Assembly: GCF_000003815.2 (NCBI RefSeq)
Contig: NC_049979.1
Coordinates: forward strand, 1,159,865-1,223,864
Source of the DNA: Branchiostoma floridae
Lineage: Eukaryota; Chordata; Leptocardii; Amphioxiformes; Branchiostomatidae
DNA length: 64,000 nucleotides
Reading direction: 5' to 3'
The position numbers and the translations under genes are program-made. The notes beneath the pieces were generated by a model. That model searched no databases. It was not told where the DNA came from and worked only from the letters and a program-made list of their open reading frames with translations. Numbering within the stretch: the stretch's first letter is position 1; each line of letters starts with the position of its first letter. Shown here piece by piece: positions 1 to 64,000 of the stretch.

Positions 1-715
1 AAACAACGTGTTTGGTAGGTATTATCGCTTGAAGGTCATTCAGCACCAGGGACAAAGGCCGAAGCAACAAGTCAAACGGAAAACCTCGCAAACCTGAGTA
101 CAGTTTTCCTGATGACTTATACGTGCACACACACACATAATATGCAGTATTCACTGTACTGTCAACAAGATATGCGTGATGTATAGTGGAACACATGACA
201 GATTTCATAAAGTCCTCATGTAGAGGACACTTGACTGCACTGCCGCGAAATAAAACTATGTGTGCAGCTGCGACGCGCAAGATCTACCATCAACAATGGA
301 TAAGCCGAGCGTTCTTCCACACAAAGATAGCCTACAAAATAATTCAGTAGGTAGGGATAGAGATTCTCTTGACACTAGAGGTGAAATGGATGTATGAAAA
401 ATGGCTATACATACAAATGTACGCGTCCATATATAAACATAGGCCTGTACCCAATACAACGCAGTGTGGTATTGTACCGAAGCAACACTGCTTATACATA
501 AAAGTCACCACCTAAACTGAGAGTGTACCAATACGAAATTGTAAAAGCTACACAATAGACAATAGATGATCTCAAACTTTGAGAGAGGTAAATGTTTACC
601 AAAACCATGTTGGCGACCAGATATATACATATATAGGACTCATAAAATTCCTCAATAATTTCAGCGTTTCAAGTCCTTAGGGGATGAGATGATAGCGCTT
701 ACCAGTCGCGTTATA
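1..715. other. Non-coding, no gene recognised
   Basis: No supported gene; short open frames only. A CA-type tract lies near 123-140. Confidence 0.5.
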
Positions 716-852
716 GCAGGGTGTAGTCCCCGGTGTTCAATAGCTTCGTTCCAGCGAGGTAGCTTCCAGCACGCCCGGCAAGGAGCAGGGTGTAGTCCCC
801 GGTGTTCACCAGTTTCCTTACAGGGAGGTGGCCTCCAGCACGCCCGGTAACG
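716..852. repeat. 71-bp direct duplication
   Basis: GCAGGGTGTAGTCCCCGGTG followed by TTCA and then AGCACGCCCGG, present twice (from about 716 and 787) with moderate divergence in between. Confidence 0.75.
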
Positions 853-1779
853 AGACTATACAGACTGCATATGGAACATCCCATCGATGGTTTCAGCACT
901 GTAGAGACGAGATTGTAGCGTACTACTCTAGTTTGTGGCAACGTGAAGAATTGTATCCAATGCTCGAGCAGCACGTGCGGCGGTGAAACGGTGGAAAATC
1001 AGCCTTGTCAATCACGCGGACATTTATGTTATCTACAGATAACATCTCTTCACCATGTCACGTGACGTGTGGCGTTGGGCCTGGTGAGATTATATACATG
1101 GTAGCAGCCAAACCCGGAGGATTATGGTATGCTNNNNNNNNNNNNNNNNNNNNNNNNNNNNNNNNNNNNNNNNNNNNNNNNNNNNNNNNNNNNNNNNNNN
1201 NNNNNNNNNNNNNNNNNNNNNNNNNNNNNNNNNCATGTCGGCCTGGAACTTTTGAAAATCATGATGGTTTAGGATCAGGTAATAATTCTAAAAGACTACA
1301 CCAGACACACGCAAACAAGCAACTACATGGCATGTACACTTGAGTTCGGTCAAGCGACTTTTCATCATAGTTTTGCACGCGTGAGGCTGAACTCTCATTA
1401 CTACTTACGATGTGTCGACTCCCCTCTTGAAAATTGACCGCTAAAATTTACTAAGCAAACACTATACTTAAAGGTCTACCTGCTGGGCCGTATGTTACAT
1501 CTAAAAGAAATTATGTGCGCACCAAATTTACGAACGTCAAACAACTCGTTTCTCTTCCTACTCTCTCCCATCTGAGAGTACAGCTACTTCGATGTAGTTT
1601 AGACATCCAGGTAATAAGATATGCCAAAAAGCAATTACTCAAGCAACTGGATATGATTTGGAAACGGTCAAACGTTTCAACTGGTATCCACCAGTTTTCG
1701 TCAGTGATACTGGAGTGATCTGGAAGAAACAGCTACAATAGATCAGGTCACTGTCATTCATCTCTCTGACCAACCATAT

Positions 1780-2790
1780 CCATCGCACGCTGACTTCATC
1801 CAAGTCACCATATCATCTCAGTTGGAAATGTGAGTCCAACACAGTACACGTACAGAAGGCAAGATCTTAAATGATTCCATTGTTGTTACTGAACAACTGA
1901 ACAAAAGAGTTGCATGGCACGCTTGTGTCCGTTTCTAGCTGACGGATGTCCTCCCCTTGACCACAGCTCAATGTCATCTATCAATATGACCAATGACACT
2001 CATCGCTTAATACAAGTTTCCATGTCAGCCTATTGGAAATGTGAATCCAGCCCAGTACAAAGAGGGCTGGATGTTAAAAGCAATTCCAGTGTTGTTACAG
2101 TACTAAAGAGTTGGATGGCACACTTGTGTCCGTTTCCAGCTGACGGATGTCCTCCCCTTGACCACAGCTCAATGTCATCTATCAATATGACCAATGACAC
2201 TCATCGCTTAATACAAGTTTCCATGTCAGCCTATTGGAAATGTGAATCCAGCCCAGTACAAAGAGGGCTGGATGTTAAAAGCAATTCCAGTGTTGTTACA
2301 GTACTAAAGAGTTGGATGGCACACTTGTGTCCGTTTCCAGCTGACGGATGTCCTCCCCTTGACCACAGCTCAATGTCATCTATCAATATGACCAATGACA
2401 TTCATCGCTTAATACAAGTCTCCATGTCAGCCTATTGGAAATGTGAGTCCAGTCCAGTACAAAGAGGGCTGGATGTTAAGAAGAATTTCCAGTGTTGTTA
2501 CAGTACAAAAGACCTGCATGTCACGCTTGTGTCCGTCTCCAGCTGACGAATGTCCTCCCCTTGACCACAGCTCAATGTACGGTACAAAGAGGGTGGGATG
2601 TTAGAGAATTGAAGTGTTGTTACAGTACAAAAGTGTTGCATGACACGCTTGTGTCCGTCTCCAGCTGACGAATGTCCTCCCCTTGACCACAGCTCAATGT
2701 ACGGTACAAAGAGGGTGGGATGTTAGAGAATTGAAGTGTTGTTACACTACAAAAGTGTTGGATGGCACGCTTGTGTCCATGTCCAGCTGA
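1780..2790. repeat. 201-bp satellite with shorter 3' units
   Basis: Three near-identical 201-bp units (about 1914-2515) with TGGCACACTTGTGTCCGTTT, CAGCTCAATGTCATCTATCA and AGCCCAGTACAAAGAGGGCT. A diverged unit precedes them (about 1780-1913). Shorter deleted units of about 125 bp follow (2516-2790). Since 201 is a multiple of three, a 210-codon frame stays open; see findings. Confidence 0.9.
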
Positions 2791-2799
2791 CGAATGTCC

Positions 2800-4770
2800 T
2801 CCCCTTGACCGCGGCGACAGCGGCGTTCATCACGGCTGGATGAGCGGAATCCGGTGCCGCCGATGTCGCTTGGGTTACACCGCTGGGTCACACATAGACA
2901 GGGAAAGTCAATACTCAAGTCCAACAGCTATCAATTCTCCGTTAATCAGTATAGAATTGGGAATAGTGTGTAAGGAGGGCTTGCAAAGGATGACCACCAA
3001 GCCACAGAGGTGCTTAATTATTAGAAATAATTGTTAGAAAGTGACTATTCAAGTCCAACAGCCATCCATTTTAGTTTAGAAACTAACAGAGATGTCCGAA
3101 TGTCAAGAGGCATCAGTGTAAGATTGGGGAATAGTGTGCGAGGAAGGGTTGTTAAAGATGAAGAAGCCACAGAGATGGTACTTATGAAATGAGGCCATCA
3201 TGGTCGTGGTTGAAGAGTGACTATCCAAGTTCAGCAACTATCCATTTCGTTTCAAACGGACAAAAAGGGTTTTTAAAAAAAGGCTAAGATTACGTGTCCA
3301 GAAGCGAGAGATAGTATGCACAGATGGTACGGGAGGCTTGAAAAGAATGAAAAAGTCATTAGAGCGTTGCTTTTGACAAGTTCAGCTGCAGGCAGTTCTA
3401 GGTTAAGCCGGGTTTTTGTTGAGTTGATCCGGTAACATGATTCTGGTTCTGCTAGGGCGACCCTGGCGGCCCATCAGCTTTAGAACTGTGGCTTTGACGT
3501 ATGGGCAAACAAGTGCATATACATCTTCATTCTGGCTGAATGTAATGTACAAATGCACCGAGACATGTATTGTCCACATACGAAACGAATCAGCAGAGTT
3601 ACATGGAAAATTCACGAGGTATGTGATAATGGTTTGAGGTTCATTTCCCCGGCTTTTGTCTTGTGTTGTGATCAAACTTCTCATTAAAACGCTGTATGAC
3701 CGCATTTAAAACAGCACGTGGTGGGAAGCATGATGAATACTTATATATATACACAACATATCATGTCCGTGTGTTCAAATCCCCTTAATCTGCCCTATGT
3801 TGTGTAAGAATGATTATCATAAATGTATTTCTCTCGTTGCTTTGACAGCCTTTGGCAAATGGCTATGAAGAAGGCCGAACGAAAATTATCTGTCAGGAAA
3901 TCCCCCTGGCGAACTCTTCCCTTCCGCTCCAATAGTTAATACATTTTAATCAGCCCCATGCTACATTCAGATCCAATCTTTTCTGCTGCAGGAAATGAAC
4001 AGGAAATTATCCTGCCCTTCCTGTGAACGCAGGGCCATTTCTGTTCTGTTCCGTTACTGCCACCCTCCTGGTTACGTCCACAGGATTAGCCAGACTCTAA
4101 AGCTAACAGACTCGTTGGGTTGATGAAAAACGCTTTGAAAATTGTCCAAGAGGGTGAATGATTTTTGCCGATATGAACGGGATTGACTAAGCCTACCCTG
4201 GAGCCATCTTTTTGTTGATACGCAGGGGCATTGAACAGAAAGGTGCTTGTTCAAAGCCATTGCCTAGTCTCACCTGTAAGCCTTGGTTTCCTGGAAAAAT
4301 TAACCAAATCGGGTGAATCACTGAATCATTTGCCACATGAGTTAGCCTGCGATAGAGTTTCATGTTAGCAACCCAGGAGTCTGTGGGGGGGCTTAAATGG
4401 GACTCTAATAGACTAAAAGTAGTCAAAATTAAAGTCGACTACCGGCAACTACTCTGGTAAATTATCAACCCTATTTGGCTAATATATATTATTCTGTTAG
4501 CACGCAAATGTGCGCCTGGCAGAGCCAGAGGATTATCCTACAACAGGCGCCTTTCTCGTCCAATCCATTTCCCCGGGTATCATCGCAAACATGGCTCCGG
4601 GCTGCGTTTAGTCAATCAAGTCCATATCGGTGCAGTTCGTCTCGTTATGACATGATATCAGCACGAGGGTAATGACATATAGAGTTATTGGGTTATTACC
4701 CGACGGTTTCCACACAAAGCCGCGAGGTGTTGGTATCTTTGTGATGGATTTGTTTCCGTTAAGCCCAAAC
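2800..4770. other. Non-coding stretch
   Basis: 2890-3260 has two loosely related segments around AAGTCCAACAGC(T/C)ATC (about 2918, 3053), probably decayed satellite. I see nothing else that I can name. Confidence 0.45.
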
Positions 4771-4957
4771 TGACAGTACGTAACGTACGCTGTAGATAAG
4801 CAGACAGTATATGTAACGCACACTTTGGATAAGCTGACAGTACGTAACGTACGCTGTATATAAGCTGACAGTACGTAACGTACGCTGTAGATACGATGAC
4901 AGTACGTAAAGTACGCTCTAGATAAGCTGGCAGTACGTAACGTACGCTGTAGATAAG
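4771..4957. repeat. 31-bp tandem repeat, 6 units
   Basis: Unit GCTGACAGTACGTAACGTAC then GCTGTAGATAA. The core GTACGTAACGTAC is nearly palindromic. The second unit is the most diverged. Confidence 0.9.
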
Positions 4958-5122
4958 ATTAAATGAAGAGCGACAATTTGACGAGACGTTGTATTCGTGT
5001 CGTTACAAATCAATCATGGGTTGACGGCTCCTGTAGTGAGGAGGCGGTCAGCTGTAGGCCAAGTGTTGCTACAAGCACTCTGGCTACGGCCGGGGTTTTC
5101 CATCACTTATATATATACTCCT

Positions 5123-5182
5123 AGCTGGTGTGTTACGAAAGAGGCCCGTTATACCGGATATATAGATACGGGTACAGATAGT
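5123..5182 (+). repeat. Short interspersed element, copy 3 (partial)
   Basis: Matches only the 3' half of the elements at 47.8 and 54.6 kb: AGCTGGTGTGTTACG, then GTTATACCGGATATATAGA and a GATACGGGTACAGATA tail. Confidence 0.5.
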
Positions 5183-6580
5183 TGGTTTTCACCCGTTCAC
5201 CATCTGCAAGTATCTGCAAGTACCGGCAAATTATTGAACCTATTTAGCCAATTTATACAGTTCCAGCTAATCAGGGTGTCTGGTAAAAACTACCGGGCTT
5301 TCTGTCACACATAAATAGACTGGTTTCCAGCGGATGATGTACCGTTACCAGGTAGGAATTAAGCCTATCCAAAACAAGCGTTTCAATATTGCTGTTGTAT
5401 GGCTTATCACATGTTTACATGCTGTTGTTGAAGAGGTTGTTGTTGATATGGTATAACCTGCTGGAGACAGGTCGCTTCATGGTTAGTCATTCAAATCCAA
5501 AAGTTTCATGAAATCCAAACCTGACCTGCGGCTGTATCTATAGGAACCCACAAATAATCAAACAATATTTGAGTGATTTGAATACGATGACCTATGATCA
5601 CGATACTCCGGTGATAAAGCAGAGAAGATAGGACCTGTATAACGAAAATGAAACAGTTTGTCACGCTGACACGTCTGAACGTCTGCTATTCACACGCAGC
5701 CATCCGTGTCCGATGCCAATCGATTCCCCGTTTCCTCCAGTCGGAACAAAAGCGGCCGCCTTGTTACCGCGTAAATCTGCCAAAACCACCACACAACCGA
5801 CAGTAAAACTCTCGGCAGGTACCCGGACAGTGTTAGAGGTGAGAAAGTGAAAGTAGTTCAAGTTCAGAGGGGAGGAACAGATCCCCTAATCGGCGGGTCT
5901 CCGGCAGCCCTCCCCGCTGGGTGCGGACGGGTTCACTGCCGACTGGAGACCCACACAGATCGTAAACACACTGATGCGGCGGGATTTCATTAGGTAGATT
6001 GCGTTTTATGAGTTTTGCGGTTAATTGTAAAATTGAATTCCGTCATGGATTTGAATCGCCTGATGTGCCACGTAGAGTCAAAGGGATCAGCAGAAAACAT
6101 AAAACAGTTGGTAACTCCAGAATACTGATTCTGCATGCAGCCTATATAATAGTTTTTCATCATACAGGTTGACCGTATGGAACTACTTTTACCCCAAGCT
6201 CAACCCAGAAGGCGTTTCCCGAAGAGAACACCTTTCTGGCGATCGCGACCTTGAATTTTCAACAAAGCAATACCTCATCAGCTACGTCAAATACTAGTAG
6301 CAATGATACCTGGATGACACATAGTCATATAACCGTTACACATACATGTGCATGCCATTCTGCAATCATCTCAAAGGGACCTATATATATGCTACCAACA
6401 TGATAATTTTACCACCTTTTAATGTTTCAAGGCGCTGAATGATATAACTTTAACTTGTTCGTTACAATGTGGACAAAATAAAGGGCAGCATGCATGTGAA
6501 ACTCAACTGAAAGAAGAATCAATGCTTTGTTGATGTCCGAGCTGCTCCCAGCAGACGCGCCGGGACGTTGATGATGATTT

Positions 6581-6590
6581 TGATTGACAG
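6581..6590 (+). promoter_or_regulatory. PBX-MEIS composite site (sequence match only)
   Basis: TGATTGACAG is the known composite site for PBX-MEIS/PREP homeodomain pairs. It lies in an otherwise unexplained non-repetitive stretch. A single 10-bp match is weak evidence. Confidence 0.3.
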
Positions 6591-7417
6591 GTGACCCAGA
6601 CGACAAGTGCGCACCCAGACTGCCCGACGATGTAAATCAGCCTCCAATTGACCCAGATTCTCCCCAGATGACCACTTTACTTACCTACACGGGAGCGCTG
6701 AGGAGAAGAGGCGCCCGCTGTGATTTCAAATGGGGCCATTACCGCACGGCGCGAGGCTAACAGCCGCTTCAGCTGGACACTGTGGTTATAATCATCATCG
6801 TTTTGTTCCCTACTACACTAGACTCTTCCGGGAGTCGTACAAACATAGCCTTCAGCTACTCTGCAAGCAGAGGTTAGGCTTCGGCTGTTTTTTTTTTGAC
6901 ATTTTTATGCGTTTTCATCGGGCGAAAATACACAAAACACGTCAAAACCAAGCCGGAGCCGGAGTGATGAGTAGCGAAACAATACAACAACATTCAAATG
7001 GAGGAAATCATGATGTGGTGGGCATAACTCTTGCATCTCCTTGTCTTCTTTTATCAGCAAACTATACATGTGTGTGGTTAAAATCAGCAGGGCTGTGATC
7101 CTCACTAGAATCTACCGGGGACGTACAAATATAGCCTCCACCATGCCTTCCTATGGGCATATGGATCGCACAAATAGGCAAAACGGTGAAATATAAGTGA
7201 CCAGGAGACTCTGCAGAGTAGCTAATTCCCTCGATCGCCGCGTCACGAAACAGCATAGAGAACGTAGTGATGGGGTGAATATATCTCTTGCATCTCCTTG
7301 TCTTCTTTCATCAGCAAATTATACATGTATGTGAGCGAATGAAAATATTCTTTTGATGTGCCAATTAATTCTTATTACATTACCAGCAGACTTGCTGATT
7401 TGATTATTGCCGTATTG

Positions 7418-7452
7418 TCGTAGTTCGTTCGTAGTTCGTTCGTAGTTCGTAG
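7418..7452. repeat. GTAGTTCGTTC microsatellite-like repeat
   Basis: Three tandem copies of an 11-bp unit. A separate near-exact pair, CGCCGTAAACTGGGCCGGG, lies at 7634-7675. Open frames across this stretch are not supported by anything else. Confidence 0.7.
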
Positions 7453-8118
7453 GCCTGACTCGACTGTAGTTCTTGTAAAGGCCGTTGATAGATGAGAGCG
7501 GACTGGAAGTTCACGCTTATTAATAGTTCCTGGCCGTGATATCCGGGCAGCTTTGTCGTAATGAATCGGCCAGGTCGTAAAACAAGAGGCACTCTGGCTT
7601 GTCCACCTCCCTACGAGCTGTGCTGACCCCCATCGCCGTAAACTGGGCCGGGTTCGCCGTAAACTGGGCCGGGAGGACGTCTTCTGGCGTTGCCACAAGA
7701 AACGCCTCTTGCAACGCCGTGTCCACCACCTATCCACTGACGCCTTACTCAAACCCTAATCCACAATCCGTCACTAAGTAGTCCTCCTTCCGCCACCAGA
7801 AAACTTTTGGGAAGAGATGTATCCAACTTTCCTTCTCCTAACCTATATGCAATAGCAAGCTTGAATAATGCAGAAGTCTCCGCCCTTCCGCGCGCCTAAT
7901 AACGCTCCGGCTGTGATTAATGTGGCGGCGCGGCGGGTACAGGCGGACCGGCCGATGACTCTGCCGCGATGCGTTCGGTGGAAGCAATTATGTTGCTCGC
8001 CGGAGCGAATTAAGAGGGCGGTGACGACGCTTGGCGCTGATGATGGCTTTAATAACGTGTGACGCCGACGGCTGACAGGCTACAATATATTCTGTCATCG
8101 AGGGAGACGGGAAGAAGC

Positions 8119-8357
8119 TAGCCTCCGTTGCAGTCTTCGAACGGGTCGGTTTTTATTGGGGGGGGGGGGGGGGGTCAACGTTTGCTAGGTTCTCTCGTCG
8201 AAACGGGGGGAAACTCCCTTCCACGGCAAACTCCCTTCCACAGCAAACTCCCTTCCTCGGCAAACTCCCTTTTCCGGCAGAAGAGCACCTATCCAACGTT
8301 GACAATCGCGAACCAGTGGCACCCCCCCCCCCCGTTAGAAGACTGCAACGGAGGCTA
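8119..8357. mobile_element. MITE with TAG...CTA ends and 9-bp target duplication
   Basis: 239 bp. The terminal repeat TAGCCTCCGTTGCAGTCTTC is matched at the right end by its reverse complement, with one mismatch over about 27 bp. Target duplication GGAAGAAGC at 8110-8118 and 8358-8366. Inside: a poly-G run, four copies of a 17-bp CTCCCTTCC-type subrepeat, and a poly-C run. Confidence 0.9.
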
Positions 8358-9009
8358 GGAAGAAGCGAGGTCGCCCCACTTCCTTTTTACTTTGTGACTG
8401 CATAATAGTTAAGGATGTTGATGTGTAATATGGCTGTTCTATACACATCATGTAAGTCCCCCATCGATAGTACAGGCACGGCTACAGGTAATACCTGCAT
8501 TAAGGGCGATTTAGAAGTTACTTAAGCAGACCTACTTAGAATAAGCACATTAGGAAAGTCACTTGCTTCACGACTAGAATTCGCAACGGATTACATCACA
8601 CTAGTCTGGCGTATGTAGTGAGAAGCTGCCATTCTGCTACCAAAATTACTATATGTGAGGATACTGCGGTCGGAAAATAACATTTTTACCATCGCCATTT
8701 CTGTTGGATAGGCCAAGGAGGTTAAAAAGGAGGCTATGCTCGTATGCTCACAAAAGAAGGAGAATCAGACACAACTTTACATTTGTTTTCCAAATGAGCT
8801 GGAAAACATTACTCAAAGACAAACAAAGAAAAAGTGCAGAATGAAGTTAGCTATGATTAGAACCATGGATTAGAATCTTTTCATAAAATGCGCAGTTTTA
8901 TGCAGCATATTCAGCGCTTAAGGCGTTTGAAAATGTTCAACTTGACAAAACCAGCCAACACCGGGTGCCCACGAAGCTGGTTTCTTCCATAGAAGGTCGG
9001 TTATGTCCG

Positions 9010-9850
9010 TTATAACTTAGAGGGTATATACAGATAAGCGCAGATACAGCTGCTGCAGATACGTGCAGATACAGATACGTATAAACAGATAAAGGTAAAT
9101 GCAAAGACAGGCAGGTGCAAATACAGAAGGGGAGGATACTGGCACATGCAGTTACATGTAGATGCAGATACGGGCAGATACAGATACGTATAAGCAGATA
9201 AAGGTAAATGGTGCAAGTACAGGTTGGTACAGGTTCTTCTTCTTCTCCTTCCGATTATGTCCATCTGCCAACAGATTGGCAATAATTGACATCTCTCAGG
9301 TCAAAGGTCGCCACTAATCAGTAGGCTAAATCGAAGAGAGAGTACAGGCCACCTTTTAGGTAAAAGTGGCCAAGGACGGGGAATCGATGATGTCTTTGGG
9401 CAGAGAGTTCCATTCGCGGATAGTCCGTGGGAAGAATGAATTGAGTCTGTAGTTAGTACGGCAGGGAATGTGTTGGAGCTGTTGGTTATGGCCTCTCCGG
9501 CTTCTGTGCACGTTGTTGTAGGGCAGGGGCTTTAAGGCTACGCATCGCACGCTGGTGCAAATACAGAAGGGGAGGATACTGGCAGATGCAGTTACAGGTA
9601 GATGCAGATACGGGCAGATACGGATAAAGGCAGGTACAGATACAGGCATAGTGGTGGCGTGAATATAAGTTCCCAACTTGAGTTCGCCATCACTATGTCT
9701 GTCTTTTATGTCTTATTTGTCTGAATAAAAAAGAAAATATACAGGCAGCTACAAATATTGGTGTATACAAGTACAGGCAGATACAAATATGGGCGGAACC
9801 ATATACAGGCAGATCAGCTGAGGCAGATACAAATATGTGTAGAAACCGAT
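9010..9850. repeat. CAGATA-type hexanucleotide-rich simple repeat (interrupted)
   Basis: Irregular runs of GCAGATACAGATACG, GGCAGATAC and similar, split by the LINE remnant at 9356-9545. Two near-identical 60-base segments (about 9113-9180 and 9550-9620) suggest local duplication. All open frames here (poor in complexity, rich in Tyr/Leu/Cys) follow the repeat. Confidence 0.7.
9356..9545 (-). mobile_element. LINE ORF2 C-terminal remnant
   Basis: The minus-strand frame reads LKPLPYNNVHRSRRGHNQQL, then IPCRTNYRLNSFFPRTIREW, then NSLPKDI. This is a common C-terminal end of non-LTR retrotransposon polyproteins in invertebrates. Only about 60 residues remain. CAGATA-rich simple repeats lie on both sides (9010-9240 and 9560-9850). 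Confidence 0.75.
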
Positions 9851-10078
9851 ACAGGTCTGTTGATGGTGGTACATCAACAAATACCAGGTATGCACATTCC
9901 AGGAGATAGTACGTCAGATTATTACTGACAATCATTTTCATATGGCAATCCCATGAGACACGCGCAGTATGCACCACTTCTTCACAAAAACACCACAGAG
10001 AGATTTGTTCTGTTGTAAGAATCTCATCCCTAAGAATTTGTCCCAAACCCTACGACTCTTCCTGTCTCGATCTTGATA

Positions 10079-10266
10079 TAGTCTCTACCAGACTCCGGAT
10101 CGCTGGAAAAAATCGTAGAAATGGAACAAATAGAGAGGAATATAACCGGCCAGGGAACAGCTCGCGATCCTGTTGCCTAGCCGGCTATATTCCTCTGGCC
10201 GGCATACTCCTCTATTTTTACCATTTCTACGATTTTTTCCAGCGACTCGGAGTCTGGTAGAGACTA
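10079..10266. mobile_element. Hairpin MITE with TAG...CTA ends and 9-bp target duplication
   Basis: 188 bp, nearly all inverted repeat: TAGTCTCTACCAGACTCC at each end, then CGCTGGAAAAAATCGTAGAA and its complement. Target duplication ATCTTGATA at 10070-10078 and 10267-10275. No coding potential. Confidence 0.93.
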
Positions 10267-10489
10267 ATCTTGATAGACAGTGTCACGATGACTGCACGTT
10301 TGTCTGTATCGTAAAGTGTGCGGTTTGTCTGTATCGTAAAATCGCTCTATATGATCATTTTATGCAGCATCAAAATCCCATTTAGGCGTCCAATAACACG
10401 GGACGGTAATGAAATCCCCGTGATAATGCGTACTTTATGAGATCCCGGCCGTAAAATCACATTTAACCGCGACGTGGCAGCAACAAGCC

Positions 10490-11575
10490 TGGGGAGGATC
10501 AGACAGATGCAATTTTTGTTTTTGGCACTGTTTTGTCCTCTTGTTGCACGTGGTAGGGTTGGTATGTTCTTAAAATTTCGTGCTCCCGTGGCATCGAGAA
10601 GTCCTGAAACATGAGGCAGCAACAAGCCTTGGGAGGATCATACAGACACGTCACTTGGTTACAGATAACATTTTTAGAAAGCTGTAATTCTTGGTTTTGG
10701 CAGTCTGTTTTGTCCTCTTGTAGTACTTGGTGGGGTCGGTATGTTTCAAAATTTCGTGCTCCCGCGGCATCGAGAAAATTGAGAGTTTAGTCCTGAAACA
10801 TGAGACAGCAACAAGCCTTGGGAGGATCATACAGACACTTTACTTGGTTACAGATACCATTAGTTTTAGAAAGCTTAAAATCTTGTATTTGACACTGTTT
10901 TGTCCTCTTGTTGTACGTGGTGGGGTGGGTATATTCTTAAACTTTCGTGCTCCCGTGGCATCGAGAAAACTGAGAGTTTAGTCCTGAAACATGAGACAGC
11001 AACAAGCCTTGGGAGGATCATACAGACACTTTACTTGGTTACAGATACCATTAGTTTTAGAAAGCTTAAAATCTTGTATTTGACACTGTTTTGTCCTCTT
11101 GTTGTACGTGGTGGGGTGGGTATATTCTTAAACTTTCGTGCTCCCATGGCATCGAGAAAACTGAGAGTTTAGTCCTGAAACATGAGACAGCAAGAAGCCT
11201 TGGGAGGATCATACAGACACTTTACTTGGTTACAGATACCATTAGTTTTAGAAAGCTTAAAATCTTGTATTTGACACTGTTTTGTCCTCTTGTTGTACGT
11301 GGTGGGGTCGGCATGTTCTTAAAATTTCGTGCTCCCGTGGCATCGAGAAAATTGAAAGTTTAGTCCTGAAACATGAGACAGCAACAAGCCTGGGGAGGAT
11401 CATACAGACAGTTCACGTGGTTACAGATAACATTTTTAGAAAGCTGCAGTTTTTGACACTTTTTGTCTTCTTGTAGTACGTGGTGGGGTCGACATGTTCT
11501 TATAATTCCGTGCTCCCGTGGTATCGAGAAGACTGAAAATGTAGTCCTGAAACAAGCTTACCAGAGCATTTTGCC
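10490..11575. repeat. 191-bp satellite, 6 units
   Basis: Units with TTTTGTCCTCTTGTTGTACG, CGTGCTCCCGTGGCATCGAG and CAACAAGCCTTGGGAGGATC. Exact 191-bp spacing for the three central units (10895, 11086, 11277); the outer units are shorter (175, 182). Central units are nearly identical and outer ones diverged. Confidence 0.93.
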
Positions 11576-12565
11576 CTATAGTTATAACACCGTAAGCATT
11601 AAATAAGCTGACATTGTCAAACCGAGTTGGGATCTCTCTGTGCGTGAATTTGGCTCCTGGCACTCGCGACTCTAACGCTATAAACGTATTCTGTCATATC
11701 CGAAGCATCGCATCAGCAGCTCGGAGCGTCTGTGTCATCAAAGCTGACAGCATGTTTATGCAGAACCGCTCACAGATAATCTCCGCACAGTACTGACGAT
11801 CCCCTGACACGTGCGGGCGGATCAAAACAAGTCGGCACGGGTGAGTCTGGAGTACGTTTGGACGTCCTGGAAAATGTTGCTGCAGCGTTTTCACCGGTTT
11901 GCGGGTTTGGTGACGATTGAAAGGAGATGTCTTGTGACTCTTGGGGTTTTTGCTTACAGAGACCGTTTCTACTTCAATTAATCTTGATGTTCCACAGCGT
12001 ATACTTTAGTAGAAATACTACCAGGAGTCTACATTTTCCCCACACTACGCAACCGCCTTAGTGACCGGGGGTGACCATGGTATCTGTGCATCATCATCTT
12101 CGTATGCTGACTCTTCTTTCAATAACACTCAAGTGGAAAACAAACAAACAAACAAAAAGCGCGCAAAGTCGAGAGCTGACTAAACAAGAGAAGGCTGAGT
12201 TTTCCCCCAAACATTTTAGTAGCAAGCTTACAATCTGAGAATATCTGCGTTTTTTTTTCAAAACCAAAAGGATTATTAAAAAAAAGCAAATTGCTTTAAG
12301 TTTATGGTTTAAACATGGTTTATAGAAAAGATATCGTGATGGCGCATGAACCCACATCCAAAATTGACCCAGTTCCGCCTGNNNNNNNNNNNNNNNNNNN
12401 NNNNNNNNNNNNNNNNNNNNNNNNNNNNNNNNNNNNNNNNNNNNNNNNNNNNNNNNNNNNNNNNNNNNNNNNNNNNNNNNNNNNNNNNNNNNNNNNNNNN
12501 NNNNNNNNNNNNNNNNNNNNNNNNNNNNNNNNNNNNNNNNNNNNNNNNNNNNNNNNNNNNNNNNN

Positions 12566-12983
12566 ACTCTGCCTCGGACTGACTACGCTGGCTATTGTAG
12601 GGAGAATAATTCACCAGGGAAGTTTTGCTACCAAAGGAGTTGGCCGGCCACGCATTTACCTTAGCGTAGACTGGCTCCCCAGGCCAATGTCCAGATTTTT
12701 TTTGCCGAATTCTACGATCCCTGCACCCCCGTAGGAAGGCCTGGTGGAGGCTACGATCCCCGCACCCCGTAGGAAGGCCTGGTGGAGGCTACGATCCCCG
12801 CACCCCCGTAGGAAGGTCTGGTGGAGGCTACGATCCCCGCACCCCGTAGGAAGGCCTGGTGGAGGCTACGATCCCCGCACCCCGTAGGAAGGCCTGGTGG
12901 AGGCTACGATCCCCGCACCCCCGTAGGAAGGCCTGGTGGAGGCTACGATCCCTGCACCCCCGTAGGAAGGCCGGTGGAGGCTA
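12566..12983. mobile_element. MITE copy whose end has expanded into a 38-bp minisatellite
   Basis: 12566-12748 matches the reverse complement of the MITE at 52868-53063 (GACTGACTACGCTGGC, AGTTTTGCTACCA, GCCGAATTCTACGATCC). The right end GGTGGAGGCTA is followed by about six more copies of the last 38 bases, and the last one ends in GGCTA at 12983. The left end is lost in the gap before 12566. Confidence 0.8.
12711..12983. repeat. 38/39-bp minisatellite, about 7 units
   Basis: Each unit runs CTACGATCCCCGCACCCC, GTAGGAAGG, CCTGGTGGAGG. Variation is limited to one extra C and a few substitutions. It derives from the MITE end described above. Confidence 0.93.
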
Positions 12984-14219
12984 CAATGCCTCTCTCTGTG
13001 GGAAATGTGTACGTGATAATTTGAACGAGTCCGTCGAGAAACTATTTTCCATTGAGGTGCACATTTGTATTTTCAGGTCGCTTCAGTATTGAATAATACC
13101 TTGTCACATACCGATTTCTAGTTTTCAACATTTTCAGATCTCATTCATACCAGCTGCCATCTACCCAAAAACTGACAGGTGACGCTTTTTCAACGACATC
13201 ATAGTCTTGTATTGATTTGACATATATATGCAGTCGGGGCTTCCTACATGTAAATATCCACAGACCACAACAGAAGGATTTACTTTTAATTCCAAACGGT
13301 TACATTTTGACCATTTCTACGGGGGTGGGGGGGGGGGGCATTCGTGTTGATAAGTGAGTGTGGCGGGTTCTTCAAGGAACTGAAGGGTTAGCTCTGCTCG
13401 ATGGTTAACTATCACATCTACTAGCCGCAAGACAACAAAATCGTCCAAGATCTGCCATATTTAAGATCGACAGAGGGTTGCGCGAATTTTCCACCTGAAA
13501 ACCGTCCCTGTCACATCAAGGACGTTGGTCACATATAAGCCATACTTTGTACCTTGTACAATTGTTGTGCAATAAAGTTATTATAAGCGAGGCTCGGGCG
13601 ATTGCCGCAGAATCGTCGCCCGATCGATTTTCGCCAAATGTGACAGGGGTATAAGGCCCCCTTTCGACTAGACGGTGATCGCTATGCGCTCTCACGGCCT
13701 AAATGGGATATGTGTAACCTATGATTTCATACTGCGTATATCATACAGCATGATAAAGTGTGACTGAGAGGACAGCAAAAAACACACATTTCTTTTCCAT
13801 ACATTCGTTGAGCGATATATCAAATTTTAGGTCGCAGAGAGAACGCGGCGAAATCGCCGTCCTATTCGAAAGGTGGTATAACCAAAGTTATGTACACTTG
13901 AGTTGGTTGCGGATATATACGTGCAGAGTGTTTTTCAAAAGGGCAAATCATTGGAGCCTGCTAGTACGTACTAGTATTCGATCTCAGAATGTTAAGATTC
14001 TACGTCGACATGGCTTAAAGCGCCTTTTACAAATCAAGAATTTAGCTCGGCCGAGTTGTCAGCTTCAAACACCACCTCAGCTCCGTCCCACAGGACACGT
14101 GGAGGAGAAAGACGGATGGAGCTCACGCGGTACCAAGGTCTCCGTTCGTTAGGGTCTCATTTCTCCCCGCTAATTACCTGCTTTGTTTTCCGGAAGCTTA
14201 TCCCTTAATCCCTTAATCC

Positions 14220-14540
14220 CCACCAAAAGGGAATGTTGCCATAACGATATATCATCAGAACGGTTGGGCCACAATGAGTAAGCTTTATGGATGACGTCGT
14301 CTGCACGCAAACACTGTAACGAAAGAGGGTGAAAACAGACAAGATGGGCAGAAAAACACAAGATGTCTACATCTAAAAAGGGAATGGTGCCATAACTATA
14401 TATCATCAGAACGGTTGGGCCACAAGGAGTAAAGTTTATGGATGACGTCTACTGCACACAAAAACTGTAACGCAAGAGGGTGAAAACAGACAAGATGGGC
14501 AAAAACAAACACACAAGATATCTAATTCTAAAATGACCAT
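14220..14540. repeat. About 165-bp tandem duplication, with a distant partner at 58.3 kb
   Basis: AAAGGGAATG(T/G)TGCCATAAC begins at about 14225 and 14387. Both copies continue with ATATCATCAGAACGGTTGGG and GTGAAAACAGACAAGATGGG. The sequence after the second copy (CATAAACGTT, AACATGGTAT, TTCCTGTAT) has a diverged relative at 58290-58460. Confidence 0.75.
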
Positions 14541-16119
14541 AAACGTTGTTAGAAGAGTTGAAACGACAAACATGGGAAACAAAACATGGTATACGTATCA
14601 CGCCCAACATGTACTTCATTCCTGTATGAAGGACATACAGAAAGTGTCACTACTGTGGTAGACTAGGATCATTATAGCTTCACTCGATCAAGTCTGCCAA
14701 ACTAGTGTCACTTTTACGGCTTCACTCATGTTATGTCACATGGCCGAAGGGAACAATTTCTTTTATTTTCTTTCACAAAATCAATTTCTTTTTCTTTTCG
14801 TTCACAAAATCAAGCAAAAGTGTGAGCGCGGGTGTCATCCATACAATTTACTTTTACAATTTGCCGCATTTACCGCATCAGATGCATTCAAGAAGAAGAA
14901 TCAGACAGGGCAAGTAACTTCATATGGGAAATTAAGAAGCCTCAATTTCCTGCGCGTTAGTCTTGATTGTAATTATTTCCTTAATCTGCCTTAGATCGAT
15001 GAGAAGTAAGTTACGTCTGCCAGGCCTCCTCACATCAATACAAAACAATTAAATTTCAAACCTCTTGAGCCACCAAAGCAAGAAGAAAGCAATACAACAT
15101 TCTCACTTGTATTAACTGACGAATCTATTCAAGATTCATCTCCACGCAGATGTTGGAGATCGTCACGTTTTCTGGTGCCATGATTCCCTGACAGCCATCC
15201 ACCGCTTCTACACTATAAACTGTTTGCCGTTAGACCACAAGCAAAACAAACTAACAGCCCGGGGATAAAAAAAAATGTTCTTCAACTCGTGTAAGATCTG
15301 ATTGGAGATTATGTGCAAATCTTCCATAACTAACGTTAGTCTTCTAGTCTCAGTAAATACGCATATATTCTATTGCTTTTGGACATCACTATTCCTCCGT
15401 CAGTACAACGCTAGTTAATTAAACAGCATTGAGTGTGTACATGAGGCATGGACAATAAAACAAGAGCAACACTCGCATCCTCAGGTATTCTTTTTTTTAC
15501 ACGTTTCACCCAGATACATTGTATCAAGACAACGGTACCCAGGACGACTCGGCTAACAGTCATGGTTGTGGTTATGGTTAACCGATTAAGGTCAGCGTTT
15601 GAGTACGTCGGGCTTCTCATGACGGCGAAACCCTTATAAAACGCCTTGGTGCTGAGTTGTCCTTATTTGCTTTCGGTGCCGAGTTATTCTAGTCTACCTC
15701 CCGTACTTTCAAATCAAGAAAACAACGAAGAAGACCTAGGCTACCCAAAACAGGGAACTATCAGATCAAAGACGTGACGACTGCCATCGGACCGTTACTT
15801 AACTTTATGATACCGAATCAGCAGCTATGTGATTCGTGTCGTGAATGATCTTTAAAAAAGAGAGACAATATTCGGCAGCCTACAGTCTCTTTTAAGTTTG
15901 AGGACACTTCCTCTGTTACTTTCCTTTTGGCACGGGAAGCGACCAAGAGAGCGTACCCTAGCTAATAAAAAGGCTGAGATCCTTGCTAAAATAGTCTGAG
16001 AGCCTTACCTGCGGAAACCCAGCACCTTCCGGAGCAGTCCTGTCGGTACCAGGCCTCACATCACGCACCGCTGGAGCTGGCGCGAACCATGGGACTCCGC
16101 ACCGTCCCTCCAAGAGATT

Positions 16120-16200
16120 CTATATGCAAATCACATGGCTTGTAATTTGATTAATTTCCTGAGCCCGTTTCTCATTAAAGAATGCAAATCAGCACATTGT
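16120..16200. promoter_or_regulatory. Possible enhancer fragment with two octamer motifs
   Basis: ATGCAAAT (POU octamer) occurs at 16124-16131 and 16182-16189, with a TTTGATTAATTTCC homeodomain-like stretch between. No repeat or gene explains the segment. Regulatory role is inference. Confidence 0.3.
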
Positions 16201-17207
16201 TCTAAGGTGGGATCTTACAAGAAAGATGCTGCGTAGATCACGAGTGTTTACATGGCAGTATTTCTTCCCTCTCAGGCAGATGAAAATCGCTGATTTGCGG
16301 CGCGTGTCGCTTGAGGCTTACAGAAGAGATCAGCCATTAAAAAGATAACAGTCGCTCCACGCGCGAGTCTCCAGGCGTTCGTCAACGCGTGTCTGATTGA
16401 AGGGTTGATCTACTTTCTGGACAAATGTCAAATAAAATGATCAGGCAACTAAAATAACATTAATTTAAATTAATGTAACTCAATGTAAATATGCCAGGAT
16501 GGTGGTTCATCGATATACTGTAAACCAGTGGGCGTGTTCCAGTTATCTGTACCATACTAGTACTACTACTTGTTCACACGCCTTACACAGTCTAGGATGG
16601 GCTTCACGTATCTCTTGATTCAGTTTGGTATGATTCAGACGATAGGAGTGCTCACAAGCGCACGATTGGCGAATGAGTGTTCTTCATTTGAGTTGATTTT
16701 AGGTCAACATATGCTCATGAAACCCTAAGTTTTGAAAACCGTGAAACTTTTACGTCTTTAGCTACACGGCTATCCAAACCATAATTCTAATGAAATATAG
16801 AAACATTTATCCTATCAACCCCATCATGAATCCCATAAGAACAAATCAATGTAAAACACCGCACGCCGAAATAGCTGACAAGGGCTATATTATGATACAT
16901 ACGACTGGCAGAGTGTGACACGAGATACCGCAAACTATAATTAGCACGTTACCGAAAACACTTGTCTCGGATCACAACTGACTGTGCCTACATCCTTATC
17001 TCTTTGCTTGTTCTCGCGTTTGACTTTGAGCCTGACATTGATTACCCAGGTTTAAGAGCACTTACACGCTCATCATGCACTTGATAATGTCCTTGGCGTG
17101 CCTGACGGATCGGTCCCCGGCGTAAACACAATCACATCCCGAAAAGAGTCCTCCTGTCAAAACATGATCGATCACCGCCGCCCGCAAACCCTGCCGGACT
17201 GGGAGGT

Positions 17208-17396
17208 AATTGTGGACCGAACCTGCATTTTTTTCAACGCAAAACGCTCTCCATTGAGGCTTTAGTTGGCTGGTTGAAAACACAGTTGTATGGTTGTTTA
17301 ATTGTGGACCAAGTCTACATTTTTTGTCAACGCAAAACGCTCTCCATTGAGGAGGTTTTGGTTGGCTGATTGGAAACACAGTTGTATGGTTCTTTT
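17208..17396. repeat. 96-bp tandem duplication
   Basis: TAATTGTGGACCGAACCTGC / TAATTGTGGACCAAGTCTAC, each followed by CAACGCAAAACGCTCTCCAT and ACACAGTTGTATGGTT. Two copies. Confidence 0.85.
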
Positions 17397-18259
17397 ACTG
17401 TATGGGAATAAAGCTTGTGAACGTGTTAAGTACACGTCATCTCGTAGTACACAAACGAACCATATAGAAAAACAAGTACGTTGAATGTTGGAGTAGCAGT
17501 AATCATTAAGTGCGCATCGATGAAAAGAAAGAGAGATGTGATGTAAACGGTACAGCAAATAAACAATAAAGCATTGTCTGCGACTGTTGAAAATCGGCAC
17601 TTTTCAGCACCTTGGACAGTCAAATCATAACAGAATTCTTTTACACTCTTGTCTTCCCTTCTCGGCAAGGAAAAGAAAAAGAAAAGAAAAACTGTTGGCA
17701 TCAGCGAAGGCTCCCTAGCCTTGATACCAATGGAAAATGGAAAAGCTATACTCGGTTTCGTAGTGTCTATGAAATCTGACAAAATCTCACAAAAGGTAAA
17801 AAGAAACCGTCATACTAAAAAGGTCACTTTTCTTTGTGAAGCGATGGACAAGAACAATCCGCATCTACAGATATTGATAAGGTTATCAGCCAATGATGAG
17901 TTGTCTTATGTTACTAATGGGGAAACTGATAAGAATCTACAGAGCTGGATGATAAGTCTCCCGGTGATGAAGTGCCCACGGTCCATAATCCAGGCGGCCT
18001 GCACGCCACATTGCGCGCGCTGGTCCCTAAAGGTGGTATCTCACTGCACGTGTGGCACCGGTGCGGCACTGCGGGGTTTCGAACAAGACACAGCAAATTT
18101 CAGAGATAAAGAACGAACTTTTTTACGTTTTGTGAATTTTGTTGTCTTCTAAGTCAAACGTTTATGTATTACGCAACATCAACGAATTTCAGAGATAAAG
18201 AATGAATTCTTTTACGTTTTGGTGCATTTTGTTGTCTTCTAAGTTATGCTTTTACGTAT

Positions 18260-19000
18260 TACGCAATATCTAAATTACCAAAAACCGAAAAAAAAGCAGT
18301 ACCGCAGTGAACGAAACCCGCATTGCCGCACGTGCAGTGACAGTCCACCTTAACCGCCACTGAACAGCGAATGGGAACCGGGTTTTCTCCCGGGAGAAAG
18401 CCGCTAATTACAAATACAAGAACGAACGAATGGTTTATTACACTGTTATAAGACACAGCGCACAGTAGCAGCCTTTATTAGATGAAATGCTATATGACTT
18501 ACGAGTATAAGTAACCTAAAAGCAATACAGGGACATAACAGAACTATAGCATGTCCAGATCAACAGATCAAAGTTCTGCTGCAGTACCAAGGTCACACGC
18601 CAGGGGGCACAAAATCGACCCTAACCTAAAAGCAATACAGGGACATAACAGAACTATAGCATGTCCAGATCAACAGATCAAAGTTCTGCTGCAGTACCAA
18701 GGTCACACGCCAGGGGGCACAAAATCGACCCTAATCCTCGTCTTTGCAACACCTACCAAATATCATTACAATCCATTTAGAGGTTCTAGAGTTATGGTGA
18801 TCACAAATATCCGAAACACAAACACACCAAAAACTACACCTCCATTTTTCACGGAGGTAAACAGGCTAAACATTGCAAACCTTAGAATGTTCCAATATGT
18901 GTACTCATCTAGATGTTTCTTGATGTTTTTCTTATTGTACAAGTTCAGAAAAACTGACCTGAAAAACTCCGGTGGACCGGACGTTGGACCTATTGGAAAA
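18260..19000. repeat. Dispersed repeat, inverted relative to 40330-40777, with internal 110-bp duplication
   Basis: Matches the complement of 40330-40777 (GAGAAAGCCGCTAATTACAA, GCACAGTAGCAGCCTTTATT, AAGTTCTGCTGCAGTACCAA, TGGTGATCACAAATATCCG). Only this copy has a tandem duplication of about 110 bp: CCTAAAAGCAATACAGGGAC begins at 18517 and again at 18625. Confidence 0.8.
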
Positions 19001-19324
19001 TAAACAGATTATATGATAAGGCATTCACACGTTTTGGGGCTTTCGGGTCGAGGAAAATAGCATGAGCGAAGTAGAGTAGAGTCTATCGTACCAAGTTTTA
19101 CAGTCAATGGTACAGAGGCAATTAGCTTTTAGCTTTGTAGGATTTTAAAACATCAGTGGGAGTCGAATACTCCACAGAAGATTTCTTTGTAGCAAAATGG
19201 ACCATTGTTTTGAGTATCGTCCATTCAGAAGTTCTCACATAATGAATCAGGTCCAGGTTTAGGTCCGAACCTGATCCTCTGGACCTGAATTTTTTGTACC
19301 AGTACCCACCCTACTTATGTCTAA

Positions 19325-19600
19325 ATAGCGCCCTTCGGTGCAACACAACAGCTGTCTTGCGTCCTTGAGACATGTGGTGAGTTGCTCAATCTCAAGACAT
19401 TGACAACTTGTGTCGTGCTAGTGTATGCAAGCAGTGAAGAAGACCTTGCGGAGGTGGGAAGGGGCACCACGGCTCGCAACAGACCAGAGACAATTGCGAA
19501 TCTTCATGAAGGCCTGTCTCAGTTTCAACAGGCCCCAACATCTCCAACAGGGACCTACTAGTAGCTAAAGAGGAGGCCGTTGCCTGGCTGCAGTACTGGC
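19325..19600. repeat. Dispersed repeat, inverted relative to 39265-39513
   Basis: The complement of 39265-39513: GACAGGCCTTCATGAAGATT, CTTGCATACACTAGCACGA, ACAGCTGTTGTGTTGCAC. The match ends at AGGGCGCTA, next to the TA-flanked MITE in the 39-kb copy. Confidence 0.75.
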
Positions 19601-19636
19601 ACGGAACGATATGATGATGAACTGAAAGGCGGCCAC

Positions 19637-20037
19637 TATACACCTTTCTCACGCGGCGGCCATGATAGATCCAAGAAGAGGTCAATGAGGCAAACAGACA
19701 AAACTTGTTTCTAAAATCAGGTCCCATTTAGTTTTCCCCCAAACCACACAAATTTTGATGATATAAGATGGAATAATAGATATTACAAGAAGTGTTATGC
19801 ACCGAAAAATGTAGCAATTTAGAGTAGTGTAGACTGGCCCCATAGTCCATTAAGAGATGCAAAATAAAAACATAATAATGCAAATTTTTAACGAATTTGC
19901 AGCCATTCACTTATTGGTCGATTTCCTAATTGGCAGGCTACCATTGGTCGAACTGCTAATTATGATGGACAGCCTTTTGTTTGCCACATTGAACTCGTTT
20001 TAGATCTATCATGGCCGCCGCGTGAGAAAGGTGTATA
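19637..20037. mobile_element. MITE with about 60-bp TIRs
   Basis: Terminal inverted repeat TATACACCTTTCTCACGCGG then CGGCCATGATAGATC, exact over 35 bp and imperfect for about 25 more. TA-type ends. The interior (about 280 bp) has no coding frame. Confidence 0.85.
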
Positions 20038-20039
20038 AT

Positions 20040-22400
20040 GATGGGAGTATATGCTTACGAGAGTCACCTTTAGTTTTTAGTTTGGCTTTACAATTTGGCC
20101 AGCTCTTTCAAATCTTATAAATTTGATGATGGATGATGTATGTTTTATGTCTTATCCAACATTGCTACTCCGCGAATAAAGGCAAAACTCCAGGGAATTG
20201 ATATCGATGTTGATATAGTTTCCTTTGGTGACACCAGAGGGTTATAAATCTGGAATCATGTCTTTATCCTGTCTAGTATTTAGTAGAAATGGACGCTTCA
20301 TGTAAAATATTACACCCCGCAGAATAACAGGTGTTCCCGGTAGACACAGGACGGCACACTGAAAAGAAGATAATTCAAAGAGGTTATCCCAAGAGTTGTT
20401 GTTGGACATCATCGTAAAACATATCAAGGTCAAAGTGGTTGGCGAGCCATTTCTAACCACTAAGTTTGGAACACAATTAAGTCATCAACGCCAGAGCTAG
20501 GTGCTATCGCAAAAATATGTGTTGAACGAATGAATGATTTGTAAAACATTGTGGAAAACTAATTCTTAAAAATTGCTAGTTTTACATATCGTGTGGTACC
20601 GGCCGTTCGGCATCTCGCGGGAGGGCGTTGTTCCCACCGGACTCTCCATTAGCCCTGAGATCGGTCCTAATCTTTCAATTAATCAGATTGACCCACATAA
20701 ATCCTCGGATCGCAGGACAGGGACGGATGTTCTCCGTCGCAGCTTTTCTTCCTGACATGATGAACAGTGCGGAAAATGGTTCCGTTCCGTGACAGGCTGT
20801 GTTTTGGTGTCGCCAGCGTGGCTGCGGGATGTATCAGGAGATCACATGGCTGTGGAACATCATCTATCAACTTCGATGTTTGCTTGAAACTTTTTATATG
20901 TTGGTAGAATTCATTCTGAAGAAGGGTGGATGACTCCTGATATCTCGTGTTTTGGACAAACTATTGTCACATTTTGGGGGTAGATACCTACGAGGAAAGA
21001 AGTGATATGTGTTTGGCTCCACTGGCAGCTTCCCTTGGGACTGCAGGGGCATTTTAGTTGCAAATTCTGAACCTTCATGTATGATCTCCAAAGTTTGGCA
21101 CCTTTGAAGACCAATGTAAATGTATGTAAATAAGCAATTGTTCTGCATAATCAATGAATAAATTAAGCCTCAAGTGTGCTAAATGTAATACTTTAGACTC
21201 AAGTAACCCCAAGAAGAGCATTGATATACATAAAGAAATTGATGAGCTAATTTGTATTTTAATAACAAACTTTTGCAATATGCTAGTTCGCCAATAGCTT
21301 GAACAAATGAAGAACACAAGTTAAACAAAAAATGCCTTTACCTACATACTGTATAACAAAAGGCTATAAGACATTTAGCACAACTACTTAGGCCATGTTG
21401 ATTTGATTGTATGGATGACGTCCCCTGGGAACCCCAAAACTGGTGTGAGCATGCAAATAAAAAAAGTTGCCTGCCTCAAATGACTAAAAACACAAAGTAT
21501 GGTATACTAAAAAAAAGAGTGCTCGATTTATAGCTGTTTAGTACGATTTACAATATGGTTAAAAACGTTTTCATTGATTTTTGAAAATGGCTGAAAATTG
21601 ATGCCACTGCTGATGTCATCCATGTAGCCAAATAAACATGGCCTTAATTCTAGAATATAAATCTACCATTTCTACAAAATGTATGTCTATAGGCTATACA
21701 GTAGCTATCATCAATACTGCCACTGCTGGCAATACTACATGCACTACCTAAAACTTTGAGATCTATTTCTGAACTAGATGTGTATACTTATCAAGAACAG
21801 TTAACCTTAACTAATAAAAAATGATAACATTTACATATTTTAACAAAAAGATATAGATTATGAGTAGATTAATAGGAAACATCACATTATTGGCACTACG
21901 CTACTACAATTATGCATTACATATGTTTGTGTAAGCTTTTGATACCTACAAACACCACTCCTTCACAGAAAAGAGGGAAGGAGAGTCAAGGAGACTGGAG
22001 ACAAATATCTTATCAGCTATGATATCAAAAGCTACTTGCAGACATACAAGTTTCGTAACAAACTTACTATCTAGAATCTGGGCCTTAACGTGTCGAAAAA
22101 CACTGTTTCCTGCATATCATTACTGAAACTGAAGAAGAACATAAATAAACCATCAATCACTAACTACAACTGTTAACTAATTTGCAAAGTTACAGTTTGG
22201 GTATGTGTTACCCTACTGTCCTCGTCAACATTTCCACACTTACATTTCATGCACAAATATAGATATTACAGGAACTACAGGGGTACACTCATTTTTTTCC
22301 GAACGACTTCTTCCACTGTAGGAAGAAGGCAGTTTTATATCATACAATACTTGTCTTACATTTACCAATGTTATCTGCGATGTTCCACAAATGACTTGTG
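20040..22400. other. 3' flank of ZNF copy 1, repeat-derived
   Basis: 20930-21080 matches about 60230-60370 (GGGACTGCAGGGGCATTTTA). 21380-22000 matches 28040-28690. No coding region recognised. Confidence 0.5.
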
Positions 22401-22529
22401 ACCAGTTGTAGGGTCCTGATCAACCACCTACATATAGATGACCGTCATATTCCTCAAACATTTAAGCTTTTGTGTGAATTCACTGGAGGGACTTCAGATT
22501 ACTCTCTCTCTCTCTCTGTATCCATTAGA

Positions 22530-24056
22530 TTACAACGAAACTGTTTGCTGCACACTTGTGTGAGTTCGCTTGTGTTTCTTCAGAGCACACTTATGACCGA
22601 ACTGCCTGCTGCACTCCTCACAAGTATAGGGTTTCTCACCTGTGTGAGTTACCATGTGAGTCTTCAGAGCACTCCTCTGACTGAACTGCTTGCTGCACTC
22701 CGCACACTTGTAAGGTTTCTCCCCTGTGTGAGTGCGCATGTGGGTCTTCAGATCTCCCAGCACACTGAACCGTTTGCTGCACTCCCCACACATGTACGGT
22801 TTCTCACCAGTGTGAGTGCGCATGTGTTTTTTCAGACTGCCCCGCTCACTGAACTGCCTGCTGCACTCCTCACACGTGAAGGGTTTCTCCCCTCTGTGAA
22901 TGCGCATGTGCTTCTTGTGAGCACTCAGCTGACTGAACTGTTTGCTGCACTCCTCACATTTGTAGGGTTTCTCACCTGTGTGAGTTCGCATGTGACACTT
23001 CAGACCATACAGACTGCTAAACTGCTTGCTACACTCCTCACACTTGTATGGTTTCTCCCCTGTGTGAGTGCGCATGTGCTTCTTCAGATCTGCCAACACA
23101 CTGAACCGTTTGCTACACTCCCCACACATGTACGGGTTCTCCCCAGTGGGAGTCTGCATATGCCTTTTCAGACTGCCTGGCATACTGAACTGTCTGCTGC
23201 ACTCCTCACACTTGTACGGTTTCTCACCTGTGTGAGAGCGCATGTGCTTCTTTAGATCACCCTGCACAACAAACCGTTTGCTGCACTCCTCACACATGTA
23301 AGGTTTCTCCCCTGTGTGGGTTCTCATGTGAATCTTAAGTTGATCCAGGGCACTAAATTGTCTGCTGCACTCCTCACACCCATACTTTTTCTCTCCTGTA
23401 TGAGTATGCATGTGAGTACCCAGATGACCCAGCCTTCTGAACCGCATGCCACACCTCTCACACTGAAAAGGTTTCTCCCCTGTGTGAGTACGCTTGTGTG
23501 CCATCAGACAGTCCACTCGACCAAACTGCTTGCTGCACTCCTCACACTTGAATGGTTTCTCCCCCGTGTGAGTTCGCATGTGTATCTTCAGACTACCTGG
23601 CTGGCTAAACTGCTTGCTGCACTCCTCACACTTGTAGGGTTTCTCACCTGTGTGAGTACGCATGTGGGTCTTCAGATGTTCCGGCCGACTGAACTGTTTG
23701 CTGCACTCCTCACACTTGTAGGGTTTCTCCCCTGTGTGAGTACGCATATGAGTCTTCAGATGGCTAGGCATTGTGAACTGTTTGTTACACTCCTCACACT
23801 GGTACGGTTTCTCCCCTGTATGAGTGTGCATGTGAGTCTTCAGATGATGCAGCATTCTGAACTGCTTGCTGCACTCTTCACACTTGTAGGGTTTCTCCCC
23901 TGTGTGAGTCCGCATGTGGATTTTCAGATGACTCAGCTGACTGAACTGCCTGCTGCACTCCTCACAAAGGAACGATTTTGCGGCCGACTGTTTGGGGGCA
24001 GCCTCTTCCTCAGCTCTGTCTTCAGCATCATCACAGCAGTTGCTAGATGTTGCCAT
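22530..24056 (-). CDS. C2H2 zinc-finger protein, 17 fingers (ZNF copy 1)
   Basis: 508 residues in one coding exon. The exon starts at 24075 after the acceptor TTGTTCTTTACAG, and the first ATG in it gives MATSSNCCDDAEDRAEEE. The same splice site and start are conserved in the two paralogues. A longer frame upstream is intron. Seventeen tandem fingers with TGEKPY linkers follow the pattern C-X2-C-X12-H-X3-H, so it is a probable nuclear DNA-binding factor. Finger 10 has lost its last zinc ligand (HMQTP instead of HMRTH) and its linker is altered (PTGENPY). Finger 7 (CERCGMRF) and the THTGEKKY linker after it are shared with copy 2. There is no KRAB, SCAN or BTB domain, only a short acidic N-terminus. 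Finger-tip residues differ between fingers, so each probably reads a different triplet. Target unknown. Confidence 0.92.
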   Translation of the reverse strand: MATSSNCCDDAEDRAEEEAAPKQSAAKSFLCEECSRQFSQLSHLKIHMRTHTGEKPYKCEECSKQFRMLHHLKTHMHTHTGEKPYQCEECNKQFTMPSHLKTHMRTHTGEKPYKCEECSKQFSRPEHLKTHMRTHTGEKPYKCEECSKQFSQPGSLKIHMRTHTGEKPFKCEECSKQFGRVDCLMAHKRTHTGEKPFQCERCGMRFRRLGHLGTHMHTHTGEKKYGCEECSRQFSALDQLKIHMRTHTGEKPYMCEECSKRFVVQGDLKKHMRSHTGEKPYKCEECSRQFSMPGSLKRHMQTPTGENPYMCGECSKRFSVLADLKKHMRTHTGEKPYKCEECSKQFSSLYGLKCHMRTHTGEKPYKCEECSKQFSQLSAHKKHMRIHRGEKPFTCEECSRQFSERGSLKKHMRTHTGEKPYMCGECSKRFSVLGDLKTHMRTHTGEKPYKCAECSKQFSQRSALKTHMVTHTGEKPYTCEECSRQFGHKCALKKHKRTHTSVQQTVSL

Positions 24057-24828
24057 GACAACAGTTCTAACCAACCTGTAAAGAACAAATACAAAAAAAC
24101 ACATGTCAGTTGAATTTGTGGCATAGAATGAAAATTTAACAAATGTATGGTGAAGATACCAACATACATGAAACATACTGAATTGGGGCTTTAAACAGTC
24201 CCCGAGTTCAAGCCAGGGTACTGCCCGTCGACCCTGTACATGTGCCTCATCCTCTATGTTGCATCTCCTAGTCATACGAAGGAAAATTTGGGTAATAAAC
24301 TAAAGTAAAAAAAAAATTAAAAACAAACAGTATTCAGGTATAAACTGTTGCAAGATGAAAATATGCACCATTTTGATTTGCGCGCAATACTAGTACCATG
24401 CTATGTCCATGGGCAGCCTGCTACGCTTTCGCCTGTGTCTCCAAAGACAACCGTCACAGTAGCGAAGCTGTAAACATGTACGCTGTGTTACAAGCTTTTT
24501 GATTGGCTGAAAGTCTGACTTCTCGGTTGTATGTCAGAGGTGAACCTATCAACGCACAGGACACAAAATGGCATTCGGCATCGACTCGATAATAGCAGCT
24601 GAGACATCATGCGGCAGTAAATCGGCCATGCGTTCGACCAATTGGCGCTCAAGGAAGAAGTTGCCCGCCATGGAATGAACGAGATTGATACATTTTCACA
24701 CAAAAACATTATCTTCAGAAAATTGGACCTCGGAATCTTGCAAATTCAACAGTGAACGGACGTGTTCAAGCTACGCAAGACATTTTTGTACATTTGTATA
24801 CCTGTTAAAATGCCCACAATTAGCCATT

Positions 24829-24925
24829 GCGCCAAGTGGCCGAATGGTTAAGGCTGAAGACATCAGGTACATATGCTTTGGTTGCTTGGTCGACCCGGGT
24901 TCGATTCATTTAATACAAGAATAAA
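24829..24925 (+). repeat. tRNA-derived SINE head or tRNA pseudogene
   Basis: A-box-like TGGCCGAATGG (24838-24848) and B-box-like GGTTCGATTC (24898-24907) at tRNA-Ser/Leu-type spacing. The acceptor stem does not pair and the 3' end runs into ACAAGAATAAATTTTTT, so it is not an intact tRNA gene. The A+T-rich tail suggests a retroposed copy. Confidence 0.5.
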
Positions 24926-25699
24926 TTTTTTCCCTTCGCCAACATCCTGCATTTAAAAAAAAAAAATGTTGGCTTTCTAGTTAAAGTAGAGTTAATAATC
25001 ATTTAACCAAGTTTCTACAATTAAACCTAGTGTTTTTAACATGGAGATAGGATTTTAACACGCCAACGGGAGTCGGATACTCCACTAAACGGGTTTCTTT
25101 CCTTTGCAGAGAAATTGACCATTGTTTTGAGTATCTCCAATTCATGAAGTTTTCACAGTCAATCAAGTCCAGGTTCAGGTCCAGACCGGGACCTGATCTT
25201 CTGGACCTGAACAGAACCTGTACCTGAATTTTCTGTACACCCTACAGGTACCCACCCCATGGATTCAGTGCCAACCCCAGACCTGAAACACATTATTAGT
25301 GAACAAGCCCCTTGATTAAAAAATAATACCTACAAGTATCAGTGACTGAATGAACTGCACCAAACAGATGAAACTGGTGTGCCATACGTTAGTGTACCCA
25401 CACCATGACCAAACAGATCCAGTTGACAAAGAACTGCGATGTTATCATAGCGGAAGAATTATTTCTAGAGACTCCAAGAATGTTTATGCAGAATTTTTGG
25501 TTGTGTGTAATTTCGATCGGAGATTCACCTTGAGTATTCACCTTGAGCGACAGCCAGTAGGTATCATAACTGTCCATTGTCACTACTATGTTTATTCCAT
25601 GCACTTGCAATTAGCCCTCGGGCACGAACTTGCAAATAAACTTCTTCGTTATCACTTATCAGACAGATTCACACCAGTTAGTGAACCGCCCCTGTCTGG

Positions 25700-25800
25700 T
25701 GCCAGGCCATGATGGACTCCAGATGTGGAAATGGCGGGAGCGAAGTTTTTGGGGCGAGGCGGAGAAAGGGGTTTCACGTAAACAGAAAGTCCAACACCCG
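25700..25800 (-). promoter_or_regulatory. Conserved GC-rich block upstream of ZNF copy 1
   Basis: On the minus strand: CTCCGCCTCGCCCC then CTCCCGCCATTTCCACATC. A matching block lies at 32750-32825 above ZNF copy 2. TCCCGCCAT resembles E2F/YY1-type sites. A promoter role is inference from conservation and GC content. Confidence 0.35.
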
Positions 25801-25965
25801 CGTCCTTCTTACATCCAATATTGTATAGCCACAGCAGACAATCATGACAATGACGTGCTGCAGTGGTTTATGTAAGTGACGACCCGTGCTTATCTCTTTC
25901 TCGTTGATTTTACAACAAAGGCAAGATTCAGTAACCCCCCAAAGACCCTCCGTTTGTTTCTACAT

Positions 25966-26727
25966 NNNNNNNNNNNNNNNNNNNNNNNNNNNNNNNNNNN
26001 NNNNNNNNNNNNNNNNNNNNNNNNNNNNNNNNNNNNNNNNNNNNNNNNNNNNNNNNNNNNNNNNNNNNNNNNNNNNNNNNNNNNNNNNNNNNNNNNNNNN
26101 NNNNNNNNNNNNNNNNNNNNNNNNNNNNNNNNNNNNNNNNNNNNNNNNNNNNNNNNNNNNNNNNNNNNNNNNNNNNNNNNNNNNNNNNNNNNNNNNNNNN
26201 NNNNNNNNNNNNNNNNNNNNNNNNNNNNNNNNNNNNNNNNNNNNNNNNNNNNNNNNNNNNNNNNNNNNNNNNNNNNNNNNNNNNNNNNNNNNNNNNNNNN
26301 NNNNNNNNNNNNNNNNNNNNNNNNNNNNNNNNNNNNNNNNNNNNNNNNNNNNNNNNNNNNNNNNNNNNNNNNNNNNNNNNNNNNNNNNNNNNNNNNNNNN
26401 NNNNNNNNNNNNNNNNNNNNNNNNNNNNNNNNNNNNNNNNNNNNNNNNNNNNNNNNNNNNNNNNNNNNNNNNNNNNNNNNNNNNNNNNNNNNNNNNNNNN
26501 NNNNNNNNNNNNNNNNNNNNNNNNNNNNNNNNNNNNNNNNNNNNNNNNNNNNNNNNNNNNNNNNNNNNNNNNNNNNNNNNNNNNNNNNNNNNNNNNNNNN
26601 NNNNNNNNNNNNNNNNNNNNNNNNNNNNNNNNNNNNNNNNNNNNNNNNNNNNNNNNNNNNNNNNNNNNNNNNNNNNNNNNNNNNNNNNNNNNNNNNNNNN
26701 NNNNNNNNNNNNNNNNNNNNNNNNNNN
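25966..26727. other. Assembly gap between ZNF1 upstream block and its candidate 5' exon
   Basis: 762 N. It may contain further promoter or exon sequence of ZNF copy 1. Confidence 0.95.
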
Positions 26728-26861
26728 GCGGCTGCAGGGAGGGTTTGCGCTATGGGTCAGCGACAGCTTGCAAAACTTTACCAAGTGCGTGCGAATGGTC
26801 AAATACATTTCCCTTCAAATCTACACACTTTTCCTAACCAACATATGCTCTGTATTCTTAC

Positions 26862-26999
26862 CTGGATGTTCACTTGTACAAAGCCGCCAGCTGAGCCTAT
26901 AAAATGTTGTATTTCTGCGAGACTGAACAAGCAATTCCGCGCCGAGTCTGTCCCACGCCGTCTTCGACCAGACAGGAAGCAGTGACACTTGACCCGGAA
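26862..26999 (-). promoter_or_regulatory. Candidate promoter / 5' non-coding exon of ZNF copy 1
   Basis: On the minus strand this reads ACTTCCGGGTCAAG (ETS-like CCGGAAGT core) at the upstream edge, then about 120 bases to a consensus donor GAACATCCAG|GTAAGA. A closely similar block lies at 59720-59870. It is 2.8 kb upstream of the ZNF1 coding-exon acceptor. No long frame is shared, so it looks like a 5' UTR exon. Exact start unknown. Confidence 0.5.
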
Positions 27000-27386
27000 G
27001 TCCTCTTGTGACCTACTTGACTATGACAATGAGGCTCTTATTTGCATACTGACCAGTAATCTGATTATCTGAATGTAGCGATGTTCCTCCCCATTGAAAA
27101 TGTCGCAATTCTGAAGTCTTATCATGGAACGCATCGAATTTTTTCTTGATCAGAATCCTAGAGAACAATGTCCAAAGTATGAAAGTATTGTAGCAAAGAA
27201 GATTGACTATTCTAGCATTTTTCTCATGAATTATCTAGATATGACCCTGATTTGTATGATTAATGTCTAATGATGTTCACCTTCACTTTGCTTAGAAATG
27301 CTGTATTAAAGTCCCATCATTTACATAATCACCATCAATATGGAATGACAGAATTTTCTCATTAGTTTTGCAAATGAGGTCTTCAC

Positions 27387-27477
27387 TTGCCTGATTAAAT
27401 CTCGCTTATAGCAGCCCACCAAACATCCGCCGGCCACAGTTACGGCCCTGGACAGTGGAGTTTGTGTACACAGACTA
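27387..27477. mobile_element. About 91-bp MITE, dispersed copy
   Basis: Same element as at 42819 and 45244: GCCTGATTAAATCTCGCTTA at the left, GGAGTTTGTG...CACAGACTA at the right. The direct repeat AGGTCTTCAC flanks it (27377-27386, 27478-27487), and similarity extends three bases further. Left end TTG rather than TAG. Confidence 0.8.
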
Positions 27478-29415
27478 AGGTCTTCACTTGCATAAGTGAT
27501 ACTTATCAACATTGCCCTTTCAATGAGGGGACGAGTAAGAGTCCTCTCACAAAATGCGGTGGATTTATAAACTTTATCAATTAATTATGCAACTAACAGT
27601 TGATTTGCATAAGTTGTACCTTCTTATGCAAGTCATCACTTAGGCTATCTACATACCCAAACTCATGCCGATTCGTCGAAACGTTCTTGACTTATTTACA
27701 TCCATTTTAAAGTTTGAAAAAGCCATGTTTGACCAACAGGTACCTTTGAAGACCCATCTACATGTATGTAAATTATAGAAATAAAGGCTTGATTTGCATA
27801 ATTAATGCAGAGTAGTTTAATATTTCCTTAATGAAAGAAACTTAACAGTCATGTAGCTTTAGGAAAAATTGATATACATCAACAAAATCACAAGCTAACT
27901 TGCATGATTGATAACAAACTTGTCTACATGCTAGTTTGCAACATGAATAACTTGAAGAAACATAAGTTTAACTAAAAAAAACGCCTTCGCATAACGTTAC
28001 CTACTGCATAACAGAAGGCTCTACAACTAGTAGTACAAGACATTTAGTACGATAAGGCCATGTTGGTTTGATTATATCGATAACATCAACTGGGAACCCT
28101 AAAACTGGTACGAGCATGCATGTAAAAAAAACCCTCCTAGTTGCATTCAGTACGAAATCTATGCGGTCAGGAAGGTTGAACAAGTGACTGACAACACAGA
28201 GTAGTCTATGGTATACTAAATAATAGTCTTCATTTTTGTTCTTTCACATCTTTGACCTTGGAATAGACGTTGGTACTGTATAACATTAGTGTTAGCAAAT
28301 ATATGTGCTCAATTTATAGCTTTTTTTTAATGAATTACGGTCAATATATGGTCAAAAAATTTTTCATTGGTGCGACTGTAGATGTCATCCATGTAGCCAA
28401 ATACACATGGCCTTAAATCTAGAATATAAATTATAAATCTACCATTTCTACAAAATCTATGTCTATAGGCTATACAGTAGCTATCATCAATACTGCTACT
28501 GCCGTCAATAATACTACCTACAACTTTTTTCTGAACTAGACTTGTATACATATCAACAACAGTTAACCATAACTAATAAAGATGATGTAGATTAATAGAA
28601 AACCAAGTTATTTGGCACTATGCTACTATTGTACATGTATGCATTACATCTGTTTCTGAAGGTTTTTAAACCCACAAACACGACTCCTTCACAGAAAAAG
28701 GAGGGAGACAAGTATCAGCTATGACATCAAAAGTCTACTTGCAGAGTATGCAGACGTACACATTTCCTAACAAACTTACTAGTTATACTATCTATGTCCA
28801 AAAACACAGATCATTTCCTTAATATCATTACTGAAAGTCAGCCTGTATAAGAACATAAATAAACCATAAATCACTAACTACAACAAATCTGAAGTTACAG
28901 TTGGGGTACGTGCTGCTCTTCTGTCCTATTAACATTTCAATACTTACAACACAGCTGTACAACTACAGTGGTAAACTAATCTCACTCACTCACTCACTAT
29001 CCGGTTTAGCATCCGTTCTTCCCTGTCTTGCAGAGGTTGGACGTGTCGTCAAGACGTTTTGGTCTATTTTTCCAAATGACTTCTTCATGCTGTAGGAAAA
29101 AGTTTTAAATCAGTTTTATATCAGACAATACTTTCGTTTAAGAGGTTCATCAGTCATGTATGACTTAGTATGAGTAATAGAATAATTCTTCAATTAGGGA
29201 CTCTTGAGAACACGTAAAACACGTACCTCCAAATTTTTTATGTCTGCTCTGTACACCTTGATCACGGATGTTTTCAAGAGTCAATGATTGAATAATTGTT
29301 CTATTTACATACAATACTTAATAGTACCATATTTCTCTGCCTTTGATGTTGCACAAATTACTTTTGACCAGTTGTAGGGTCCTTATTATCACCCACTTAC
29401 ATATTCCTCAAACAT

Positions 29416-30756
29416 TTAAGCTTTTTTGTGACTTCGCTGGTGGGACTTCATGTTACTCAGGCTAGAGAACTTTTTGCTGCACACTTCACACGTGTAGGGT
29501 TTCTCCCCAGTGTGAGTTCGCATGTGTTCCTTCAGAGAACACAGATGTCTGAACTGCTTGCTGCACTCTTCACACTTGTAGGGTTTCTCACCCGTGTGGG
29601 TCCGCATGTGCTTCTTCAGGTCACCCAGACATCTGAACTGCTTGCTGCACTCTTCACAACAGTAGGGTTTCTCCCCAGTGTGAGTCCGCATGTGTTCCTT
29701 CAGACCATTCATAGTACTAAACTGTCTGCTACACTCCTCACACCTGTAGGGTTTCTCACCTGTGTGAGTACGCATATGAGTCTTCAGATGACTCAGCTCA
29801 CTGAACTGTTTGCTGCATTCCTCACACGTGTAGGGTTTCTCCCCTGTGTGAGATCGCATGTGAGACTTCAGACTACCCAGCTCACTAAATTGTCTGCTGC
29901 ACTCCTCACACCTATATTTTTTCTCCCCTGTGTGAGTGCGCATGTGAGTACCCAGATGACCCAGCTTTCTGAACTGCATGCCACACTTATCACATTTAAA
30001 AGGTTTTTCCCCAGTGTGAGTTCGTATGTGAGCCATCAGACAGTCCAGTCGACCAAACTGCCTGCTGCATTCCTCACAGTTGAAGGGTTTCTCCCCTGTG
30101 TGGGTCCGCATGTGGGTCTTCAGACTACCTGACTGACTAAATTGCTTGCTGCACTCCTCACACTTGTACGGTTTCTCCCCTGTGTGGATACGCAAATGAA
30201 TCTTCAGATGACCTGGCCTACTGAACTGTTTGCTGCACTCCTCACACTTGAACGGTTTCTCCCCTGTGTGAATGCGCATGTGCTTCTTCAGATCACTCAG
30301 CTGACTAAACTGCTTGCTGCATTCCTCACACTTAAAGGGTTTCTCCCCAGTGTGAGTATACATGTGTGACTTCAGATTACCTGGCATACTGAACTGCTTG
30401 CTGCACTCCTCACACTTGTAGGGTTTCTCCCCTGTGTGAGTCCGCATGTGGGTCTTCAGATGATGCAGGATACTGAACTGCTTGCTGCACTCCTCACACT
30501 TGTAGGGTTTCTCCCCTGTGTGAGTACGCATGTGCTTCTTCAGATCACTCGGCTGACTAAACTGTTTGCTGCACTCCTCACACCTGTAGGGTTTCTCACC
30601 TGTGTGAGTACGCATGTGGGCCTTCAGCTTACTTAGCGTACCAAACCGCTTGTTGCACTCCTCACACAGGTAAGATTTTGCAGCCGACTGTTTAAGGGCA
30701 ACCTCTCCCTCAGCTCTCTCTCCAGCATCATCACAGCAGTTGCTATATGTCCCCAT
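29416..30756 (-). CDS. C2H2 zinc-finger protein, 15 fingers (ZNF copy 2)
   Basis: 446 residues in one coding exon. The acceptor is TTGTTCTTTACAG just above 30779; the ATG at 30756 gives MGTYSNCCDDAGERAEGE, parallel to copy 1. Fifteen complete fingers, all four zinc ligands present in each. Fingers 8-9 (FGRLDCLMAH, then CDKCGMQFRKLGHLG) and the GEKKY linker match fingers 6-7 of copy 1, so part of the array is orthologous by position while the ends differ by gain or loss of fingers. It ends with the atypical finger CEVCSKKF. Same strand as copy 1, about 5.4 kb away, with similar flanking DNA on both sides. Probable DNA-binding regulator; target unknown. Confidence 0.92.
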   Translation of the reverse strand: MGTYSNCCDDAGERAEGEVALKQSAAKSYLCEECNKRFGTLSKLKAHMRTHTGEKPYRCEECSKQFSQPSDLKKHMRTHTGEKPYKCEECSKQFSILHHLKTHMRTHTGEKPYKCEECSKQFSMPGNLKSHMYTHTGEKPFKCEECSKQFSQLSDLKKHMRIHTGEKPFKCEECSKQFSRPGHLKIHLRIHTGEKPYKCEECSKQFSQSGSLKTHMRTHTGEKPFNCEECSRQFGRLDCLMAHIRTHTGEKPFKCDKCGMQFRKLGHLGTHMRTHTGEKKYRCEECSRQFSELGSLKSHMRSHTGEKPYTCEECSKQFSELSHLKTHMRTHTGEKPYRCEECSRQFSTMNGLKEHMRTHTGEKPYCCEECSKQFRCLGDLKKHMRTHTGEKPYKCEECSKQFRHLCSLKEHMRTHTGEKPYTCEVCSKKFSSLSNMKSHQRSHKKA

Positions 30757-31479
30757 GACAACAACAGTTCTGACCAATCTGTAAAGAACAAAATACAACA
30801 TTTATTTTACTGAGTTTGTTCAATAGAACGAAAATTTAAACACTGCATGGTGAAGATGCCGACAAACATGAAACATACTGTCGTAAAAAGTTTGGTTGGT
30901 AGATCAATTGAACAAGGTCTTCTTCGTTACACAACCTCCTTTTTTTCTCAGTACGAAACATACTGGATTGGGACACTTTGAACAGTCCCAAAATTTGGGG
31001 ACAGTTTTTACATGTTTGACTGACTGACTAGGTGTCAAAGATATAAAACACACGTGGGAACACAATTGCATTTTAGGACCTGTTCTTGATGCAAAAATCA
31101 AAATAGTTTCATTCGTTTTGGAAATCTGAGCCAGATTCATTTTTTGTTTTGGCGTTGCCCACAGCACCAAGACATACAGACAAAGTGGTTCCTCAAGTGG
31201 TTCCTAAATCAATCAATCAATGGTTTGTTGGATGGACCAACTACTTTCAAATTCCCTCTTTCGCGGCCCCGCCAGTTTTAGACCTCCCTTTTAGGCACCT
31301 GTTTTTGTTTGTGGTCCTCACAGAAAGCACCTTATATTTGGTAGATTGAACGAATGAAGTTGATATTCCTTTGAATGGAGCAGCATATAATCCACTCAAT
31401 TATCTCGCAATAAAATTTTGCATCAGCTATTCATTAAAATGAAATACTTAAACTTTTAAAGCATAACAAGGAAGTTAAT

Positions 31480-31872
31480 CAGGGCTCGAAATATTTTTTC
31501 TGTCTACCTGCACTAACTTTTGAAGTTACCTGCACCAGAGAAAATGTTACCTGCACCATTCAAATATATCCCAAAGTGGATAAAACAACCTTTTGGACAT
31601 TCTTTGTACACCTGTTCACTAACAAAGTATGTACATGTAAGGGAAAACTGACTTGCATAGAAAGTAAATAAAAAGTTACATGTTGAATGTTGATGTACTC
31701 ACAATAATAACAACCTATCAGTGATCATCATCACTGTCCTCATTGTGATCAGCTGGGTCATTTCTCATGTATAAGAGTAGGAATTACAAAGACAAGTCTC
31801 AAAAGTCTGGTGCAGGTCGACGTCAGAAATACCTGCACTAACCTGTATATGCAGGTGGTATTTCAAGCCATG
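31480..31872. mobile_element. Probable MITE with CAGGGCTCGAAATA-type ends
   Basis: The left end is CAGGGCTCGAAATATT; the reverse complement of the right end is CATGGCTTGAAATACC. GTTAAT occurs at both borders, but the exact target duplication is unclear. Repeated ACCTGCAC words lie near both ends. It is in the 5' flank of ZNF copy 2. Confidence 0.65.
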
Positions 31873-32749
31873 TTAATGCATGTGAATATATTAGTAGGGT
31901 TTCCAATTGCAGCGCTCATATGGTACGTGTGACTGTGGCATTTTCTGTCCACCCTAGTGATATTTGACTGATCGCCGTGTAAAATTGAGGAAAGTTGGGA
32001 CTTGAGTTTACCAGAATTGTAGTATGTAATATGGTGGCCGTGCCAACGTAAAAATTTTAAGCGGGGGATAAAAAACTGTTGAGATATATCCCGAGAGAAA
32101 AATGAACTGCAAGAGAGCACCGCGTTCTGGCTCGGAAAGGTTGTAAATGATAATCCCAGCCAATTTTCTTGTTCGAATTAAGTGGAGATGGGGAGGAGCA
32201 TTAACTGTTAACACGTTTCTGAAAAGATTGTCCCTCCCCGTGCCTTTGACGGGTGTGTTTTGCTGCAGATGCTAGCTGTGACCAATGATGAAACTCCTCT
32301 GTAGGCTAAACTTCTTCCCAATCTTATGATACTACCCTATGCCACAGCAAGATCTGCTTGGAGATTATGGTGTGGGTACCAAATACATTGATCTGTACCG
32401 GTAGAAAACCAGGTTTTCTTATTGGATCAATTCACAAGTTTTCACAGACAATCAGGTCCAGGTTTGGGTCCAGACCGGACAATATCCTCCGGACCTGAAC
32501 CGGACCTGTACTGAATTTTCTGTACCAGTACCCACCCCTAGGACCCAGTGCCAACCCCTGACCTAAAACACATAGTTATTGAACAAGCCCTCTGATCAAA
32601 ACAGAATACCTAGTAATGTATTTCAGTGACTGAATGAACTACACCAAACAAATGAAACAGATGTATTACATGTCATTGTACCCACACCATGACCAAACAG
32701 ATCCAGTTGACAAAGAACTGCGATGTTATCAGACAAATACATATCATTT

Positions 32750-32825
32750 TCATTTTGGACACCAGATGTGAAAATGGCGGGAAGTTCTTGGGACGAGGCG
32801 GAGAAAGGGGTTTCAAGTATACAGA
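32750..32825 (-). promoter_or_regulatory. Conserved GC-rich block upstream of ZNF copy 2
   Basis: Counterpart of 25700-25800: CTCCGCCTCGTCCC and TTCCCGCCATTTTCACATC on the minus strand. It lies about 2 kb upstream of the ZNF2 coding exon. Confidence 0.35.
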
Positions 32826-33016
32826 ACTTACAACTAACACTGTAAAACTTTCACAATGTACATCCACTGCCACTGTGTGCAGAAAACTATAGAAAAAGAC
32901 GAACTTTTAGAGTGGTAGCCGTATGCTTTCCATTCGACGTTGACTTTACAGCAAGGGCAAGATTCAGTATTTTTTAAAACCCCGAACTGACCCTCACCTC
33001 TGTTCCCTCATTCTCT

Positions 33017-33116
33017 NNNNNNNNNNNNNNNNNNNNNNNNNNNNNNNNNNNNNNNNNNNNNNNNNNNNNNNNNNNNNNNNNNNNNNNNNNNNNNNNNNNN
33101 NNNNNNNNNNNNNNNN
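33017..33116. other. Assembly gap cutting the KIF26 tail exon
   Basis: 100 N, probably a nominal size. It hides the 3' end of the KIF26 exon and the junction with the duplicated ZNF unit, so the exact order across it is unproven. Confidence 0.95.
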
Positions 33117-36100
33117 GACGTTTTGATCCGGCCAGAAGAGCTCTCGCTCATGGAGTCATGGTTGGACGACGCGCTCCCCGTGGCCTCGCTGTCTCGCATC
33201 ATACTCTCGTACCCGCTGCTGGCGCCTCCGCTGGCGGAGTTGAGCACGCCGGGCTTCATGGGAGGGGGGATGTCTCCGCTGAGGATGGAGCTGGCGTCGC
33301 TGCCGTGCCCACTGCTCGAGCGGTGGGACGGTCGCGGCGCTGTGACGGTCGAGTACGGAGACACGAGGGGCTTCGGAGACTTCTCGTCCCCAATCTGGAT
33401 CCCGCTGTCATTGCCGCTGTCTGAGTCCGTCGACAACCGGATTTTGGCGGGGCTCTCCTTGGACAGTTCGGACACCCTCGTGTTGTTGACCTTCGAAGCG
33501 GAGTCCTTCCGAGAGGGGAGGTTGGCAGTCCTGCTCTGCAGTGCCTGCGTCGCCTTCTGCCCAGTTCTACTGCTCGCGGCGGATGCCTTACCAGAGGAGC
33601 TGCCTGCCTTGCCACCAGCCTGCTGGGCAGACCTGTTGGGGGGCTGGAATGACTGGAGCGAAGACTTGCTTGATGAAGACGGCAGGGGCTTTCCTGACCG
33701 GACACTGCTGGGGACGGGCAACTTGGAACCCGCCTTGGAGGGCTTCGCAGAAACGTTTCCTGCTGAAAGTCCGTTGGTGCTGGCTGACCGCGAGGGTATT
33801 CTGTTTTTCGCGGAGACGGCCTCTCTGGCGGACGACATGCTGGTTTTCGAGGAGGCGCTTCCGGAGCGTAACCTGGCGTCGCCCAGGCTGCTGACTCGGG
33901 GAGGCTTGGGCGGCTTCTGCTCGGCTTTGGGAGCTGATTTTGCGGCAGATCTGGAGGATGAGGTAGAGCATGGAACCCACGACACCGGGCTGGACGACGG
34001 TTTGGGCAGCTGGCTCGGCTTGGGAGGGGGGCTGGGCTTACCGGGGATTTTTGACGGAGGCGTGTTCGGCCTGCTGTCCTCTCTCGCCAACCCCGCAGGG
34101 CTGGGTCTGGAGAGTTTGGTGAATTTCGTCGGAGACGCGGGGAGGGAACACGCAGATCCCTTGGGTCGCATGACAGGCCTGCTGCCTGGTAATCTCTCGC
34201 TGGCGGTGCTTCTCGCACCGTCCGAATTCGAGCCGTCGCTCGCAGTTCTTGTGAGAGCTAGCTCTCTCGTTCTGTTCGACCTTACCGACTGTTTGGACAG
34301 AGATGAGGAGGAGGGTACTCTACAGATGCTGGGCTCCGACGGTCTGACACTTCCAGAGCTTCCAGCTTGAGAACGTGACAAGGCATTCACAGACTTGGGT
34401 GTTATTCTGGAATGCACACTTATGTTTGACTTAAGTTCTGCTCGATGTGATGATGACAACTTACTACTTTGTGAGGTAGCATGGTTTCTACTGTGAGAGC
34501 TATGGCTTCCTGTACTTCTCAAACTACTACTCGAAGATGTCCTTTTCCCAAGTCTCATGTTCTGCTTCGTATTTCCCATTTGATTTGATTTGTAACTCTT
34601 GCTAGAGGTTTCTGATGGTCTTCTCTCTCCAAGAGAGAAACTTGCATCATCAAGAGCGTCCAGCTTTTCCTTCGTTAAGGCCGTGACGTTTGTTGGCGGC
34701 GTGTAGGTCGCTCTGAGCGATACCTGAGCGCTGGGAGGGGGTGGGGGCACGTAAAGCTCGATAGAGTCCTGACTGAGCATGCTCAGTGGGCGGGATTCCG
34801 GCAACACGACCTTGGTGGAACTGACACTGTCCTCGCTGACCCCGCTGATGGGTCTGTCCTTCTTGTCAAACTTTTGAAGGTCGTCAGCGTCTCCGAGGTC
34901 GCTGATAAGATCCGGGGGTCTAGAAGGAGCGCCGTCGAACTTTCTCCCCAAGATGTCCGTCGTAGTGTCCAGGGGAATGTCGTCCTCGAAGGGGAACCGT
35001 TCCAACTCCCCATCAGGCGACGTTCTGCCCTCGTCCTTCACATCCTCCGTACCATCCAGGAGACTGTTGATGCTGATGCTGTCCAGCGAACACCTGTCGT
35101 CTTCCAGCCTCATGGGCAGGTCAGACGACTTGAAGACGAGGTCGTGTGGGTTGGCGGGTGGGGAAGGCTTGTTGTTACGGCTGTCGACGCGTTTCGTTGA
35201 CTGTGGCTCCGGCGGTACGGGGAGGTCGGGCGGTTTCGGGAAGGACAGGTCGGGCGGTCTATTCTGCAGGGTGATTGTCCTTGGTGGGGGAACTGGCTTT
35301 GGTTTGTTTGAGGTTTTTCTTGGGGAGGGTACCGGCTTAGGTGCTGACGCTTCCTCCTCTTTGGGCTGCAAACTCTCCACCATCAAATCCTCCTTAGTCA
35401 GAAACGCTTCTAGCTGGGCCAGGGTTTCTGTCAAGGAGTTCGCGTCGGAGTCAGCAGCAGCAGCTTTCTCCTTGCTTGTTGGCTGCTTTGTGAGAGGCGT
35501 GAACCCTTCGTCGTCGCTTTCGTCCTCAAACGTTGGCACGATGGAGTAGTACTGGTGCACGTTCCCGTTCAGGAGGACGGAGTTGGACTTGTACTCGCTG
35601 CCGTCGTCCAGCGAGGACAGCGTCTGCTCCCCGCTGTGCTGGGCATTTGAGATAGATTCCGAGGAGGTGAAGAGATCCTCGTTCTTCAACAGAGACTCCA
35701 GGAACTCAGTGGCTTCGCTGAGAGGCTCGGGAAGGGATGAGGTAGGCTCCGGTAGATCCAGGGGAGGCAGTTCTTCCTCAGGATTGTTCTGAGGGGCGGG
35801 CGCGGACTCTTCCGGTCTGGAGTCTCTCTCAGCGTCGGCTTCTTCGCAAACAAAGTCATAATCGCTGCCATTGTCTGTGACGGGCTCCAGGACTATGTCC
35901 TGTGGCTCCCTGGCAGGTTCCTGCTCCATTCTCTCCTCCACGGGTTTCTCGAAGACAACCTGGCTGGGTTCGTTCTCCTTGTTCTCCTCCTCGATGTACA
36001 AGTTTCTCCTGTTCTCCGAGTCGGGGCTGAACAGTGGCGACGACGACGGCGCCGCTTTGCTTTCCGTTATTTCGCAGTCCTCCTCAACGATCTGACACTC

Positions 36101-36391
36101 TTTTCTCTGCTGCTTGTAGTCCCTGCGCACGATGGGCACAGTCTCAGGGGGACCCTCGTTGTCCGTCAGCTCCCTGTCGCTCAGCACAGCTCCATTCGGG
36201 CCCACGTAGATCACCGTGTCGCAGGACTGCTCACTGCTCGACACGTCGTCCTTGTCGCTGATACCCAGGCCCGTTGTCGTGGCAACGTCTTCCCGGACGG
36301 ACTCAGAGATGAGCGGTCGGGACGGGCGGAAGTGCGGTCTTCTGATGCGACCCTCCTCACAAGAACTCTCCCCGCCAGATGAGCTGGAGTA
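33117..36391 (-). CDS. KIF26: KIF26-type kinesin, large tail exon (partial, runs into gap)
   Basis: On the minus strand the exon starts at 36391 after the acceptor TTTTGGCATTGCAG. The first residues [15 protein letters not shown], then [18 protein letters not shown] and [14 protein letters not shown], are hallmarks I know from vertebrate KIF26A/KIF26B immediately after the motor domain. About 1091 codons are open. The first third is acidic. The middle is Ser-rich and disordered-looking, with proline-rich runs ([14 protein letters not shown]). The end carries [19 protein letters not shown], also typical of KIF26. The exon runs into the gap at 33017-33116, so its 3' end is unseen. KIF26 proteins are atypical kinesins with little or no ATPase activity that bind microtubules and act in signalling (Wnt5a-Ror, GDNF-Ret; VAB-8 in C. 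elegans); that role is from the family. The C-terminal exons known in vertebrates are not visible in the window. Confidence 0.9.
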
Positions 36392-36689
36392 CTGCAATGC
36401 CAAAACAAAGTGTAAAACACTACCCTAAGTTGGAGAACCATGGCCAGGTTGGGCAAAATCAATTATTACCAGAAAGGTCTAGATATCAGTAGCTAGTACA
36501 CACTGAAGGAATAATAATCAGCTTGGCATACACAAAAACTAAAACGTAGTAAAAGTAAAAGGTCAAAACCAGCTTGGAAACAGATGTTGAGATGGTATTG
36601 TTTTATTGCCACGTAAACCGATAAAAAAAGACAGATTGACTTTGGCATTATCATGATTGTAAACAGTACAATACACATGGGTCACAGGT

Positions 36690-36945
36690 AGTGGTGCGCA
36701 CCTAAACTCATACTCAGGTTCAGGCCCGGATTCAGGTCCAGCAGTTCAGGTTCAGGTCCAGATTTCAAGTCCGGACCTGAACCCATCATTGCATATTTAG
36801 AAAAAAAAGGGAATATAAGTGAGAGATAGCTTTTTGCAAGTCCGGACTTGGTTCCCAACATTTAGGTTTTATTGGACTTGGACCTGAACGTTTTTACAAG
36901 TCCAATATCACTTTCAGGTTTTAGGTACACACCACTAGTCACAGG
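36690..36945. repeat. CAGGTCCAG-rich dispersed repeat in KIF26 intron
   Basis: Many variants of TTCAGGTCCAG / GGACCTGAAC on both strands. Related stretches occur at about 19240-19310, 25060-25270 and 32440-32560 (e.g. CAGGTCCAGACCGG, TGTACCAGTACCCACCC). Family not identified. Confidence 0.55.
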
Positions 36946-36970
36946 CAGCGATTGCTGGTGTTGTGCTCAC

Positions 36971-37133
36971 CTTTGCTTTCTTCTTTCTCATGCGGTGTAT
37001 CCTGGAAGCCAGCTGGACTGTCTGGAGAGTCTCACTGTAGTGGGCTGCCTTGGGCGAGACGTGCGCGAGCATCGTGGTGCGGCAGTTAAGGTTCCCCAGG
37101 GACTCGCTAAGGAGCCTGGTGATCTTGCTCTCC
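36971..37133 (-). CDS. KIF26: KIF26-type kinesin, exon encoding the end of the motor domain
   Basis: 163 bases, minus strand. The acceptor CATTTTCCAACAG ends at 37134 (phase 2) and the donor GTGAGC begins at 36970 (phase 0). It encodes [26 protein letters not shown], then [17 protein letters not shown] and the basic end KKKAK. This is the alpha-5/alpha-6 end of a kinesin motor domain. The RMRKKKAK end, spliced in phase to YSSSSGGES in the next exon, matches vertebrate KIF26. Upstream motor exons are not seen between 37.2 kb and the window end, so they lie outside or in gaps. The intron between the two exons (36392-36970) holds a dispersed repeat rich in CAGGTCCAG. Confidence 0.88.
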
Positions 37134-37789
37134 CTGTTGGAAAATGTCAAGACGTCTTGTGAGGAACAGGGTAGAAGTCTTTAATGTCATTCCCTCAGCC
37201 TCTAAAGCCTCAGCCTACTTAAGGTATTAAACCACTGCAGTGCACTACTGCTCTAAATGTATCAGGGTCATTTGATGGACATAAAACTATTATAATTATG
37301 GTTGAACTGGTCTCTTCAGTCCCTTTCTCAATCATTGCGGTTTGCTTTAATGTCATTCCTCCAGCCTACTTAAGGTATTAAGAGCAAATGTCTGTAAGGA
37401 TCAAACAATGGTGGCAGGGGTCAAAAAATAGATTTGGCTCATATTTTGCACAGTGATAGTACTTGGTTCACAACCCCTCAAAATAGCTTTCTTTTAGATC
37501 AAAACTCCTTGTTGCCATGGTAACGGGCAAACAAAGTTTTCTGGCCAATTTCCCCAATTTTCGCATCTCAAAAACACAGAAATCAGCATATTTTACGGCA
37601 CTGTCTCGGCAACACCTTTAAACCTATCATCAAAACAAAACAAGATCTAAATAGACCAACATGGCGGCGATAGAGTGACGTGAGTCGGGCAGCTCCGAGA
37701 GTTTGTTACCTGTCCGAGCTTCTAAAGTGTGCAGGCGGTCCTCAGTTTTTGGAAACGATATTTCTGCTACGTCTAGACTTCACTGCTGA

Positions 37790-38677
37790 ATGGGCAAAAG
37801 GAATAGAGGGTCTACCGGCTCCAGTGCTGGTGAAACCAGCCCGTCTCAGCAAACCCCCCCTCCCAAGACCCCGAAAATGGCGGCTAAGGAAGTCGACGCT
37901 GCTACAGTATGCGAGGTGAGTCTGAAATCCCTCTCACCAGAGCTACAGGCACTTGCTCAAATCATCCTGTCACAAGTTAAAAAGACTGTCGTAGCGGAAT
38001 TCAACTCTATGGGGGACAAACTTTCGTCACAAATACGTTCTCTGGATACAAAACTGGAAAATCTGACTACCGATGTGAACGCGATGCGGGATCGGGTGCG
38101 TGAGCTGGAGTCCGCCGCGGAGTTCCAGGAGAGTGAGGTGAAGCGACTGAGTGACTCCCTTCAGGAGGAACGTCGTGAGAGAGCGAAAGCGGTTCTTTTG
38201 AGTGAGAGATACTCTATGAAAGCTGATGTGATCATAAGGGGCATCCCGTGTAGTAAAGAGGAGGACAGTTTTCAAGTATTCACAGGCTTCCTAGTCAACG
38301 AACTGGGGTTCGATTCGAGTATTGCTATGCCTATCGTCGCCGTTCACCGGCTTGCAAAGCCATCATCTGCCAAGCCAGACCCACCTTTGCTTGTTCGTTT
38401 TGTCAGCTACCATGACAAGGATCGTGTGTTACAAGCTGGCCGTAATATGCGTGTTAGAAACAAGTTTGTGGTGCATGAACATTTGCCGCCCCCCCTACAG
38501 GCTGCACGGTCTAAACTGATACCAGATAGGAATGCGGAAGTGGACAAGGCCAGGCGCAGCAACATGAAAGTCAACGCTTCAATCAGGGTGCCTCCCAAAA
38601 GTACTTTCGCTGTGTTGGTAGTCAACGGGATGGAGAAGAAACGTGTGGATGCGCTAGATCTTATCCTGTCTTCGTAG
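37790..38677 (+). CDS. LINE-1-type ORF1 protein (retrotransposon RNA-binding protein)
   Basis: An intact 295-codon reading frame. The N-terminus is basic and Pro/Ser-rich (about 1-40). A predicted coiled coil follows (about 65-145, with heptad-like DKLSSQIRSLDTKLENLTTD and RVRELESA). Next is an RRM-like region (SMKADVIIRGIPCSKEED, about 148-215) and a basic C-terminal domain (about 215-295; RNKFVVHEHLPPPLQAAR). That order is the L1 ORF1 (transposase_22) architecture: a trimeric RNA-binding chaperone for retrotransposition. No ORF2 follows; the next 480 bases show no endonuclease, then the gap at 39165. It lies upstream of, and opposite in strand to, the KIF26 motor exon, so it may sit in a KIF26 intron. 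It is either a 3'-deleted LINE copy or a retained ORF1 gene; I favour the former. Confidence 0.8.
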   Translation: MGKRNRGSTGSSAGETSPSQQTPPPKTPKMAAKEVDAATVCEVSLKSLSPELQALAQIILSQVKKTVVAEFNSMGDKLSSQIRSLDTKLENLTTDVNAMRDRVRELESAAEFQESEVKRLSDSLQEERRERAKAVLLSERYSMKADVIIRGIPCSKEEDSFQVFTGFLVNELGFDSSIAMPIVAVHRLAKPSSAKPDPPLLVRFVSYHDKDRVLQAGRNMRVRNKFVVHEHLPPPLQAARSKLIPDRNAEVDKARRSNMKVNASIRVPPKSTFAVLVVNGMEKKRVDALDLILSS

Positions 38678-39264
38678 AATGAACTTGAATGACTCAACAT
38701 GATTGATTTAGCCCACCTGATGAACCATGCATGAGCAATGTCTTCTGGACGGCGGAGACGAATTTGCATTAAAATGTTGTTATCTCCACAAAGTGTGTCT
38801 GAAGAATTTTTGACAGGTGTAAAACAGTGTTTCTTGGCCATAGGGGCTGATTTGTTATTATTGTCCTTCATTCTCATGTCACGCTGTGACTGACTTGTGA
38901 CTGACTTGTGTTAAGTTATATCTTTGATTTATTTCTGTTCTGATTCTGTTCTTGTCCAATGATTCTGACATTAACATACAGGATTAAATACTTATTCTGT
39001 TTAGTTTGCATGGGAATGGAAATGATATTGTTTTTGATCCGAATAGTTATTTTTGTTGTGCTTGTTATTGACAATTTGCTCCTCTGGACTTAAAACGATT
39101 AATTATAATGGAGCGAATGCCCAGATACCACCGTAAAAGAATAAATGATCTGATACATGCGCGTNNNNNNNNNNNNNNNNNNNNNNNNNNNNNNNNNNNN
39201 NNNNNNNNNNNNNNNNNNNNNNNNNNNNNNNNNNNNNNNNNNNNNNNNNNNNNNNNNNNNNNNN

Positions 39265-39513
39265 AGGCCACGGCCTCCTCGTTAGCTTCTAGTATGTCCT
39301 GGTTGGAGATGTTGGGGCCTGTTAAAACCGAGACAGGCCTTCATGAAGATTGGCAATTGTCTCTGGTCTGTTGCGAGCCGTTGTGCCCCTTCCCACCTCT
39401 GCAAGGTCTTCTTCCACTGCTTGCATACACTAGCACGATAATGTCTTGAGATTGAGCAACCCACCACATGTCTCAAAGACGTGAGACAGCTGTTGTGTTG
39501 CACTGAAGGGCGC
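39265..39513. repeat. Dispersed repeat, partner of 19325-19600
   Basis: Opposite orientation to the 19.3-kb copy, starting right after a gap. Over 85 percent identical by eye. Unrecognised family. Confidence 0.75.
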
Positions 39514-39515
39514 TA

Positions 39516-39714
39516 CTGTAAATGCAGAAATGTTCGCGGTGGATTAATTTTCGCGGTGACCACTTCACCGCGAATTTAAAACCACCGCGAACATTTTTCT
39601 ATTATGATATTAGATTGCAGTCTGTGGTGTTACCGCGAACTTAAATCCACCGCGAAAAGTCCTTTTTCCCGCTACCGCGAAATTAAATCCCCACGAACTT
39701 AAATACATTTACAG
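39516..39714. mobile_element. MITE with TA target duplication and CGCGAA-rich inverted repeats
   Basis: 199 bp between TA dinucleotides (39514-39515, 39715-39716). The left end is CTGTAAATGCAGAAATGTTC; the reverse complement of the right end is CTGTAAATGTATTTAAGTTC. The interior repeats CGCGGTGG / CCACCGCGAA on both strands, so the RNA would fold as a hairpin. No coding sequence. Confidence 0.85.
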
Positions 39715-39845
39715 TATATGCAGACACAAGTATGCAGATGCAGATGGGCATTTCCGCGACTTTAGTGACTGTCGACATCTCGTTGCTCTCCAGAACTTCC
39801 TCTTCTTCGATTTTGAGCAGCTCTTCTAGTCGAGTGTGAGTCTTC

Positions 39846-40097
39846 GTGGCCAGAATCTCACATCTAAATACTGGTCAGATCTTGGCCAGAATCTCACATC
39901 TAAATACTGGTCAGATCTTGGCCAGAATCTCACATCTAAATACTGGTCAGATCTTGGCCAGAATCTCACATCTAAATACTGGTCAGATCTTGGCCAGAAT
40001 CTCACATCTAAATACTGGTCAGATCTTGGCCAGAATCTCACATCTAAATACTGGTCAGATCTTGGCCAGAATCTCAGATCTAAATACTGGCCAGATA
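39846..40097. repeat. 36-bp tandem repeat, 7 units
   Basis: Unit GGCCAGAATCTCACATCTAA then ATACTGGTCAGATCTT. Because 36 is divisible by three, several frames on both strands stay open (e.g. the 12-residue repeat GQNLTSKYWSDL). I take those frames to be by-products. Confidence 0.93.
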
Positions 40098-40329
40098 ACG
40101 CAATTCAAATGTAGAACCTCCATTACACTAATCTCCAAGCAGATCCTACGGTGCCATAAGATAGTATCAAAGCTGGCAAAGGAGTGTAGCCGGCTAAGAG
40201 AGTCAAACGGGCACCGGAGGGAAGTTTGATGCTATACATTACGCACCGTGGATCTGGTTGGAGATTACATTACACAGCGTCACCTGGTTGACCTACTCAA
40301 CGACAAAGTTTTAGCGTCGCCAAGAAACA

Positions 40330-40777
40330 TGTAGATGAGTACACATATTGGAACATTCTAAGGTTTGCAATGTTTACCTCCATGACAACGGAGCTATAGT
40401 TTTTGGTATGTCTGTCAGTGTGTTTGTGTTTCCGGATATTTGTGATCACCATAACTCTAGAACCTCTAGATGGATTGTAATGATATTTGGTAGGTGGGAA
40501 GGTGTTGCAAAGACAAAGATCAGGGTCAAGTTTGGGCCCCCTGGCGTGTGACCTTGGTACTGCAGCAGAACTTTGATCTGGACATGCTATAGTCTTGTTA
40601 TGTATGTCCCTGTATTGATATTGCTTTTAGATTATTTTTACTTGTAAGTCACAGCATTTAATCCAATAAAGGCTGCTACTGTGTGCTGTGTCTTGTAACA
40701 GCGAAATAATCCGTTCGTTCGTTCTTGTATTTGTAATTAGCGGCTTTCTCCCTGGAGAGTAACCGGTTCCCAGTCGC
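40330..40777. repeat. Dispersed repeat, partner of 18260-19000
   Basis: Opposite orientation to the 18.3-kb copy. On this strand it ends with AATAAAGGCTGCTAC and a CGTTCGTTCGTTC tract, which could be the 3' end of a non-LTR element. It is cut by the gap at 40778. Confidence 0.75.
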
Positions 40778-40877
40778 NNNNNNNNNNNNNNNNNNNNNNN
40801 NNNNNNNNNNNNNNNNNNNNNNNNNNNNNNNNNNNNNNNNNNNNNNNNNNNNNNNNNNNNNNNNNNNNNNNNNNNNN

Positions 40878-41760
40878 CTAAAGGCTCTTTAAGTCTTATA
40901 TACGTGTGCATTAAGAGGATATAATGTGTGTTTAGGTGCCTTTTCAGCAGCCTAAAGTTGCCATAAATACTTATTAAAACGCCCTTAAGACATGTTTAAA
41001 CTTCACGTTTATCTGATCTAAAGCCTCTTTACGTCTTATATACGTGTGCATTAAGTGGATTATAACGTGTGTTTATGTGCCTTTTCAGCAGCCTAAAGTT
41101 GCCATAAATACTTATTAAAACGCCCTTAAGACATGTTTAAACTTCACGTTTATCTGATCTAAAGCCTCTTTACGTCTTATATACGTGTGCATTAAGTGGA
41201 TTATAACGTGTGTTTATGTGCCTTTTCAGCAGCCTAAAGTTGCCATAAATACTTATTAAAACGCCCTTAAGACATGTTTAAACTTCTCGTTTATTTGATC
41301 TAAAGCCTTTTTACGTCTCATATACGTGTGCATTAAGTGGGTTATAACGTGTGTTTAGGTGCCTTTTCAGCAGCTTAAAGTTGCCATAAATACTTATTAA
41401 AACGCCCTTAAGACATGTTTAAACTTCACGTTTATTTGATCTTAAGCCTATTTACGTCTCATATACGTGTGCATTAAGTGGATTATAACGTGTGTTTATG
41501 TGCCTTTTCAGCAGCTTAAAGTTGCCATAAATTCTTATTAAAACGCCCTTAAGACATGTTTAAACTTCACGTTTATTTGATCTAAAGCCTATTTACGTCT
41601 CATATACGTGTGCATTAAGAGTCTATATTTTTCGTTTTAGCAGCTTAAAGTTGTCATATATACGCACTAAAATACCCTTAAGACATGTTTAAAGTTCCCT
41701 CTGTACGTCTCATATACGTATGCATTAAGTTGATTATAAGGTGTGGATAAGTGCCAATTT
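40878..41760. repeat. 141-bp satellite array, about 6 units
   Basis: Units start CTAAAGCCTCTTTACGTCTT and contain CCTTTTCAGCAGCCTAAAGT and ACGCCCTTAAGACATGTTTA. Period 141 measured between 41018 and 41159. The last units (after about 41590) are shortened and diverged. It is bordered by assembly gaps on the left (to 40877) and near the right (41872), so its real length is unknown. Confidence 0.93.
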
Positions 41761-42818
41761 AACAGAATAATCATAAGCACGTTTCCAAGCAAGAAAATAC
41801 AATGGATGACACTTTGAAATTTTATTGAATCAGGAGAAAATATTACATGGAAAAGTAATAAAAAAAAACTANNNNNNNNNNNNNNNNNNNNNNNNNNNNN
41901 NNNNNNNNNNNNNNNNNNNNNNNNNNNNNNNNNNNNNNNNNNNNNNNNNNNNNNNNNNNNNNNNNNNNNNNNNNNNNNNNNNNNNNNNNNNNNNNNNNNN
42001 NNNNNNNNNNNNNNNNNNNNNNNNNNNNNNNNNNNNNNNNNNNNNNNNNNNNNNNNNNNNNNNNNNNNNNNNNNNNNNNNNNNNNNNNNNNNNNNNNNNN
42101 NNNNNNNNNNNNNNNNNNNNNNNNNNNNNNNNNNNNNNNNNNNNNNNNNNTGTTCAGCTTGCAGTCTCGGCTTCGATTAATCCGGATGGTACAAGGGTCG
42201 TGATTTCCCATTCTGTGTCGATTTCCAACAGCATCAACTTGTACAGAATGATAGCCACCTCCTCTCTTTGCGTCAAATTCCGTCAACGGGGGTCCTAAGC
42301 GGTAACAGCCACAACTTGCGGATTAGAACAGGTCCAAACGTTCTTCAATACTTCTCTTCAAATGAACGCCTGGAAAATAACCGCTCCGTGCCAGTAAATT
42401 TGAACCCCCACTCTTTTCTGCCATTGGATACATCCTATCACATGACACAGCCCCTGTGTATGTATAGTATGCCGGCCACAGACGGAGGCGCGCCCCATGC
42501 CGCATACCCGTACGAATTAACGCTGAATAAATTTACATCTAGCCTGCCCACGCATATCACAATAACCAAAACAAAAACGAGCAACACGTGAAGACTCTGC
42601 CTGTGTACCCAGACTGTTCTTTCTTGACTCTTGCTTGCAGATGAAGAAGTAAACATCATTCGTACATTTACTTGTAGAAATACTCGCCGTTTAATAATAA
42701 GAAAAACATAACAGAAATACGTAACATTTCATATACGTCTTGGCAACATATTAGCTAAACGGGGGAGGTCTCCCCTAGTTCGCTTAAACTGCGCGGATTC
42801 AAAGATTAAACATGTCGT

Positions 42819-42917
42819 TAGCCTGATTAAATCTCGCTTATAGCAGCCCGCCCAACATCCGCCGGCCAACTGGGCCAGTTACAGCCCTGGACAGCGGAGT
42901 TTGTGTTACACAGACTA
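42819..42917. mobile_element. 99-bp MITE in the 116-bp satellite array, copy A
   Basis: TAGCCTGATTAAATC at the left; the reverse complement of the right end is TAGTCTGTGTAACAC. Target duplication ACATGTCGT (42810-42818, 42918-42926), which is part of the satellite unit. Confidence 0.9.
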
Positions 42918-44071
42918 ACATGTCGTATGTTCAACAGAAATACGCAACATTTCATGTACGTCTTGGCAACATATAAGCTAAACGGGGGTGTTCTCCCCTA
43001 GTTCGCTTAAACTGCGCGGATTCAAAGATTAAACATGTCGTATGTTCAACAGAAATACGCAACATTTCATATACGTTTTGGCAACATATAAGCTAAACGG
43101 TGGAGGTCTGCCCTAGTTCGCTGAAAGTCTTAAACTGCGAAGATTCAAAGATTAAACATGTCGCATGTTCAACAGAAATACGCAACATTTCAGATACGTC
43201 TAGCAACATATAAGCTAAATGGGGGAAGTCTCCCCTAGTTCGCTTAAACTGCGCGGATTCAAAGATTAAACATGTCGTATGTTCAACAGAAATACGCAAC
43301 ATTTCATGTACGTTTTGGCAACATATAAGCTAAACGGGGGAGGTCTCCCCTAGTTCGCTTAAACTGCGCGGATTCAAAGATTAAACATGTCGTATGTTCC
43401 ACAGAAATACGCATTATTTCATGTACGTTTTGGCAACATATAAGCTAAACGGGGGAGGTCTCCCCTAGTTCGCTTAAAACTGCACGGATTCAATTGAAAG
43501 ATTAAACATGTCGTATGTTTGACAGAAATACGCAACATTTCATATACGTTTTGGCAACATATAAGCTAAACGGGGGAGGTCTCCCCTAGTTCGCTTAAAC
43601 TGCGCGGATTCAAAGATTAAACATGTCGTATGTTCAACAGAAATACGCAACATTTCATGTACGTTTTGGCAACATATAAGCTAAACGGGGGAGGTCTCCC
43701 CTAGTTCGCTTAAACTGCGCGGATTCAAAGATTAAACATGTCGTATGTTCAACAGAAATACGCAACATTTCATGTACGTTTTGGCAACATATAAGCTAAA
43801 CGGGGGAGGTCTCCCCTAGTTCGCTTAAACTGCGCGGATTCAAAGATTAAACATGTCGTATGTTCAACAGAAATACGCAACATTTCTTGTACGTTTTGGC
43901 AACGTATAAGCTAAATGGGAGAGGTCTCCGGGACCGTCTCCCCTAGTTCGCTTAAACTGCGCGGATTTAAAGATTAAACATGTCGTATGTTTGACAAAAA
44001 AACGCAAAATTTCAAATACGTTCTGGCAACATATAAGCTAAACGGGGGAGGTCTCCCCTAGTTCGCTTAAA

Positions 44072-45100
44072 AGTAGCGGCCACAGCGGACATGTATGCTG
44101 ATGACACATCAGCCTACATATGCGCTCCTTCTATTGAAACTATCTCACATAATCTACAGACAGAGGTAAACAACATCTGTAGCTGGGTAAGAGTGAACCG
44201 GCTTTTCTTGAACACTTCAAAAACAAAATGTATTGTACTGGGGAGCAAGCCCAAAATGTCTGCTAAACCCAAACTCACATTAACTGCAAATGGTAAGGTT
44301 ATCGAACAGGTCTCAGAGGTAAAACTACTTGGTTCGACAGTAGATGAGTGCCTTACCTGGAATACTCACACAAAATTAACATCTAAGAAAATGGCTAGAT
44401 CACTGGGGATGATCAAAAGATGCGCATACCTTATGGATCAAACATTGTTAAAAATTGTAATAGAATGCCTTGTACTATCACACATCGATTATTGCAGCCC
44501 AGTTTGGTCATGCACAACTAAAACTAACATAAACCTTCTGCAACGAATGCAGAACAAGGCAACTCGTCTGTTTCAGTCGAAGCCACAGTGGAAACCTGTG
44601 CACACGAGATTGTTAATAAACACCATGACAACATTTAAAAGGATAACACTCACAAACGAACCCATTTGTATCAGTAGGCAACTGCGTTCGGTCAACAACT
44701 TGCATAGTTACAGAACCCGTTTTGCTGCTAAACAATCTTTTCTGTTAGAGAAACCTAGAACTAACGCACTGATGAAGTGTTTCATGTACAGGGCTGTCAG
44801 TGTGTGGAATAACCTTCCAATTGTCATGCAATCCACACAATCCCTGAGAGTGTTTAAGGATGGTTTGCACAAATACTTCCACCAGTAGTTACAAGCACTG
44901 TGCGACAGGATTGTCAATTTTTAAATTATGTATATTGTAAATATGTTATTGATTTAGATGTGTTTGTGACTTGTCTAGTTGCCAACCATGTTTGTATAAT
45001 GTATTGTCTCTGTGAATGAATACCAGGAAGACTAGCGGTGGACCCTAGGGTCCACCGCTAATGGTTATTCTAATAAAGTTTCAAGTTTCAAGTTTCAAGT
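44072..45100 (+). mobile_element. 5'-truncated non-LTR retrotransposon (reverse transcriptase 3' half)
   Basis: The open frame 44091-44888 (265 residues) begins at the catalytic motif YADD and continues with the thumb region (VKLLGSTVDECLTW) and the C-terminal segment common to CR1/L2/Rex-like LINEs (VLSHIDYCSPVW, LLQRMQNKATRLF, RAVSVWNNLP). The rest of the RT and the endonuclease are absent, which is typical 5' truncation. The 3' UTR has a perfect 28-bp palindrome (45033-45060), a TAATAAAG signal and a terminal tandem TTTCAAG repeat instead of poly-A. It is inserted in a satellite array; the flanks CGCTTAAA and GCGCGG rejoin the unit with no obvious target duplication. Confidence 0.88.
45033..45060. 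other. Perfect palindrome in LINE 3' UTR
   Basis: 28 bp with each half TAGCGGTGGACCCT mirrored exactly. As RNA it would form a stem just before the heptamer tail. LINEs of the L2/CR1 group use a 3' stem-loop for recognition by their reverse transcriptase (established); the role here is inference. Confidence 0.7.
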
Positions 45101-45243
45101 GCGCGGATTCAAAGATTAAACATGTCGTACATTCAACAGAAATACGCAACATTTCATATACGTCTTGGCAACATATAAGCTAAACGGGGGAGGTCTCCCC
45201 TAGTTCGCTTAAACTGCGCGGATTCAAAGATTAAACATGTCGT

Positions 45244-45342
45244 TAGCCTGATTAAATCTCGCTTATAGCAGCCCGCCCAACATCCGCCGGCCAACTGGGC
45301 CAGTTACAGCCCTGGACAGCGGAGTTTGTGTTACACAGACTA
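45244..45342. mobile_element. 99-bp MITE in the 116-bp satellite array, copy B
   Basis: Identical in layout to copy A, with the same target ACATGTCGT at 45235-45243 and 45343-45351. Same position in the satellite unit, so it was probably copied with the array rather than inserted twice. Confidence 0.9.
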
Positions 45343-45659
45343 ACATGTCGTATGTTCAACAGAAATACGCAACATTTGATATTCGTTTTGGCAACATATA
45401 AGCTAAATGGGGGAGGTCTCCCCTAGTTCGCTTAAACTGCGCGGATTTAAAGATTAAACATGTCGTATGTTCCACAGAAATACGCAAAATTTCAACTACG
45501 CTCTGGCAACATATAAGCTAAACGGAGGAGGTCTGCCCATGTTCGCTTAAACTGCGCGGATTCAAAGATTAAACATGTCGTATGCTCAACAGAAAAACGC
45601 AACATTTTATATACGTCTTGGCAGCATATAAGCTAACGGGGGAGGTCTTCCTTGCGTAC

Positions 45660-47440
45660 ACGGCGGTTCGAAATAAATTATACATGGCTCATATTCAACA
45701 GAAAAACGCTACATTTCATATGACGTAAGGGAGCGCATATAAGCCAAAAGTAAGAGGTCTTCCCTGTTCGAATTAAACCTTGCGCACAGAAAGATTGAAT
45801 ACGTCATATGCTTTCGGAACAAACAACACAGAAGAGTATTTCATTTGACTTTGCTGAGGTATTAACATAACATTTTGTACCGGAAAACGCAATTGTCAGT
45901 TTTGACTGTAAACCTTGCCACTGTTTTAAAACAGATGATGCAATGCTTTATCAAACACCAGACAAAGGCTTATTATATTTGACATGGCCGAGGTAAGTTT
46001 GGTAAACTAAACATGTATTTTGTAACAGATCTAGAGAAACGGTATTTGTGAGTTTTGACAGAAAATATAACCACAAAACAGTAATACGGAATATCTTTTA
46101 TAACTTTTTAAGACATTTAAGTTCTCTTTTCGGCATACTAAAATAGATGTAAAATTCACGTAAAGAAACACGACAGATTAAGTAACATTTACAAACGCTG
46201 AAATCTTACGTAAAGGCCAGATGTATGTTTCCGATGCCTTTAATAGATCTTAAAATCTTCTGAAATATTTCTCCGCCTTTAAGGGCTTTATACGTATCTC
46301 TGAAACTTTGCTTAAATAGTTGTTTTCGTGCTGTGTTAAAACCAAGTGTCAAAACAATTTCTCATGTATCAGCGTGGTACCTGAAACAGTAAAACAAGAT
46401 GAGAGGAAGGGAAATTAATGTAACGTTAACACTTCGCCAAAGTTTTACCTGGCATATTTATTGTACCCCACCCACATTTTTTTTACCCATCCCTTAAAAA
46501 CAAGCTTAGGTCTAATCAATGAGTATGATGCTGATACCGATAATGCAACACCTGCTTGGTTCCCAAAGGCTGCTATCTCATTTCCTGTGGGAAACCTGTC
46601 TATCTTTTTTACCTAAGAACCTAACGAGTATGCAATTCATATTTATTTAGAGCACCACATAGAATTTCAGCCAATGAAATGCTTGAATACGAGGGTGAGT
46701 CAGAAAGTGATGCAAGTGATTTTGTAACACGCTCATTTTTCAATCGAACGAGTTATAAGTTAGCACACAGGTAAAGGCAGATACCCTCTTGAGATTCAAC
46801 TATCTAGATTTGATTTTCATCATTTTAAGGGCACCTGAATTGATTTCAAAATGACCACACCCTTTGACGCTTGTCAGACGATCAATTCCTCCAAATCTGA
46901 CACACTTACAGTTACTGTAGGACGTTAAAATTACACATGAATAATAACAAATGTCTTTAGAGGTTGCATGCTAATTTGGATGCAAGGATGGAGTAAGTTG
47001 TGATATTGATATTTATGGCCGAATTCGTGATTGTTGATTAAAAGTGTTTGTAGACTACTTTTCCAATTCCCAAAAGAAACGAACCTTGACACATTTAGTA
47101 ATTATTCAGGGGCCAAGATATGCGCTCGTTTTTATTCCTCTTAGTGGAAAAATGGGCTACAGAAACTTTCAATCAACACACCACAAATTCCGTGACCCAA
47201 ACGACCGCTTATACCTCACTCTATACCAGCAATGAGCAAAGAAAAACTCATTGGATTTTAAAGAGAAATGCAGTTTACTACATGTGCAGGTTCAGTCTCA
47301 TACAATAGCCAAAAATGGGATAAGGAAATTCTTAACTGTACGTTAATTGGACCTCACTTATCTTCTGGCGTGATTCCAAGGGTGTGGTCATCTTGAAATC
47401 AGCTCAGTCAGCTTGGTAGAGCCAAATTAGGTGTTCTTTG
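45660..47440. other. Intergenic region upstream of polycystatin
   Basis: AT-rich and without supported genes. The part from about 46370 on is duplicated at 54.9 kb. Confidence 0.5.
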
Positions 47441-47495
47441 TATCTCAGTTCCTGTTTTATATGTTCTTAAAGGCACTAAACAAACAAAAGTACTG

Positions 47496-47504
47496 TATTT
47501 AAAG
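47496..47504 (+). promoter_or_regulatory. Possible TATA-like box of the polycystatin gene
   Basis: TATTTAAAG lies 52 bases upstream of the ATG, in a stretch (about 47430-47556) that is nearly identical in the duplicated copy at about 55425-55553. The equivalent position in the copy reads TACTTAAAG. The spacing would give a short 5' UTR. The TATA role is inference from sequence and position only. Confidence 0.35.
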
Positions 47505-47556
47505 CGGACATGAACAGGACGTCATCCATTTCGTGTGGAAGCAGAAGTGTAACAAC

Positions 47557-50500
47557 ATGAAAGTTCTACTGTGTCTGTTGGTGAGCCTGTCCGTGGCTCT
47601 GGCCGAGAAGACGCGTGTTGGCGGGGCCGTGGAGATGACTGCGGCCGAGCTGGCCGACCCAGCCCTGCTGGAGATCGCCAACTTCGCTGTCAGCAGGATC
47701 GACGAGTGGACCAACGGCATTTACAGGTCCAAACTGGTGCAGGTTCTGTCAGGCAAGCGACAGGTAGGGGCATCTTCTCTAGATGCAGAAGTTAGGTGTA
47801 GCAGGTCGTTCAGTGTAATATAACCAGCTGCTACCGCGCCGCCTGCCTGCGAAGTTGGTGTGTTACGCCGAAGGGCGGTTATACCGGCTATATAGATACA
47901 GATACAGATAGAAAAGGAGTCTCTATTTTCCATACATATACATCCCGACTAAAGTCATGTCCCCGGGCCAATCTAGTCGCACATCTCAGGTAGTGAACTA
48001 AATAGTTCCGTTTTGTTGGTGAGGCTAGACTGCTGTGCAGCCAGTACCGACTATGAACACAATACTAACAGATTCCCGCTACAACCAAGGCGAAAATACA
48101 TGATGCCGTAGGACTAAGATATGAATAGAAGACTCGTCTTTGACATGTCGTCCTGTGGGCTGCCATTTTTATATGCCGCGAGATTGGATCTATTTATCCA
48201 ACTACCGTTACTTATCCATGAAGTTAACATTGCATCATAGCCAAGTAGGAAAAGAAGTCACGGAATTATGTATGCCTTTATACGAGGTCACTGTGTTTTG
48301 GTCAAAGCTCTCTTGTTGAGGCAAATAGTTGGGTCTACAGCATCGTGCTGATGGTATTTGTGGCGATAAGGCTTGTGAAGAAGAATTTTATTTTTCTGAG
48401 GGTGGAAAAGGGTGCAAATGTCACCGTCAGATCAATTCAGTCACTGTATCGACAAACCTCACAGCACTGATCACAAAAACAGAGCAAATAGTTTGCAAAC
48501 ACAAAAAACACTGTTATCGCCTTGTTGTTCGGTATCGGGGTTCAATCTTGTAGGTACATGATGGTCATAGAAGCGTCATTTTATCACAATGCAATCATCT
48601 ATCTACGCTATTTGCAAATGGTACGTCAGGAGCCAAACATATTTACTTCTGAAGACAAAAATGACGAAAGCTCTGCAAATACTTTTAGTTAATCGTATTT
48701 GCAGGGGCCTCGCGCGTAATTGCTGAGGAGATGATTATTTTATCTCTGGTCCTGCGTAAGTAGTATAAAACAACAATGCAAACATTCGACCAAAAGCTTG
48801 CTCAGCAGTTTTCTGTGCTTACTAATAGGGCCTTCACACGGAAATCGAATTAGCAGGAATCAAGCCGAACCAGCCGGAATGAAGTATTTGCAAACTTCGT
48901 GTCACATTCGGGGCCATTCGGGTGGGAATTCCAAATGGGCCTTAAATCCCCATCACACGAGAAGGAATGAGCCGGAATGCCGTCAGAATGAAAATTCTTG
49001 TCTATTCCTGTGAATTCGCAGTGCATTCTAGACATTCTTACGGCATTCGAAATATTCTTTCGGCCACATTCTGGCAGGATTCGAGGTGGGTTGCCGTTTC
49101 GGTTCTCCATCGAATGAGATAAGAATGTATCGAATAATGTTGGAATGCCGTAGAATGCGGTCAGACTGCAGTCAGAATAGTTAGAATACACTAAGAATCC
49201 ACAACGAATGCCATTCGATATTTCTCCACTTCGAATGCACCTCGACAGTTTTTAACATGTCAAAAACTTTCGAGCCAGCCAAAAGAACGGGGACGAATAT
49301 CTCGAATGCAGTAAGAATGTTTAGAATGCAGTACGAATTGCGAGGAATTGCCACGAATAGGAAAAAAATTTCACTCGGATGGCATTCCGGCTCATTCGTG
49401 CTCTCGTGTGAAGGGGGCTTTAGTTGTTACTAGACAAATGATAACCTGGCATGGTGACGTTAAATTGAACTAACATAGGGTCCCTGTCCGACGATGATAT
49501 CGTTGGAACGCCACCAGCTCGAGAACTACTCAATGGAACGACAACTCAACACCTAACAGGCTGTGAAAACGAAGATGCGCTAAGGGTAAAAAAACGTCAT
49601 AAAATGGGTAGATAATGAGTAATACCATATCACACGGCACTGACGGCAGTGTGCAGAATTATGTGGAAGTCAGGTGTGCCTATTCGTGGTAGGGTTTACC
49701 CCCATGGATATAGGCAAATTCAATTAACTCCAGATGTGAATATTTCCCTTTCAGATTGTGGACAAGTACATCCTTGAATTGGAAAAGGCCACCACTACCT
49801 GTCCCAAGATGGGTATGATTACATTGGAGGACTGTCCTCTGCACCCGGACTACACGGTCAGTTACATACATGTACCATATAATATATCATTTCGTCTTGG
49901 CCATGGGAAACTTTGAGAGTAATGTAGCGAAACCAACTACAAACGTTAGTGTTTGCTTTGCATACAATATTGAAATCCTAGTCCTGCTATGTGCAACAAT
50001 TATGTCATTGCACATACACAATGCCAGTATGTGGGTCCTGTATTGTTATGGGTTTGGGGTATTCCCCACCTTAATGTATCATACCGCAGCAAAGCGCATC
50101 AAATGGGGAAGGAACTCAGAATAGGTCACGTTTTATTGATCTGATTAATAAATCAGCTTGGGTGTGTGTGTGTGGGGGGGGGGGGGTGCTTGGTTGGTAG
50201 ATAAGCAACAGAATCCCAGCAGGACAAGGGTTAACGTTAAGTATTGGAGTATCTGACATTAGATTGGTACGCTGGATCGGAAGCTACACATCTGCTTTAT
50301 GACTACAATGTAACCATGTGCAATGCGCCGATATGGAAAACTTTCTTGAAGGATTCATGTTAACGTTACCTCTAATGTTTTGAGTGACAAACCAACCAAC
50401 AGTCAGATAGCTACCTGGAACGTTGGTTGCTTACAGTGTTATGTTGACCGTTTCCCCCAGAACGAGATCTGCCACGTGGAGGTTTATGTCGTTCCGTGGA

Positions 50501-53500
50501 CCGGAGAACGCGAAGTGCTGGAACAGGGCTGCAGACAGAAACCGGCCAAGCGCTTCTTCAGCGACATGATCCAGGTTGACCCTTCGGACGGTTCTGCCAT
50601 GGCTGCAGCTCTCTTCGCCGTGGACCAACTCAACGCCGGGAGCGATTCCCTGTACCTCAGCAAGCTGCTGCGCGTGAACAGCGCACAGATGAGGGTAAAA
50701 CCCTTGCGTGAAGACAATCAGCACATTCTTATTTATAGCGTTAGATAGACAGATGAGTTCAGAAGATCAATATTATCAGAGGCTGCGCCTATCATTGACA
50801 TGGGTCTTAATTAAACTTATAAAGATTGATTATGACAGCAAATAAAACAATATCAATGGTGCACATCATGTATCTTTACTGTCCTCAAAATAAACAGAGT
50901 AACTGTAACAAACTGAACGTACTTCAGAATCCCCTCTGCTCCCCACATAGGGACATGAAGTATAGAATCCTCTATCTATAAAAACACAATCTTGAAAACC
51001 CTATCTTAAAACTTACCAAGGAATGGTTTGTTAATATGCACCGAGCCACAGATAGCGCCCACTATATGACAATATATTCTATGAATCTAAATGATGTTGC
51101 TACCTACTTTGGTCTGTCTTCAGGTTGTATCAGGCATTACCTACTTTGTGCAACTGGAGATGGGCACGACTGTCTGCGCCAAGGGCGACAACCAGATCCT
51201 GGCTGACTGCGAGTTCAGCTCGAACGCACAGGTACAGTTTCCTTACATCAGAATTACAAATACTTTATATATGAGGACCAACACAACACAACACATAGCA
51301 GTGCTTCTGCATTTTCTTCATTTTAGTTTTTCCACGGTTGAAGAGGTTGACATAATGACATTACCTTTCCAGTTTTCTCTATCTATTATGCATGTGGCAC
51401 GGTGATTTTGTTTTCCAGTTCCAGGCGTGCGATGTGAGTGTGTACAACAGTGGGAATAACTTTTTGAGGCTCACCAGCTCGTCCTGTAGGACCCCGCGGT
51501 CAAAGCGGCAACTGATGCCAGGCGGTCTGAACGGAGGACATCACCCCACGGACACCAACAGCCAAAAAGTGTTGGAGATGGCAGCCTTCGCTGTGGACAC
51601 CATCAACGATCAAAGCAACTCCATGTACCTCAGTAAACTGGTCCATATCCACAGTGCCAGCACTCAGGTTGGTTGTATTCAGTTCCTTCTCAAACACACA
51701 CAAGTCCATATATATATATATATATATTTGCCCTGTGTCGACGTCCGTGAAAAAATTGTCGAAAACGAAGGAAACCGTACAGAATTTTCCCAATGTAGGG
51801 ACCGTCTTTCATACAATTTTGCAACTGAAGTAGAATAAATGATTCCAATGCGCCGGACACCATGCACACTCATTTGTAATGACCTTCCTTCTTATTTATA
51901 TAAAAATGAATTAAAGCACCCCACCTTTGGGTTTTCAAAGGTTGTTGCCGGTATTAACTACCACTTGGAACTGGAGATCGGTGCCACCACCTGCTCCAAG
52001 GGAGACTCCGCCAGTCTAGAGGACTGTGACCTCGACCAGAACGGACGAGTGGGTGTTGCTGCTGTTGTTGTTATATGTTCATCATCATCACTATTTACAT
52101 GTTATATGTTAATGTCACATCTTGTGTATGTGTGTGTTTGTAATGGGGGGGGGGGGCAACGCTATGTCGCCAATTAAAGTTAACCAACGCCATATTCAAG
52201 ATTCAAGTTAAAATCCATTAGGTAGATGATATTCATACTGATAGCTCGTAGTCCGGTTTAGACCTCACTTCTGTATGTGTTTTGCCCCTGATGTATCCAG
52301 GTTGAGATCTGTATGGTGACTGTGTTTGACCAATCTTGGACCGGGACCCGTGAAGTCACCTCAATGACCTGCAGCCCTAAGGTAAGGCTAGACATGCGCA
52401 CACGTGCCTGCTTTCTTTGGTGCTGAAATACGCCTTTTTTGGGCCATGGGACAAAATGTTTTCGTTTTCTATTTAGCTATGTCAAGGATATGTCACAACA
52501 GGAGATACCATTTGCTGTAAAAAAAATCGCAACAATCTGCTGAAAATAATTTTTTTTGCTGTTAATTGATCAATCATGCTTACTATGTACCGCTTGCGGC
52601 ACCAAAACTGGCAAAAGCATTTCCTAATGTGTTACAAAATTTACAATATTGCACTGATATCCAGGTTGCTGTAAAGCGGCAGTTCATGCCGGGAGGACTG
52701 ATGCCTGCAGACACTAACAACCAAGGCATCCAGCATCTCGCCTCGCTGTCAGTGGACCACATCAACACCATGAGGAACGCTCCCACCCTCAGTAAGCTGG
52801 TGGAGGTCACCAGCGCGCAGTATCAGGTGCGAGGAAAAAGTTGATCATGCAAGGGCCACGTTTGTACTAGCCTCCACCAGACCGTCCTATGAAGGGGTGT
52901 GGGGATCGTAGAATTCGGTAGAAATTGGAAAATTGGCCAGGAGAGTCAGTCCACGCTTAGGTTCAGATCTCCTCACCGGAGACCAATTCCTCTGGTAGCA
53001 AAACTCCCCTGCAAAGCATTTGGTGTCCTAAAATGGCCAGCATAGTCAGTCTGGTAGAGACTACGTTTGTACTGTAAGGACAGCAATCTAGCAAGAAAAG
53101 ATACCGATATCTAGCAGCTTTTTTCTTCATAACTTCAGGTTGTGGCAGGTATGAAGTACTACCTGACGATGGAGATCGGCACCACCAGCTGCTCCAGCAG
53201 CGACAGCACCGTCCTGTTGTCCGACTGCGCCGTCCTGCTCGGTGGCGGGGTTCGTAATATTAACACCCTTGGATGCTTGATTTCTTTGAAAATTTACTTC
53301 TAGAAACAAGGGCGATCCCGGGAAGAATTCGTACCAACATAGACAACAATAAAATCGTATACGATACGTCGCTATACGATTACGAGTAAAGCAAACTTAA
53401 TGCACTAGTCATGTCAGCTTTATTTGGGTCTACTCATATTGTTAATCTACTGCAGATCGAGACAATGTAAATTTATAGTGAATGTAAATCTTCATTCCTT

Positions 53501-53721
53501 ACCAATGTTTTAATTGAGATCGCTTTACTTTGGACAGCTCTACCCACCCACGTCATTACATTCTGGATTCTATTGAAAACAGTTTTACTGTAACTGACAT
53601 TTCCTCCTTGTATGTGCCCCCACAGCGCGAGATGTGTGACGTAGAAGTGTTGGACCAGCCGTGGATCGGGGAGCCACAGGTCCTGAACTTCTCCTGTACG
53701 CCCAAACAGCTCTTTCCGTGA
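47557..53721 (+). CDS. Secreted four-domain cystatin (polycystatin), ten exons
   Basis: I recognise four tandem type-2 cystatin domains, which are reversible inhibitors of papain-like cysteine proteases. Exons, all GT-AG and phase 0: 47557-47763, 49755-49856, 50461-50694, 51124-51231, 51419-51667, 51941-52048, 52301-52381, 52665-52826, 53139-53249, 53626-53721 (stop TGA); 485 residues. The start MKVLLCLLVSLSVALA is a clear signal peptide; an in-frame ATG 24 bases upstream is less likely because it would bury it. Each domain has four cysteines spaced as in type-2 cystatins (85/96/107/127; 199/210/221/240; 318/329/340/360; 435/447/458/478). QxVxG site: domain 1 QIVDK (Gly lost), domain 2 RVVSG, domains 3 and 4 QVVAG. 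PW loop: present in 1 (PW 115-116) and 4 (PW 466-467), SW in 3, absent in 2. Domains 3 and 4 begin with MPGGL, like the stefin N-terminus. Dibasic KR sites precede domains 2, 3 and 4. The exon 9 donor (GTTCGT) and exon 6 acceptor (CAAAG) are the weakest boundaries. Confidence 0.88.
47791..47910 (+). repeat. Short interspersed element, copy 1 (intron 1 of polycystatin)
   Basis: About 120 bp. It matches 54598-54717 over most of its length and 5123-5182 over its second half. The core reads GTAATATAACCAGCTGCT, then GGTGTGTTACGC, then GGTTATACCGGCTATATAGA, and it ends in a GATACA-type short tandem tail. A short element with a simple-repeat tail in three unrelated places suggests a SINE-like or MITE family. 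I see no clear tRNA head and no target duplication. Confidence 0.6.
48828..49420. mobile_element. About 590-bp MITE with TA target duplication and GAATGC-rich interior (polycystatin intron 1)
   Basis: Left end GGGCCTTCACACG; the reverse complement of the right end reads AAGCCCCCTTCACACGAGAG. TA lies on each side (48826-48827, 49421-49422). The interior is crowded with variants of GAATGC, CATTCG and GAATTCG on both strands, which gives it internal complementarity. Superfamily not assigned. TIRs of this GGGCC(T)TCACACG type are common in invertebrate MITEs, as I recall. Confidence 0.7.
52868..53063. mobile_element. MITE with TAG...CTA ends and 9-bp target duplication (polycystatin intron 8)
   Basis: 196 bp. 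Left end TAGCCTCCACCAGAC; reverse complement of the right end TAGTCTCTACCAGAC. Flanked by the 9-bp direct repeat CGTTTGTAC at 52859-52867 and 53064-53072. It carries no coding sequence, so it is non-autonomous. It lies inside intron 8 and does not touch the splice sites. Confidence 0.9.
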
Positions 53722-54590
53722 GAGCATACTGGACATCACCAAGGGCCACTACAAACATGAGGAAACTGTTATTCACATATGAACATCATTGTTCCAATTG
53801 ATATCGCATATATAATATTGTTCCCACGTCACATTTTTCATGCATGATGACTCGATATATTATTTGGGTTATCTTTAATTAAGAAATGCTAGTTCTGCCA
53901 AAGATACAGTCAAGTGATGTACGGCGTCGCGTGTAGCCCTCAGTAAACTGTAAGTTATGGTGCCGTAATGTTCCTGAGTGTGTGATTCACTTGCTTTGTC
54001 ATTATATCGAATAGGCCGTCGCAATGGTCGCTTTTTTACTTCCCGATGTTGTCCAATGATGACACACGCAGAAACATATCCTGGCGCTCAGCAGCAAATT
54101 AGATTACGTATCTTGTATACAGACAAGGCAATTTTCACGTACACATGCGCCATGCTCTCCTAAGTTGTGTACGTGATAATGAGGTTATAAACATTACGTC
54201 ATGCAGCCTGTAGAGAAAAGTACATTTACCGACACGATAGGTCGGAGAAATCTATGATATCATCTATATCATACGGAAGGTAGATTATGAATGCTCTTTG
54301 AAAAGGAACTATGTTGACCGGTACGCGAGTAGGACTGTTTACACGTGACATCATGTGTGGCATTTACCGTTATATCCAGTCAGATATGCAGAATCCGTTT
54401 ACGTGTGCTCAAAGTTTGTTTAGTTACCGCCAACGCATATATACGCAAACGCTGAAAATCATGGAACAGCTGGCAACACGACGTGCACAGAACGATCAGG
54501 GAAAATCACGCACTATCTGATTGGCAGTATCCATTTACCGCGAGGCCCAACACACTGAGATAATCATCATAACGCAAACCTTGACCAATA
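53722..54590. other. 3' flank of polycystatin
   Basis: No canonical AATAAA close to the stop codon and no further cystatin exon seen. No other gene recognised. Confidence 0.45.
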
Positions 54591-54597
54591 TACAAAA

Positions 54598-54717
54598 GTT
54601 AGGTGTGACGGGTCCTTCGGTGTAATATAACCAGCTGCTGCCGCGCTGCTTGCCTGCGAAGCTGGTGTGTTACGCTGAAGGGCGGTTATACCGGCTATAT
54701 AGATACAGATACCGAAG
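54598..54717 (+). repeat. Short interspersed element, copy 2
   Basis: Near-full-length match to the element at 47791-47910, with the same core and GATACA tail. It sits just outside the left edge of the duplicated polycystatin block (about 54910). Confidence 0.6.
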
Positions 54718-54909
54718 GACGTAGGTGATTTCTGAAATTTATTGCATCGATTATAAAAACAGCTACCGCGAAAAAGTGCATTATGGCGCAGCTGTGTGCA
54801 GAGGACATACCAAACTACATATGATAGCGGCAAAGGGGAAATACAGATACAGATGCGAACACTCATCACATCGAACAAAAACAATACTCTGTCGCCGGAG
54901 GTTACTCTC

Positions 54910-56420
54910 CGGTCACAGAGTAAAAGGATGAGAGGAAGGGAAATCAATGTAACGTTGCCACTTCCCAAAAGTTTCACCTGGCATATTTACTGTACCCCAC
55001 TAACATTTTTTTGCACATCCCTTAAAAACAAGGTCGAATCAATGAGCTTGATGCTGATACCGATAGTGTAACACCTGTTTGGTTCCCAAAAGCGGCTGTC
55101 TTATATCCTGTGGGAATATGTCTAGCTTTTGTTCTTAGGAACTTACAGGTATAGAGTTCAAACGTAGAATAAGGGCCAGTAATTCTGCGTTTTTTTCTAT
55201 ATATTTAGAGCACATAGAAGTTCAGCCAATGGCATACACGTACGTGAAAACAAATTACGTACAATTCCTTCAATACAGACGACTCTTCACTCTACGGAGG
55301 CGTCAGCTCATCAACACCTGATTGACGAATCTCTTGACAGCATACTCTCTGCCTGGTTTTTCTTTTTTGAGATGCTAAAATGTTAATTATTCAATACAAA
55401 GCTTTTAATAGATAGAGCCAAATTTAGGTGAACTTTGTATCTCAGTTCCTGCTCGTATATGTACTTAAGACACTAAGCAAACAAAAGTGCTCTACTTAAA
55501 GCGGACATGAACAGGACGTCATCCATTACGTGTGGAAGCAGAAGTGTAACAATATGAAAGTTCTACTGTGTCTGTTGGTGAGCCTGTCCGTGGCTCTGAC
55601 GGAGAAGACGCTTTATGGCGGGGCCGAGGAGATGACTGCAGCCGAGCTGGCCGACCCAGCCCTGCTGGAGATCGCCAACTTCGCTGTCAGCAGGATCGAC
55701 GAGTGGACCAACGGCATTTACAGGTCCAAGCTGGTGCAGGTTCTGTCAGGCAAGCGGCAGGTAAGCAGTCTCCTTTGTTCATACATGCATGTCCTGTCCC
55801 CGGGCCAATCTAGTCGGACATCTCAGGAAGTGAACTAAATAGTTTCGTTGTGTTGGCGACGCTAAACTGTTGCTCAGCCAGTGTTGACTATGAACACAAT
55901 TGCAATTGACAGATCCCTTGCTATAATCGGACGAAAAGACACGATGCTGTAGGACTAAGATATGAATAGAACACTAATGATCACTAATGTCTTTGACANN
56001 NNNNNNNNNNNNNNNNNNNNNNNNNNNNNNNNNNNNNNNNNNNNNNNNNNNNNNNNNNNNNNNNNNNNNNNNNNNNNNNNNNNNNNNNNNNNNNNNNNNN
56101 NNNNNNNNNNNNNNNNNNNNNNNNNNNNNNNNNNNNNNNNNNNNNNNNNNNNNNNNNNNNNNNNNNNNNNNNNNNNNNNNNNNNNNNNNNNNNNNNNNNN
56201 NNNNNNNNNNNNNNNNNNNNNNNNNNNNTTTTGGGGCGATAAGGCTTGTGAAGGAGAATACAATTTTGCCACGGGTGGAAAAGGTGCAAATGTCAGCTCA
56301 ACTCCGTCACTGTATCCACAAAACTTACAGCCCTGATGACAAAAATGGTGCAAATAGTTTGCAAACGCAAAAATACTTTTATCGCCTTGCTTCCTGTGCA
56401 CCACACGACACTGATGACTC
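54910..56420 (+). repeat. Segmental duplication of polycystatin promoter, exon 1 and part of intron 1
   Basis: Collinear similarity with 46370-48540. Anchors are the GATGAGAGGAAGGGAAAT stretch (46400 and 54927), the whole exon 1, the block starting GTCCCCGGGCCAATCTAGTC (about 47955 and 55796) and the GCGATAAGGCTTGTGAA block (about 48363 and 56235). The short interspersed element in intron 1 of the first copy (47791-47910) is missing from the second, so the copies differ by at least one insertion or deletion. Confidence 0.75.
55554..55760 (+). pseudogene. Duplicate polycystatin exon 1 (signal peptide plus first cystatin segment)
   Basis: This is a second copy of exon 1: 69 codons, same signal peptide, ending SGKRQ followed by a good donor GTAAGC at 55761. 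It differs from the first copy at a few residues after the signal peptide (TEKTLYGG against AEKTRVGG) and otherwise keeps the frame. The duplication also covers the upstream flank and the first part of intron 1 (about 54910-56420 against 46370-48540). I find no cystatin exon 2 in the rest of the window, so the copy is either truncated or continues in a gap (55999-56228 is missing). It could still be an alternative promoter and first exon of a rearranged gene downstream. Functional status is unknown. Confidence 0.6.
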
Positions 56421-59400
56421 AATGAGAACCGAGCAGCTGTGACCTGCCAGTCAGCATTTTCTACGAGGTCTATAGAACGCTAGGATAGAAATTGTGCTGT
56501 TCATAAACTATGATGATATAGTCCCAGGCAAGCTCTTGCATGGCTTTCCTGAAATATCACTGCTTATATGATATTCATCATCATCATCATCATCGGTCGA
56601 CGTGCTTACACACGTAGGGGCTATACCGCCCCTCATGGGATATTGTAATAATCAAAATCTGCCAAAGTCGAGACAAATACCATGACAGTATTTGGTATTC
56701 NNNNNNNNNNNNNNNNNNNNNNNNNNNNNNNNNNNNNNNNNNNNNNNNNNNNNNNNNNNNNNNNNNNNNNNNNNNNNNNNNNNNNNNNNNNNNNNNNNNN
56801 GACAATCAACTGACTTGCCCCAGCATCTTGTCTGTATTCTTAGTAAGTATACACAAGAATGTGGGTCTGTCAAGGTCGTTCCAGATGTCAGTGTAGGTAG
56901 TACTCTTTCTCTGTGACCAAGGCCTCCTTTCTGTGACTGTGAGGTGAGTTCCTTACAATGGAGTGTGTGAGGTCGGCAGTCTTGCCCAAGGGACTGTGTT
57001 TTCCTTGGCCAAGGAGATATTTTGAGGGCCTGCGGTAATTACATTAGGGGAACTGATATCCGTGATATCCCAGGAATTTCCCATACAACCAGCCCAGGGT
57101 GAGGATCTGAGGCCCTGTGTACATAGTGAACAAGGTGAGCTTAAATCACTCCTTATCGTTCTGTCAGGAGAGAACAGGAGAGGAGAACGTAACCTTGCAG
57201 TTGGACGCTGAGGTAAGGATGTTGGATTTTGTGACTAGATGGTCTTTTGTTGAGGAATCTTGTGGAAAGATGATTTGAGGAGGGTAAACATGGGAGAAGG
57301 TCTTGACAAAACCAAGGAAGGCAATCAATTTTAGTTGCTTTGCTTCGAATTATGTGAAGGAGACTGCTTTCTCTACGAATTACGGCAAAAATACGCTGCC
57401 TACACTTTATGGAAAAGGGGGTCCTGGTCCTTATTGGAAAGGTAGTGCTAAACCTGTATATTCTAAACCTGTGTATATAAGTTAAGCTGACTTCAGGGAA
57501 TGGAAGGAATCCTTAGATGTGTTTAGACTGTCAAAGAAGGCTTATAACGAGTAAGAAATTTAGGTTACATGTAAACAAGAGCTGTTTGTCATTGTTGATA
57601 AAGTCTGCCTTCCATGTTTGGGCTAAATAGCTTTATTTATAGCCTTAGATTAGGCCACGTTGATTTGATTATATGGATGACATCCGCGCTCGCACCAATT
57701 TTCGGCCATTTCCAAAAAAAAAAAAAGTTTTCGACCACACAATAAATTGTGCAAAGCAGCTGTAAAATGAGCACAAATATTCCGTAGATTGAAAAAAAAG
57801 TACCAGAAAACAGATAACTAATGCCATATATAGAATGCNNNNNNNNNNNNNNNNNNNNNNNNNNNNNNNNNNNNNNNNNNNNNNNNNNNNNNNNNNNNNN
57901 NNNNNNNNNNNNNNNNNNNNNNNNNNNNNNNNNNNNNNCAATGAGATGCCCGCTTGAGTAGGACAATATGAAGTGGTGACGTCATCCAAACGAGGTTGAA
58001 CAAGAATCAGAAGCAGGCTTCCGTTCTGCTATTAAAAAAGTCTCATTTTTAAAGGGCGGCGTTAAATCATTTTAGCAATTACATGTATATTTTATACACT
58101 TTCTTCATGTTATTTTCTTTTCTGTCCTCGAATCGGAAATAGCTGAGCATATGCAGATATTGCATAACCATTGCCCGATAGGTTCGCTTGCGTTAGATAC
58201 TAAAAGCGTTGCTCTTTGTTTACCCTAAGGCCACTGCAAGTAAATTTTAGGGATTACTTCCTCTGCAGACTCTAAATTTAAAGCGAGAGGACGAATTAAA
58301 CAAGATGGGTAAAAAATCTAAATTAAAAAAAAGACACCATAAACGTTATGACAACAATTGCAGTGATAAAACATGGTATTACAATGAGACAACAAGTCTT
58401 TTATTCCTGTATTCAAGAAATGCACAAAGTGACACTTGTGTGATAGACTAGTATAATCTACCAAGTTGGCAACTACGCTCAAGGCTACCACACAAGTGTT
58501 AACTATCCAACTAGTTTTTCTTCTATAACTACAGTCATGGCTACCTCGCTAGTGTTACCGTCTACAAGTACAATCATTAGGCTATAACACAACATATTTT
58601 TTTTCTATTTTGGTACTTTCTCGTCATGTTGACCATCTCCAAAGAAGACAAAAATCTTTTTTTTCTGAAACCAGGCGGATGTCATCCATAAAATTAAGAT
58701 GCTGTGGTCTTAGGAAAAAATTAATGATGTCATCCATATAATACTTGCCGTGGCTATGTGTCAGTACAGCGTTTCAACTGAAGCATTACAATGTTTACAG
58801 ATTAAGTTCCTTACAAAATATTCTACAAGTCCTAGGATTGTTAGATATGGTAAGCTTTTTAGGTCAAAAATGTCAAGAATAAAAGAAAAATGTCGCGAGT
58901 CTTTTTTCTGACCTCCAGGACATTTAGACATGTTCTTGCTGTGCAGGGGTCATCGTCCATTTATACAAATATTCTCACAGTGATTTTCGGCTTTGAAAAG
59001 AGACACAAATTTTCCCACGTTGGCGCCAGAGAACCTCTGCCTCCCTACCTCTCCAACATGCGTCTGTCACGTACATATCACGCACCGGATGGGAAAATGT
59101 TTAATTATGGACCAATCAGGGTTTGACACGTCATCTATCTACCTGTGAGTCAGGCCAGATATCACTGTTGTCCACCGCTGGAAGATCATTCCGTGAGCAG
59201 AGACGACCGTTATCGGACAGAGGCAACTTTTCGGAGACCTATCTACCAGATACAGCGAGACATCGCACTGGGTTGTGGTACCTTGCCGCCGAGCCAGTTC
59301 TCAACTCAGGTAAGACATAAGCTTCAGACTCATTAAGTTTATATACAAAATTNNNNNNNNNNNNNNNNNNNNNNNNNNNNNNNNNNNNNNNNNNNNNNNN

Positions 59401-59560
59401 NNNNNNNNNNNNNNNNNNNNNNNNNNNNNNNNNNNNNNNNNNNNNNNNNNNNCGACTGAGACTTTTCAACACGCATCTGTCAAATTTTTAGCTATTTTCT
59501 TGTGCACAAGAGGAGAATCAAACAGTAACTGATTTCATACATGTTTCTCGCTCTGGTTTT
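56420..59560. other. Non-coding stretch with gaps
   Basis: Contains an ATC microsatellite at about 56574-56595, the 14.4-kb-type repeat at 58290-58460, and GGCCACGTTGATTTGATTAT (57652), a word shared with the ZNF flanks. No cystatin or zinc-finger exon visible. Confidence 0.45.
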
Positions 59561-59719
59561 ATATTTTCAAGCGGCTGCAAGCAGAGAGCGGTTTATGCTG
59601 TGTCAGCGACAGCTTGCAAATATTTGCGAAGTGTGTAACGTTACATGTATGAAGCGTCAAATAGATTTTCCCTACAAATCTACACAAGTTCTCTACCAAC
59701 ATATGCTCTGTTTTCTTAC

Positions 59720-59870
59720 CTGGATGTTCACTGATACACAGCCACCAGTTGAGCCCGTAAAAACCGTAAAAGTTGTGAAAATCTGCGAGATTGAACAGGC
59801 ACCTCCGCGTTGTTCGTGTACCCACGCCGTTTTCGATCAGACAGGAAGTTGCAACGCTTGACCCGGAAGT
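59720..59870 (-). promoter_or_regulatory. Orphan copy of the ZNF promoter / 5' exon
   Basis: Same elements as at 26.9 kb: ACTTCCGGGTCAAGCG, then GAACATCCAG|GTAAGA. On this strand its gene would lie at lower coordinates, but none of the DNA visible from 53.8 to 59.5 kb encodes zinc fingers. It is either a remnant of a lost unit or serves sequence missing in gaps. Confidence 0.5.
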
Positions 59871-60069
59871 CCTCTTTTGACCTACTTGGTTATGGAAATG
59901 AGGCCTTTATTTGCATACCAGTAATCTAAATGTGTCAAAATTTTGTAGTGCTACCATGGAGCGCATTGGGTTAATAAAATTTCCTTATCATAATACTAGA
60001 GTACAATGTTCAAAGTATGAAAGTCATTTTATTATTATTGTAGCAAAGAAGACTATTCAATCATTTCCT

Positions 60070-60103
60070 TAGTCTCTACCAGACTCCTATAGGTCGCTGG
60101 GGG
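60070..60103. mobile_element. Truncated MITE end (TAGTCTCTACCAGACTCC), cut by a gap
   Basis: The first 34 bases match the end of the hairpin MITE at 10079 (TAGTCTCTACCAGACTCC, then GGTCGCTGG). The rest is in the gap at 60104-60203. Confidence 0.7.
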
Positions 60104-60914
60104 NNNNNNNNNNNNNNNNNNNNNNNNNNNNNNNNNNNNNNNNNNNNNNNNNNNNNNNNNNNNNNNNNNNNNNNNNNNNNNNNNNNNNNNNNNNNNNNNN
60201 NNNGGTCCAGCATAACTTGTTATTTAGGTACTAGTATCTCGTGTTTCGCACAGGCTATGGTCAATTTCTATGTGGTAGTTGCCTCTTGTGCACAGGGAAA
60301 AGTGACATAAGTTTGGGCCCACTAGCAGCTTCCTTCGGGACTGCAGGGGCATTTTAGTCATAGATTTTGAATCAGGAGAAGCAAAGAATGCAGGAATGAA
60401 GTTTCTTATTTTTTTACCTCTCTTTGACCAAGATTCCTTGAAGACCAATGTAGCCGTAATGGTATGCAATGTAATCATAATGAAATATGCAAATAATGAC
60501 TTGATTTGCACATTTGCTTAAGAAAATTTTATTCCAATTGTGCTAAATGACAGGTACTTGGTACTCACGTAACTTGAAGAAGAGAACACAGAGACAAACG
60601 TGCTAATTTGCATAATCAATAACAAAAAAAATTGTACACTATGCTTGTTTGCAACATGGATAACTTGAACAAGTGAATAAGAACGTGAATAACACGAATG
60701 AGTGTAACAAGATGCCCAGATACCAGATAAGGCCCAATATTAGTTCTATCATTATTACAAAATGTACCACCGATACTGGTATCACTTCTTACCGTCAACT
60801 ATGCAATTTTTTCCAAAATAGGTTTGTATACATGTAGATATTGACAGAAAAAGCTTAAGAGAGTTCAAGAGACTGCCTGTGCCGCGGTGGAACATGTCAG
60901 CAAGGAACAGCACA

Positions 60915-61560
60915 AGATTGACTCATCCTCCTATGCAGATAGCCTGGAATCCAGCCGTACTGTGCGTTGGTCGCTCTGCTCCTGCCAGTACGTCTGGCAT
61001 TCGTTAGCATTGGAACGATTGGCATTTGAATATTCGCACACTTTATGTGCGCGATTTCTGATTGGCTGTTGGCTCCAAGCCCCCTTCGCAAAGCACCACC
61101 AAGGTGGAAATCGAACACACAGAATCATGTTTACAGTTCGTAATCGAACGGAACACTACTTCTATCTTTCCCGCATTAGTGACGTAAGGACCGATCTTTC
61201 CAATGCTAACGAATGCCAGACGTGTTCGCAAGGAAGCAGAGCGACCAAAGCACAACACGGCTGGATTCCAGGCTACTATGCAGAGACATCCAACAGCCAA
61301 ACTGCCTGTCTGGATGTACCCTGCTCTTTCAACCGTCACCCTTAGTTCCTGACCACCCTGCTTATAAATATTAATGAGGTTACCCTTATACATGCGAGAC
61401 AGCTTTTGAAAATGGAAAGCCTATTCTCTGATTGGCTGACAGCTGGTTTGGGGGGGGGGGCGTCCACAGGAACTAAGAGTGACGGTTGAAAGAGCAGGGT
61501 ACATTCAGACAGGCAGTTTGGCTGTTAGATGTCCCTGCGTAGGAGGATAGATAGACTGGG
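60915..61560. mobile_element. Second inverted-repeat element, interrupted by the nested MITE
   Basis: The left arm, read after removing 60940-61284, is ATCCTCCTATGCAGAGACAT then CCAACAGCCAAACTGCCTG and TCAACCGTCACCCTTAGTTC. The right arm (about 61455-61556) is its inverse (GAACTAAGAGTGACGGTTGA; CAGTTTGGCTGTTAGATGTC; GCGTAGGAGGAT). Outer limits are approximate; no target duplication found. Confidence 0.75.
60940..61275. mobile_element. MITE with long TIRs, TAG...CTA ends and 9-bp target duplication (nested)
   Basis: 336 bp. Both ends start TAGCCTGGAATCCAGCCGT, and the inverted similarity runs for about 85 bp (GGTCGCTCTGC, CGTCTGGCATTCGTTAGCAT). Target duplication CTATGCAGA at 60931-60939 and 61276-61284. 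It sits inside the left arm of a second inverted-repeat element. Confidence 0.92.
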
Positions 61561-62328
61561 ACAATGTTACTAAGTAATGTACTTGATCATGATCCTGACT
61601 TGTTTGCAAGGAGTGTGGGGGTGGGGGGGCATCCAGATCTGCCGACAACAGAGTACATCAAACAGGGACAGAGGGCGCCACTATCTCAGACCTGTGAATG
61701 ACTAAGTGGGCGCGTTGATCTCATCCATATAATCAAATCGGTGCCCTTACTGGTCTCACATTTGCCATAGTTCTCTGCCATGTTCCAACTTTACTATGCT
61801 CACTCCACTCAAATCATGTTCCGATCCGTGTCTCCTTAGTGCTGCACTTACTGTATGGCATACATCTTGTACTGAACTGTCCCCAGTTCTTTCCTCTTTT
61901 TTCTCCATTCAACACCTGTCCACAAATGACCAGTTTCTCCTGATGACCCAGCTATACATAAATGGCCGTCATGTTCCTCCAGGCTTTTAGCTAGGATTTT
62001 GTAATAGGGAGTCCAGACTTATTGGTGAGTCGCGGTAAGTGACTATTGTTTGTAGGGGGGGGTCTGTGGGCATCCACCTTCCATGGTGCGGAGTTTTTGA
62101 TGAATTAAGTTTAAAAAGTGCATTCTTAGGTATCCCAAGAGGCAAAAATACTGTTCCAGAGGTCACAGTAGAAGACTGTGACCACAGATGACCTGGTAGC
62201 ATCCCTAGTCAATCAGACTTTCATGCTTGTCAGACAATTTTCTCCCCAGTGTAAGCGCGTCCAGGGGCATCAAATTTCTTGTTATTCTGAGAAAAGTGCA
62301 TTCAGATGACGCGTTGACGCATGCCTGG

Positions 62329-63525
62329 CTAAAAGCCTGTGTTCCTCAAACATTCAGCTTTTGTGTGAACTTGCTGGTGTCTCTTCAAAGTGTTCAGGTG
62401 ACGGAACCGTTTACTGCACAGTACACAGGTGTAGGGCTTCTCACCTGTGTGGGTACGCATGTGAGACTTTAGACTACCTGGCTCACTGAACTGCCTGCTA
62501 CACTCCTTACACTTGTAAGGTTTTTCACCTGTGTGAGTGCGCACGTGCGTCTTCAGAGTTGCCCGCTCACTGAACTGCTTGCTGCACTCCTCACACTTGA
62601 AGGGTTTTTCTCCTGTGTGAGTTTTCATGTGATTCTTCAGAGCACCTGTCTGCCTGAACTGTTTGCTACACTCTTCACACTTAAAGGGTTTCTCACCTCT
62701 GTGAATTCGCATGTGGGTCTTCAGATTACCCAGCTGACTAAATTTTTTGTTACATTCCTCACACTTGTAGGGTTTCTCCCCTGTGTGAGTTTGCATGTGG
62801 AGTTTCAGATGATCCAGTGCACTGAACTGTTTGCCACACTTCTCACACATGTAGGGTTTCTCCCCTGTGTGAGTTCGCAAGTGACTCTTTAGACTACTTA
62901 GCCCACTGAACTGCCTGCTACACTCATTACACATGTACGGTTTCTCCCCTGTGTGAGTGCGCATGTGGGCATTCAGAGTATCCAGCAGTTTAAACTGTTT
63001 GCTGCACTTCTCACACAAGTAGGGTTTTTCACCTGTGTGACACCGCATATGTTTCTTCAGTTTACTCAGCTCAATGAACTGCTTGCTGCACTCCTCACAC
63101 CTGTGGGGTTTCTCCCCTGTGTGAGTGCGCACATGACGCTTAAGACCACTCAGCTCAGAAAACTGTTTGCTGCACTCCTCACACTCGTAGGGTTTCTCCC
63201 CTGTATGAGTTCGCCTGTGTCTCTTCAGTGTAGTCAGCCTAGCAAACTGCTTACTGCACTCCTCACACCTGTAGGGTTTCTCACCTGTGTGAGTTCGCAT
63301 GTGCCTTGTCAGGTCTGCCGCCCCACTGAACTGCCTGCTACACTCCTCACACTTGTAGGGTTTCTCACCTGTGTGAGTGAGCATGTGCGTTTTCAGAGTA
63401 GCCATCGTACCAAACTGCCTGGTGCGCTCTTTGCACGGGTACAATTTTGTGGCGGACAGTTTTGTGGCGACCTCTCCCTCACCTCCGTCTTCAGCATCAG
63501 CACAACAGTTGCTATATGTTGCCAT
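62329..63525 (-). CDS. C2H2 zinc-finger protein, 13 fingers (ZNF copy 3)
   Basis: 398 residues in one coding exon. The start MATYSNCCADAEDGGEGE at 63525 follows an acceptor (TTGTCCTTTGCAG) at the same distance as in copies 1 and 2. Thirteen finger units. The first is degenerate (YPCKERTRQF: second cysteine lost), leaving twelve likely functional. TGEKPY/F linkers throughout. The tail KAECLRNTGF has no paralogous match. Third member of the family in the window, on the same strand. Its promoter and any 5' exon are beyond the right edge. Confidence 0.92.
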   Translation of the reverse strand: MATYSNCCADAEDGGEGEVATKLSATKLYPCKERTRQFGTMATLKTHMLTHTGEKPYKCEECSRQFSGAADLTRHMRTHTGEKPYRCEECSKQFARLTTLKRHRRTHTGEKPYECEECSKQFSELSGLKRHVRTHTGEKPHRCEECSKQFIELSKLKKHMRCHTGEKPYLCEKCSKQFKLLDTLNAHMRTHTGEKPYMCNECSRQFSGLSSLKSHLRTHTGEKPYMCEKCGKQFSALDHLKLHMQTHTGEKPYKCEECNKKFSQLGNLKTHMRIHRGEKPFKCEECSKQFRQTGALKNHMKTHTGEKPFKCEECSKQFSERATLKTHVRTHTGEKPYKCKECSRQFSEPGSLKSHMRTHTGEKPYTCVLCSKRFRHLNTLKRHQQVHTKAECLRNTGF

Positions 63526-63689
63526 GACAACAGCAGCCTACACCAATCTGCAAAGGACAAACGAAACAAAATTTCAGATTACACCATAGGTTAACCCTAT
63601 CTAGACCGGAGGGGGGGGGGCTCACTTGTCACTACACTACATCCAGTAGATTTCTAGTAAAGGACATGCCCACATAACCCTCAAGGGGC

Positions 63690-63990
63690 ATACCCATTGT
63701 AATGGGTAGAGTGTTCGCCTTGCATGTGAGTTCAATCCTGAGTTGTGAGTTCAATTTGGGGGACAAGTCATACCAAAGACTTTAACTTTTTCTGCTTAGC
63801 ACTCAGCACTAATAGTAATAATGAGGAAGAGTATGGGCGTTAAACACACGTCACTACTACTAGCGGACTAGCTGGAGTGAGTTCACAAATGTGTGGACCC
63901 AGGGAGATGGGTGCCACCCCTAACCATCTGTTACAAATGTATGGGCAACTTTAACTTTTTTTAACACGCCCACATAGAGTCTTTCGCATG
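63690..63990 (+). repeat. Probable tRNA-Ala-derived SINE
   Basis: The head resembles tRNA-Ala: GGGTAGAGTGTTCGCCTTGC then ATGTGAG and GTTCAATCC. The body contains CTGCTTAGCACTCAGCAC, which resembles a central module I associate with several metazoan SINEs, then an ACTTTAACTTTTTTTAACA-type tail. Limits and family are uncertain. Confidence 0.5.
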
Positions 63991-64000
63991 TAAAGTAGCC

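Follow-up and report, generated by a model that had tools for sequence, protein, structure and literature searches.

A four-cystatin precursor gene with dibasic interdomain linkers and its tandem three-domain sister gene in Branchiostoma floridae

The gene analyzed here lies on the forward strand at positions 47557-53721 of the window, the 64,000-nucleotide stretch of Branchiostoma floridae DNA used throughout this study. It consists of ten exons forming a single open frame, and all nine introns are of the GT-AG type and in phase 0. The product has 485 residues, with a signal-like start followed by four type-2 cystatin domains (D1 to D4). The gene model was re-derived and the domains were assigned with Pfam; the coordinates, ten exons and four domains proposed in a sequence-only reading of this DNA were recovered as written. 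The N-terminal start of the precursor, MKVLLCLLVSLSVALA, is hydrophobic and was judged signal-like by inspection alone.

Exon 1 (47557-47763, followed by a GT donor) encodes the signal-like start and the first half of D1, which is matched by Pfam; it also contains a KR pair (residues 67-68) at 47755-47760. The middle of D1 is encoded by exon 2 (49755-49856), which starts with IVDK where the sister gene described below (gene B) has VVAGYK, a difference of six bases. Exon 3 (50461-50694) carries the end of D1, linker 1 and the start of D2, exon 4 (51124-51231) the middle of D2, including RVVSG, and exon 5 (51419-51667) the end of D2, linker 2 and the start of D3. D3 continues in exon 6 (51941-52048), its QVVAG motif spanning the exon 5/6 junction, and ends with QSW in exon 7 (52301-52381). 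Linker 3 and the first half of D4 are found in exon 8 (52665-52826), the middle of D4 in exon 9 (53139-53249), with QVVAG spanning the exon 8/9 junction, and the end of D4 (QPW) and the stop codon in exon 10 (53626-53721). On the 3' side of the gene, neither AATAAA nor ATTAAA was found in 53722-55400. A tRNA scan and an Rfam scan at the gathering threshold returned nothing in the window.

Several other features surround the gene. Arrays of a 115-bp tandem repeat are located upstream, at 42917-44071 and 45342-45648. C2H2 zinc-finger open frames occupy the reverse strand at 22533-24299 (16 motifs, also recognized by Pfam), 29419-30801 (15 motifs) and 62332-63537 (12 motifs). A reading frame of 1102 codons on the reverse strand (33117-36424) and an open frame on the forward strand (44037-44885) had no Pfam match at E 0.001; the latter contains YADDT and is presumably a piece of a reverse transcriptase.

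A single gene is the simplest reading of the ten exons. D1 and D2 are joined inside exon 3 and D2 and D3 inside exon 5, so that only the D3-D4 junction is split by an intron. Alternatively, the exons might be divided among at least two genes, for instance one for D1-D3 and a separate one for D4, since the link between D3 and D4 depends on intron 7 alone and read-through of this intron would reach a stop after 14 residues. However, the 99 bases ahead of exon 8 contain neither an in-frame Met nor a signal-like stretch, and gene B shows the same D3-D4 junction with GT-AG sites. Because the domains share exons 3 and 5 and no start signal precedes exon 8, we consider such a division highly improbable.

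The whole protein matched the Pfam Cystatin family over four stretches (E 8.3e-63), and each domain scored above the cut-off of 22.2 bits when taken separately (D1, 37.9; D2, 55.7; D3, 69.6; D4, 59.7 bits). The top PDB matches by sequence were cystatin-M, a protein named CPI and cystatin-C. No C1A peptidase domain was present among the four Pfam families listed for the full protein (E up to 1). The domains contain 16 cysteines, four each, and a further one (Cys6) lies in the signal-like start. Values of dS among D1-D4 range from 0.79 to 1.70, nearly saturated at silent sites.

The four domains differ in their inhibitor motifs. D4 has all three (Gly-Gly, QVVAG and PW), and D3 has Gly-Gly and QVVAG with SW in place of PW. 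D1 has retained Gly-Gly and PW, but its loop reads QIVDK: the loop-1 Gly is gone and two residues are missing relative to gene B. At the DNA level, six bases at 49755-49770 of exon 2 are absent compared with gene B and with a related fragment (fragment A, see below), and the frame is still open. D2 has neither Gly-Gly nor PW, and its RVVSG lacks the Gln of QxVxG. In human cystatin SA2, a Gly-to-Asp replacement in the QxVxG motif is described, in the available text, as giving a weaker inhibitor (PMC10670837). The same text describes binding of legumain by a post-helix Asn in cystatins C, E/M and F (PMC10670837). At the legumain-inhibitor position D3 reads SNS, D1 TNG, D2 SDS and D4 RNA, and the SNS of D3 aligns with SNS of cystatin M and SND of CPI in the PDB sequence alignments. 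As judged from these motifs, D3 and D4, and not all four domains, look like complete inhibitors; D1 and D2, having lost key motifs, are probably weak or non-inhibitory.

Each of the three interdomain linkers contains a dibasic site. Linker 1 has KPAKR at 50539-50553 (KR at 50548-50553, residues 133-134), linker 2 has RSKR at 51497-51508 (residues 246-247) and linker 3 has AVKR at 52668-52679 (KR at 52674-52679, residues 367-368). These are the KR positions claimed in the sequence-only reading, which also correctly placed QLMPGG directly after the second pair and QFMPGG directly after the third. The segment that a cut would expose ahead of D2, FFSDMIQVDPSD, is devoid of Gly-Gly. Five, five and six residues separate the last Cys of D1, D2 and D3, respectively, from the K, placing KR 6-8 residues past the Cys. 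The statement that KR lies exactly in the linkers holds for these three pairs; it omitted a fourth, KR 67-68, which sits inside D1 just ahead of its QxVxG loop. Use of KR 67-68 as a processing site was considered and is thought unlikely, as the cut would fall within D1.

The placement of KR in the linkers is more than chance. When the cysteines were fixed and the other mature residues shuffled 200,000 times, no shuffle gave all three of D1, D2 and D3 a KR pair in the 10 residues following their last Cys, and 9 gave them a dibasic pair of any kind, a statistic that overstates the evidence because linkers of common descent do not count as three separate trials. Apart from K and R, no linker residue is identical across the three linkers. 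Furin cuts after R-X-[KR]-R. RSKR fits this rule, as had been proposed, and is the one linker site of three to do so, ahead of D3; KPAKR and VAVKR are plain KR sites with no Arg at P4.

These observations can be accommodated by an uncut, multi-headed inhibitor resembling kininogen, in which KR would be basic residues of flexible linkers copied along with the domains. The common ancestry of the linkers, the two sites of three without Arg at P4 and the presence of a KR pair outside the linkers are all consistent with it. Moreover, kininogen D2 and D3 inhibit within one chain, according to the accessible part of a kininogen study (PMC9382879); cutting is therefore not required for function, because such tethered domains inhibit unseparated. 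Set against this is the fact that, among copies that diverged anciently, KR is the sole part of the linkers to have been kept. This reading is a real possibility, although we find it rather doubtful. A third reading has extracellular proteases, trypsin-like or of another kind, cut the linkers once the protein is secreted, in place of convertases. Plain KR without furin context, at two sites here and at both sites of gene B, suits this proposal, and Trichinella MCD-1 offers a precedent in which, from the available text, a metalloprotease is implicated (PMC2680962). However, RSKR fits furin and no particular extracellular protease is indicated, which makes this reading improbable. Cleavage after KR by proprotein convertases is the reading that we prefer, and the related copies of the locus bear on it as well.

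The assembly (513,431,437 bases in 431 contigs) was searched for related genes; the counts that follow are lower bounds, since the best candidates alone were scored. With the full protein, at least 25 exon matches were recovered, of which 14 fall at 13.779-13.789 Mb of the contig that holds the window and the other 11 in the window itself. With the cystatin family, at least three matches were obtained, all in the window or at 13.779-13.789 Mb. No cystatin exons were found in 13760001-13769000 or 13789201-13809999 of that contig. The distant matches belong to a second copy of the window neighborhood, 12.6 Mb away (13768742-13785519 versus window 40942-56700), which aligns in collinear pieces separated by gaps, at 97.7-100% identity (window 40942-41871, 42151-43342, 52787-53893, 53881-55056, 55590-55998 and 56229-56700). 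Its sequence is compatible with either an unmerged haplotype or a recent segmental duplication. An 82% match to 13767852-13768456, upstream in the second copy, was also seen for the 3' flank of the cystatin gene (window 53817-54391); this is perhaps the remnant of a further tandem copy, and no cystatin exons were found near it.

Gene B starts 1.8 kb downstream of the four-cystatin gene. Its exon 1 is located at window 55554-55760 on the forward strand, and the rest is lost in the window at the gap 56701-56800. We considered this segment as a stray exon-1 fragment and rejected the idea, as it is 100% identical over 409 bp to 13784409-13784817 in the second copy, where gene B is complete from exon 2 onward. 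The predicted product has 372 residues and three domains of types D1, D3 and D4, with D2 absent. All three have Gly-Gly, QVVAG and PW or SW. Both linkers contain a dibasic site, KPTKR before QFGGLAGG and VAVKR before QFLAGG, neither of which fits R-X-[KR]-R, a point in favor of the uncut inhibitor. The non-linker KR 67-68 is kept in gene B as well. Fragment A (13779194-13780199), which lies between assembly gaps, is 97.8% identical to gene B and has KR in its one visible linker. It is of the three-domain type and occupies the spot expected for the four-domain gene in the second copy; domain number may thus be polymorphic, or fragment A may be misplaced. The finding of gene B, a tandem three-domain sister whose linkers are built like those of the four-domain gene, is new here, and is the addition of most value.

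Comparison of the two genes gives precise borders to D2. The last homologous base ahead of D2 is 50553, which closes the KR codons of linker 1; similarity starts again at 51521, four codons past the KR of linker 2. This break at KR indicates that a whole KR-delimited block containing D2 is either there or missing. The D2 unit, including its two introns (50554-51520), has no counterpart in gene B, and a DNA search, alongside which a protein search was also run, found no second occurrence in the assembly. Whether D2 was gained or lost, the resulting junction in gene B has exactly one KR, which argues against linker residues of no consequence in an uncut protein. The window gene and gene B differ little (dS 0.098, dN 0.028), while D2 is about as divergent from the other domains as these are from one another. 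Because D2 diverged anciently while the two genes differ little, its loss from gene B is likelier than a recent gain in the window gene. Retention of KR between the two genes is weak evidence for cutting, because divergence is low (dS about 0.10) and the non-linker KR 67-68 is kept too.

The nonsynonymous differences between the window gene and gene B are concentrated in the segments that follow the signal-like start or a KR (the trunks of the domains). These segments contain 10.5 nonsynonymous changes on 76 sites, versus 12 on 733.7 sites elsewhere, and 2.5 synonymous changes on 26 sites, versus 21 on 226.3 elsewhere. Fisher tests gave p 8e-6 for nonsynonymous sites and, depending on rounding, 0.007 or 0.02 for replacement versus silent changes; these values apply to small counts and to a 12-codon segment picked after the first differences had been seen. 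In this test D3 needs a two-residue gap, and a change at Ala16 of D1 falls outside both classes. With exon 1 taken by itself, four changes falling inside ten codons had a value of 0.006, again after the fact. The N-terminal segment of a cystatin touches the protease. The crowded replacements may reflect adaptation of target choice or relaxed constraint, and they are no proof of cutting.

Altogether, we think it somewhat probable that the gene encodes a secreted four-cystatin precursor and that proprotein convertases cleave it in the linkers, after KR. The signal-like start would direct the protein into the secretory pathway, where the exposed linkers would be cut, RSKR being the most secure site and KPAKR and VAVKR the less certain ones. 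A single cut, at RSKR, would yield two halves, one with the weak domains D1 and D2 and the other with the complete domains D3 and D4, a more specific expectation than the release of four individual inhibitors. Calculated without modifications, the intact protein has a mass of about 51 kDa, these halves would have 25.5 and 25.7 kDa, and fully separated domains 12.3-13.3 kDa. The cuts would leave four residues ahead of Gly-Gly on D3 and D4, and signal cleavage after Ala16 would leave five on D1. D3 and D4 would then inhibit papain-like proteases, D3 presenting in addition Ser-Asn-Ser at the putative legumain-inhibitor position. Domain gain or loss could proceed in blocks running from one KR to the next, as D2 illustrates.

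The earlier proposal of a secreted polyprotein cut into single inhibitors is upheld as regards one multi-cystatin precursor with a signal-like start, and the KR pairs in both linkers of gene B agree with it. Release of single inhibitors is not supported in the form proposed, given the missing inhibitor motifs of D1 and D2, the one furin-type site of three and the lack of R-X-[KR]-R in gene B. Narrowed to one furin-type site, two plain KR sites and two complete inhibitors, the polyprotein reading is plausible. More speculatively, and on balance unlikely, the locus might be an array of convertase-bounded cystatin cassettes resembling a neuropeptide precursor. Whole cystatins would be gained or lost from KR to KR, with trunks changing about 8 times faster than the rest, and the outcome would be a changing blend of cysteine-protease inhibitors with different targets, in which D1 and D2 of the window gene would be passengers or have other targets.

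The result is modest in so far as cystatin domains of this type and their tandem arrangement have been described before, as has, in a nematode, the processing of such a protein into pieces the size of a domain. In the open-access literature, nothing was found that connects multicystatins with dibasic sites, multiple cystatin domains with furin, or cystatin domains with proprotein convertases; among the wider matches listed, no title or opening of an abstract mentions processing of this kind, which is no proof of absence. As far as the available text goes, Kordis and Turk 2009 report cephalochordate multidomain cystatins of independent origin (PMC2784779). Tandem cystatin domains in a lancelet are common to that set and to the gene described here, which may be among those they counted; that text specifies neither individual genes nor numbers of domains nor cleavage sites. 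In arthropods, the accessible part of one survey mentions Daphnia and Rhodnius proteins with between two and eight cystatin domains (PMC3407033), and a Rhodnius cathepsin F is described with four (PMC3886914). These share the tandem domains, some having at least four ahead of a cathepsin (PMC3407033, PMC3886914); they come from another phylum, and many carry a C1A peptidase domain that is absent from the window gene. A multidomain cystatin of Fasciola (as cited in PMC4390278) likewise has several cystatin domains per protein, but in a flatworm.

A precedent for processing is Trichinella MCD-1/SML-2, a three-domain cystatin-like protein which, in the text available, is processed to pieces of 11-14 kDa with a metalloprotease implicated (PMC2680962). 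It resembles the present precursor in being a tandem cystatin-like protein, is secreted as is predicted here, and gives pieces of about domain size; it differs in coming from a nematode and in having three, weakly cystatin-like domains. Its authors deem its place among cystatins tenuous, and no papain inhibition is shown in that text (PMC2680962).

Kininogen has three cystatin domains encoded by exons 1-9, three exons per domain, as outlined in the available passages of two papers (PMC9382879, PMC8706920). Its D1 is stated there to be without inhibitory function (PMC9382879) and is credited with an action on atrial natriuretic factor (PMC8706920). Both proteins are tandem cystatins with three exons per domain, kininogen being secreted and the window protein predicted to be so, and the loss of inhibitor motifs in D1 of the window gene has a parallel in a kininogen D1 without cysteine-protease inhibition. 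However, kininogen continues after three domains with bradykinin and further domains, whereas the window protein ends with its fourth domain, and its gene lacks introns at the D1-D2 and D2-D3 junctions. The difference from kininogen asserted in the sequence-only reading is borne out: there are four domains, only 7 residues follow the last Cys, and neither RPPGF nor PPGF is present. A link between the linker KR and the kinin-release site of kininogen was also considered and has no sequence support. Should the linkers prove to be cut, one could test whether multi-cystatins function as intact proteins or through the inhibitors set free, and the adjacent three- and four-domain genes would form a natural comparison of unit gain and loss in multi-inhibitor proteins. 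The lancelet gene would then represent a chordate-side precursor that, in contrast to vertebrate kininogen, supplies several cystatins through dibasic processing.
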